Shown piece after piece: positions 1 to 46,804 of a DNA stretch of 46,804 nucleotides (the stretch's first letter is position 1; each line of letters begins with the position of its first letter). Source of the DNA: a virus; IMG/VR virus record IMGVR_UViG_3300013093_000081, positions 1 through 46,804 of that record; one strand, given 5' to 3'. A program made the position numbers and the translations under genes. Under the pieces are notes generated by a model. That model did not search any database. It was not told the DNA's origin and worked only from the letters and a program-made list of their open reading frames with translations.

Positions 1-84
1 AGGCGAACTCCTAAAAACTGGAGAGGTAAAACGCCAAGAGAATTAGGTTTTGAAATAATAAAGGATACAAATGTCAAAGATTAA
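1..84 (+). CDS. C-terminal end of an unrecognised upstream gene (partial)
   Basis: Frame 1 is open from the first base to a TAA at 82-84 and gives a 27-residue basic tail containing the stretch NWRGKTPRELGFEII. It overlaps the start of the QueE-like gene by 14 bases, as is common in this tightly packed strand. The tail is too short to assign to a family. Phage queE genes often sit beside folE, queD or queC, so one of those is possible, but nothing in the residues proves it. Confidence 0.4.
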   Translation, partial: RRTPKNWRGKTPRELGFEIIKDTNVKD

Positions 85-919
85 GATAGCGGAACTTTTC
101 TACTCTATACAGGGAGAGGGTAGATATATGGGGGTGCCCAGCGTGTTCCTTAGAACTTTCGGCTGTAATTTCCGCTGTGCTGGCTTTGGCATGCCACGTG
201 GTGAACTAAGCGCAGAAGCTGAAGATATTGCAAGTGTTGTGCACATGTACAACGATTATAAACAGTTGCCTCTTGTTAGCACTGGGTGTGATAGTTATGC
301 TAGTTGGGATCCTCGCTTTAAGCATCTTAGTCCCATGCTCACTACTGATTCAATTGCTGATAGCATTATGGACATGCTTCCTCACAAGAGGTGGCAAAAT
401 GAACATCTTGTTATTACAGGCGGCGAACCATTGCTAGGATGGCAACGTGCTTATCCAGATTTATTAGATCATCCTAAAATGGCAGGACTCAAAGAGATTA
501 CATTTGAAACAAATGGTACTCAAAAATTAAGTGACGAATTTAAAAAATATTTGTTTAAATGGAAGAACCAGAATAAAGAACGTGAAATTACATTTAGTGT
601 GAGTGCTAAACTTCCCTGTAGTGGTGAGAAGTGGGAAGACGCAATCTTACCAAATGTTGTTTGTGAATACGAGTGGTTTGGTACAACATATCTCAAATTT
701 GTAGTAGCAACAGAACAAGATATTGCTGACGCCGAATGTGCTATAGGTTCTTATCAATCTGCTGGATTTACCGGGCACATATACTTGATGCCAGTTGGAG
801 GTGTTGACAGTGTTTATACATTAAATGCCAAGAATGTAGCACTAGCATCTATGCAACGAGGGTGGCGTTACAGTGATAGACTTCAAGTTCCGTTATTCAA
901 GAATGCATGGGGTACTTAG
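71..919 (+). CDS. queE: QueE-like 7-carboxy-7-deazaguanine synthase (radical SAM)
   Basis: A 282-residue radical SAM protein of the QueE family, which converts carboxy-tetrahydropterin to 7-carboxy-7-deazaguanine in the preQ0/queuosine pathway. The N-terminus carries the family signature FYSIQGEG (10-17) and GVPSVFLR (21-28). The cluster cysteines appear to be C32, C36 and C73. The usual CxxxCxxC is split: C36 is followed by a 36-residue insert before the GCDSYASW stretch that matches the normal third-cysteine region. The SAM-binding motif ITGGEPLL lies near 115-122. AAGGA stands 7 bases upstream of the ATG. In phages QueE may feed deazaguanine modification of DNA or act on host tRNA or cell division; no modification transferase is visible here, so the role is inferred. 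The insert resembles other phage QueE proteins as I remember them. Confidence 0.85.
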   Translation: MSKIKIAELFYSIQGEGRYMGVPSVFLRTFGCNFRCAGFGMPRGELSAEAEDIASVVHMYNDYKQLPLVSTGCDSYASWDPRFKHLSPMLTTDSIADSIMDMLPHKRWQNEHLVITGGEPLLGWQRAYPDLLDHPKMAGLKEITFETNGTQKLSDEFKKYLFKWKNQNKEREITFSVSAKLPCSGEKWEDAILPNVVCEYEWFGTTYLKFVVATEQDIADAECAIGSYQSAGFTGHIYLMPVGGVDSVYTLNAKNVALASMQRGWRYSDRLQVPLFKNAWGT

Positions 920-1147
920 ATGCCGTTAGATATACTTGGTGATCTCGATCACTTTTATCACCGAGCCCAGTGGAAGTCAAAGTTTGCTCTATGGCCCCAA
1001 CGTTGTGTGATATCAGGGCGTTGTATATTTTTTGAGACGGCTTACCAAGGCACTGCTATATATACCGGTCCCGGTGAACCTGTATACGAACATCATTGGA
1101 TTGAAAAGAACGAATTTCTATTATGGAATTTAAAAGGAAAAAAATGA
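920..1147 (+). CDS. Conserved small phage protein of unknown function
   Basis: A 75-residue protein whose ATG directly follows the queE stop, with a GGGG stretch about 7 bases upstream as a possible ribosome site. It contains a central ISGRCIFFETAYQG segment and a GPGEPVYEHHWI motif. No signal peptide or membrane segment is seen. The pattern recalls short unknown proteins of T4-like environmental phages, but no function is known to me. It ends in an ATGA overlap with the next gene, so the two are probably translated together. Confidence 0.7.
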   Translation: MPLDILGDLDHFYHRAQWKSKFALWPQRCVISGRCIFFETAYQGTAIYTGPGEPVYEHHWIEKNEFLLWNLKGKK

Positions 1148-1569
1148 AAAATTTATGGAAGAAGTTAACAGGCATTGACAAAATTGAAAAAGAAACTGCT
1201 GATGCCAATGCGTTAAAAGAAGCCGCAACACAGTCCGCGGCAGACGCATTAGAATCTGCTCGTATTGCTAAACTAGGTCCCAAGGCATTGGCCACAGAAA
1301 AGAAACAACCTTGGGTAGCTGTGTTAGATACACATGTCAATATGGATAATTTAAGAAACGGATTTTTTGAACTCGACTGGAATGAGTATTTTGTGGTACA
1401 ATTAAGAAGTGCCGGTTATACTGGCGAAACCGATGAGGCAGTGGTTGATTCTTGGTTTACCGAGCTCTGTCGTAATTTAGGTGGGGAAGAAGGAGTTGAT
1501 ATGAGCCGAAGAGGAGCAGGATATATCAATGTAAACAATTTAGGCAATGGAAGATCAGAAGTTAGTTAG
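1144..1569 (+). CDS. Conserved phage protein of unknown function with helical N-terminus
   Basis: A protein of 141 residues from the ATG at 1144. The frame is open from an ATG at 1123, but 1144 is preferred: AAAGGA lies about 8 bases upstream and the ATGA overlap with the preceding stop fits coupled translation. Residues 1-50 are charged and alanine-rich and probably form a helix. The C-terminal two thirds contain the pattern PWVAVLDTHVN, GFFELDWNEYFV and a CRNLGGEEGVDMSRR stretch, which I recall from T4-like marine phages as a conserved gene without a function. It closes the queE cluster; the next gene has its own promoter. Confidence 0.7.
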   Translation: MKNLWKKLTGIDKIEKETADANALKEAATQSAADALESARIAKLGPKALATEKKQPWVAVLDTHVNMDNLRNGFFELDWNEYFVVQLRSAGYTGETDEAVVDSWFTELCRNLGGEEGVDMSRRGAGYINVNNLGNGRSEVS

Positions 1570-1578
1570 ATCCAGCAG

Positions 1579-1590
1579 ATCTTGCAAGAT
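1579..1590. repeat. 12-base perfect palindrome
   Basis: ATCTTGCAAGAT is a perfect palindrome between the end of the previous gene and the promoter at 1617. As a hairpin it would have only a 4-base stem with no clean T-run, so it is a poor terminator. It may be a protein-binding site, or chance. Confidence 0.25.
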
Positions 1591-1616
1591 TGCAATTGTC
1601 ACTTTTATTTAATTTC

Positions 1617-1645
1617 TTGACTTTTATTAATTTTTTATATATAAT
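1617..1645 (+). promoter_or_regulatory. sigma70-type promoter for the 5' nuclease gene
   Basis: TTGACT (1617-1622), a 17-base spacer, then TATAAT (1640-1645). The expected start of transcription, 7 bases past the -10 box, falls on the A of the ATG at 1652, so the transcript from this promoter could be leaderless. No convincing Shine-Dalgarno sequence lies before that ATG. Confidence 0.75.
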
Positions 1646-1651
1646 AAAGAT

Positions 1652-2644
1652 ATGAATAAAACATATATAGTTGTTGATTTAGCGAATCTTTTTTTTAGAG
1701 CCAGGCATGCGATACGTGGCGATCTTAATGATAAAATTGGTATGAGTATTCATACTGTGTTAGGTAGTGTTAGAAAAGCATGGAGAGACTTTAAAGGTGA
1801 TCATGTTGTTTTTTGTTTAGAGGGTCGAAGCTGGCGTAAGGATTTTTATGCTCCTTATAAAAGACAACGTGCGGACAGCCGAGCTGCACAAACTCCAAAA
1901 GAACAAGAAGAAGAAAAAATCTTTTGGGAAACATTTGATCAGTTTAAAGATTTTATTATTAATAAAACTAATACAACAGTATTACAGCATCCGCAATTGG
2001 AAGCTGATGATTTAATTGCTGGATGGGTACAAACACATCAAGAAGATACTCATGTTATTATTAGTACTGATGGTGACTTTGCACAATTAATTGCGCCTAA
2101 CGTAAAACAATATAACGGCATTACAGAAGTTACAACTACGCACGAAGGATATTTTGATGCTAAAGGAAAACGTATCATTGATTCTAAAACTAAACAAGAC
2201 AAAGCGGCGCCGAATCCAGAATGGTTACTATTTGAGAAGTGTATGCGTGGCGACACCTCCGACAATGTGTTTAGTGCTTATCCAGGAGTTCGTACAAAAG
2301 GGACAAAGAATAAAGTTGGTCTCCAGGAAGCCTATACCGATAGACTCAGCAAAGGATATAGCTGGAACAATCTCATGCTACAGAGATGGAATGATCACAA
2401 CGGGGTCGAGCATCGTGTTTTAGATGACTACAATCGCAATGTTGTATTGTGTGATTTAACAGCACAACCTGAAAATATCAAGCTATTAATTAAAGAAACA
2501 ATTAATACTTCAACGACAGCAGAAAAAAATATTTCACAGGTCGGTATTAGATTATTGAAATTTTGTGCAGAATTTGACATGCAAAAAATTAGTGAACAGA
2601 TTCAAAGTTACGCAGAACCACTTAACGCAAGGTATATTTTATGA
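1652..2644 (+). CDS. rnh: 5'-3' exonuclease / RNase H (T4 Rnh-like, FEN family)
   Basis: A 330-residue FEN/PIN-type 5' nuclease like T4 RNase H, which removes RNA primers and 5' flaps during lagging-strand synthesis. Metal-binding motifs are visible in order: VVDLANLFFRA (D9), LEADDLIA (E117, D119, D120), STDGDFAQL (D140, D142) and RGDTSDNV (D201, D204). The basic segment at 61-73 after the second beta strand matches the helical arch area that binds DNA. Length is close to T4 Rnh (about 305). It has its own sigma70-type promoter just upstream, and its stop overlaps the next ATG (ATGA). Exonuclease or RNase H is certain at family level; the exact substrate preference is inferred. Confidence 0.88.
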   Translation: MNKTYIVVDLANLFFRARHAIRGDLNDKIGMSIHTVLGSVRKAWRDFKGDHVVFCLEGRSWRKDFYAPYKRQRADSRAAQTPKEQEEEKIFWETFDQFKDFIINKTNTTVLQHPQLEADDLIAGWVQTHQEDTHVIISTDGDFAQLIAPNVKQYNGITEVTTTHEGYFDAKGKRIIDSKTKQDKAAPNPEWLLFEKCMRGDTSDNVFSAYPGVRTKGTKNKVGLQEAYTDRLSKGYSWNNLMLQRWNDHNGVEHRVLDDYNRNVVLCDLTAQPENIKLLIKETINTSTTAEKNISQVGIRLLKFCAEFDMQKISEQIQSYAEPLNARYIL

Positions 2645-3132
2645 ATTCAACGGCCAAAGTATTAATTCCAGAAAAAGAATGGTTAATAAAAAACGGTAAC
2701 AAAAAACTTGGCAGTATAAGCAAAGTCAAAAAAGGATACTTGGTATTATGTAACGGTAAATCAATATCTTTTAAAAATTTAGCTGAAATTAAAGATAGAA
2801 TTGGTATTGCATTATTTGAAGAAGGTATTAAACAAGCTACCAAAGATAATGTAGAACAGATATCGCATAACATTTATAATTACCCATGCAAAAGCAAACC
2901 ATACGATCCGTTATACGATGTTCAACGAAAACTACCATTATATACAAAAAGATTAAAAAGTAGAAGTCAACATTGCGCAGGATACTATATAGTCAAATTC
3001 CGTAAGGGATGGGTTAAAAGTTTTTGTCCCAAATTGATTACGCTCGAGCGTTACCCATTCCAAGGTCCTGTTAAAACAGAAAATGAATTAAAAATACTAT
3101 TAAGGACAGCAAATCAAAAATGCAACAACTAA
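2641..3132 (+). CDS. Conserved phage protein of unknown function
   Basis: A 163-residue basic protein starting in an ATGA overlap with the 5' nuclease gene, with AAGG about 9 bases upstream. It has two conserved-looking blocks: NYPCKSKPYDPLYDVQRKLP (about 80-99) and SRSQHCAGYYIVKF followed by GWVKSFCPKLITL. The cysteines and histidine could bind metal, but the spacing matches no named motif I know. The blocks recall a gene conserved in T4-like marine phages with no assigned role. It precedes a run of overlapping unknown genes and is probably co-transcribed with rnh. Confidence 0.7.
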   Translation: MNSTAKVLIPEKEWLIKNGNKKLGSISKVKKGYLVLCNGKSISFKNLAEIKDRIGIALFEEGIKQATKDNVEQISHNIYNYPCKSKPYDPLYDVQRKLPLYTKRLKSRSQHCAGYYIVKFRKGWVKSFCPKLITLERYPFQGPVKTENELKILLRTANQKCNN

Positions 3133-3350
3133 ACACACTACCAATTGAAGATTTTTTAGATCGTGCCAGAGTAGCAATCAAAACAAATCAAAAAACTGTC
3201 ACATTTAATATCAAAGAAGTTACTGATTTGCAAAATAGTTTGGCTATAGTAATGACTAGATTAAGCGGGGAATTAGATCAAATAGTTTCAAATTCTACAC
3301 AACAATCTTCTACTACTATCCAAGTTAAAATGGATGGTGGAGTTTTTTAA
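3120..3350 (+). CDS. Small unknown protein
   Basis: A 76-residue protein overlapping the previous gene by 13 bases. AGGA stands about 13 bases upstream of the ATG, a long spacing that suggests coupling to upstream translation. The middle (about 25-55) is compatible with a short amphipathic helix; the C-terminus is rich in serine, threonine and glutamine. No family is recognised. Confidence 0.6.
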   Translation: MQQLNTLPIEDFLDRARVAIKTNQKTVTFNIKEVTDLQNSLAIVMTRLSGELDQIVSNSTQQSSTTIQVKMDGGVF

Positions 3351-3357
3351 TAATTAA

Positions 3358-3365
3358 TATAAATA
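3358..3365 (+). promoter_or_regulatory. T4-type late promoter (TATAAATA)
   Basis: An exact TATAAATA, the late promoter box used by gp55-bound RNA polymerase in T4. The expected start is near 3371-3372, about 21 bases before the GTG start at 3393 and inside the left arm of the adjacent hairpin. Confidence 0.65.
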
Positions 3366-3392
3366 TATATACGCATATTTGGAGCGTATATA
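3366..3392 (+). promoter_or_regulatory. 9-bp hairpin carrying the ribosome-binding site
   Basis: TATATACGC (3366-3374) and GCGTATATA (3384-3392) are perfect inverted repeats around a 9-base loop. The GGAG Shine-Dalgarno (3381-3384) sits at the end of the loop and the GTG start codon follows the stem directly. Read-through transcripts would contain the whole hairpin. Transcripts from the late promoter would start in its left arm and lose most of it. Confidence 0.65.
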
Positions 3393-3692
3393 GTGACAAG
3401 ACCAAAACCAACTGTGTTATTAGAAATAACAAATAAAAAAACTTATAAAACTGAACAAGTTTTAAATGCTGATGCCATTTGGGCTGTATTTTATAGGGAT
3501 CGTCCAATTAATCTAAAGGTTACTAGTATAGTGGCCCAACAATTGGGACCAAAATATAAAAAAGTCTCATTCAGTAATGCCGGACACGCTATTAATCTTG
3601 TACAAAAACTTAATAAAATGTACAATACTCAAGACTTTTCTGTATTTAAATTAACAACAGGTGAAAAGTTAACCGATGATTCAAAAGTCTGA
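3393..3692 (+). CDS. Conserved T4-like phage protein of unknown function (GTG start)
   Basis: A 99-residue protein with GTG start and GGAG 8 bases upstream. It shows RPKPTVLLEITNKKTYKTEQV at the start, AIWAVFYRDRPINL, and GPKYKKVSFSNAGHAINL in the middle, a pattern I remember as a conserved hypothetical of T4-like cyanophages. It has no membrane segment. It overlaps the next gene by 17 bases. Late expression is likely because of the TATAAATA box upstream, with translation possibly controlled by the hairpin. Confidence 0.75.
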   Translation: MTRPKPTVLLEITNKKTYKTEQVLNADAIWAVFYRDRPINLKVTSIVAQQLGPKYKKVSFSNAGHAINLVQKLNKMYNTQDFSVFKLTTGEKLTDDSKV

Positions 3693-4068
3693 AATAACCA
3701 AATATATAGCAGAGCAATACAATTTACCCACTGATTCAAAATCTTTAAGAAAATTAGTAGCACAATGGTGGGTTAACCCTCGTAAAAAATCAAAAGGTGG
3801 ACTTCGATTAACAGATGAGGGCTTTGCTCGAGCTTCAGCACATATTAAATTTCATAAAATAAAGTTTACCGAGGGCCCAGTTGAATACAACAATCAATTA
3901 ATTCTACAACTAGATAATTTTATTAATTGTCCATGGTATACGACAAAAAAAGAAATCTTTGTCACCAACGACAATCTAGCAGTACAATTATTATTATTTG
4001 CTGGAAACATTGCTAGGTACGGTTACGCAAAAGCAGAAAACATTAAATCTCACTTGACAATCTCTTGA
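3676..4068 (+). CDS. Conserved T4-like phage protein of unknown function
   Basis: A 130-residue protein overlapping its neighbour by 17 bases, with AGGTGA about 11 bases upstream of the ATG. Recognisable blocks are LRLTDEGFARA, NQLILQLDNFINCPWYTTKKEI and NLAVQLLLFAGNIARYGYAKA. I recall the same order of blocks in an unassigned gene of T4-like marine phages, where it also follows the preceding small gene. No catalytic motif is visible. It ends this transcription block; a strong promoter begins inside its last codons. Confidence 0.75.
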   Translation: MIQKSEITKYIAEQYNLPTDSKSLRKLVAQWWVNPRKKSKGGLRLTDEGFARASAHIKFHKIKFTEGPVEYNNQLILQLDNFINCPWYTTKKEIFVTNDNLAVQLLLFAGNIARYGYAKAENIKSHLTIS

Positions 4069-4082
4069 AATACACATATAAT
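4054..4082 (+). promoter_or_regulatory. Consensus sigma70 promoter for the MoxR-type ATPase
   Basis: TTGACA (4054-4059), a 17-base spacer and TATAAT (4077-4082): both boxes match the consensus exactly. The -35 box lies within the last codons of the upstream gene. The expected start is near 4089, giving a leader of about 56 bases. The leader has a weak inverted repeat, ATTGAA (4091-4096) with TTCAAT (4106-4111). Confidence 0.8.
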
Positions 4083-4144
4083 TAATACATATTGAAACGT
4101 AACAGTTCAATTTAATATTTTTTAAATTCACAGAAAGAGATTAT

Positions 4145-5227
4145 ATGGCAGAGCAAATCAGCACTAATCGTACAGTTACTCCAAATGATGCTAAACGTAG
4201 CATTCGTAAATGTATTAAAATTCAACGTCCCGTGTTTATGTGGGGTCCTCCAGGTATTGGTAAATCAGATATCGTTAAACAAATTGGCGACGAGCAAGAT
4301 CGTGATGTTATCGATGTGCGATTGAGTCTCTGGGAACCCACAGATATCAAAGGTATTCCATATTTTGATGCCAATGCCAATACAATGAGCTGGGCTCCAC
4401 CAGCTGAACTGCCTACTGATCCAGAATCAACAGCAATTTTGTTCTTGGACGAACTTAATTCCGCGGCCCCTGCTACGCAAGCCGCGGCTTTCCAATTGGT
4501 TCTTAATCGCCGTGTTGGTACTTATCAACTACCCAAGGGTGTTAGCATTGTTGCCGCAGGTAACAGAGAAACTGATAAAGGTGTTACATATCGTATGCCA
4601 GCTCCGTTAGCAAATCGATTTGTTCACTTAGAACTTAAGACAGATTTTGAAGATTGGCAAGAATGGGCAGTTAACAACAAGGTTCATGAACAGGTAGTTG
4701 GTTATGTAGGTTTTGCTAAACAAGATTTATATGATTTTGATCCTAAAAGTTCAAGCCGTGCATTTGCTACACCACGTAGTTGGAGTTTCGTAAGCGATTT
4801 GTTAAAAGATGATGATTTATCAGAAGGTACGTTAACAGATTTAGTGTCAGGTGCGATTGGTGAAGGACTGGCTGTTAAATTTATGGCTCATCGTCGTGTT
4901 GCTAAACAAATGCCAAAACCAGAAGACATTCTAAATGGCAAAGTTGTTAAGTGCGATATTAAAGAAATTTCAGCAATGTATTCATTAACTGTGTCATTAT
5001 GCTATGAATTACAATCAGCCAGCCAAAAGAAGATCAAGGATTGGGATAAAATGGCAGACTTCTTCTTTGGATTTATGATGGATAATTTTCCAACAGAATT
5101 AGTTGTAATGGGAGCCAAAACGGCCCTCACCAACTATCAATTGCCGTTTGATGCGTCTAAGTTGAAGAACTTTGATCGCTTCCATGAAAAGTATGGTCGC
5201 TATATTATTTCCGCTATGGAGTCTTAA
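4145..5227 (+). CDS. MoxR-type AAA+ ATPase
   Basis: A 360-residue AAA+ ATPase of the MoxR group. Walker A is GPPGIGKS (34-41), Walker B is ILFLDE (98-103), sensor-1 lies at AAGN (137-140) and a likely arginine finger at LANRF (155-159). MoxR ATPases work with von Willebrand factor A proteins to remodel or insert metal into partner proteins; the next gene is exactly such a VWA protein, so the two probably form one machine. The gene has its own consensus promoter and is followed by a terminator, so it is a single-gene unit. The target in the phage cycle is unknown. Confidence 0.85.
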   Translation: MAEQISTNRTVTPNDAKRSIRKCIKIQRPVFMWGPPGIGKSDIVKQIGDEQDRDVIDVRLSLWEPTDIKGIPYFDANANTMSWAPPAELPTDPESTAILFLDELNSAAPATQAAAFQLVLNRRVGTYQLPKGVSIVAAGNRETDKGVTYRMPAPLANRFVHLELKTDFEDWQEWAVNNKVHEQVVGYVGFAKQDLYDFDPKSSSRAFATPRSWSFVSDLLKDDDLSEGTLTDLVSGAIGEGLAVKFMAHRRVAKQMPKPEDILNGKVVKCDIKEISAMYSLTVSLCYELQSASQKKIKDWDKMADFFFGFMMDNFPTELVVMGAKTALTNYQLPFDASKLKNFDRFHEKYGRYIISAMES

Positions 5228-5230
5228 AAT

Positions 5231-5250
5231 AAGCCCCTTAAGGGGCTTTT
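5231..5250 (+). terminator. Rho-independent terminator
   Basis: AAGCCCCTTAAGGGGCTT is a perfect inverted repeat (GC stem GCCCC/GGGGC, 4-base loop) ending in TTTT, 3 bases after the ATPase stop. It separates the ATPase transcript from the promoter for the VWA gene. Confidence 0.85.
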
Positions 5251-5252
5251 AG

Positions 5253-5281
5253 TTGACAGTTTGAATAAATTTGTGTATAAT
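5253..5281 (+). promoter_or_regulatory. Consensus sigma70 promoter for the VWA gene
   Basis: TTGACA (5253-5258), a 17-base spacer and TATAAT (5276-5281), both perfect. The expected start is near 5288, 22 bases before the ATG at 5310, leaving room for the AAAAGG ribosome site. Confidence 0.85.
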
Positions 5282-5309
5282 ATACGTATTAGAGTTAAAA
5301 AGGTAACAC

Positions 5310-6563
5310 ATGTCTACAACTGCAAATAAAAAAGTTAAAGGTACTGAACGTAAAGAATTTTCTCAATTTGAAAAAAATAAGATTGTAGAAAAACTTGTTA
5401 CCGCTCGAATTGGATTATTACTAAGACATCCATTTTTTGGTAATATGGCCACTCGTATGAAGCTAATTGATGCGTCTGAATGGTGCAGTACACTGGCCAC
5501 AGATGGCAGAAATTTTTATTACAGCAACGATTTTGTAAATAAATTAACTCCCAAGCAATGCGAGTTTGGATTTTCACATGAAGTGTTACATAATATATTT
5601 GACCATCTAGGACGTAGAGATAGTCGTATTCCAGAACTTGCTAATATTGCTGCAGACTTTGCAGTTAACCAAATCTTAAAAGATGAACGTATTGGTGAAG
5701 TTCCAGATTGGATTAAAATTTTCCAAGATAACAAATATCGCGGTTGGAGCTACGAACAAATTTATGATGACTTGTACGAACAAGCAGATAAAATTGATAT
5801 CGGATCATTAGGTGAATTATTAGACGAGCACTTAGATGGAGAAGGTGACGGGGAAGGAAGTGATGGAGATAAAGATGGAGATAAAGAAGGGACAGGACGC
5901 CCAAAGTTAACTGAAGAAGAAAAGAAAGCAATCAAAGACGAAATTAAAGAAGCAATGGTAGCGGCCGCACAAGCTGCAGGTGCTGGTAAAATCCCTACAG
6001 GTATTCAACGTTTTATACAAAATTTCACTGAACCTAAAATGGATTGGCGTCAAATGTTGCGTATGAATATACAAAGTATTCTCAAAAGCAACTTTAGTTT
6101 TAGTCGACCAAATCGTAAAAGTCAACATAGCGGTGCTGTTTTGCCTGGATTACTAAATGAAGAAACTATCGATGTCAGTGTAGCAATTGATATGTCTGGA
6201 TCTATTAGTAATAAAATGGCACAAGACTTCTTAAGCGAAGTCAAAGGTATTATGGAAGAATATAAGGATTTCAAATTAGACCTATTTTGCTTTGATACTG
6301 AAGTTTATGGTTATGCCAAATTTACTGGTGATAATGCCGATGAGATAACAGAATATGAACCTAAAGGTGGCGGAGGTACAGACTTTGATGCTTGCTATAA
6401 CTTTATGAAAGAAGAAGGTATCGAACCAAAACGCTTCATTATGTTTACAGACGGTTATCCATGTGGTAGCTGGGGTGATGAGAATTATTGCGATACGTTA
6501 TTTGTTATTCACGGAAACGACTCAATAATTGCCCCATTTGGGCAAACTGCTTACTATAAATAA
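5310..6563 (+). CDS. Metallopeptidase-like / VWA-domain protein, MoxR partner
   Basis: A 417-residue two-domain protein. The N-terminal part has HEVLH (90-94), a zinc-peptidase-type HExxH, as in the putative metallopeptidase domain found ahead of VWA-like domains. An acidic linker rich in D, G and E spans about 174-195. The C-terminal VWA-like domain has the metal site DMSGS (294-298), the GGGGTDFD loop (353-360) and FTDG (379-382). Such proteins pair with MoxR ATPases, here the neighbour at 4145. A strong promoter and an AAAAGG site 7 bases from the ATG predict high expression. Whether HEVLH is catalytic is not shown. Its stop codon overlaps a TATAAATA box. Confidence 0.8.
   Translation: MSTTANKKVKGTERKEFSQFEKNKIVEKLVTARIGLLLRHPFFGNMATRMKLIDASEWCSTLATDGRNFYYSNDFVNKLTPKQCEFGFSHEVLHNIFDHLGRRDSRIPELANIAADFAVNQILKDERIGEVPDWIKIFQDNKYRGWSYEQIYDDLYEQADKIDIGSLGELLDEHLDGEGDGEGSDGDKDGDKEGTGRPKLTEEEKKAIKDEIKEAMVAAAQAAGAGKIPTGIQRFIQNFTEPKMDWRQMLRMNIQSILKSNFSFSRPNRKSQHSGAVLPGLLNEETIDVSVAIDMSGSISNKMAQDFLSEVKGIMEEYKDFKLDLFCFDTEVYGYAKFTGDNADEITEYEPKGGGGTDFDACYNFMKEEGIEPKRFIMFTDGYPCGSWGDENYCDTLFVIHGNDSIIAPFGQTAYYK
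6555..6562 (+). promoter_or_regulatory. Possible T4-type late promoter (TATAAATA)
   Basis: An exact TATAAATA formed by the last codons and stop of the VWA gene. The start would lie near 6568, just before the ATG at 6575. Because Tyr-Lys-stop codons can produce this string by chance, confidence is moderate. Confidence 0.45.
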
Positions 6564-6574
6564 GTGAGTAGTTA

Positions 6575-6859
6575 ATGGCTTTAGTAAGAGGTGAAATTAA
6601 TCCATTAGGTGTACTGGGAATGAGAAAATTATCATTTATTCCTGAACACTTTGCCCGAATTACTATCAAAATTCACAAATCTGATATCAAGATATTGGAT
6701 CAATGGATTAACTACAACTTAAATAGTAGGTATGCAATAAAGGAAACAATTGTGTTGGATGAGTCTAATAAAATGGTTGAATCAATAATCATTGGAATGG
6801 AAGATCCAAAAGAGATCACAATGTTTACTTTAGGGTGTACCAAAATACATAAACAATAA
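6575..6859 (+). CDS. Unknown protein
   Basis: A 94-residue protein starting 11 bases after the VWA stop; GTGAG about 6 bases upstream of the ATG may serve as ribosome site. It contains IPEHFARITIKIH and a C-terminal EITMFTLGC segment. No domain is recognised and no membrane segment is evident. It may be read from the TATAAATA box just upstream or by run-on from the VWA promoter. Confidence 0.6.
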   Translation: MALVRGEINPLGVLGMRKLSFIPEHFARITIKIHKSDIKILDQWINYNLNSRYAIKETIVLDESNKMVESIIIGMEDPKEITMFTLGCTKIHKQ

Positions 6860-6871
6860 AGGAAATATAAA

Positions 6872-7123
6872 ATGAGTGAAGATAATACAGCACAAGTAGC
6901 AAACAACCCAATAGGTGGAGATACCACTGTTACTACAGAACAACCACAATTGAGCATTACAGATCTACAGAATTTGCGAGCCATTGTGGATGTATCAGTT
7001 AAGCGAGGAGCATTTGGAGCGGCAGAAATCAGCGCAGTCGGAGCAACATTTGACAAGCTAAACACATTTTTAAATGCAGTTGCGCCACAACAGCCAACCG
7101 CACCACAAGCCCCTACAGTTTAA
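6872..7123 (+). CDS. Conserved small phage protein of unknown function
   Basis: An 83-residue protein with AAAGGA 9 bases ahead of the ATG. Its core, LSITDLQNLRAIVDVSVKRG followed by AFGAAEISAVGATFDKLN, looks helical and recalls a small protein conserved in T4-like cyanophages. The ends are low-complexity: N and T at the front, a proline, glutamine and alanine tail. No enzymatic motif is visible. It sits in a short run leading to thyA with 12-base gaps. Confidence 0.65.
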   Translation: MSEDNTAQVANNPIGGDTTVTTEQPQLSITDLQNLRAIVDVSVKRGAFGAAEISAVGATFDKLNTFLNAVAPQQPTAPQAPTV

Positions 7124-7135
7124 TAGGAGAATACA

Positions 7136-7792
7136 ATGAAACATACCGGCAAAATGAGTAATAACGGTGCTAAAGTTGTTATTGCTTACAGAACATTACC
7201 TGGAGATGCAAACAGTGCGTTAGTGATTGGCACCAACAATCTAGGTGACACTTATCATGATGCGATCATGAATTTACTTCAAGATGTTAGCGGGCAACAG
7301 GCCAATGAATTTGCCGATATTCTTTCTGTTCGTAAATTTCCTGATGGAAACGGAATGTTAGAATGGTTGCATGCCCGCGGACATCTCAAGAAAGTGCCAA
7401 CTAAATTGGTTATTGTAACCCCCAATAATCAGACAACTATTCCGTTAGATGAATTAAACAAAATTATTGCTGAACAAAAGGGGGTAAGCGTTGACGAACT
7501 GGCAATTACCGATGGGGTAAAACCAAATAAAAAAACTCTGCCTAAAGATGATCCAACTCGTACCACCAGTTCCAGCGTAAATGCTGGTGATGACCATAAT
7601 ACTGCAAATCCTGCGCCGGCATCAATTGTTGCTACCGCTCCCGTTGTTGAGGACACAAGCAATTTAACGCCTACTCAATTAAGATCACGTGCGGATAAAT
7701 TATTTAAGGAAGCACAGTTACTACGCAAACAAGCAGATGCTGTCGATCCTCCTAAAAAGAGAATCAAGTCTGTTGTGACCGAAGCTGTATAA
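7136..7792 (+). CDS. Conserved T4-like phage protein of unknown function
   Basis: A 218-residue protein with AGGAG about 7 bases upstream of the ATG. The first 115 residues hold conserved-looking blocks: MKHTGKMSNNGAKVV, YRTLPGDANSALV, LGDTYHDAIM, QQANEFADILSVRKFPDG and EWLHARGHLKKVP. I remember these from a gene with no assigned function in T4-like cyanophages. The segment at about 120-175 is a low-complexity linker, and a charged helix follows (177-205). The stop overlaps the thyA start as TAATG, so translation of thyA is probably coupled. Confidence 0.7.
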   Translation: MKHTGKMSNNGAKVVIAYRTLPGDANSALVIGTNNLGDTYHDAIMNLLQDVSGQQANEFADILSVRKFPDGNGMLEWLHARGHLKKVPTKLVIVTPNNQTTIPLDELNKIIAEQKGVSVDELAITDGVKPNKKTLPKDDPTRTTSSSVNAGDDHNTANPAPASIVATAPVVEDTSNLTPTQLRSRADKLFKEAQLLRKQADAVDPPKKRIKSVVTEAV

Positions 7793-8676
7793 TGAGTAAT
7801 TCTGAACAAGTATATCTAAACGCATTACAAGACATTTTAGAAAACGGCGACGATCGACCCGATCGTACGGGAACAGGAACACGGAGTATTTTTGGTCTTC
7901 AAATGCGTTTTGATTTAACAGAGGGGTTTCCTGCTGTTACTACCAAAAAACTAGCATGGCGAGCTGTGGTAAGTGAGTTGCTGTGGTTTATCGAAGGTAG
8001 TAATGATGAATTGCGCCTTCGTGAAATATTACACGGAGATAGAAACAGCGTAAAAGAAACAATATGGACCGCTAATGCCATGAGCCCATACTGGATTAAG
8101 CAGGCTCTTAAACGTGCAGCAGGCGATGTAGGACGTATATACGGTATTCAATGGCGCAGATGGCGTAAACCGTTGATCCGTATTAACAAGGTAGTTCTGC
8201 AAAATCACGATCAATTGCTTGAATTGATAAAAGGCATTAAAGAAGATCCATATAGTCGCCGTCACATACTTACAGCATGGAATCCCGGCGAGTTAGATTT
8301 AATGAGTTTGCCACCATGCCATATATTAAGTCAATTTTATGTTAATAATGGTCGACTAAGCTGTCATATGTATCAACGCAGTGCTGATATGCCATTGGGG
8401 ATGCCGTTTAATATTGCGTCATACGCATTATTTACACATATGATTGCTCAGGTATGTAATTTAGAAGTTGGAGATTTGATTATTAGTGTAGGCGATGCTC
8501 ATATATATCATAATCAAATTGATGGAGTAAAGGAACAACTATCACGAACTCCGTTACCGGCTCCCGATTTAAAATTAAATTCGAATATCCAAGTGATCAC
8601 TCATTTTACTATGGATGATATAGAATTAGTTAATTACCAATCTCATGACCCTATAAAATTTATTATGTCAGTATAA
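7792..8676 (+). CDS. thyA: Thymidylate synthase ThyA
   Basis: A 294-residue folate-dependent thymidylate synthase making dTMP from dUMP, the counterpart of T4 td. The signatures are all present: DRTGTGTRSIFG (24-35), RRHILTAWNP (156-165), the catalytic cysteine C176 in LPPCHILSQF, QRSADMPLGMPFNIASYA (195-212) and GDAHIYHNQ (234-242). Its length is normal for bacterial and phage ThyA. It is the last + strand gene before the structural block. Unlike T4 td no intron is seen; the frame is intact. Confidence 0.95.
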   Translation: MSNSEQVYLNALQDILENGDDRPDRTGTGTRSIFGLQMRFDLTEGFPAVTTKKLAWRAVVSELLWFIEGSNDELRLREILHGDRNSVKETIWTANAMSPYWIKQALKRAAGDVGRIYGIQWRRWRKPLIRINKVVLQNHDQLLELIKGIKEDPYSRRHILTAWNPGELDLMSLPPCHILSQFYVNNGRLSCHMYQRSADMPLGMPFNIASYALFTHMIAQVCNLEVGDLIISVGDAHIYHNQIDGVKEQLSRTPLPAPDLKLNSNIQVITHFTMDDIELVNYQSHDPIKFIMSV

Positions 8677-8702
8677 ATTTTAAGAATTATTATTAGATTA
8701 AT
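8677..8702. other. Convergent gene junction without a clear terminator
   Basis: 26 AT-rich bases between the end of thyA and the end of the - strand structural block. No GC-rich hairpin is visible, so transcripts from both sides may overlap here. Confidence 0.5.
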
Positions 8703-9908
8703 TTAAACCACAAGAACTTCAATAACTCCAAAGCCCTCGGATTGTGATCCCAGGGCTTTTCCTATTATTGCTCCGCCAAACACATTACTAGCGGCAATTC
8801 CATATCCTGGCGTACTACTAGTAACAATTAGATCACCCTTATTAATATAGCCCAGAACCTTGCAAGGAACACGGCCTTTTAAGGCAATAGCAGGGTGAGT
8901 TTCGTCATTTCCAGCGTCTTTATTCATTAAATAGGCAGGATTTTTACTTACTATACCCGCTACCCTTGTATCAGCAAATTGTGTAGTAACTGTGACTTCT
9001 TTTTCGCCACCAATTATTAATACAGTGCCTTCGTCATAAACTGCATCTGCTTCGTACCGTTCAGCTAAATCGGCATACTGGGCGGCAGTAGCTGTTGCGT
9101 TTAAAACTTGTGTAAACACGTTATAACTTAACGTACCTGTTGAATATAAGGGTTGATTTCCTAACGGGTCTCCAATAAACGGAATACAGTATGTGCCTGT
9201 GCTAACAATATTAATTGCCACAGTTGTTGCGGTATTGGCCATTAACGACTCTGCTGCAGTTCCCCAGAAATAAGATCCTGTTGCTTGCGTAGATCCCGCG
9301 GCATTGGCTTCTTTTAAAGTTATTCCAGATTGTACTGTTAAAAAATTTGTATATAAATCAGAAGAAGATACTGGGCTAAAGTTAAAATTAGATATAACTG
9401 CGACCGGATCAGACCCAATATATCCTTTTAATATATTATGATTATTTCCATCAGTGCCTATTTCGGTAACTGGTTGCCAAGAGGCTACAGACTCAACTGA
9501 ATTATAAGGACCAATAGTAATCCATTTACCAAATTCTGAACTCCAAGAATTTAATTGTATAGATGTAGTATTCCACCAAAGATCCCCGTCGAGCGGAGTA
9601 TAAGATAAACTAGGATCAACCGATTGCCCTACAAGATTAGCAATTGATTTAAAATTTACACCATCATAACACACGTTTAAATTTCGTTGATTTATATTAT
9701 TATTAAACCAAAGCTGTCCTTGTATAGGAGTTGGTGGTGGAGTAGTTTTGGAAAAATTTTCTAGCAAATACACAAAATTTTGATTTTGTATTTGCCCATA
9801 TCCACTATAGTTACGACCAACAAAAGTCAAACTAGTTGAATCATTTGCGGTGCCATCGTCGACAGTAAATAGTGTACTTCCATTTGCATTATATAATATG
9901 TATGGCAT
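8703..9908 (-). CDS. Tail fibre-like protein, array member 4, with processing-type C-terminal domain
   Basis: A 401-residue putative fibre or adhesin. Residues 1-85 are the module shared by four neighbouring genes (SLTFVGRN, GQxQNQNFVYLLENF, GQLWF), followed by a second GDLWWN/ITIGP unit. The C-terminal 140 residues form a distinct domain with YADLAERYEAD, GTVLIIGG, RVAGIVSKNPAYLMN, LKGRVPCKVLG and GKALG. I recall this domain at the ends of many phage fibres. It resembles the Peptidase_G2-type chaperone domain in its GIVSxNP element; that link is an inference. AAGGA lies 9 bases before the ATG. It is the last gene of the late block. Confidence 0.75.
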   Translation of the reverse strand: MPYILYNANGSTLFTVDDGTANDSTSLTFVGRNYSGYGQIQNQNFVYLLENFSKTTPPPTPIQGQLWFNNNINQRNLNVCYDGVNFKSIANLVGQSVDPSLSYTPLDGDLWWNTTSIQLNSWSSEFGKWITIGPYNSVESVASWQPVTEIGTDGNNHNILKGYIGSDPVAVISNFNFSPVSSSDLYTNFLTVQSGITLKEANAAGSTQATGSYFWGTAAESLMANTATTVAINIVSTGTYCIPFIGDPLGNQPLYSTGTLSYNVFTQVLNATATAAQYADLAERYEADAVYDEGTVLIIGGEKEVTVTTQFADTRVAGIVSKNPAYLMNKDAGNDETHPAIALKGRVPCKVLGYINKGDLIVTSSTPGYGIAASNVFGGAIIGKALGSQSEGFGVIEVLVV

Positions 9909-9920
9909 TTACGTTGATCC

Positions 9921-11495
9921 TTAAATTTTAATTATTCCGAATAAAGCAATATTCTTTGGCCTGGTTTCATTTCCGCCAACAACCGAAGTTGATGTTGTAC
10001 TAGCAGCCGGGTTGGTTAAACAGTTGGTAGAATTACCAGATTGCGGAGCAAGACTACCAGATAAGAAATATTGGTGACTATGTGCTATAATTTGGTCTTG
10101 CTGTATAGATCCTAACTGTCTCCCCACATCGATTCCCGCTCCGTTATCTAAGCCTCGTACAAAATATCCACGAACATCGGGAAGACGGAAACTTGCTCCT
10201 TCAATTCCATACGGGCTATTTGCTCCGCCCAACGCTATGTACAAATTATAATATTGATCTATGCCGGCTAACGACCCATCGGCTGCCAGATACCCAGTAG
10301 GAACGGTACCTCCAGCAGTATACATAATAGTCCCCGATGGTATAGGAGTAAATCCACTTGTGACAGATGTTAGCTGCATTTGTAATTGTGCAATTGTTGC
10401 AGTAAGCTCCGAAATTAATGTATCTACATAAGTTTTGACTGCTTTTTGAGTTGCTAAATTATTATCTGAATCTGACGACAATTTACTATCTGTATCAAAT
10501 TTGTTAATAGTTTGTCCGTTAGATGAAGATACCAAATTAGTAAAAGTCGCCAATGTTAATATAGAATTTGCAACATTTAAATTGTTTGAAACAATATTTT
10601 GTGCGTTAATGTTATTAGACCAAACATTACTCCAGGTCAGTGATTGAGTTCCCAAATTAACAGCATTTGTTGTGGTTGGGATAACAGAAGTATCAACCCC
10701 CCATACTCCAGATAATATTCCAGCATTGTTAATGCTAGTCATTGACACAGCATTTAAGTTATGAACAGTGGTATCACCTGATGAATTTCTTTGCATGATA
10801 GATTCAGACATTGAATCATGGGAAGCAACCAAAAAAGAAGTTTGTTCTTGATTTAATAGTTGTGAAGATTGCACAGAGTTTAAGGAAACTCCTGTTAATA
10901 CAACATCCAAAGCTGGTTGATTTTTAAATGTCATACCTCGATAAACAGTGGGAAATCCGGGTACAGCACTAGCATAAGATATATCAAATCCAGTACCACT
11001 AATAATAGCAATAACTTCTCCATCTACCACACACTCGATTACCGGATGCGCAACATTGCTTGTGTCGGTTAGATTTGTTGAAACAAATTTAGTTGTATTA
11101 AATCCAGCAACTCCTTCTGGGCCTATTGTAATAAATCCCGTTCCTGTATTGACGTTTAGCTGGTTGGCTGTAGTATCAAACCACAAATTTCCTTGTATAG
11201 ATATACCCGGCGGGGTTGCCGCATAAGTAATAATTCCCAAGGTTTGCCATTCTCCATTATAAACGTTTAACGAATTATTTTCTGTATCAAACCAAAGTTG
11301 GCCTGTTAATGGGCTAATAGGCGGAATACCGTAAGCAAAGTTTTCGAGCATATGTATAAAATCAGAGTTTTGTGTTTGCCCAAACCCAACAACATTTTTA
11401 CCTATAAGAGAAATGCTTGACGAAATGCTGTCAGTAATACCATCTGCTAGTTCAATTAGTATTGTTCCATCTGTTTTTAAAATTTGATATGGCAT
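9921..11495 (-). CDS. Tail fibre-like protein, array member 3, with tail-collar domain
   Basis: A 524-residue putative fibre. The N-terminus has the shared module (SLIGKN, FGQTQNSDF, LENFA, GQLWFD) and a repeat of its second half (GNLWFDTTANQLN). The middle has the common fibre phrase LATQKAVKTYVD and a short coiled coil near 355-375. The last 140 residues match a phage tail-collar domain: IPSGTIMYTAGG, GYLAADGS, FRLPDVRGYFVRG, and HSH near the end, as in short-fibre tips. It probably binds a receptor at the C-terminus and the baseplate at the N-terminus. AAGGAA lies about 8 bases upstream of the ATG. Confidence 0.8.
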   Translation of the reverse strand: MPYQILKTDGTILIELADGITDSISSSISLIGKNVVGFGQTQNSDFIHMLENFAYGIPPISPLTGQLWFDTENNSLNVYNGEWQTLGIITYAATPPGISIQGNLWFDTTANQLNVNTGTGFITIGPEGVAGFNTTKFVSTNLTDTSNVAHPVIECVVDGEVIAIISGTGFDISYASAVPGFPTVYRGMTFKNQPALDVVLTGVSLNSVQSSQLLNQEQTSFLVASHDSMSESIMQRNSSGDTTVHNLNAVSMTSINNAGILSGVWGVDTSVIPTTTNAVNLGTQSLTWSNVWSNNINAQNIVSNNLNVANSILTLATFTNLVSSSNGQTINKFDTDSKLSSDSDNNLATQKAVKTYVDTLISELTATIAQLQMQLTSVTSGFTPIPSGTIMYTAGGTVPTGYLAADGSLAGIDQYYNLYIALGGANSPYGIEGASFRLPDVRGYFVRGLDNGAGIDVGRQLGSIQQDQIIAHSHQYFLSGSLAPQSGNSTNCLTNPAASTTSTSVVGGNETRPKNIALFGIIKI

Positions 11496-11505
11496 TGTTG
11501 TTTCC

Positions 11506-12501
11506 TTACATTACCACATTAACTGTAGCTGTCGTGATCACACTATAATATTTTGTTCCGGTTGAATAAATCTCAACGGGTTGCCAACTTATCCCTTGTA
11601 GTACATTATTTTCGATTTTAAATCTTCGAACTTCAGTGCCTACATAAGGTTGGCTAAATTGACAAATAACTTTACATTCAGACCCTAGCGGTAATCCTAT
11701 ATCGTTAGTAGCAGTATTTGCTGCAACAGGATACATCTGTGCTAACACATTTGCAATAACTTGATTTTGCAATATATATGAAGCATAAATTGTTACATCG
11801 TGATCAGCAAGGATAGTTAATACTGAAGGATCTAAAGCATCAATGCTAACAGAAGCAGACAAATAGTTGTTGCTTATTTGCCCAGATACTGATAAATTAC
11901 CGTTAATTGTTAATCCAGCAACTATTGTAGCAGTGCTAGTATTAAAGTATGTGGTTGCAGCAGCCGGAGTTAAATTAAATGTAGAATTACTAACCATTGC
12001 AACTGTGGTCCCGTAATTTGTTAACAATGTTACCTGTTGAGTCAATAAAGTAGTAACATCAACTAATGTAGTAGAAGGCAGTACCCATCCATTACTACCA
12101 ACAGATTGCGGGAAAATAGGACCAACTGTGTATACAGTATTATTATTATATATGTTTAATTGATTATTTGTGCTGTCCCACCAAAAATCCCCCGAATTTA
12201 AAGTTCCAGGTTGTACACCAGACACAATGGCACCGCTAACTGGTGTAAACCCGTTGTCGTATACAAATAATCGTTGAGCAGTAGTGTCATACCATAATTG
12301 CCCGGTAACCGGGCTTGCTGGAGGATTACCGTAAGTACTGGCAAAATTTTCCAATAGCTTTACAAAGTTGTTATTAATATATTGACCATAGTTACTGACA
12401 TTTTTACCAACTAAGGTAAGACTAGTTGTAGCTTGATCAATGCTATTATCGGCCAGTAGAACTAGAGTCGTTCCGTTTGTGTTTAAAATTGAATATGCCA
12501 T
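11506..12501 (-). CDS. Tail fibre-like protein, array member 2
   Basis: A 331-residue putative fibre, the shortest of the four. It has the shared N-terminal module (SLTLVGKN, YGQYINNNFVKLLENFA, GQLWYDTT) and a second GDFWWDSTNNQLNIY unit. The remaining 200 residues are rich in T, V, N and S, as in beta-structured fibres, and no collar domain is present. The C-terminus ends in a short strand-rich segment. It lies 1 base from the preceding fibre gene, with only a weak ribosome site visible, so coupling is likely. Confidence 0.75.
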   Translation of the reverse strand: MAYSILNTNGTTLVLLADNSIDQATTSLTLVGKNVSNYGQYINNNFVKLLENFASTYGNPPASPVTGQLWYDTTAQRLFVYDNGFTPVSGAIVSGVQPGTLNSGDFWWDSTNNQLNIYNNNTVYTVGPIFPQSVGSNGWVLPSTTLVDVTTLLTQQVTLLTNYGTTVAMVSNSTFNLTPAAATTYFNTSTATIVAGLTINGNLSVSGQISNNYLSASVSIDALDPSVLTILADHDVTIYASYILQNQVIANVLAQMYPVAANTATNDIGLPLGSECKVICQFSQPYVGTEVRRFKIENNVLQGISWQPVEIYSTGTKYYSVITTATVNVVM

Positions 12502-12502
12502 T

Positions 12503-14317
12503 TTAGTACTTTATTATATAGTTAGCGTATTGTAGTGGTTCGGTACTGGCCGCTTTGTATAAAGGGGTAGCACGACTTAGATCAGGTACATTAAAATTAG
12601 GAATAACCCCTCCATAAATGAAACTACCAAATCCTTCATATTGTAATGCTTTAGCAAGGTCAGGAAATGCCGCAATAGGATAGCTCAATCCATCGCATAA
12701 CAACCAACCCGCCGGAGGTATATTACTCCCGTGCATTATTATCATTCCTGCATTATAAAACCCATCAGTTAACTGATTTAAACTAATTTTCTGGGGGCCT
12801 TTATAAGTAGCACTAGTTGATGTATCAACTACCAATAAAGTTAATGTAGCTGTTGTATATGTCGCAGTTACCTGATCTGTAATAGCATTAGCAGATAATG
12901 TTGTATTAAATGTTGCTGTTGATCCATTACCGTAAAATATAAAATTAGTAGATGTCACTTGCCCTTTTAATACAAAATTACTGCCAAACGCTAATCCAGT
13001 AGCAGGTCCGTTAAAAGTACCAAAAACTTGTGTACTAGTTGTACCAATTGAATTGGCATAGATCCTATTAAATGTTGCTGTAGAAGACCCTATATCATAT
13101 ATATTAGTTACGGATGGTAAAATTCCAGCTCCAGATTTTGGATTACCGTTGCCATCCAACCAATTTACGTATATTTGTCCATCCACAGTAATATCGTCAC
13201 CAAATACAGATACCCCGCCAACATTTAAAGTACCTGATATCGAGGCATTACTTTCCATTGAGGTAGTACCGCCTACACTAAGTCCGAGTGATATACTAGC
13301 TGGTCCATTGACTACTAAACTGGGATTGTTAACTGACGTAGTTGTATTGATTGTAACAACTCCGTCAGCAACTACTACAGTACTGTTTGGTAAACTACTT
13401 GTAGCATTGGAAGTTTTAAGAACAATGTTTCCTCCAGGTGTATTGTTTAAAATGATCGCGTCATTGATCAATTTATAAAATTGAATATAATTATTATTAC
13501 TACTACCAACTATATTAACAACTACACCATCTCGTCCCTGGGAACCAGATTGATTATTAGCATTAGGTGTTGAAAATAACATTCTACCGGTTATTATCTG
13601 CCCATTTATCGAAGTATCATTTTTTCTTAAAAAACTACCAGCACTAAACAAAGCATTATTAACAATTAGATTGGCTGCCGTGACTGATATTCCGTTAAAA
13701 AATGCTCCAGACGCAACATTAACACCTGGATAAATCGCAGTAAATCCAGATAGTATAGGATTCGGAATAAACGATTCCCCTGCTAATACAGAAATTCTGT
13801 TACCACCTACATATGTAGATGTTATTTGATGGTTGGTACCGGTTGTATCTGTTATTGTTTCAACAAACGGACCATTTAATTCTCCCATGTTGGCATTTCC
13901 GACAGGAATCCAAGTTCCGGCACTGTAAATATTAAGTTGGCTTAATACTGTATTAACCCAAATATCACCAGATTTTAATGCCGTTGTTAAAGAGGGATCA
14001 GTGGGCTGTTGATATATTCCATTGGCGCTTGCCCAATTTGTTGCTCCGTACGTTCCGTCCATTACTCTTAATACTTTATTGGCAGGATTGCTTGTATCAT
14101 ACCATAATTGCCCTTCAATTGGGTTAGACGGAGGGATAGGACTTGAGAAGTTTTCTAGTAGACTCAGAAAGTTTTGATCAATTGCCTGTCCAAAATTTGG
14201 ATACCCTTTACCCACTAGAGTTAAACTTGTATCCACTGTGTTAACTCCCGGTGGCATATCAGGCACCGTTACTGCTGTAATTTTACTAGGATCAGAGTAA
14301 TTAAGTGTATATGCCAT
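12503..14317 (-). CDS. Tail fibre-like protein, array member 1, with collar-like C-terminus
   Basis: A 604-residue putative fibre, the first-transcribed of the four. Residues 30-75 carry the shared module (SLTLVGKG, FGQAIDQNFLSLLENF, GQLWYDT), followed by a GDIWVNTVLSQLNIY unit. The long middle is beta-rich and contains the fibre phrase NIYDIGSSTATFNRIYA. The end has a collar-like domain (GSNIPPAGWLLCDG, then IPNFNVPDLSRATPLY), shorter than that of the 9921 gene and lacking its HSH. TGGAA stands about 10 bases before the ATG. Confidence 0.8.
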   Translation of the reverse strand: MAYTLNYSDPSKITAVTVPDMPPGVNTVDTSLTLVGKGYPNFGQAIDQNFLSLLENFSSPIPPSNPIEGQLWYDTSNPANKVLRVMDGTYGATNWASANGIYQQPTDPSLTTALKSGDIWVNTVLSQLNIYSAGTWIPVGNANMGELNGPFVETITDTTGTNHQITSTYVGGNRISVLAGESFIPNPILSGFTAIYPGVNVASGAFFNGISVTAANLIVNNALFSAGSFLRKNDTSINGQIITGRMLFSTPNANNQSGSQGRDGVVVNIVGSSNNNYIQFYKLINDAIILNNTPGGNIVLKTSNATSSLPNSTVVVADGVVTINTTTSVNNPSLVVNGPASISLGLSVGGTTSMESNASISGTLNVGGVSVFGDDITVDGQIYVNWLDGNGNPKSGAGILPSVTNIYDIGSSTATFNRIYANSIGTTSTQVFGTFNGPATGLAFGSNFVLKGQVTSTNFIFYGNGSTATFNTTLSANAITDQVTATYTTATLTLLVVDTSTSATYKGPQKISLNQLTDGFYNAGMIIMHGSNIPPAGWLLCDGLSYPIAAFPDLAKALQYEGFGSFIYGGVIPNFNVPDLSRATPLYKAASTEPLQYANYIIKY

Positions 14318-14319
14318 AA

Positions 14320-14949
14320 TTAATTTCCAGTTCCGCTAAGGCTTTGAACTCTAACTGTATAATCAATTTGGATCATTCTGTTTAACGACTTTTGCACAGG
14401 ATGAAAAATTACATGAGTTAGTAACATTCCCATTCCCGGACCATCGGGACTGTAACTTAATAGCCCTAATTCGTCAAACACATAAGTGCCATTAGAGTTA
14501 GTAGCGTTGTCAAATGCACTTTGTCCATTTGGTTCGCCAAAATCTAATAAACAACTAACTAAAATATCACTATACGCAGTTCCTGTAATGTGTCGAACTT
14601 GCATAAAATTATTTGTAGGGTTTAAGTCTGTAGTTTGTTGTGCGTCAACTGTTTTATAGTATGTTTGATTATACAAACTAGCACTAGTACCAACAGTATT
14701 TGGAGTTAGATATGTTATAATACCAGTATCATCTACTCGTGTTCCGCCATTTCCAAATGCCATTTCATAAATTGTACCATAGCCTTGATTGCTCAAACTC
14801 TGTGCCATGGCAAGACTAAAGTTTTCATAATGAATTGCGTTCTTTTTATCAATAAAAACTTCTTTAGTATTGGGGTCAAAAATTTTGATATGACCTTGAA
14901 CTTTCATAGTTCCTTGTTCATTTGGACGAGTTTGTGTGGTATTTGTCAT
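14320..14949 (-). CDS. Conserved T4-like virion-associated protein
   Basis: About 209 residues from the ATG at 14949; an ATG at 14967 and a TTG at 14982 are alternative starts. The late-promoter box at 14972-14979 would exclude the TTG, and the ATG at 14967 lies almost at the expected transcription start. Recognisable stretches are KKNAIHYENFSLAMA, IYEMAFGNGGTRVD, DILVSCLLDFGEPNGQ and THVIFHPVQKSLNR. I recall this as a conserved structural gene of T4-like cyanophages. Its place between the peptidase and the fibre array suggests a fibre-attachment or baseplate role, which is inference. Confidence 0.7.
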   Translation of the reverse strand: MTNTTQTRPNEQGTMKVQGHIKIFDPNTKEVFIDKKNAIHYENFSLAMAQSLSNQGYGTIYEMAFGNGGTRVDDTGIITYLTPNTVGTSASLYNQTYYKTVDAQQTTDLNPTNNFMQVRHITGTAYSDILVSCLLDFGEPNGQSAFDNATNSNGTYVFDELGLLSYSPDGPGMGMLLTHVIFHPVQKSLNRMIQIDYTVRVQSLSGTGN

Positions 14950-14971
14950 AGTAGAAATCTGTTTCATATAA

Positions 14972-14979
14972 TATTTATC
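14972..14979 (-). promoter_or_regulatory. Late promoter box GATAAATA
   Basis: Read on the - strand, these bases give GATAAATA, one base from the T4 late box. It would start transcription near 14966 and drive the 14.9 kb structural gene and the four fibre genes. Confidence 0.5.
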
Positions 14980-14998
14980 CAAGTATTTTTCTTAGTAT

Positions 14999-16285
14999 TT
15001 AAATTCGTATTTTAGGTCTTGGAAATGCCTGGCCTACACTGGGTCGAATTCCAGTCAGCCTCGGCCATTCTATTCCTTGATTTGGCCGGAGGCCGATGAT
15101 AACGTTTAATAAAGAATACCCATCTGGTGCTCCTACACCGGTTACTGGATCCCACCCAACTCGAGCGGCATATCCTTGCGGTAGATAAGTAGCATTGGTC
15201 CCCGTAGTTATGTCGTAAAAGGCTTCCAAATTAGCATAAAATAATGTATTATACTCTGTTGATGAAAATGCTTTACCAGTTAGTGCTTTAAATCTAGCCA
15301 ACATGCCTGCCATCACCGGAGTGGCTGCACTAGTTCCGCCGGCAGCAACTAAATTTCCGTTATAATAAAATACATAAGAATTAGCCATTGGGCCAGAAAT
15401 ATCCGGAACACCCCTCATAGTTACTGGAGTTAATGTTCCATAGATGTTGGTTGAACTATTATATGTTTGATAGCTCAATCCAGTTTGCCAGCTAGGTGCC
15501 GAAAATAACGTGCTAAATCCGCCACCACTCCCGACTCCAAACGAAAATCTGGAATCATTCTGTTCTGTGGTTTCTGTCAATCTTGTGTTTGTGCCCGTGT
15601 TTATAATAAGATGCGTTCCTCCAACTCCGATTATATAAGGGCTTGACGTTGGATAATTAACTGATTCAACTCCCGAATTGTCTGATCCAAAATCGCCAGA
15701 ACTATTCACAAAGGCAATCTTATTAGAATTAGCCAGTTGAAGTTGAGTCGATAAAAAATCTCCGCTAGCTTCACCAAAAGTCCAACTCATCGTAATCACA
15801 TCGCATCCGTCAGAAATTGCTCTAGCAATAGTACTTTGAATATCACTAATAAAATTTGTAGAGGAGTTTATATAAATGTTAATTGTGGCTTCGGGAATCA
15901 ATGTAGCCACACACGCAATATCTAATGCATTTTCGGCATCAGCATTAGTATTAACACCAAATTGACCGGTTGCGCCATTTAATAATATTTGGTTTATGAT
16001 TGGAGCTGTAAAGGATCCAGGAATTAATCCAGATGTTTGATATGAAGAAAATGTTAAATTAATATCGCTCTGTTTAAACCCTCCATCAAAACTAATAATT
16101 CCAACTTTCATGCCCGCTCCAGAATGAAATGGCATATTATACGCTGTGGCAACTTGCGGAGCCGTAAGATTGACATAGTTGCCCGAATGATAATACCCGG
16201 TATTATTAATTGTCACTAATGCCGATTCGTCAAGAGATATTATATTTAATTTCGAAAGACGAGCAACTACTTGTGTTTTATCCAT
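14999..16285 (-). CDS. Sedolisin-type serine-carboxyl peptidase (S53 family)
   Basis: A 428-residue S53 peptidase. The catalytic residues fit the family: E118 and D122 in DAENALDIAC, the oxyanion aspartate D198 in NSSGDFGSDN, and the nucleophile S319 in GGTSAATP. The calcium site is visible as YDITTGTN (357-364) and GWDPVTGVGAP (378-388). The domain opens at LTAPQVATAYN (40-50), so only about 38 residues precede it: the long propeptide of secreted sedolisins is missing and no signal peptide is seen. A basic, proline-containing tail follows (about 397-428). The start overlaps the stop of the collagen-like fibre gene (TAATG), so the two are probably made together as virion parts. It may cut host surface proteins or process a fibre. 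Confidence 0.85.
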   Translation of the reverse strand: MDKTQVVARLSKLNIISLDESALVTINNTGYYHSGNYVNLTAPQVATAYNMPFHSGAGMKVGIISFDGGFKQSDINLTFSSYQTSGLIPGSFTAPIINQILLNGATGQFGVNTNADAENALDIACVATLIPEATINIYINSSTNFISDIQSTIARAISDGCDVITMSWTFGEASGDFLSTQLQLANSNKIAFVNSSGDFGSDNSGVESVNYPTSSPYIIGVGGTHLIINTGTNTRLTETTEQNDSRFSFGVGSGGGFSTLFSAPSWQTGLSYQTYNSSTNIYGTLTPVTMRGVPDISGPMANSYVFYYNGNLVAAGGTSAATPVMAGMLARFKALTGKAFSSTEYNTLFYANLEAFYDITTGTNATYLPQGYAARVGWDPVTGVGAPDGYSLLNVIIGLRPNQGIEWPRLTGIRPSVGQAFPRPKIRI

Positions 16286-19035
16286 TACTGCTCTAACTCC
16301 AATAGTGTTAATGTTACACCGACTGCTGTAGAACTTACTGAGTTATTTGTAACTGCTATATATACCGTATTGGTTGTTACAACATCGTTGTTAAACCCAA
16401 CCACTCCTGGAGTAATTAATTGAGTTAATGAACCGGAAGTAGTAACAACATCTGCAATAACTCCCGAACCTACTGTGGGATCAGTACTTTGATTTCTGGA
16501 ACTGTCAACAGATAAACTTGTGGCATCTGTATAAATTCTAACCCAGGCAGGTTGTGTTGTTATAACTTTTGATAATACATAAGTTTTATATCCTGCTACG
16601 GTAATAGTTGCGGTATTACCAGATGATATAACTGCGGTAGATGTTGTAAACGCTAGTCTAGATGTGAGCCCGATTCCTGCTGAACCGGCATACCCTATGG
16701 ATCCAGAATAACCAAGCGACCCAGTATATCCAATACTACCAGCACTACCTTGTGATCCGGTATAGCCTCCAGGACCGCCAGCACTACCAGTAAATCCCAC
16801 AGCAGAATAAGCACCAGCTGATCCGGTATATCCGCGTGGACCACTTACGGAACTGGCTGATCCTGTGTAACCACCAGGATCACCCTTACTACCAGCAAAT
16901 CCAATAATACCCTGCGATCCAACGTACCCTACACTACCCCAGTAGCCCTGTGATCCGGTATAGCCTACACTACCCCAGTAGCCCTGTGATCCGGCATAAC
17001 CTTGACTTCCTGTAAATCCAGATCCGCCAATACTACCGTCATATCCTTGTATTCCAAATGATCCTGTAAATCCAATAGATCCTGTAAATCCAGTAGATCC
17101 TGTAAATCCGGTATTGCCTTGACTACCATCATAACCTTGTGATCCGGTATAGCCCACACTTCCCCAATATCCCGCACTACCTTGACTACCGTCATAGCCT
17201 TGCGATCCGACATATCCAGTGCTGCCGGTATAACCAATATCACCAACACTGCCGGTGTATCCAATACTACCAGTATAACCAAAATCACCAACACTACCGG
17301 TATATCCACCAGGATCACCAACACTGCCAGTATACCCAATAGCACTAGCGGCACCAATACTACCAGTATAACCTACTGATCCAGTAAATCCTTTACTACC
17401 AGCAAATCCATTAGGTCCCGTAGGACCTGAAACAGTACTAGCACTACCGGCGTATCCTTTGCTTCCACTATATCCTAGACTACCGGTATATCCCAATGGT
17501 CCAGAAACTTGACTCGCTGAACCAGTATACCCAGCACTACCGGTATAACCAATGCTTCCGCTATATCCCAAACTACCGGTATATCCCAATGGTCCAGAAA
17601 CTTGACTCGCCGAACCAGTGTAACCAGTTGGACCAATACTTCCGCTATATCCCAAACTACCACTATATCCCAATGGTCCAGAAACTTGACTCGCTGAACC
17701 AGCGTAACCAGTTGGACCAATACTTCCGCTATATCCCAAACTACCACTATATCCCAATGGGCCAGTTGGTCCTAGAGTACCAATACTACCTGTGTATCCC
17801 CCTGGATCACCTTTACTACCAGTATAACCTGTTGATCCCAATGGTCCAGAAACTTGACTTGCTGAACCTGTATACCCAATGCTTCCGCTATATCCCAGAC
17901 TACCACTATATCCTAATGGTCCTGTAGCACCAACACTGCCTGTATAACCGCCAGGTGGTCCTTGAGGGCCGGTTGGGCCTGGAATATCACTAACACTTCC
18001 GGTATATCCGCGAGCACCAGTAATTCCTACACTGCCGCTGTAGCCTCGAGGGCCAGATGGTCCAACCACTGTACTTGCCGAACCCGTATATCCACCAGGA
18101 GGGCCTTGCGGACCAGAAACTTGACTTGCCGAGCCTGTATATCCAATATTACCAACACTGCCTGTGTACCCAGTTGCTGTACTTGCTGATCCTGTGTATC
18201 CGATGGCACCGGTACTTCCTGTAAATCCAGGTGCGCCGGCACTACCAGTATATCCGCCCGGCATACCAGGTGCGCCGGCACTACCAGTATATCCGCCCGG
18301 ATCACCTTTACTACCTGTATAACCAATACCAACATTTGAAATATTAATAACACCATTCATACTTGGCATATTATTAGTTTGATATACTAACCGATCCGGG
18401 GCATTCATTGGAACGCTAAATGTTAATAGCCCAACTGTAACTCCATTATTTGTAATTCCAGAAGTATATAACGCAGAATCATTATCTGTATATTGAGTCG
18501 CTATATAAAATCCATGACTTGGACTGTTTACTGTAATATAATAGGTAAACCCACGAGCCAGATTAATACTATTACTATTAAGACCGTTAATTAAAAACGT
18601 GCCTAATCCGCTATCAGTTACTGTAAGATAAAGTCCTGCTAATGCGCCAGCACTACCAGTATATCCTTTACTACCTGTAAATCCAAAACTACCATTGTAT
18701 CCAATTATTCCTGTACTACCAGTATATCCTGTAGAACCAGAGTTCCCAGAGCTACCAGTATACCCTGTTCCACCAACGCTACCAGCATAGCCTGTACTGC
18801 CAACGTATCCGATAGCACCCTGACTACCTGTAAATCCAGATGTTCCCTGTGGGCCAACACTGCCAGAAAATCCAACACTTGCGCTGCCTGCGTATCCTAT
18901 ACTACCAGTATACCCAACGAACCCGCTAGGTAAATTGGTAAAATTATATCTTTTGGTAATTTGATTATCAACTACTACAAAATATGTCTCGTTTGTAGCA
19001 GTTGTTAGTAACGGTAATGTGGTGATTTGTGGCAT
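16285..19035 (-). CDS. Collagen-like tail fibre protein
   Basis: A 916-residue fibre. A 40-residue N-terminal anchor is followed by Gly-X-Y-type repeats dominated by GYTGS/GYSGS units with interspersed GPQGPPG and GDPGG stretches, running to about residue 787. A non-repetitive domain of about 100 residues (roughly 130-230) interrupts the repeats. The C-terminal 125 residues form a globular beta-rich domain ending in TLTLLELEQ, a likely tip. Collagen-like triplets in phage fibres form trimeric rods. AAGGA lies before the ATG; the gene is 2 bases from the giant gene and overlaps the peptidase gene by one base. Confidence 0.85.
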   Translation of the reverse strand: MPQITTLPLLTTATNETYFVVVDNQITKRYNFTNLPSGFVGYTGSIGYAGSASVGFSGSVGPQGTSGFTGSQGAIGYVGSTGYAGSVGGTGYTGSSGNSGSTGYTGSTGIIGYNGSFGFTGSKGYTGSAGALAGLYLTVTDSGLGTFLINGLNSNSINLARGFTYYITVNSPSHGFYIATQYTDNDSALYTSGITNNGVTVGLLTFSVPMNAPDRLVYQTNNMPSMNGVINISNVGIGYTGSKGDPGGYTGSAGAPGMPGGYTGSAGAPGFTGSTGAIGYTGSASTATGYTGSVGNIGYTGSASQVSGPQGPPGGYTGSASTVVGPSGPRGYSGSVGITGARGYTGSVSDIPGPTGPQGPPGGYTGSVGATGPLGYSGSLGYSGSIGYTGSASQVSGPLGSTGYTGSKGDPGGYTGSIGTLGPTGPLGYSGSLGYSGSIGPTGYAGSASQVSGPLGYSGSLGYSGSIGPTGYTGSASQVSGPLGYTGSLGYSGSIGYTGSAGYTGSASQVSGPLGYTGSLGYSGSKGYAGSASTVSGPTGPNGFAGSKGFTGSVGYTGSIGAASAIGYTGSVGDPGGYTGSVGDFGYTGSIGYTGSVGDIGYTGSTGYVGSQGYDGSQGSAGYWGSVGYTGSQGYDGSQGNTGFTGSTGFTGSIGFTGSFGIQGYDGSIGGSGFTGSQGYAGSQGYWGSVGYTGSQGYWGSVGYVGSQGIIGFAGSKGDPGGYTGSASSVSGPRGYTGSAGAYSAVGFTGSAGGPGGYTGSQGSAGSIGYTGSLGYSGSIGYAGSAGIGLTSRLAFTTSTAVISSGNTATITVAGYKTYVLSKVITTQPAWVRIYTDATSLSVDSSRNQSTDPTVGSGVIADVVTTSGSLTQLITPGVVGFNNDVVTTNTVYIAVTNNSVSSTAVGVTLTLLELEQ
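16672..18915 (-). repeat. Collagen-like triplet-coding repeats
   Basis: DNA coding the GYTGS-type repeats, interrupted at about 18350-18642 by a unique domain. Some units are nearly identical at DNA level: the string CCCAATGGTCCAGAAACTTG begins at 17492, 17585 and 17669, giving periods of 93 and 84 bases, both multiples of three, so unit gain or loss would keep the frame. Confidence 0.85.
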
Positions 19036-19037
19036 TT

Positions 19038-22000
19038 TTATAATCCTTCAATTGGGTTATTATTTTGATCTGTTAGTACAAATCCAGTTTCGATTGTTAT
19101 ATCAGGATCCCCGCCGCTATAATAACTATTTGGCAGCATAGACGGTTTAGCTTGTATAAACTTAGCGGCTTCCGTTGTACTATCTAGTAACGAAATACCA
19201 TTGTTCCATAACGCAGTGTCTGAGAATTCTTTCTTAATAATAACCAATTTAATGTTATCCCCTACTCCTTGTAGTGTATTTAACGTAATTTGCTGAGTTG
19301 CTGTATTGATGCTAAACTCAGGTGGCAAATAGTTTAATCCCGTATAAGTATAACCATTTATAGAATCAGTACTTAGAGAATTGGTGTAAACCCATACTTG
19401 ATTTGTTGATGTAACAATATAAGCGGTGTTTAACAAAGTGGTTGACGGTAGCAATGACTGCGAAGAAGTAGATCCAAAAAGTTTAAATTCAGGACTATCA
19501 TAAGATATTGTAGTATCTTGATAAAATGTACCTACTTTATTCAATAAATATCCACCATAATAAACTTGGATTTGATCTACGGCAGGAATTGTTGTATCCA
19601 ATGATAGTGTAATTCCATCTCCGGTTAAAGTATTAGCGGTAGTTAAGATTGTATACGTAGCAGTTGTGCTTGTGGTATACAAAGTCTGTTGATAAATGTT
19701 TTCGCTAAATGGTATCGTTTGACTTGGACTTTGATCAATAACTTCTGTATAAATGTCTGAATATGTTTTAGGGCTAGTCCCTAATGTTCCCCTACGTAGT
19801 TGTCCTAGTGTATTATTAACCATTGTAAAAAATTCAATACGCTCGCCGGCAATTATCACAACACCCGGAATTTTCTTTGAAGGAATAGCAGGAGTTAATA
19901 CACTAGCATCATTAACATAAATTTTTGTATCGGTTACCGATAAAGGTTGTGTTAAGTATGTGGAATTGTGTGCCGATACTCTCTTAAAAGATGTTCTATT
20001 AAATATATCATTAAAAATTCTATAACCCAATACAGTAGACGATAACGTTTGATTAGCAATATAAGTTATTACAATTTCATCGCCAGGCACAATGAGATAT
20101 TTGTCACTAATCTGAATGGTAACACCGTCGCTCAAAATTTGATAGTCAACATTATTAACTAAAGGGGCTTCATTTAATGACAACCAAAGATAATTTGTGT
20201 TTAACGGCGGAGCAGAAATCTTAAACTGATTTGATGAGGTGCCCCTAAACCGTTCTGTTCTTAATAACATACCATCCTGATCTGTATATGTTATTATTCT
20301 AATAGTAGACCCAACAAGTGTTGGATTTGTTAGAATCAGTGTAGATCCTTCAATATTATAATCATACCCATCGCCCGGTTGATTAAATAGGTCGACTACC
20401 GCAACAACATCGCCATTTTTAACATCACCGGAAGTTATGGTCACTGTGTTGGTTGTACCATTAACTATATAGTCAAACCCACCTCGTAACTTAATTCCAT
20501 TCACAAATACTTCAACTGAATTGTTTCCGACAGCATATTCTGATTGCGGTCTTTGGCGACTATTATTGATTTTAAAGGTTAAATTAGATTCAATAACTGT
20601 ATAATAACTTATATACGGTGGATTCAATTGTCCCGAATTTATTTCAACTATTACATTACCCACTGCCGGTCCAATATTTCCGGGAGCAGGATTTAATGTG
20701 TAACTTGTTATAGAATTATCTGTAATCTTAATAAATTGATCTGTTACCTCGTTAAAATAATTATTAAATGAAGCAAAGAACCATACCTGAACTGTATTTG
20801 TACCAGGCGGTAAATTATATACTGTAACAGCCGCTCGATTATCAATTCCCAAAATTACTGGTCCCAATGTATATCCATACCCCGTAGCAGTAGATTGTAT
20901 CGAAACAGATACCCCATTAACTGTAACATATGCGCTATTAACTGATCCAATTTCAGAAATACATGATACTTGAGCACTTGATTCATCAGTTACTGATATT
21001 GATCCATACCCAACAACTCCGGCATCTTGACCGCTTCCGCCACCTACACCGATAATAGTATATCCAATTACATCAGTTCTTAGTGGGCAAACACTTAACT
21101 GATCTGTTCCCCAATTAATAGTAAATTGTCCAGGAGTTAAAGTAGTTGATGTGGTGTAGTTGTACACCGTTAAAATTCCATCGGTGATTGTAATACTAGC
21201 CGGGGTTGAAGGTAAAATTGGCAATGTAATGGTCGATGTGGTGAATGCAATCGCATCAAAATTTCCAGAAATTATAGTAGGTGCTCCGGTAGATGTTTTT
21301 GTATAAACACCGATACCAAGGCTGTCACTAGATCCACCTGCTACTAATTCTTCAGGAGCATAACTATTATCAGAATTTAAGAAACCATCCCCTACTCTAG
21401 CAATCTCTGAAGAACCCCCATCAATAATAATGTCGCTCGGATTAACCCCCAGTGCTCCTGTTAGAACAGCAAGATTTGTTCCAGTCCATGTTCCCCCGTC
21501 AATAGATGTATCAAGAATTGCAGAATTTGAATTCTCATTCCAAAATTCGATAACTGTTCCAACATTGATGCTTGAGGTCAATGTACTACTAAATGTTACT
21601 GTGTTTCCTACTATAGAAATTACAGTAACTTCATTATTATAAAATACATTAGATAATTCACTAACAACATTAGCATATTGACCGACGGTTATTCCTGAAA
21701 CATCATTTAACATTACAGAGTTACCACCAAGCAACGTAACGTTTGTTGAAGTGACTCTTGTATAGTATTCTACATCATTACCCCATGTAACTGTACCAAA
21801 CGGCACGTTGTTTTCATCCCACCCGGTGGTATAATTAAATGCCAATGTTTGAATTTGTGTGCGTGGGTATTCAACTCCTAACATTAGTTGTCCTAAATCC
21901 AAACCTGGCATACCAGATGTTGCTGTATAATAATTTAAAATTCTTTCTGAAGCAGATTGTATGTCACCACTCTTAACATAGGTGATTGATAACACTTGTT

Positions 22001-25000
22001 TAATTCCAGGAACAAAATTTAAAAATTTAATTTGGCAATACTTTTTGGTGTATCCATTATGTAATTTTGTAAAATATTCAATAGTGTAGTCCAACCATAA
22101 TACACGTAGACCATCTAATGTCATTGTAATTAATGATTTGTCTGACACTGCTAACCAATTTAGTATAAATGTGTTTGCGGATCCATTACAAATAAACTTA
22201 TCGGTAGTTGTTGTATTTCCTATTTGATTGCCAGTCGAAATCCTATCAAATTTTAAAGTAATATCAAATATTCTGTTTGTGTCAGCAGTATAAGTTTGCG
22301 TTGGGTCAAGTACTGTATATTGTTCTGTAAAATTTCTAATTTGTGTATGATACGGTTTTACTTCTTTAATATAATTTTCAAAATTTGTATTATTTGTTAC
22401 CAGGTAAGAAGATGGTTGTGCTAACGCACCCACTTCGTTGGTAACACTAATAAATGACGTTTTAAATACCCAGTCAAGTAACTTTTGTTCTGTAAGAGCA
22501 TACTTAACTGCTTTAAAGAAAAATAAATTCCAATTGACTTTTAATTCATTGATGAAAATATTATCTCTTAGAGCCTTCAAGATATAATTTAATTCTAAAT
22601 CAGGAGTCTGATCATATAATGTTTGATCATAAGCACTAACTTCATCATATCCTAAATTGCTAGTTGTGGTATTCCATATACTATCTGAAATTTGTATGGT
22701 TCCATTTTGAGAATATACAATATTGTACTGATTACTAAATGTTCCTGATCCGGAATCAGTTGCTTCTAAAATTATATAATTGCCTAATCCGTTATTTTTA
22801 ACCTTGACATAATCCCCGTTCTTTAATGTTAACGAATCAGTTTGATAAACATAATCTACTGTGATGGCATAATCCTTGTACTGATTATAATCACTACTAG
22901 ACCAATTAGCATAATTCCAATATAATGGTGTATTGTATGATTGAGTACGAATTCTAACCCAATTACTATTTTCTATATCACGAATAAACATTGCCCATTT
23001 ACCATAATATGTACTATCCGAAATTACTACAACAGTATAAGGACGAACTGCTAATAACGGAGCAGTTACATATCCCGACCCGGGGTTAGAAATTGTTGTG
23101 CTAATGACTCTCCCGTGTGAATCAATTTTGGTTGTAATTACCGCGCCGTTTCCTTCTCCGTTAATTGTTACTGTTGGTGGATTAATATACCCTCGACCAT
23201 GATTAACAATATGTGTTGAAATAATGCGGCCTTCGTAAACAGTACAGGATAATTCAGCAGTTGATAGTAATGTGGTGTCAATTATGTCAAGTTCGTTTGT
23301 ATCCTCGATCGTGTAATCATATAGATTTAATGCTACCGGAGGTATAGTTTCCTGAGCATTTAAATTATTAAAATTATAATTACCAGTAATAACATTGTTA
23401 ATTAATATTCCGTTAACAAATCCTATTAAATTTCGTAGAGCGGCTTTTCTATTTGCAAACATGGTTTGTCTTGGTCTAATCCCGATACCATATCGAATCC
23501 TTGCTGTTAATTTTGGATCAGGTACAGGATTTCCCAAACTATCGTGTCCTAATAAACTGTCAAACAGTTTTTTCTCAAGCAAAGGATTAGGTACATTTGT
23601 TTCGTTACCTTCTTGCAATAATAACCATTCTGTGTGTCTGGGAATAATATTATTAATATCATCAATAGTAATGTTTAAATTAATATTATTTTTTATAAGT
23701 TCTTTTCCTACGTTAGCGACTGATACAGAATGTGGTGAAATAATTGCAGCATATTGTAACCCGTAAGCAGTTGGATCTAATATAATCTGCCCTACATCGT
23801 AACAACTGATTCTTCTGTTTGGTACAGCCGGAACTATAACTTTATTTTTAACCCAGTAATAATAATTATAATTATTAAAAGTTTGTGTTACTGTATCATA
23901 TGTCTGTATATAAGAATAAGCACTATCATCAGGATTTAATGGTTGTCCACTAACACCCTGTATTAATCCAGCTGAAGTATCTGCTATAGCACTCCATTCG
24001 CTAGGTAATAAATTACTGCCCACCCATTCGTACACATCAATTCTTGATCCCGGGAATAATTGTCCCCATGTATTCTTTCTAAAGGTGTCATCTCCTTGTT
24101 CATACCATTGATATTTAACAGTACTTAAATCCCACCATAATTCACCAATATGACTATCAGTCCAATTAGTTGCAGTATTAATTGAGTTAATGTCTGTTCC
24201 GATAGAATAAATTGCAGGATCTGATGCTGTCTTATATGTTAATTCCTGATCTGCCATTCCGGCAATACGTCCTTTTAATGGATCAATTACATCAAGATAG
24301 TTTACAATTTCTTCCGTCGAAGTATTAATTAATCTTACTCGTTGAATTAAACTAGTATCAACTAAATCATTCTGACTCCTTAGTAATTTCCACCCATTAA
24401 CTGTAGCGTCTATTTTATTAAACAAGTATACTGCGCTGTCAATACTTGTATTATCTATTGCTGGTGCGCCAACTAGTACTGTTGTCGAATCAATAACCAC
24501 ACTCTTTCCGTAATCAGTTCCATTTGCTGTAGATACCGGCGATAGCTCTTCGGCAAATACAAAACGATTAGATAATCTATTATAGATATAAACTGTTCCA
24601 GAATTATTAATTACATCGTAGAATTTAGTAGAATTTGCGTCAAACGTTGTATTAGAATCCAATAGAGCCGTAACATCAAACGTTGTTGCTCCATGCACTC
24701 CAGATCCCAGGCTTGAAATAACTAACGAATTATTTGTGTCATTGATATCAATATCAGTACCAAAATGTATTCCAATAACTCCCGACGGGTTGGTTAAACT
24801 TTGATCTAATATATATTGTCCGTTTACATTTTTATATATATTGACCGCACCATAACTTTGATCAAAGTTTTCACAGTATGGAATACCAATTAACAAATAA
24901 CTACTATCGGGCGATACCAAAACTTTTTGGCCAAATTTTGATCCCGATGGATAATTCGAAGTTATTGTTTGCCAAGGAGTTGTAAAATTTGTATTAGTAT

Positions 25001-28000
25001 AAATGTTAACAAAGCCAGGTGTATTGGTATTGCCTAAAGCACTAATGGCAATTACAGTGCCATCGTCTGATCCACTAATACTATAACCCCATTGGCTACC
25101 AACAGTTACTGGAGTTGTAACAGTATGTTTGAGGGTAGCAGAAACATTATTAGTGCCAATTACTAAATCATAAACGTACACTTCTCCTGTAGAAGTATTA
25201 ACTGTTGCTGGAGCAGTAATTACTAATGTTTTATTAGATGATGTAGTATTTCTTTGTACATATATTCCTGATCCAAAAAACGAATAACTGCTAGGTTGTG
25301 GATTATTAATAATTAATTCTTGAACTTCTTCAAGAAGTACAGAATTTATACTACTAATTTTTACCAATCCAGAATTGTTAATACCATTAACTGTTTGTGC
25401 TTTTGGAGCACCGGCAAAAATTAATCCATATGTAGATGTACTAAAGGCAGTGTCATCATAGACTACAAATTGTCCAAATCCCGTATCGTTGTTTAACGAG
25501 TTTGCGTTTCCTTGTAATTCATTTAAATAATAGTATAATTTTCTAGTTAATCCATCAGTGGGAGTTGTTAGGTATAGCGTAACACGACCATAGTTTCCGC
25601 TTTGTTCAAATCCAGGTGAACCAACAACTACAACATTTGATCCGTTACGTTTACTGATACTCCACCCAAGTTGTTGATCAGATATACCACCAACACTGAG
25701 TGCTTGCGATATTGAATAATTACTAACCTTTTCATAGACACCCCATTGACCGTTGCCAGTATTGTCGATCCACGATTTAGTACCAGCGGGCAAATTTAAT
25801 AACACATGGTCAGCAGGTAAATTATCAAATGTATTAAATCTAACACTATCAAATCTAAATAATAATCCCACTTTTGTAGAGGAATTACTATTAATATATG
25901 TTGATGTTGATGCGATTAAAAACGAATTCAAACTTGGTACTTCGGTTACAACATATACACCGTTTACTGCTGAATCATATTCAGTAATAGAAATTAATTC
26001 TCCAACTGTTATTCCGTGATAGTTATTGGTGATAATAGTAAGATCAACTCCGGGAATATTAATAAAAGCATCAGAAATTGTTGCCGGAGATAAGGTGTAT
26101 CTTAAAACATCCCAATCTCCGTTTATTGTATTGCCTATCCAGATTGTATCTCCATTGTTGAACACATTGGTTGTACTAGACGCGGCATTAATTAAAGTAT
26201 TTTGATTTAATGTGGTATAATTTACATCATCAATTCGTACATAACCAGCTGTTGATAATACAAATTTATTATCTACATATGTTCCAGAATTTACCGCAAA
26301 AGTATTAGAACTTATATAGTTTGATGGTGTTATTTGCCAATTAGATGCTGTACTATAAACCTTTAAATCATATGCTGCAATAGGAGGAGTTGTTTCTGTG
26401 AAAACTATCACTTGAGGATTATCAACAAATGTACCTTCAATTAACGGAATCTCTAATTCTTGATACGTTGTATATGCGCCATACTGTCCAATTCTAAATG
26501 CCCATTCTTCGTTATATGTAAAATTACCTTGTAAATTTTGTATACTAGACTTAGCCAGTTTAGCAATAGCGTTGTAAGTACCCTTTTCTCTAATATATCC
26601 TTGATAGAATTTATACTGAGCTATAGGATCAATAATAATATTTGTAAGATACGAGCGAGGGGTATACCCTGTTAGATGTTGTGCGGCTTTTTGTTGTCCG
26701 GCATCAAAATTATCTATATCTAAACTATAAAAATCTTGGAATTGGCTAATTTTATAATCAAAGTTTGGTAATAATCCAGGGATAGGTTTAGATGGTAAAA
26801 TGTGCCATAGAGTAAAATCAAAGGTTTGTGCTCCATCAATATTATTAATAGCCGAGTAATACCCCCCAGAATAATATACCGCATCTCCAGCATTATAATC
26901 GGTATACTGTTTCCAGTTACTTATTTTTGCAGTGTCATACACAAAGCCAGGACTAAAATAATCGCCATTCCATCCAGCGGTTCTAAACCCACTTAATTTC
27001 ATTCTTGCCTGATAAAACCCAGTTTCAACACTATATACTACATTATCAAAAATTGTTTTATTATTAAACACCATACCGTGTTCTTTTTGTACATTTCTAA
27101 ATACAGCAAAATATATTCCGTCATTAGAATTTATTGTAGAAATAGTACAAACACCATTTTGTCTTGTGATGTTTATTCTATTTTTTGATATTAGCGTACC
27201 ATTAGCAGACATCACATTATAAGAATAAAATGGATCAAAAATATTATCAACTACAGAATTTGTAGAAGTAAATTGTACTCGTTCAGCAAACGGACTTAAA
27301 GCGATAACACTGTTATTGGCCCAATTTTGTGTGGACCAATATAAAAACTCCTTGGCTGTAAAGTTCCAATCTATGTTGGTTCCGAAATTAGAATTATATA
27401 AATCAAATACAAATCCTTGTTTGGTTAACCACGCACCATATCCAATAATAATATCATATATCTCTTGTACTGTATTAAATGCTGTTCCGTACGGAACTTG
27501 TGTAATTGTGTCGCTGAAACTTGCAGCAATTTGAACGGTTACACCGCCAGTTATTGGCAATGATTGAATCTGTTGATATAGAGCAGGATTGAATACACTT
27601 TCCGCTTGATGTGCTATTTTTACAACATAAAAATTACTACCATATTGTACATATTGTCCCTTTTGATAAAATTTATTAACAGGGGAAGAATTAGCAGTTG
27701 TAGTTTGATCCGAAGTTAACCCTGTTTGACTATAATTAGATGTGTTAGACCAGGTAACAAACGAAGTAGTTACACCACCAATATTTAAGGTAGGAGTATA
27801 TCCATTTCTTATAGGTTGGTATATATTAAAATATGGATTTGTTTGGTCATATCCTTTAATTACAAAGCTGCCATTTACTTTCTGGATTATAATTCCGGAG
27901 ATACTGTTATAACTAATGGGGTCGCTTACATTTAATATTAATGTATAATCCTGCGGAGATAATAATGCCCCAGGACTGGTAGCAGACGGATCTATAGCAT

Positions 28001-31000
28001 TGATAGTTACTTGTAAGGTGCCTTGACTTACAAATCCGCCTACCTTGTGAAACAAATTATAAGACAAATAATCTATATCAGACTGCAATTCTAGATTATA
28101 ATTTTGTGTGCGCTGACGTCCAGTTTCACTAACATATACACTGTACCCAGCTGTTAATCTGTTATTAACTCCTTGTACAACAATATTTTGAATATTTAAA
28201 AATGAATAATTTAAATTTTCTCCATATGTCCATTGTCCAGCAATATTTTTTTGAACACGACTTGTGTCATACATCAAGGCCGAATATGTTGCCGGACAGG
28301 TTAATGCTAATAATTTCTGAACTGCAAATGGATAATAGCTACTACGTCTCCATGCGGTTTCTGCTGGTCCTTGATCGCCAAACCTCCAATTTTGTCTTTC
28401 GCTAGATGGTGTATAATTAGTTAATAGATTAACCGTAGGGTTCAATAAATTTCCATATTCGTCTACCGGTAAAATTGTCGATAATCCAGGTCGAGCATAC
28501 AACACATTAATTGTATTTGTATAGGCATTACGGCCAATTTCAATGTCTTGCCATAATAAAGTGTTGCCAGATGTGTATGGTGACGGGCCATACACAGATG
28601 TCCACCAAGTTGGAATTTCGCTAAATCCTAACATTTCCCATGGGCAAGTATGCGGGCGATCTGTGCCGTAGAAATATTTGTATATACTTCTCCAATATCC
28701 GTTTATTGGGTCTTTTATTAATGAATTATATGATCCAGCAAAGTTCCAGGTAAATGAGTTATCTTGATTAAAAGTTGTATTTTCTGTATAATCAATTCCA
28801 TATGCTCCGGCCCAGTTAATAAACTCTTTATTTAAAATAGAATTAATTTCGTTCAATGAATATTTGGTATTGGCAAATGCTCCGGGAATTACTGTATTAA
28901 TATCAAACAATTCAGGTCTATATTGCGTTTTAATATTGTTGTAGATTCTTTTTTCAAATTCTAAAATAATAGCATCTCGATAATCATTGTATGCCACAGT
29001 AATACTACCGTCGTGTCCTTGTATAACATTTACAGGTTGGTTGGCATATGTACTGTCTAAATATATTTTAGGTGTAAATTTTGGATACAAACCCAATTTA
29101 GTAGGTGTTGGTGGCACAAAGCTACCTGAGGTATCTGGGTATTGGTGTACAGTTAAAACATCTTTAATGTTTAATGGAATTAAAATTGTTATACTAGAAT
29201 CGGCAACATTAAATTTATAATCAATACCTAGCAACAATTGTTCGCTATTTAAATAAACTAAAATTGCTGTTAAACTTAGTGTATCAGGATTAAAATCTAA
29301 ACCAAGTGGGTATTTTACATTTCTTGAATCCGTCACTGTCCAGGTTCTTGAAGTAAAATCTGTCCCATATGGAACCATGTCTGACAGATAATACTCACTT
29401 AAAATATTCATTGAAATATTCATTGCTGTTAATGCCTGATCAACAGCGGTAACCGGATCTAGTTGATTTCCTAATATTAAAATTTGTCTTAAAAAACCCA
29501 ATTTATATTGATTATATTGATCAGCTGCCTTTGTTAACGCATTAATGACACTATGTTCTTTCTTGCCGATAAACATTTGAGCAAACGGTATAGGATCGAC
29601 ATTAGAAATTAATCTACGTCCATATTGTTCAATATTATCTATATCCCGTAAATTACTATCACCGGGAAATGATCCCAAAAAGGCAGGCGCATTTTCTGCC
29701 ATTGATTGACAATGATCTTGAAGATCTGTTAATGTTATTGATTTTAACAATCCATTTAACGGATTATTAGTAAGTCCCAGCGGTGATTCGTAGTATCCTG
29801 TATTATTAGATAACGGTAATTTTGAATACAATTTAAACAACACATTTGTTCCAGCCGCCAATGTATTATTAAAATTAACAAACACATTACCTGATATAGA
29901 CACTGTAGTAAAACTACTAGTTGTTAATTTAGTTGAATTAACAAATACATCTATCCCATCTGTTATACCAAACTCATCAATTGCGGTTATGGCAATCGTC
30001 GATGTTGTTTCAGTAGTAGATTGAAATTGTAATACCGGAATTTGATATCCTGTAGTTCGTGTCCACACATTGGCATAAACATCGCCCGTTGTTTCAAAAA
30101 ATTTACAATACGTATTTGAAGTAGGTATTATTATACTGTTTGATCCAAGAGTAATATTAATAGTGCTATCATTAAAATAATTAGTGAATAAGTAACTACC
30201 AACACTAACACTGTTTTGATAACTTACAGGAAATCCTAAAATGGGGTCAGTTGCCCCTGTTCCAAGTGTATAACCAAATATTTGATTGCCTTTAAAATCT
30301 GTAACGTAGTGAGCGGTATCACTGTAGCTATTTCCAACATCATCAAATAAATCAAATAACGGAGGTTCATTTAATTTTGTGTGCTGTTGAGAAAATATCC
30401 ACTCGCTACCATTATACCACCAGCTGGTTCCTTTATACATGTTGCCTTGCACAACGCTAACACTATCTCCAAATGTTGGTGTATGATCCTTTGCCGGAAT
30501 TAATGCTAATCGACGACGATCACCGATAATATTATAGGTAACTTCCCAAATTTTGCCTTTGACTATCGGATCCGGATCAGCATTAAAAATGACTCTATCG
30601 CCCTGCCCCAACAAGGCTGGATGTGATTGATCAAAGTCAACCATAAATCCCCACGACCCTTCAACAGTTTTAAACACATCGGTGGTGTTGTTATCTATCC
30701 AATCAACATTAGATATTGCATTTTTACCAAAATTATATAACTGCAAATTGGCTTTAAACTCAATTATCGGTTTCTGTGCTCGTTGAGTAGCAACAAACTC
30801 AGGTTGACTGCCATTTGCTATAGCACTAGCGGTTATCACATCTTGGTGTACCCACCGATTATATCTAGTCCAAGGATTTAAATCTTGACTGGCACGATTG
30901 ATTGTAACATACTCAGGGGTTATGGGTAATGTTTTATTCCCATCAAACGGGTAGGTATCAAATCCAGTCGCATCAAAACTTTCATCATAAATTGTAGAAA

Positions 31001-31658
31001 TTTTTCCGGCGGTTACCAAAGAATTATAATCAACAAGTACAATCGACGAGCCCACTCCTTCGACAAAAAAGTATTTGTCTATGTAATTAGAAGTTATATT
31101 TGTACCTGTGAATTGGACAAGCATTCCATTAGACAATGCCACCGTGGACGTACCAACTGTGGTTATAAATTTAGTATTACCTATAATGTCTGTGTCAACA
31201 TTTATACTATCATTATTAATTAAGATAGGGGCTGGACCAGTTACCAACCAATAATATTCTTGATAGTTGATAAGTTTGTCCCAGTCAATATGGGGATTAT
31301 ACGAATAAAAATCACTACGAAACAGTCTATCGAGATTATTTGTAATTCCACCGTTGACTGTAATTTGATTAATTAAATCATCGTAGGCTATAACTTCTTG
31401 TACTGTTAAATTAACGTCATTGATAACTAACGCCGGCTGTAGACTATATGCTGAACGGATTGGTGTAAAATCAGATATGTAATTATCAGTAGTCGATACA
31501 TAATTGGGAGTGGTTTTGTTTCCAATAAATCCATCAATACGCTCCAATTGAGCAGGCTGAATCAATTGATCAATAGTACTAGATAAGAATTTTGAATTTT
31601 TATCAGTTTGGAAATATGTAGGTAGTAAATTAACTGATTGGAAAGTCGATGTAGTCAT
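19038..31658 (-). CDS. Giant virion structural protein (4206 residues), gp7 position
   Basis: One unbroken 12.6 kb frame, placed directly after gp6 where T4 has the baseplate wedge gene 7. The N-terminus contains YDDLINQI, NNLDRLFRSDFYSYNPHIDWDK and NYQEYYWLVTGP, a pattern I associate with very large structural proteins of marine T4-like phages. About residues 1990-2420 hold repeats of the FG-GAP type (FGQKVLVSPD, YGKSVVIDSTTVLVGAP), suggesting a beta-propeller. Near 2820-2860 is a GxGYxxPPTVTI beta unit. The C-terminal part includes GVVIIAGERIEFF and LRRGTLGT. No peptidase or lysozyme motif was seen. TGGAAA precedes the ATG by about 6-8 bases. A role as extended baseplate or fibre-network protein is inferred from position, size and beta-rich composition. 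Confidence 0.8.
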   Translation of the reverse strand: MTTSTFQSVNLLPTYFQTDKNSKFLSSTIDQLIQPAQLERIDGFIGNKTTPNYVSTTDNYISDFTPIRSAYSLQPALVINDVNLTVQEVIAYDDLINQITVNGGITNNLDRLFRSDFYSYNPHIDWDKLINYQEYYWLVTGPAPILINNDSINVDTDIIGNTKFITTVGTSTVALSNGMLVQFTGTNITSNYIDKYFFVEGVGSSIVLVDYNSLVTAGKISTIYDESFDATGFDTYPFDGNKTLPITPEYVTINRASQDLNPWTRYNRWVHQDVITASAIANGSQPEFVATQRAQKPIIEFKANLQLYNFGKNAISNVDWIDNNTTDVFKTVEGSWGFMVDFDQSHPALLGQGDRVIFNADPDPIVKGKIWEVTYNIIGDRRRLALIPAKDHTPTFGDSVSVVQGNMYKGTSWWYNGSEWIFSQQHTKLNEPPLFDLFDDVGNSYSDTAHYVTDFKGNQIFGYTLGTGATDPILGFPVSYQNSVSVGSYLFTNYFNDSTINITLGSNSIIIPTSNTYCKFFETTGDVYANVWTRTTGYQIPVLQFQSTTETTSTIAITAIDEFGITDGIDVFVNSTKLTTSSFTTVSISGNVFVNFNNTLAAGTNVLFKLYSKLPLSNNTGYYESPLGLTNNPLNGLLKSITLTDLQDHCQSMAENAPAFLGSFPGDSNLRDIDNIEQYGRRLISNVDPIPFAQMFIGKKEHSVINALTKAADQYNQYKLGFLRQILILGNQLDPVTAVDQALTAMNISMNILSEYYLSDMVPYGTDFTSRTWTVTDSRNVKYPLGLDFNPDTLSLTAILVYLNSEQLLLGIDYKFNVADSSITILIPLNIKDVLTVHQYPDTSGSFVPPTPTKLGLYPKFTPKIYLDSTYANQPVNVIQGHDGSITVAYNDYRDAIILEFEKRIYNNIKTQYRPELFDINTVIPGAFANTKYSLNEINSILNKEFINWAGAYGIDYTENTTFNQDNSFTWNFAGSYNSLIKDPINGYWRSIYKYFYGTDRPHTCPWEMLGFSEIPTWWTSVYGPSPYTSGNTLLWQDIEIGRNAYTNTINVLYARPGLSTILPVDEYGNLLNPTVNLLTNYTPSSERQNWRFGDQGPAETAWRRSSYYPFAVQKLLALTCPATYSALMYDTSRVQKNIAGQWTYGENLNYSFLNIQNIVVQGVNNRLTAGYSVYVSETGRQRTQNYNLELQSDIDYLSYNLFHKVGGFVSQGTLQVTINAIDPSATSPGALLSPQDYTLILNVSDPISYNSISGIIIQKVNGSFVIKGYDQTNPYFNIYQPIRNGYTPTLNIGGVTTSFVTWSNTSNYSQTGLTSDQTTTANSSPVNKFYQKGQYVQYGSNFYVVKIAHQAESVFNPALYQQIQSLPITGGVTVQIAASFSDTITQVPYGTAFNTVQEIYDIIIGYGAWLTKQGFVFDLYNSNFGTNIDWNFTAKEFLYWSTQNWANNSVIALSPFAERVQFTSTNSVVDNIFDPFYSYNVMSANGTLISKNRINITRQNGVCTISTINSNDGIYFAVFRNVQKEHGMVFNNKTIFDNVVYSVETGFYQARMKLSGFRTAGWNGDYFSPGFVYDTAKISNWKQYTDYNAGDAVYYSGGYYSAINNIDGAQTFDFTLWHILPSKPIPGLLPNFDYKISQFQDFYSLDIDNFDAGQQKAAQHLTGYTPRSYLTNIIIDPIAQYKFYQGYIREKGTYNAIAKLAKSSIQNLQGNFTYNEEWAFRIGQYGAYTTYQELEIPLIEGTFVDNPQVIVFTETTPPIAAYDLKVYSTASNWQITPSNYISSNTFAVNSGTYVDNKFVLSTAGYVRIDDVNYTTLNQNTLINAASSTTNVFNNGDTIWIGNTINGDWDVLRYTLSPATISDAFINIPGVDLTIITNNYHGITVGELISITEYDSAVNGVYVVTEVPSLNSFLIASTSTYINSNSSTKVGLLFRFDSVRFNTFDNLPADHVLLNLPAGTKSWIDNTGNGQWGVYEKVSNYSISQALSVGGISDQQLGWSISKRNGSNVVVVGSPGFEQSGNYGRVTLYLTTPTDGLTRKLYYYLNELQGNANSLNNDTGFGQFVVYDDTAFSTSTYGLIFAGAPKAQTVNGINNSGLVKISSINSVLLEEVQELIINNPQPSSYSFFGSGIYVQRNTTSSNKTLVITAPATVNTSTGEVYVYDLVIGTNNVSATLKHTVTTPVTVGSQWGYSISGSDDGTVIAISALGNTNTPGFVNIYTNTNFTTPWQTITSNYPSGSKFGQKVLVSPDSSYLLIGIPYCENFDQSYGAVNIYKNVNGQYILDQSLTNPSGVIGIHFGTDIDINDTNNSLVISSLGSGVHGATTFDVTALLDSNTTFDANSTKFYDVINNSGTVYIYNRLSNRFVFAEELSPVSTANGTDYGKSVVIDSTTVLVGAPAIDNTSIDSAVYLFNKIDATVNGWKLLRSQNDLVDTSLIQRVRLINTSTEEIVNYLDVIDPLKGRIAGMADQELTYKTASDPAIYSIGTDINSINTATNWTDSHIGELWWDLSTVKYQWYEQGDDTFRKNTWGQLFPGSRIDVYEWVGSNLLPSEWSAIADTSAGLIQGVSGQPLNPDDSAYSYIQTYDTVTQTFNNYNYYYWVKNKVIVPAVPNRRISCYDVGQIILDPTAYGLQYAAIISPHSVSVANVGKELIKNNINLNITIDDINNIIPRHTEWLLLQEGNETNVPNPLLEKKLFDSLLGHDSLGNPVPDPKLTARIRYGIGIRPRQTMFANRKAALRNLIGFVNGILINNVITGNYNFNNLNAQETIPPVALNLYDYTIEDTNELDIIDTTLLSTAELSCTVYEGRIISTHIVNHGRGYINPPTVTINGEGNGAVITTKIDSHGRVISTTISNPGSGYVTAPLLAVRPYTVVVISDSTYYGKWAMFIRDIENSNWVRIRTQSYNTPLYWNYANWSSSDYNQYKDYAITVDYVYQTDSLTLKNGDYVKVKNNGLGNYIILEATDSGSGTFSNQYNIVYSQNGTIQISDSIWNTTTSNLGYDEVSAYDQTLYDQTPDLELNYILKALRDNIFINELKVNWNLFFFKAVKYALTEQKLLDWVFKTSFISVTNEVGALAQPSSYLVTNNTNFENYIKEVKPYHTQIRNFTEQYTVLDPTQTYTADTNRIFDITLKFDRISTGNQIGNTTTTDKFICNGSANTFILNWLAVSDKSLITMTLDGLRVLWLDYTIEYFTKLHNGYTKKYCQIKFLNFVPGIKQVLSITYVKSGDIQSASERILNYYTATSGMPGLDLGQLMLGVEYPRTQIQTLAFNYTTGWDENNVPFGTVTWGNDVEYYTRVTSTNVTLLGGNSVMLNDVSGITVGQYANVVSELSNVFYNNEVTVISIVGNTVTFSSTLTSSINVGTVIEFWNENSNSAILDTSIDGGTWTGTNLAVLTGALGVNPSDIIIDGGSSEIARVGDGFLNSDNSYAPEELVAGGSSDSLGIGVYTKTSTGAPTIISGNFDAIAFTTSTITLPILPSTPASITITDGILTVYNYTTSTTLTPGQFTINWGTDQLSVCPLRTDVIGYTIIGVGGGSGQDAGVVGYGSISVTDESSAQVSCISEIGSVNSAYVTVNGVSVSIQSTATGYGYTLGPVILGIDNRAAVTVYNLPPGTNTVQVWFFASFNNYFNEVTDQFIKITDNSITSYTLNPAPGNIGPAVGNVIVEINSGQLNPPYISYYTVIESNLTFKINNSRQRPQSEYAVGNNSVEVFVNGIKLRGGFDYIVNGTTNTVTITSGDVKNGDVVAVVDLFNQPGDGYDYNIEGSTLILTNPTLVGSTIRIITYTDQDGMLLRTERFRGTSSNQFKISAPPLNTNYLWLSLNEAPLVNNVDYQILSDGVTIQISDKYLIVPGDEIVITYIANQTLSSTVLGYRIFNDIFNRTSFKRVSAHNSTYLTQPLSVTDTKIYVNDASVLTPAIPSKKIPGVVIIAGERIEFFTMVNNTLGQLRRGTLGTSPKTYSDIYTEVIDQSPSQTIPFSENIYQQTLYTTSTTATYTILTTANTLTGDGITLSLDTTIPAVDQIQVYYGGYLLNKVGTFYQDTTISYDSPEFKLFGSTSSQSLLPSTTLLNTAYIVTSTNQVWVYTNSLSTDSINGYTYTGLNYLPPEFSINTATQQITLNTLQGVGDNIKLVIIKKEFSDTALWNNGISLLDSTTEAAKFIQAKPSMLPNSYYSGGDPDITIETGFVLTDQNNNPIEGL

Positions 31659-31660
31659 TA

Positions 31661-34600
31661 TTAATTTCCAGCACTAGTTATGATCGACTTGGTATCTAAT
31701 TGCCCTGCCGTTATGGCCGAAATTATCTGAATATTTGCAGCGGTTGCCCCGCTTATAAAAATTTCGTTATGTTGACAGGCAATTTCATACAAACTACCAA
31801 AATTGTTATTTGGATTTACTGGAACAATAACAAAGTTTGTTATATCAGGAGTTAGTAGATTCATTATATAGGCGCTCAATTCACTAAAGTAAAAGCTCTG
31901 ACCAAATTCCCAATTTTCTAAAGCAAAAAATAGGTTGATAGCATCCAATATACGCGATTTGATATCATTGGTACTTAATATACTGGTCTGACTCTGTACC
32001 GCTTTAAATGTGGCTTGTAAATTTAAATCAGCAGTTGATCCAAATAACACTGTATAAGTCACAGGCTGGTATATAATTTGATCACTAATTGTTTTGATAG
32101 GCTCTAGACTAGCTGAGTAATTATCTTCTAATGCCGCACTAGTTGGAGGTAAAGGTTTTGTACCATTTCCAGTTAATAACCAATTTCTAAATGCCGAATC
32201 ATAATCACTAGTTAACATATAGATATCAATAATATTACTTTTACTAGGATCTATTCTGGTATCTTGTCCCGTATTATGTAGATACTGAAACTTTAAACCG
32301 CTACGCCCCGGATAAACAATATAAGTTGAAGCAGATGTATCGTATATCCATGGATTATTAATTGCCGAGGTACTTGTACTATAGCTGTTAACCACATTAT
32401 ATTCTGAATTATAAAAATAAAATAAATCGCCAGATGTTGGTGTTATAGTACCATCACTTATGGCGTTAAAAGCATCAGCCGGAGTAGGATATGCGGTAAA
32501 CATACTACTATTGACTAATTCATAAGTCAACCCATCTGACTGGAGCTGAAAATAAACAAATTTATCTAACTGATTGGTAATTTCATTTGTACTTGTGGTA
32601 GAAACAATATTATTAAATGCGTCAGGATCGACAATTTGTCCAGAATTATTATAATCATAAAAACTTACAGTAACTTGTCTTGGTTCAACATATCCGTCTG
32701 ATTGTGTTATTGTTCCGTCAATTTGCCATATATAATCATTACCCAACGATAATGCGCTTGTGGTGTTCAATGTGTTTACTGACAATACTGTAATCTTATC
32801 TTTAATAACAGTATCTGCTGTAAAATCGTAATTAATATTATTTGAATCAACAAAAAATCCTGTTTGTCTGTCACTTTTAAAAATATAATTTGTTTGTCTA
32901 TATTCAACTGTATAGCTTGTTCCATTCCAGGAGAATGCCACTAACCAACTAGAATCTAAATTAGAATTACTTATGTTATTTTGATATTCTAAACTAAACG
33001 GACTTACTAAATCTAAATTGCTATCAGCAATAACATTCCATATTCTATTTGTTACATCAAATGATAGCCCAAAATTTCTTTGTATTAAACATAAATTTAC
33101 AAGCTCTGTAATAAACAAGTTTGAAAATGAGTTAACAAATACAGGAATTATTTCTATCGGTATTGAATTACTTGGAATTACATTACTCATTGTAATTGGT
33201 CCAACTCCGTTGCTCAATGCGCCGGTACCATTATTTGATCCATCGCCCACTACCTGCGATACCAAAGACCAAATGTAGTCTACTGTTGTAGATGTTTTTT
33301 TATTAACCAATGTACCATTTGGTAAAAAATATTTTCCTATTGGTGGTGTAAATTTAATCAAGGCGCCGGCACCTATATAAGCAAGATAACTGTTTGAAAA
33401 TCCACCTACCGCAGTAATAATATTGGTTGAGATTGTAGTAAAATAACCTGTGCTTTGTCCAGAAGACTTTGTAACCTGCTGCCATTCAATATTTGAAATA
33501 GTAAGATCAGGTCTTGGATACTCATCAAAATAAAATGAACGCATTTCCGAAGAGGCAATGATCGGAGTTACTTGATTTTGAATAACTGTATAAATGTCAT
33601 TTTTACTATTGAATGAGAATTCAAAACTATTTTTCACAACATCTTTATATAAAATACCATCATCAGCAAAAATATTTGTACTGCTATATTTTCCACTTAC
33701 ATCACTAAGTTCAAAATATTTACTAATGCCACTTGATACCCTGGCTATGCTTTTAACTTTAAGTATTTCGCTACCGATGTTTAAAGGAGCAATATTGTAA
33801 TCCTCCCCGGTAACCATACGATTTTGTGTATAATAAGTTTGTGGAGCATTTTTTTGAATACTGGCATTGGATTCAGTGCCTTGACTATTTGCCACTGTAT
33901 ACTCTAAAGAATATGTTATGGTTAACGTATGGCTTTGTCCTGACTGATTGACATAAGGAATTCTAACACTAACCCCTGCCATTTGTGGCGGAGTAATTGT
34001 GTAAGTTAATCCATTACTTTGACGATAAAATAATCCAAAATTACCAATAGGTAAATTTCCAAAACTGCCATCAGAAAATGTTAAATCAATTTGATCTCCA
34101 TCTCGGGTTGATACACTATAAAAATTACGGGTGGTGGCATTTAAACTATTGTATATAACATTATTGCCGGTTAGGGAAGGAACTTGTGTCCACAATGTTG
34201 AATAGTTTCCGCTAAGGTTTTTTTGCCATAGCCAGATATCTGAATTATTGATGTTTGTGATGTTGACGCCGATAATTTCGTTAGGTACTGGAGCCGGGAT
34301 ATTAAAATTACTTGAACTCAATGTACCTTGCCGAAAATGACTAAAGAATCCAGTATTGGCGCTAGAATTTCCTTGATTATCATTTTGATAGATAACAGAA
34401 AACTGTCCTCCGGGAATGGGAGGTTCTTCATAAATGTACGTTGATCCCGAAAAGGTAGTACTTACCAATTCAAAAATCATCGGAGTTCCGTTAATATTTT
34501 GTGTAAAACTATAAACTGGTACATCCGTGTTTGAACTGTTGATTCTATATTGTTGAGTTAAAATTCCACCGATTGTACTTTGATCTGCTGGATTGCCAAA

Positions 34601-35107
34601 CACCGACGGAGTAATAAAGGAACTATTTAATATTGTTAAAAACTGATTATACCAATTTGAGTTTGTAGAATCATTCCACCCAATTGTAGTATTACTGAGA
34701 TTATTACCCAATGAGTCATAAACATTATCAGTGGTCGAAATTGCTGTCATTTTTAATAGGCCGTTCGCTGGCATATTTCTACTAGGAACATAACTAATCA
34801 GTTGAGCCAATCTTAGTATACTGTCCCTACGAGTGGCGGTTTCTAAAAAGTTTTCGCGTGCATTTAAATCAATTCGAAAACTTAGATTTTGTCCTAGATA
34901 AGCAATTAAATCTACTAAGGCAATATACTCACTACTATCAATAAAATCGTTAAAATCTTCAGGAAAGTTTTCATGAAGATAAGAAATCATAATCCTGCGC
35001 AATGTTTCAAAATCGTAACTTTGAAACTCTGCATTGGGATACGATTGATAAATCTTTTTCCAATCTTCTGTGACTAGATATTGCGAATTAGTTGCTGGAA
35101 TTGTCAT
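31661..35107 (-). CDS. Baseplate wedge protein gp6-like
   Basis: A 1148-residue gp6 / baseplate-J-type wedge protein, which in T4 forms the inner ring joining wedges. The N-terminal block is the most typical: YDFETLRRIMISYLHENFPE, FIDSSEYIALVDLIAYLGQN and LNARENFLETATRRDSILRLA. A beta-rich middle and a C-terminal segment (NDIKSRILDAINLFFALENWEF, then SELSAYIMNLL) complete it. It is much longer than T4 gp6 (about 660). A late-promoter box lies 18 bases upstream, and AGGCAAAAAAT leads to the ATG. It is followed at 2 bases by the giant gene. Confidence 0.88.
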   Translation of the reverse strand: MTIPATNSQYLVTEDWKKIYQSYPNAEFQSYDFETLRRIMISYLHENFPEDFNDFIDSSEYIALVDLIAYLGQNLSFRIDLNARENFLETATRRDSILRLAQLISYVPSRNMPANGLLKMTAISTTDNVYDSLGNNLSNTTIGWNDSTNSNWYNQFLTILNSSFITPSVFGNPADQSTIGGILTQQYRINSSNTDVPVYSFTQNINGTPMIFELVSTTFSGSTYIYEEPPIPGGQFSVIYQNDNQGNSSANTGFFSHFRQGTLSSSNFNIPAPVPNEIIGVNITNINNSDIWLWQKNLSGNYSTLWTQVPSLTGNNVIYNSLNATTRNFYSVSTRDGDQIDLTFSDGSFGNLPIGNFGLFYRQSNGLTYTITPPQMAGVSVRIPYVNQSGQSHTLTITYSLEYTVANSQGTESNASIQKNAPQTYYTQNRMVTGEDYNIAPLNIGSEILKVKSIARVSSGISKYFELSDVSGKYSSTNIFADDGILYKDVVKNSFEFSFNSKNDIYTVIQNQVTPIIASSEMRSFYFDEYPRPDLTISNIEWQQVTKSSGQSTGYFTTISTNIITAVGGFSNSYLAYIGAGALIKFTPPIGKYFLPNGTLVNKKTSTTVDYIWSLVSQVVGDGSNNGTGALSNGVGPITMSNVIPSNSIPIEIIPVFVNSFSNLFITELVNLCLIQRNFGLSFDVTNRIWNVIADSNLDLVSPFSLEYQNNISNSNLDSSWLVAFSWNGTSYTVEYRQTNYIFKSDRQTGFFVDSNNINYDFTADTVIKDKITVLSVNTLNTTSALSLGNDYIWQIDGTITQSDGYVEPRQVTVSFYDYNNSGQIVDPDAFNNIVSTTSTNEITNQLDKFVYFQLQSDGLTYELVNSSMFTAYPTPADAFNAISDGTITPTSGDLFYFYNSEYNVVNSYSTSTSAINNPWIYDTSASTYIVYPGRSGLKFQYLHNTGQDTRIDPSKSNIIDIYMLTSDYDSAFRNWLLTGNGTKPLPPTSAALEDNYSASLEPIKTISDQIIYQPVTYTVLFGSTADLNLQATFKAVQSQTSILSTNDIKSRILDAINLFFALENWEFGQSFYFSELSAYIMNLLTPDITNFVIVPVNPNNNFGSLYEIACQHNEIFISGATAANIQIISAITAGQLDTKSIITSAGN

Positions 35108-35124
35108 ATTTTTTGCCTATACCG

Positions 35125-35132
35125 TATTTATT
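35125..35132 (-). promoter_or_regulatory. Late promoter box AATAAATA ahead of gp6
   Basis: AATAAATA read on the - strand, in the 45-base gap between gp25 and gp6. The expected start is near 35119, leaving a 12-base leader with AGG ahead of the ATG at 35107, much like the leader of the 41375 gene. Confidence 0.6.
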
Positions 35133-35152
35133 GCGGCAATAAACCACATATA

Positions 35153-35596
35153 TTATTGTTGCTGAGTTACCAACCCAACTTCCTGATCAAATGCTAATGC
35201 TAAATTTACCGACTGATTGTTGTAATTAAGTACCAATGTAAGTTCTATTAAATATCCCTGCGGATATTCAGAAATGTCTATTTGAGTTGGATAAATTCTA
35301 GGATCACTATTACAAATATTCATTACATCTTGCCGTATTTGATCTTGTACATCTGGGGTCAACGGTTCAAATAGTAATTCCCAAATTATGCTACCATAAG
35401 TAGGATTCATTACCCGTTCGCCTCGTTTTGTATTAAAATTGTTGATTAAATCTTGTTTAATTAAATCAAAATCGTAAAGTTTACTACCAGTATTGGTACT
35501 ATCTATCGTGCTGAACCCTACATAGAATTGGCTAGTTTGTGGAGCTTGATCTTGTATAGGATTAGCACTTGGTATTGTAAAGTTTTTATATGGCAT
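35153..35596 (-). CDS. Baseplate wedge protein gp25
   Basis: A 147-residue protein of the gp25 / lysozyme-like wedge family, a conserved sheath-initiating wedge component of contractile tails. The family core is clear: DLIKQDLINNFNTKRGERVMNP, GSIIWELLFEPLTPDVQDQI and a C-terminal beta hairpin. It lies between gp5 and gp6, the standard context. An AGTAAATA string at 35604-35611 is a weak late-promoter candidate very close to the ATG, and no Shine-Dalgarno is visible. Confidence 0.92.
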   Translation of the reverse strand: MPYKNFTIPSANPIQDQAPQTSQFYVGFSTIDSTNTGSKLYDFDLIKQDLINNFNTKRGERVMNPTYGSIIWELLFEPLTPDVQDQIRQDVMNICNSDPRIYPTQIDISEYPQGYLIELTLVLNYNNQSVNLALAFDQEVGLVTQQQ

Positions 35597-35603
35597 AATA
35601 TAG

Positions 35604-35611
35604 TATTTACT
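35604..35611 (-). promoter_or_regulatory. Weak late promoter candidate AGTAAATA
   Basis: One mismatch from NATAAATA on the - strand, overlapping the gp5 stop. The start would fall within a few bases of the gp25 ATG, so the gp25 message would be almost leaderless. Could be chance. Confidence 0.25.
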
Positions 35612-37841
35612 ACGATTGTATTTTAGTGAAGTCAGGATTTTTTCCAGCTACTTCGAGACATTTAATAACTTCGGCTTTCATATTTGCTGTAAAATCTGTC
35701 ATCATTTGTATAGTAATATAACCTAATTTGTTGGGATCAAATACAGTATTGTGTAGATAGTACTTGGAGGTTGTTGGATCAGTTGCTGAGCAAATTATTT
35801 GCTCGGGCAAATAAAATCTAAAAGCAGGTAAGAACACAGTTGTATAAATGTTCCCTAATGAAGGATTTGGACATTTTAAGGTTGGCCATCCCCATAATTT
35901 ATGGAAATATTGATACACCCAGTCCATTTGCTGTACTCTAGACAATCCCCGCAAATATCCAGTAGTTGTTCCTAGAGATTTGGCTGCATCATTGCCAAAT
36001 TGTATCAATCCTGTGTAGCCTAAATTATTAGTAATTGCCGGATCAAATGTTCTAGCACTTTCTGAATTCATAATAGCTAATAAATCAATAGGCTCAAAAG
36101 TTAATAAAGTGGCAACTTGTTTGACTTTGTTTAAAAATGCGTCATCCGTAGTCCAAGGTGTGGGAACCCCGTTAACAGTTCCTCTATCCTTGCCCGGTCC
36201 TGCCTTGAACGGCAACGGTTTACTGGCACTTGGTGGAGCACTAATAATAACCCCATTGTTTGTAGTATATGTGGCCTGAATATTAGCATCAGTATTTGTT
36301 ATACTGTACAGAGCAGGATTATTATTTTCATGACCACCCCACGGCTCGTGGCTTGGAATTCTTTGCATGATAGAAGAAACCGGGGTAGCCGAATAATGGT
36401 TGCCTGACCAACTTGTTGCGGTTGAATTTTGAGCCACACTGAATAAATTCAATCCGATAGGAGCAATTGGCGTAGCAGATGTAGGAGCCGTTGGAGCCGT
36501 TGCCTTTACAGCATTTTGGTTTATAATACCTGCGCTCATTGTTATTGAAGGTCCGCCACTTAATGCTAAATCCCCACCAGCACCGACAGCAATTTGACCG
36601 CTTGCTCCAATACTAATTGTACTTCCGCCAACATTTACGTTACCTGAAGATTTTAAATTTAGACTGCCCGACGATGTTTGATTTAACACCCCCCCGACTT
36701 TGATATTTGAATTATTTGCCACAATTAAATTATAATCACCAACTGCCTGAACATACATATTGTTACCAAGCAGATTCATATTATTTTGAGCACTGGCTGT
36801 GATATTTCCGCCGGCATTTGCTCCTTGCGCTCCGCCCAATGCCGAAATGTTAACATTTCTAACTGCTTCAATGTTTACATCTCGATCGGCACGAAAATTA
36901 AAATCTCCGCCTGAGTGTATGCTGATTGAATCATTGGCAAATATATCTATTTTGCCGTTAGACGTTAATTCTATCCAAGCAGACCCAGCACTATTTCCAA
37001 TATAAATCAGGTCTTGACTGTTGTGTAATAATATTTGATGCCCTGTTCTGGTTCGTATTCTAACTAACTCATTATTGCCGTTTAAGTCGCCGTCGTCCAT
37101 GACAAATGTCGACCCGCCCAGGCGACTAACAGGAGCTCTGGCATTTGTGCCAAATCCAATATCGGCTCGAATAGCGTTAGTTGCTGTGTTCAGTGGGCCG
37201 GGGGTACTTATGCCGTAAACCTGACTGGGGATTTCTCTACGAGCACTGCTCGATGTAACTCCCCTAACATTATCTAACAGCAATCCTTGTTGCAATAATC
37301 TATCAGCAAATGGGTGTACCGGTTTACCTATACTATCAACATTGGGATTTTTAGCGTTGTAAACTTTTTTATTAAACTCAGCAACTGGTAAACTCTTTAC
37401 ATCAGTACCGTACAGCTTTCGTTGAGCAGGAGTTAATTCAGCATGGTTACTGGCCGCAATTCCCGGAACCATATAATTTTGAAATATATCCTGCCCTGGA
37501 ACACAGCCAATCCAATACCCTTGATTGATATCCGAGTTAACAAATATAACCATAACCGTTGTACCAATATCTGGTGGAACCATCCACATGCCGTAAGATT
37601 TTTGACTATGATCAAAGTCGGCACTATTGTTGCCTTGAAATCTAGCAGATGTTGTTCCAAAAAATGGCGACATATACCGTACAGGTAAAGAATTTGCTCG
37701 ATTACTAACAAATCCCGGGATATGAGTTGTTAATATAACTTCTAATCCACCCATGTATGAGGAATCTAAATGATTAATTACTTCAGCAAGATACGGACCG
37801 GGGCCTGGTAGTTTGCTTTTAGTTCGTTGATTGATTGTCAT
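35610..37841 (-). CDS. Baseplate hub spike gp5-like with C-terminal lytic transglycosylase-like domain
   Basis: A 743-residue tail spike. Residues 15-120 form the gp5/VgrG OB-fold (GGLEVILTTHIPG, GMWMVPPDIGTTVMVIFVN, QGYWIGCVPG). Residues about 294-434 are short repeats with alternating beta pattern (SISIHSGGDFNFRADRDVNI), typical of the triple-stranded beta-helix needle. A flexible linker follows. From about 560 to 700 there is a transglycosylase-like domain with an MNSES motif (candidate catalytic Glu near 592) and GYTGLIQFG. T4 gp5 instead carries its lysozyme before the helix, so the muralytic domain is of a different kind and place. It would open the cell wall during injection. Confidence 0.85.
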   Translation of the reverse strand: MTINQRTKSKLPGPGPYLAEVINHLDSSYMGGLEVILTTHIPGFVSNRANSLPVRYMSPFFGTTSARFQGNNSADFDHSQKSYGMWMVPPDIGTTVMVIFVNSDINQGYWIGCVPGQDIFQNYMVPGIAASNHAELTPAQRKLYGTDVKSLPVAEFNKKVYNAKNPNVDSIGKPVHPFADRLLQQGLLLDNVRGVTSSSARREIPSQVYGISTPGPLNTATNAIRADIGFGTNARAPVSRLGGSTFVMDDGDLNGNNELVRIRTRTGHQILLHNSQDLIYIGNSAGSAWIELTSNGKIDIFANDSISIHSGGDFNFRADRDVNIEAVRNVNISALGGAQGANAGGNITASAQNNMNLLGNNMYVQAVGDYNLIVANNSNIKVGGVLNQTSSGSLNLKSSGNVNVGGSTISIGASGQIAVGAGGDLALSGGPSITMSAGIINQNAVKATAPTAPTSATPIAPIGLNLFSVAQNSTATSWSGNHYSATPVSSIMQRIPSHEPWGGHENNNPALYSITNTDANIQATYTTNNGVIISAPPSASKPLPFKAGPGKDRGTVNGVPTPWTTDDAFLNKVKQVATLLTFEPIDLLAIMNSESARTFDPAITNNLGYTGLIQFGNDAAKSLGTTTGYLRGLSRVQQMDWVYQYFHKLWGWPTLKCPNPSLGNIYTTVFLPAFRFYLPEQIICSATDPTTSKYYLHNTVFDPNKLGYITIQMMTDFTANMKAEVIKCLEVAGKNPDFTKIQS

Positions 37842-37850
37842 TAATGATAC

Positions 37851-40280
37851 TTACGCTCTCATGATCTTAGTTAGTGGCGATGCAGCATTTGATACCGCAG
37901 CCGATGCTGATGCTATTGTAGAACCAATAGTGGGAGTAGCACCAGTAAACGCTGAATAATCAGTTGATACCGGAGAACTACCTGTAAATATTGAATAATC
38001 TTGAGCAGTTTTATTGGTATCAGCCGAAACTTGAGCAGACGAATCTGGCGTATTAGTTAATGCGGGTGTTGTAATCGGATTTTGAGAGACTACACCTGTA
38101 GCATCTGTTTGTGGCTTACGCAGAACTGACAAACGTTGTTTAAAAGCACCATCCTTAAATGTACTTACAACAGTCAATACTTGATATATACCACTAAATG
38201 ATACTTGTTGTGGGATAAAAATTGTCAGACCGCCTTCCCCAGTATTATCCACAGGTTGAATATCTACAGGATTTCTAAAATTAATTAATATCAGTACCTG
38301 CCCGTAATCTCTATTTACACTCCCGTCATCGTTTTGATTGAGTGCTAGCGATGTGGGGTTATAATTTCCTATCCCGCCTGTTGCCAAATAAAACGGGTCT
38401 CCTATAAGATCTACTTCCCCGGTAATCAAACTAGTTCGGGAATCAACAATAGCATTATGCATGGCACGAGACATAACCCAATATGGGTCATCTTGTTGCT
38501 GTCCGGCAGTTGGTTTTTCTAAATTACTTTTTTCCGTTAATGCCGAATCAACTCTCTGTCCTGCTACCGGAACACTGCTTTGTTGATCAATAGTAGTATT
38601 TTTAGTAACAGTTGCCGGCTGTACACCATCATCATTTGATCCTGCTGTAGCCGCTGGAACTCTATCATTGTTTCCTAGAGCATTACCAATTGCTTCATAA
38701 AATAATGTGTTAAAGGTTAATTTGAAAGATACTAAATCAACGTTTTTACCTGTATAAAGATAATTGTATACACGAACCGCTTGATATTTGTATTTGTCAA
38801 CATCAAACTTTTGATCGGTATACATAGATAATGATGTATAATGTACTTTATAAGGAGTTACTACATATTTAAAATTTCTATAAGGCATTTTTGACTGATC
38901 ATTTATAATCTGTTGGTTGGTAATCTCTAATTTTATTAAGAAATAATCAACCATACCGTACGCATCAATTAATGATGCTATATTCTTTAATAAATTTCTA
39001 GTATAATCACTATCCACTATTACAGCGGCTATACATTCATCAATATTTGAACCGGCAGAAAAACTAACTACTGAATCTGATGTGGGTGATAATCTAGCAA
39101 AAAACGAAGTTGCGGTTGATGATGTCGATGCAGCTATAACTCTTGAATCTATTTTATAAGCATTAGGTTTATCTGTGTCAGACAGATTTCCAAAAGAAAA
39201 TATTTTTTTATCTTTTAAATTTACAGCAAATGATGATTCTATAAGAGTTCTGTTGGGAATTGTTTCATCAAATCCTTTACCATCTACCCATGAAGGAAAT
39301 ACAATAGCATATGTGTCGGCACCTTTTACGGTCTGTTTTGATTCGGCGGCAGCCTTGGCTCTCTGTTGTGATAATTCTACCATGAAGTTTTTTAATATAT
39401 CGCCAACTGAAGCACCTTCAATTTGAATTGTTTGGTTAAGTTTATTATCTAAATTAGCAAACCCCAATTCATTATACGGAACTGCTCCACATTTATAGTG
39501 TGTTCCCCTTTCAGTCAATTCAACTTCTACTCCTGTTAACCCTAAAACAAAGTATCTAACAGTTCCGGGGATTTCAACTACAGGAGGAGGCATTCCGTGT
39601 TCTACATCTGTGTCGGGATATCCTACAAATTCCATTTTTAGAATAAAACTAGCCTGTGTATAAGACAAATATCCCGCTGCCACTGCCGCTACTTGTAGTG
39701 ATTCAATAAATCCATTAATACTGTATGGCTCAAATACTTCAAATGAAATTTTAGTAGGTAGAGTCGGCCCAGTTTCTTTTTTAAACGACATGATTGTTTC
39801 AATTTCAACATTGTCCATATACATATCAAATCTACCCGGACTTCCCGGTATACCGTTATTAAGCCCGTTGAAACTATCAATCATTTTTTGTCCGGTATCA
39901 TCAGTTGATGCTGTAGCTGTCATTACCTGACTACCTTTTCCGCCAGATTTTAATATTATTAAATTTTGAGAAGATTTTTGAAATACATCTAGTGTCGGGG
40001 TATTCAAAATAGATTTGTCTAGGGCGGCAAATGTAAATTTATACGAATACGATCTAAAAGAATTTAATACATTTATTCCAGCGTTGGGCGTGGGGCTAGG
40101 TGGGGTATTAACTATGCCTGGCGTTTTATCAACAATCTCTGCCGACGAAGCTTGCCCTAACGGTTTGGTGGCTTCGGCTGGTTTAGGCGGATGTTTTAAC
40201 TCGTAGGTACGCTGTTCTGCAGCTTTATCAGCGGCCGCTTGTTGAACATTGGTAAGACCTCCTCCTCGACCACGTGGCAT
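37851..40280 (-). CDS. Baseplate hub-like structural protein
   Basis: An 809-residue protein between gp53 and gp5. The N-terminal 65 residues are basic and low-complexity (proline, alanine, lysine). The main part contains SYSYKFTFAALDKS, RFDMYMDNVEIETIM, ISFEVFEPYSINGFIESLQ and FILKMEFVGYPD, a set I recall from large hub-area structural proteins of T4-like cyanophages. A later segment, VRVYNYLYTGKNVDLVSFKL, fits the same group. The C-terminal 100 residues are alanine- and serine-rich with a duplicated DYSxFTG motif. A gp27-like hub role is inferred from position only. AGGA lies 9 bases before the ATG. Confidence 0.65.
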   Translation of the reverse strand: MPRGRGGGLTNVQQAAADKAAEQRTYELKHPPKPAEATKPLGQASSAEIVDKTPGIVNTPPSPTPNAGINVLNSFRSYSYKFTFAALDKSILNTPTLDVFQKSSQNLIILKSGGKGSQVMTATASTDDTGQKMIDSFNGLNNGIPGSPGRFDMYMDNVEIETIMSFKKETGPTLPTKISFEVFEPYSINGFIESLQVAAVAAGYLSYTQASFILKMEFVGYPDTDVEHGMPPPVVEIPGTVRYFVLGLTGVEVELTERGTHYKCGAVPYNELGFANLDNKLNQTIQIEGASVGDILKNFMVELSQQRAKAAAESKQTVKGADTYAIVFPSWVDGKGFDETIPNRTLIESSFAVNLKDKKIFSFGNLSDTDKPNAYKIDSRVIAASTSSTATSFFARLSPTSDSVVSFSAGSNIDECIAAVIVDSDYTRNLLKNIASLIDAYGMVDYFLIKLEITNQQIINDQSKMPYRNFKYVVTPYKVHYTSLSMYTDQKFDVDKYKYQAVRVYNYLYTGKNVDLVSFKLTFNTLFYEAIGNALGNNDRVPAATAGSNDDGVQPATVTKNTTIDQQSSVPVAGQRVDSALTEKSNLEKPTAGQQQDDPYWVMSRAMHNAIVDSRTSLITGEVDLIGDPFYLATGGIGNYNPTSLALNQNDDGSVNRDYGQVLILINFRNPVDIQPVDNTGEGGLTIFIPQQVSFSGIYQVLTVVSTFKDGAFKQRLSVLRKPQTDATGVVSQNPITTPALTNTPDSSAQVSADTNKTAQDYSIFTGSSPVSTDYSAFTGATPTIGSTIASASAAVSNAASPLTKIMRA

Positions 40281-40281
40281 A

Positions 40282-40584
40282 TTAGAATCCTAACGATTGT
40301 TTAAGTGTAGTAATTTTGGGTAAGTATATTCTTATACCGGTTACCATATCAAAAACTGGATCTTGTATAGTTGACGGATTACGTATGGCAAACACCCACC
40401 ATAAATTAACTGTATTATATAGATCATACGATAATAATTCAGGTCTATTTTGATATTTGCTGTCTAACTGATATAGAATATCATCAGTCTCAAAAGGAAA
40501 TGTACGGGGTGTCAATATATCTAAATAACCATTAGATTGATTTGTATTATAATACGGACTAGAATTAGAATATGTCACAGACAT
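40282..40584 (-). CDS. Baseplate wedge protein gp53-like
   Basis: A 100-residue protein with the gp53 core: the DDILYQLDSKYQNRPELLSYD segment, LWWVFAIRNPSTIQDPVFDM and RIYLPK. It is shorter than T4 gp53 (about 196), as in many environmental T4-like phages. Its start overlaps the stop of the upstream gene (TAATG), and the gp48/54 - gp53 - hub - gp5 order is the expected baseplate order. Confidence 0.85.
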   Translation of the reverse strand: MSVTYSNSSPYYNTNQSNGYLDILTPRTFPFETDDILYQLDSKYQNRPELLSYDLYNTVNLWWVFAIRNPSTIQDPVFDMVTGIRIYLPKITTLKQSLGF

Positions 40585-41375
40585 TATAAAAATCCCATAT
40601 TTTTTCTAAGATTATCGCTTTCTAACCAAGACTGTACTCCATACTTTAACATATCTTGTCTGCTAAACATTGGTATACAAGTTACTGATATAGTCGATAC
40701 CGTGGGGACTGATGTTTGTGCGTCAATTCCATATCGAGAATCTGAAGCAAATCCTCCCAAAGGATTACTACCTGCTGTGAAGTAATCAACCCCGTCAGGC
40801 AACTCTAATCTAAAACTGGTAATTGCAACTGGTACATAATCTAACATAAATCTACCATACGCATATAATCTACAAACAGGTGGGGGAGATCCAGCATCCC
40901 CATCTATTCCATATCGCATTTTTGTTAAGGCTCTTAGTAAATGTACTGTAGAAATATAAACTCCAGCATCTACTTCGTTTTGAACTGAAAATTTACCCTG
41001 TATACTTATAGAACCAACTGAACTATGCTTATAAAAATATTGAGTTAAATTGCTGTGTGTCGGATTTTGCGATTCATAATCTGCTTTGTGTTCAATGGAT
41101 ATTTGTGGAGTATAGGGAAATATTATACCGCCATTACTGAGTAAAGGAACAGATGGCAACGGACCGGTTGTATAGTTTTGTAGATAATTCGAGGGAACTT
41201 TAATTTTTACCCTTGTATCTGTCGAAACAGTATTACCCTTACCATTATAAAAGTTAACCGATGTACCCGGTTTAGCAGGCGGCATTGCTCCGCCTCCCTT
41301 TTTTAATGCTTTTGTTAGAATAGCTGTGGCCGAAACTTGCCCAACTATATTACCAACTGTTGATAGTAATCCCAT
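40584..41375 (-). CDS. Baseplate tail-tube initiator / cap (gp48/gp54-like)
   Basis: A 263-residue protein that is first in the late structural block. Typical stretches are GGIIFPYTPQISIEHKADY, NPTHSNLTQYFYKHSSV, SIQGKFSVQN, HLLRALTKMRYG, GSPPPVCRLYAYGRFML and VPVAITSFRLELPDGVDYF. These match the tail-tube-like proteins that sit on the baseplate hub and start tube growth. I cannot separate gp48 from gp54 by eye. AGGAAAAAAT precedes the ATG, with a late-box variant 18 bases upstream. Confidence 0.75.
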   Translation of the reverse strand: MGLLSTVGNIVGQVSATAILTKALKKGGGAMPPAKPGTSVNFYNGKGNTVSTDTRVKIKVPSNYLQNYTTGPLPSVPLLSNGGIIFPYTPQISIEHKADYESQNPTHSNLTQYFYKHSSVGSISIQGKFSVQNEVDAGVYISTVHLLRALTKMRYGIDGDAGSPPPVCRLYAYGRFMLDYVPVAITSFRLELPDGVDYFTAGSNPLGGFASDSRYGIDAQTSVPTVSTISVTCIPMFSRQDMLKYGVQSWLESDNLRKNMGFL

Positions 41376-41393
41376 ATTTTTTCCTATGTACGT

Positions 41394-41401
41394 TATTTAC
41401 C
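41394..41401 (-). promoter_or_regulatory. Late promoter variant GGTAAATA
   Basis: GGTAAATA on the - strand, one base from NATAAATA, with a 12-13 base leader CATAGGAAAAAAT before the ATG at 41375. The spacing and leader closely match those ahead of gp6. It would start the whole structural block. Confidence 0.45.
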
Positions 41402-41432
41402 AATAAATAATATGCTAAGTTAATAAGATCAG

Positions 41433-41460
41433 TTGACATTTTAAAATCAAATGTTATACT
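41433..41460 (+). promoter_or_regulatory. sigma70-type promoter for the late sigma factor gene
   Basis: TTGACA (41433-41438), a 16-base spacer and TATACT (41455-41460). The expected start is near 41467, giving a leader of about 21 bases with AAGGAA. A + strand AATAAATA at 41402-41409 lies upstream and could add late expression. Confidence 0.7.
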
Positions 41461-41487
41461 TTATACTTAAGGAACAATAATAATAAG

Positions 41488-42393
41488 ATGACCACAATAA
41501 TACCGACCACAAGAAAGGTAAAATACCTAAACAACAGAGATCTATTAGCAGAAATACACCGTTCAAAATGTTCATTTTCAAGTTTCACAAAGCCAGAATA
41601 CAGTCAACATGATATTATTTTGCCAAGCCTTGATAAAGTCAATATAAGAACCATAGCAGAAGCCAAACGAAATAGGGCCAAACGAATTGGACTCATTGCT
41701 TTTGCGACTGAAAAAGCCAAAGGCGATAAAAAAATTAAACTAGCAGAGTGTACTCCGGATTATAAAACAATAGACAAAACAGATATTGTTATACGAATTA
41801 TGACGTTTGATCATATTCCATTGTCCCCTGGAAGAAAAAAGACCACAAAAACCGTAGCAGACGCACACGATAAAGTTAATTTTCCACCATTTCAACATTG
41901 GAAATTTAACGATAGCGATGAATTGATATGCGTGGGTAAAAGTCACTGGAAGGGAGGAATGAAAACCGGTAAGTTTTCTAAAGATCATGGTAGAATTACT
42001 GAAAATTTAGGAAAAATGTACATCAAACTAAGTGAAAGATACGCACAAAGAAGTAACTGGCGCGGATATACATATGTGGATGAAATGAAAGGGCAGGCTA
42101 TTTTACAGTTAAGTCATATCGGATTGCAGTTCGATGAGTCTAAAAGTGAAAATCCATTTGCTTATTATACTGCCGCAGTCACTAACAGCTTTACTCGAAT
42201 TTTAAATACTGAAAAGAAAAGTCAAAATATACGAGATGATTTGTTAGAAGAGGCAGGGCTAACTCCAAGTATGACTAGGCAAAACAGTCAAGAATATGCC
42301 GAAGAAATTGCTAGACAAGCAGAACTATATAAAAATATGCGTATGCCAAAGAGTGATGAAGATATCGAAGGTGAAGAAGAAACGGGGGCTTGA
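41488..42393 (+). CDS. 55: Late-transcription sigma factor gp55
   Basis: A 301-residue gp55-type sigma factor that directs host RNA polymerase to late promoters. The conserved core is at about 175-265: KMYIKLSERYAQRSNWRGY, YVDEMKGQAILQLSHIGLQF, NPFAYYTAAVTNSFTRILN, EKKSQNIRDDLLEEAGLTPS. T4 gp55 is about 185 residues; here 170 extra residues precede the core, with blocks FDHIPLSPGRKK and NFPPFQHWKF. I recall similar N-terminal extensions in some T4-like phages outside the enteric group. The gp55-gp47-gp46 order is the T4 core order. AAGGAA stands 13 bases before the ATG. Confidence 0.9.
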   Translation: MTTIIPTTRKVKYLNNRDLLAEIHRSKCSFSSFTKPEYSQHDIILPSLDKVNIRTIAEAKRNRAKRIGLIAFATEKAKGDKKIKLAECTPDYKTIDKTDIVIRIMTFDHIPLSPGRKKTTKTVADAHDKVNFPPFQHWKFNDSDELICVGKSHWKGGMKTGKFSKDHGRITENLGKMYIKLSERYAQRSNWRGYTYVDEMKGQAILQLSHIGLQFDESKSENPFAYYTAAVTNSFTRILNTEKKSQNIRDDLLEEAGLTPSMTRQNSQEYAEEIARQAELYKNMRMPKSDEDIEGEEETGA

Positions 42394-42446
42394 CATTTAA
42401 ATCTCAAACACATAGAACTCCGCGGAAGTTTTGAAGAAATTAGAGG

Positions 42447-42476
42447 TTGAACCCAAGCACAAACCTGTGCTATACT
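42447..42476 (+). promoter_or_regulatory. sigma70-type promoter for gp47/gp46 with inverted repeat in spacer
   Basis: TTGAAC (42447-42452), an 18-base spacer and TATACT (42471-42476), expected start near 42483. AGCACA (42456-42461) and TGTGCT (42466-42471) form an inverted repeat inside the spacer, placed like an operator. A weaker pair, TTGACA at 42390 with TAGAAC at 42413, lies upstream. Confidence 0.6.
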
Positions 42477-42493
42477 TTAACAGTAAAAGTGGA

Positions 42494-42535
42494 TTTCAAC
42501 GACAGATCAGCCGGTGATACAAAACTGTGTTGAAA
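42494..42535 (+). promoter_or_regulatory. Structured leader upstream of gp47
   Basis: TTTCAAC-G-ACAG (42494-42505) pairs with CTGT-GTTGAAA (42525-42535), 11 base pairs with a single bulged G. Inside, ATCA (42506-42509) pairs with TGAT (42515-42518) around GCCGG. The structure starts about 11 bases after the expected transcription start and ends about 36 bases before the AAGGAAG ribosome site of gp47. Function unknown. Confidence 0.45.
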
Positions 42536-42585
42536 AAATCTAAAAATAAAGAATTTTATAATGGGTATAAGGCTAAGGAAGTTTA

Positions 42586-43599
42586 ATGGGGTTATTTAAA
42601 AAAGTCGCCTGCATGACAGATTTACATATTGGATTAAAATCAAACTCCTCTATTCATAATCAAGATTGCGAAGAATTTATAGATTGGTTTATTGAAGAAT
42701 CTAAAAAAGCAGAGTGTGAGACTGCAATCTTTCTCGGGGATTGGCATCACCATAGAAATTCTATCAATTTATTCAGCCTTGACGTATCAATCCGTTGCTT
42801 AGAAAAGCTGGGTGCAGCATTTGAACAGTTCTACTGGTTTCCTGGAAATCATGATTTGTTCTACAAAGATAAACGCGGTATTCACAGTTCTGCCTTTGGA
42901 AGACATATCCCCGGAGTAACCGTAATTAACGAAATTACAACCCTGGGAGATGTCACCTTAGTTCCGTGGTTAGTGGGAAACGAATGGAAAACTATTGGTT
43001 CTACTAAAAGCAAATATATATTCGGACATTTTGAATTGCCACTATTTTATATGAATGCAATGGTACAAATGCCTGATCATGGAGAATTACAGGCTAGCCA
43101 TTTTACCCATCAAGATTATGTGTTTAGTGGTCATTTCCATAAACGCCAACAAAAAGACAAGATTGTGTATATAGGAAATGCTTTTCCTCACAATTTTGCC
43201 GACTCAGGGGACGATGAACGAGGTATGATGGTGCTAGAATGGAATGGTACTCCAGAATTCATTAATTGGGATAATTGTCCAAAGTATCGAGCAATTAATT
43301 TAAGTACGTTATTAAATGATACTGATAATATTATGAAGTCTAAAATGCACTTAAAAGTCAATTTAGATATTAATCTTTCGTACGAAGAAGCAAATTTTTT
43401 AAAAGAAAACTTTACCAAGAACTACGATATTAGAGAAATGGGGTTAGTTCAAGATAAAACCAATTTAGATGGAACTGTCGACGATAGCCCAGATAATACA
43501 TTCGAAAGTGTTGATCAAATAGTTTCTGATAGCTTGGTTAATATTGAGAGCAAACAGTTTGATAAAAATACATTGCTACAAATTTATAATGATTTATGA
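42586..43599 (+). CDS. 47: Recombination nuclease subunit gp47 (SbcD/Mre11-like)
   Basis: A 337-residue calcineurin-type phosphoesterase, the nuclease half of the gp46/gp47 complex that resects DNA ends for recombination-dependent replication. Metal-binding motifs are TDLHIG (D12, H14), FLGDWHHH (D52, H54), GNHD (87-90), GHFE (147-150) and GHFHKR (182-187). It has AAGGAAG 6 bases before the ATG and overlaps gp46 by ATGA. Length matches T4 gp47 (about 340). It follows a promoter and a structured leader of about 100 bases. Confidence 0.95.
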   Translation: MGLFKKVACMTDLHIGLKSNSSIHNQDCEEFIDWFIEESKKAECETAIFLGDWHHHRNSINLFSLDVSIRCLEKLGAAFEQFYWFPGNHDLFYKDKRGIHSSAFGRHIPGVTVINEITTLGDVTLVPWLVGNEWKTIGSTKSKYIFGHFELPLFYMNAMVQMPDHGELQASHFTHQDYVFSGHFHKRQQKDKIVYIGNAFPHNFADSGDDERGMMVLEWNGTPEFINWDNCPKYRAINLSTLLNDTDNIMKSKMHLKVNLDINLSYEEANFLKENFTKNYDIREMGLVQDKTNLDGTVDDSPDNTFESVDQIVSDSLVNIESKQFDKNTLLQIYNDL

Positions 43600-45377
43600 C
43601 ATTTCGAATTAATAACCTAACCGTAAAAAACTTCATGAGTGTAGGAGGGCAAACTCAGGCTGTAAATTTTGAAGATCAAAGTTTAACACTAGTGTTAGGT
43701 TCTAACCTAGACCTTGGCGGTGACGATACAGGATCCCGCAACGGCACTGGCAAGACTACGATTATTAATGCGTTGAGTTACGCACTGTATGGACAAGCAC
43801 TGACTAATATCAAGAAAGAAAACTTAATTAATAAAATCAACAGCAAGAATATGCTTGTTACCGTTGAATTTGTAAAAGCAAATAATACTTACCGTATTGA
43901 GAGAGGAAGAAAACCCAATGTACTCAAGCTGTTTGTTAACAATACTCAAATAAAAACAGAAGAAATTGACGACGATGCTCAAGGAGATAGCAGGGATACA
44001 CAGAAATCTATTGAGAAAATGTTGGAAATGTCACATACTATGTTTAAACATCTTGTGGCCTTGAATACTTATACAGAACCATTTCTTGCTATGAAGGCCG
44101 CAGATCAACGAGAAATTATTGAACAACTGTTAGGTATTACATTACTCAGCGAAAAAGCAGAAGTATTAAAGATTTCTGTTAAAGAAACCAAAGACGCTAT
44201 TGTAGAAGAAACTGCTAGAATCGAAGCAATCAAGATTGCCAATGAAAATATTCAAAAGAGTATTAACTCGCTTGAATTAAAAAGTCAGGCATGGGAAAAT
44301 AAAAAAGAACAGGATCTTACGGCACTAGTCAATAGTATACAAACACTAATCACTGTAGATATTGACGAAGAATTATCTGCCCATATCCGATTAAAATCTT
44401 GGGAAGATAATAATTCTAAAATTATAAGTCTACAAAAACAAAAATCTACATTGGAATCTGCTGTAATTCAGGGAGAAAAAACACTTAATAAGTATGTAAC
44501 CGAATTACAAAAGTTATCAAACAAGCAGTGCCCGGCATGCGAACAAGATCTTCATGATCATAAACACAAAGAAATGACCGATAGTGCTATTGCACATGTT
44601 GAAGAAGCAACTACTTATCTAACAAAAATTAAAAATGATTGTGATAAAATCGTAGCAGAACTTGCTTCAATAGGAGAACAAGATCGGCGTCCTATTACAT
44701 TTTATGATACAGAAGCAGAAGCGCTGGGGCACAAGAACAATCTAACTAGTTTAGAAAATAGATTAACCGATAAAGCTGACGAGTTCAACCCATATGCTGA
44801 ACAAGTTGAAGAACTCAACCGTAGTGCCTTACAGGAAATCAATTGGGATATTGTTAACGAACTCAATAATCTCAAAGATCATCAAGAATTCTTGTTAAAA
44901 TTGTTAACAAGTAAAGATAGCTTTATACGTAAAAAGATTATTGATCAGAATTTAAACTACCTCAATAAACGATTAGGGTATTATATTGACAAGCTCGGGT
45001 TGCCACACCGAGTTATATTCCAAAATGATCTAACCGTTGAAATTACACAATTGGGGCAAGATTTAGATTTTGATAATTTGAGTAGAGGCGAACGCAATAG
45101 ATTAATTTTATCTATGAGTTTTGCGTTCCGAGATGTTTGGGAGGGATTATATCAAAGTGTTAATTTATTGTTTATTGACGAACTCATCGATTCTGGAATG
45201 GACAGCGCCGGGGTTGAAAGTTCTTTGGCCGTATTAAAGAAAATGGTTCGTGAACGTCACAAAAATATATATCTTATATCACACAAAGATGAATTAATAG
45301 GTCGTGTAAACAATGTACTCCGTGTTATTAAAGAATCTGGATTCACTTCTTACTCTAATGTTATCGAGTCTGTGTAA
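43596..45377 (+). CDS. 46: Recombination ATPase subunit gp46 (SbcC/Rad50-like)
   Basis: A 593-residue Rad50-type ABC ATPase. Walker A is NGTGKTT (49-55), a coiled coil follows with the zinc hook CPAC (312-315), then the signature LSRGERNR (495-502), Walker B LLFIDEL (524-530), D-loop DSGMD and the switch histidine in ISHKDE (561-566). It forms the gp46/gp47 complex with the overlapping upstream gene. Length is close to T4 gp46 (560). All key residues are present. Confidence 0.95.
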   Translation: MTFRINNLTVKNFMSVGGQTQAVNFEDQSLTLVLGSNLDLGGDDTGSRNGTGKTTIINALSYALYGQALTNIKKENLINKINSKNMLVTVEFVKANNTYRIERGRKPNVLKLFVNNTQIKTEEIDDDAQGDSRDTQKSIEKMLEMSHTMFKHLVALNTYTEPFLAMKAADQREIIEQLLGITLLSEKAEVLKISVKETKDAIVEETARIEAIKIANENIQKSINSLELKSQAWENKKEQDLTALVNSIQTLITVDIDEELSAHIRLKSWEDNNSKIISLQKQKSTLESAVIQGEKTLNKYVTELQKLSNKQCPACEQDLHDHKHKEMTDSAIAHVEEATTYLTKIKNDCDKIVAELASIGEQDRRPITFYDTEAEALGHKNNLTSLENRLTDKADEFNPYAEQVEELNRSALQEINWDIVNELNNLKDHQEFLLKLLTSKDSFIRKKIIDQNLNYLNKRLGYYIDKLGLPHRVIFQNDLTVEITQLGQDLDFDNLSRGERNRLILSMSFAFRDVWEGLYQSVNLLFIDELIDSGMDSAGVESSLAVLKKMVRERHKNIYLISHKDELIGRVNNVLRVIKESGFTSYSNVIESV

Positions 45378-45407
45378 AACAACAAATAACTCCTTAAAAA
45401 AACAGCT

Positions 45408-45731
45408 ATGTCAACTAATCCATATCTAATCGAATATCAAAAACTCTACTCAAAATATGTAGAGCAACTTATGATTGTGCATAACTACCATGATAACTTT
45501 GTAAAATATATAGGATTGGAAAGTAGTAGAAAAATTCGAATCGCTCTTATGGAAATGATCAAACTTGAAAAAGAAATGAGATTTGCTTGCCGCGAAGCCT
45601 ATAAAGAAAACAACAGATTACTAAAAGAATCAAGAAAAAAGCCGCGAGCCGGGTGTACATTACCAGGAAAACGTGGATCTGGACGACGAAAAAAAATAAA
45701 AACAGGAAATGACAATGCTACAAATCAATAG
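45408..45731 (+). CDS. Small basic protein of unknown function
   Basis: A 107-residue protein 30 bases after gp46. The first 75 residues look helical (YLIEYQKLYSKYVEQLM, RKIRIALMEMIKLEKEM), and the last 35 are very basic with a KKPRAGCTLPGKRGSGRRKK stretch, suggesting nucleic-acid binding. No strong ribosome site precedes the ATG. The C-terminus overlaps the methyltransferase gene by 17 bases from its preferred start. No family recognised. Confidence 0.6.
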   Translation: MSTNPYLIEYQKLYSKYVEQLMIVHNYHDNFVKYIGLESSRKIRIALMEMIKLEKEMRFACREAYKENNRLLKESRKKPRAGCTLPGKRGSGRRKKIKTGNDNATNQ

Positions 45732-46449
45732 ATATAAATCTGTGAGTTGCAAGATATGCGATGGGCATACTTCTATACTGGGTCCAGTTGATTTTAACAA
45801 GAACTGTGAAGGGGACAAGGTCAAAGACAAAATGCCTTGTATAGGACATGCTGTGTATTATCATCAATGTAATAGCTGTAAATTTATTTTTACTGTAGAT
45901 TTTGACGAATGGACCATTGATGATTATTTAGAAAATATCTATAATGAAGATTATGATATAGTGGATCCAGAATATATGACCAAAAGACCCAATAATTTAG
46001 TCAACTGGATTTTACCTTATCTGAACGACGATAAAAGTATAACATTGCTAGACTACGGAGCAGGGAACTCGGTATTTGGAACAGAAATATCTAAATTGGG
46101 GTGGAAGTGTGAATCATGGGATCCAATGTGGAAAAAGGATCCTATTTTTGACAAAGATACCAAATTTGATGTTGTTACCTCATTTGAGGTACTTGAACAT
46201 ACACCAACCCCGTATAAAACTGCCAAGGAAATGATTGATTTTATTAATCCCGAATCCGGTCAACTAATCATACAGACATTGGCCAACGATATTATCAAAG
46301 ATGAAGGTATAAATTTTTGGTATATTGCGCCACGCAATGGACATGTATGTATGCATAGTTTACAAAGTCTGAATATTATGTTTGATCAATTGGGCATGGA
46401 GGTTCAACATGAATGGTATAGCGTACATTTTGTTTCTTGGAAAGATTAA
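45715..46449 (+). CDS. Class I SAM-dependent methyltransferase with N-terminal zinc-binding cysteines
   Basis: About 244 residues from the ATG at 45715, chosen because AGGA lies 7 bases upstream; the ATG at 45709 is only 1 base from it. Four cysteines (C12, C15, C52, C55) form two CxxC pairs, a likely zinc knuckle. The Rossmann core has motif I LLDYGAGNSVFG (from 111), an acidic SWDP after strand 2, and FDVVTSFEVLEH (151-162), as in Methyltransf_23-type enzymes. The same zinc-plus-methyltransferase layout is found in sugar or small-molecule methyltransferases, so a DNA substrate should not be assumed. Its stop overlaps the next start (TAATG). Confidence 0.8.
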   Translation: MLQINRYKSVSCKICDGHTSILGPVDFNKNCEGDKVKDKMPCIGHAVYYHQCNSCKFIFTVDFDEWTIDDYLENIYNEDYDIVDPEYMTKRPNNLVNWILPYLNDDKSITLLDYGAGNSVFGTEISKLGWKCESWDPMWKKDPIFDKDTKFDVVTSFEVLEHTPTPYKTAKEMIDFINPESGQLIIQTLANDIIKDEGINFWYIAPRNGHVCMHSLQSLNIMFDQLGMEVQHEWYSVHFVSWKD

Positions 46450-46649
46450 TGTCGTGGATATACCAAGATCAAATAGTGTCGGAGTTACCTGAAGACTGCA
46501 TAGGCTTTGTTAGTAATCAGATAAATAAAAGTGCCAGTCGCGATGTTGAAGCATCCACCGGCTCTAAAGTTTACAGGAACTATCAGCAATGTATTTACAA
46601 TACTATGTCTATGCCTATCTCAGGGCAGACGGAACTCCTTACTATATAG
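46449..46649 (+). pseudogene. Apparent N-terminal remnant of a GIY-YIG-like phage protein
   Basis: A 66-residue frame starting in a TAATG overlap with the methyltransferase. MSWIYQDQIVSELPEDCIGF resembles the start of a conserved T4-like phage protein in which GFVY is followed by I-N...YIGKK. Here similarity stops after GFV, and the rest of the frame is an out-of-frame reading of the homing endonuclease gene. Either the gene was cut by insertion of that element, or an intron begins here. The family link rests on memory. Confidence 0.5.
46520..46527 (+). promoter_or_regulatory. Possible late promoter GATAAATA
   Basis: GATAAATA about 62 bases upstream of the homing endonuclease ATG. T4 homing endonucleases are often expressed late, so this could be its own promoter. 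Confidence 0.3.
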
Positions 46650-46804
46650 GTAAAGGAAAAGGCAAAAGAGCAACTTCTAAGAGAAAAGGTGAAATTACCT
46701 GTCCAAAAAATCCTGCTCAAATTATAATGGTCGAACAAAATCTCAGTAATATAGGTGCGTTAGCAATAGAACGACGATTAATTCGTTGGTACGGGCGTAA
46801 AGAC
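46589..46804 (+). CDS. GIY-YIG homing endonuclease (partial, cut by window end)
   Basis: Frame open from the ATG at 46589 to the last base, 72 codons, with AGGAA 9 bases upstream of the ATG. The N-terminal GIY-YIG domain is clear: [20 protein letters not shown] (6-25), followed by KRA and, at the visible end, [13 protein letters not shown], the pattern of Seg-type phage homing endonucleases. The DNA-binding C-terminus lies outside the window. It sits directly behind the truncated 46449 gene, which fits a homing event. Confidence 0.85.

Follow-up and report, generated by a model that had tools for sequence, protein, structure and literature searches.

The window analyzed here is the whole of a 46.8-kb IMG/VR fragment (46,804 nucleotides), in which a gene for a sedolisin-like serine peptidase directly follows a gene for a collagen-like fibre (Table 1). 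The original prediction had placed this gene in a late virion block of T4-like setting, translationally coupled to the fibre gene. The block and the coupling are borne out: the surrounding genes encode gp7-like, gp25-like, and gp5-like baseplate proteins, a giant virion protein, and Collar-domain fibres, and the sedolisin gene overlaps the upstream collagen-like gene by 1 nucleotide (TAATG). The T4-like setting holds for the baseplate but not for the phage as a whole, which is a jumbo phage akin to Atu_ph07 and RaK2 rather than a classical T4-like one: its baseplate wedge and 220-aa proteins are closest to those of Agrobacterium phage Atu_ph07 and Sinorhizobium phage Phosso, and then to RaK2-like jumbo phages. 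From these relatives and the IMG/VR context, we read it as a freshwater phage. The virion block is flanked by genes for a QueE-like radical SAM protein (71-919), thymidylate synthase (7792-8676), a gp55-like late sigma factor (41488-42393), and an SbcCD-like pair (42586-45377). Four consecutive fibre genes within the window (8703-14317) have a common N-terminal region (phrog_14394/15511), two of them with Collar domains, which suggests that they are paralogous fibres.

Table 1. Features of the sedolisin locus and its neighbours, in window coordinates.
Feature	Position	Strand	Evidence or conservation
S53 (sedolisin/kumamolisin-like) serine peptidase, 428 aa, two C-terminal tags	14999..16285	-	phmmer, AlphaFold2 model
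Codon of Ser65, at the kumamolisin Glu32 position	16091..16093	-	Ser/Ala/Gly in 46/46 propeptide-less phage S53s
Codon of catalytic Glu118 (kumamolisin Glu78)	15932..15934	-	kept in 73/74 S53s sampled
Codon of catalytic Asp122 (kumamolisin Asp82)	15920..15922	-	kept in 74/74 S53s sampled
Codon of oxyanion Asp198 (kumamolisin Asp164)	15692..15694	-	kept in 74/74 S53s sampled
Codon of nucleophile Ser319 (kumamolisin Ser278)	15329..15331	-	kept in 73/74 S53s sampled
First C-terminal tag, RPNQGIEWPR	15059..15088	-	motif scan
Second C-terminal tag, RPSVGQAFPR	15017..15046	-	motif scan
Collagen-like fibre gene, 916 aa: conserved N-terminal segment, GXY shaft, C-terminal cap	16285..19035	-	Pfam Collagen E 8.5e-58
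Cap domain at fibre C-terminus (all-beta, proposed tag socket)	16285..16659	-	46-row alignment; AlphaFold2 pLDDT 88
N-terminal segment common to slot fibres with and without cap	18901..19035	-	profile scan
Conserved 220-aa protein, one slot border (phrog_11259)	14320..14982	-	48-51% identity to Atu_ph07 and Phosso homologues
Giant 4206-aa virion protein, other slot border	19038..31658	-	phrog_10938; same order in Atu_ph07 and Phosso
Baseplate wedge protein	31661..35107	-	phrog_10646 E 2.5e-292; relatives in jumbo phages
Downstream fibre with phage Collar domain	12503..14317	-	Pfam PF07484

The product of the sedolisin gene is confirmed as an S53 peptidase unit, with a match far beyond chance: phmmer aligns residues 42-397 with kumamolisin (E = 2.4e-32), and the Pfam profile PF00082 (Peptidase_S8, in the same clan as S53) matches at E = 6e-15. 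An NCBIfam match to mycosin (E 0.002) lay far below the family cut-off and was set aside. An AlphaFold2 model with 45 phage sequences as input (mean pLDDT 85, pTM 0.84; residues 13-36 predicted with low confidence) has kumamolisin structures as its best PDB matches (Foldseek E 1.4e-29; TM up to 0.87 on target). The original prediction had named the family, the reading frame, the catalytic set, and a calcium site, and on each of these the analysis agrees with it: the frame runs on the minus strand from an ATG at 16285 to a stop at 14999, E118, D122, D198, and S319 stand where they had been placed and align with their kumamolisin counterparts, and Asp358 and Asp379 of the putative calcium site are present, aligned, and conserved in most S53 members. 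The likely geometry of the active site was judged from this alignment together with the fold match of the model. Of the 74 distinct S53 sequences sampled, 73 retain the full catalytic set. Selection among the closest relatives is purifying (dN/dS 0.06-0.18) but less stringent than for the 220-aa gene (0.01-0.03), a pattern to be expected of a surface enzyme that is functional yet changes quickly. The viral S53s compared here were recovered only by an alignment-based scan of viral contigs: a single-sequence scan of viral contigs with the window sedolisin gave no match, and in 50,697 phage records neither an S53 nor a tblastn match to the window sedolisin was found. The open-access literature returned nothing relevant on phage sedolisins, on kumamolisin in phages, or on tail-associated proteases.

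Known sedolisins are mainly secreted acid peptidases activated through a propeptide. The window sedolisin had been predicted to have neither propeptide nor signal peptide, and both absences hold: Pro-kuma_activ is missing from it and from every other ORF in the window, and no hydrophobic N-terminal segment is present (maximum 15-residue hydropathy 0.97). Pro-kuma_activ in trans was likewise not found in the records of three close relatives (156.6, 96.3, and 68.3 kb, all incomplete genomes). An N-terminal propeptide is usual in S53 and lies outside the definition of the family's peptidase unit. An N-terminal extension of propeptide length occurs in all 85 non-redundant bacterial S53s sampled and in 18 viral copies, and the 48 copies without one are all viral. 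In the tree, 46 propeptide-less phage S53s form one clade (support 100/99), which on these sequences would most simply reflect a single loss of the propeptide. The position of kumamolisin Glu32 (Table 1) is still Glu in 26 of 28 bacterial S53s and in 14 of 18 propeptide-bearing phage S53s. The Glu32-Trp129 network of kumamolisin, a feature of a subgroup and not one that defines the family, is absent from the window sedolisin, in which the Trp129 equivalent, Trp168, is retained; loss of Glu32 may have altered activity. The closest characterized enzymes, kumamolisin and kumamolisin-As (MEROPS S53), thus share with the window sedolisin the fold, the Glu-Asp-Ser set, the oxyanion Asp, the calcium-site Asp, and the Trp129 equivalent, whereas the window enzyme differs in lacking a propeptide, in having Ser for Glu32, in being phage-borne, and in its C-terminal tag repeats.

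These repeats, together with the C-terminus of the adjacent fibre, form a candidate holding-in-place element that the original prediction had overlooked. The tag, R-P-x-x-G-x-x-[YFW]-P-R, is carried by enzymes of unrelated catalytic class and is usually C-terminal; in the monomer AlphaFold2 model of the window sedolisin it is disordered (pLDDT <50 at 402-421 and 423-428). In its strict form (RP..G..[YFW]PR) it occurs in 36 of 68 viral S53s and 42 of 80 S8s, in 9 of 5812 other viral ORFs, all nine in fibre cassettes, and in none of 4446 bacterial ORFs; loosened patterns give scattered chance matches in bacterial ORFs, and a tblastn search with the bare tag peptide gave no match, an unsurprising outcome given the shortness of the peptide. 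The cap is a domain of about 115 residues common to the fibre genes that precede tagged enzymes. The best BFVD matches of its model are cyanophage fibre proteins; in the PDB it has no sequence match and no trustworthy fold match (best E 6e-4, TM 0.33-0.39).

Cap and tag occur together. Among non-redundant viral S53s, 35 have both, 3 have the cap without the strict tag (one truncated, two degenerate), none has the tag without the cap, and 25 have neither (Fisher p 1e-14, relatedness ignored). Genes directly after a cap are tagged in 34 of 37 cases for S53 and 52 of 67 for S8; the loose tag is missing from the other 15 S8 genes, some of which are truncated or degenerate. The association persists in phages with different neighbouring genes. 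Similarity between tags tracks similarity between caps once the catalytic domain is accounted for (partial r 0.40 for S53 and 0.24 for S8, both p 0.001), and tags show no correlation with the catalytic domain given the cap (S53 0.06, p 0.17; S8 -0.08, p 0.88). Tag also tracks cap given the 220-aa protein as a marker of phage lineage (r 0.21, p 0.002). These tests are correlative, and partial Mantel p-values can be optimistic. In the cap tree, which rests on few columns, the partners S8, propeptide-less S53, and propeptide-bearing S53 are interleaved, and the window's cap groups among S8-partnered caps, as expected if enzymes are swapped behind a common socket.

Several viral peptidases depart from this arrangement or elaborate on it. 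A second group of phage S53s (L126-L146, e.g., L129:5911-7284) has no cap gene and no RPxxG tag and ends instead in a different tail of about 50 aa with KTxxxTWxxVxxVxVKT repeats, which may be a second kind of docking element. In six further loci (L110, L112, L133, L164, L168, and L170), the S53 domain is N-terminal in very long untagged proteins (860-2024 aa), which in L112 and L168 are followed by a long collagen-like gene. One S8 after a cap gene is fused to a cupredoxin/plastocyanin-like domain (L213, 5169-7973), and the S8 of L221 has a C-terminus of the same kind. One S53 relative (L147:744-2039) has lost the catalytic Glu and Ser (ADDH) and retains tag and cap.

In the window, the fibre and sedolisin genes occupy the interval between the giant virion gene and the 220-aa gene. 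In Phosso these two border genes adjoin directly, and in Atu_ph07 only two small genes separate them. A scan of viral contigs for the 220-aa protein yielded 80 related loci, and the survey of gene order that the original prediction had proposed finds the position of this slot conserved in relatives, with variable content. The 85 distinct loci in which both borders are present were classified automatically, with a few imperfect calls (for example, the S8 of L064 was missed in the tally): 23 slots are empty, 21 hold a fibre without cap or enzyme, and about 33 hold a cap fibre with an S8, an S53, or an esterase; no slot without a cap has a tagged enzyme. The protein with a BD-FAE/feruloyl-esterase-like domain (L051:5788-7830) carries its tag mid-protein, at residue 320, and another slot (L045) holds a fibre with a pectate-lyase-like domain. 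In L068, the same slot, upstream cap gene, and C-terminal tag accompany a different S53, which belongs to another branch of the family and, unlike the window sedolisin, retains the propeptide and a Glu32-type residue. These contents suggest that the slot is a swappable plug-in site for enzymes that digest the host surface at the tip of a collagen-like fibre.

A comparable pairing is found in T4-like cyanophages. In S-CREM1, S-H38, and S-RSM4, a clan-SB protease (phrog_9158) directly follows a cap-domain gene, as in the window, and in S-CREM1 and S-H38 it carries the same tag. The cyanophage proteins differ in having the S8 catalytic triad and, in S-CREM1 and S-H38, in having an upstream T4 gp9/10-like baseplate protein whose C-terminus is the cap. 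Several cyanophages have an untagged gene directly after the cap; the tag is found instead on a small protein encoded one gene later, as if that protein were an adaptor. These small genes (L178:7674-7907, L179:7352-7594, L184:4245-4478, L180:7140-7481, and L238:7710-7976) encode 77-113 aa, and the gene between them and the cap gene encodes a protein of about 610-770 aa that ends in GIAFCARTT.

Cyanophage S-SCSM1 bears on whether such proteins are part of the virion. Three of its proteins are named as detected in virions by mass spectrometry (PMC9602691), and all three carry a 'virion protein' note in GenBank, so we take that note to mean detection by mass spectrometry. The same note stands on the S-SCSM1 cap protein, on a 368-aa fibre protein with a C-terminal tag (SSCSM1_235), and on a 1411-aa variant with an S8 domain whose gene is not adjacent to a cap gene (SSCSM1_228). 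Read in this way, the notes support by analogy a virion location, in that they would place in virions relatives of each part rather than the window S53 directly. For S-CREM1, the main text of the paper reporting 14 proteins detected by mass spectrometry is silent on the tagged peptidase, and we do not count that phage as proof.

Taken together, we think it likely that the window sedolisin is an active enzyme and a removable part of the virion, docked by its tag on the fibre cap and digesting a host surface protein; we infer tag-cap binding, virion location, activity, and substrate alike. The collagen-like fibre would be attached to the baseplate by its N-terminus and would present its C-terminal cap as a socket, on which the two tag copies of the sedolisin would dock, so that the enzyme would sit at the fibre tip and could clear or cleave a host surface protein on contact, during adsorption. 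The original prediction's virion tail enzyme acting on the host surface is thereby well supported, as an inference, by the conserved slot, the cap-tag module, the S8 relatives in cyanophage fibre cassettes, and the S8-domain protein with the virion note in S-SCSM1. Tail-held enzymes that can be exchanged are familiar in phages from tailspike depolymerases and branched spike assemblies, which are as a rule trimeric spikes connected through their N-terminal domains. The resemblance lies in exchangeable enzymes that act on the host surface; the window protein differs as a globular protease with a proposed docking through a short C-terminal peptide.

The original prediction had offered a protease that matures fibres as an alternative. 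Such an enzyme would trim the collagen-like fibre or other virion proteins at assembly, and both the 1-nucleotide coupling to the fibre gene and the missing propeptide, which would let it act directly after synthesis, are in keeping with this. A maturation role nonetheless fits poorly with a slot that is optional and exchangeable: in relatives it can be empty, hold a fibre alone, or hold an esterase, the N-terminal segment of the fibre also occurs in fibres unaccompanied by a protease, and S8 and S53 replace each other quickly, which is not what one sees in a dedicated maturation enzyme, so we regard this role as improbable. We would give about as little credence to a soluble enzyme, cytoplasmic or released at lysis, whose tag serves as a stability or targeting peptide. 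Release at lysis needs no signal peptide, and none is present, but the gene lies inside the baseplate and fibre block, the tag is tightly associated with the cap and varies with it, and the tag also appears on a tail fibre protein and on small fibre-cassette proteins of cyanophages.

Somewhat less improbable, though still unlikely, is a virion-borne sedolisin whose tag docks elsewhere, on the giant virion protein, the 220-aa protein, or the baseplate, with the correlation between cap and tag reflecting shared inheritance of the cassette. All genes of the slot travel together and the partial correlations are modest (0.2-0.4), as this would lead one to expect; against it, the association survives different neighbours and correction for the 220-aa lineage marker, and slots that lack the cap also lack tagged enzymes. 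The least probable reading, to which we assign very little weight, is a catalytically dead structural copy whose job is binding and not cleavage. Propeptide and Glu32 were lost together in the clade and one sampled relative lacks the Glu and Ser, yet the Glu, Asp, Asp, and Ser are kept in nearly all sequences sampled across a large divergence, and the dN/dS among the closest relatives also speaks against it.

Beyond the window, we lean, with less assurance than for the docked enzyme itself, towards cap and RPxxGxx[YFW]PR as a general plug and socket of freshwater jumbo phages and marine cyanophages, through which unrelated enzymes (S53, S8, and esterase) and small adaptors would be exchanged at the tip of a fibre or baseplate, with S53 plug-ins that include a phage-only branch folding and working without a propeptide. 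That branch raises the question of how such an enzyme folds and how it is kept safe. If true, the cap-tag pairing would allow proteins carried at phage fibre tips to be predicted by a simple rule, and laboratories could readily use it to mount enzymes of choice on a fibre. A further implication is that aquatic phages may reach their receptors through proteolysis of surface proteins as well as through depolymerization of sugars.
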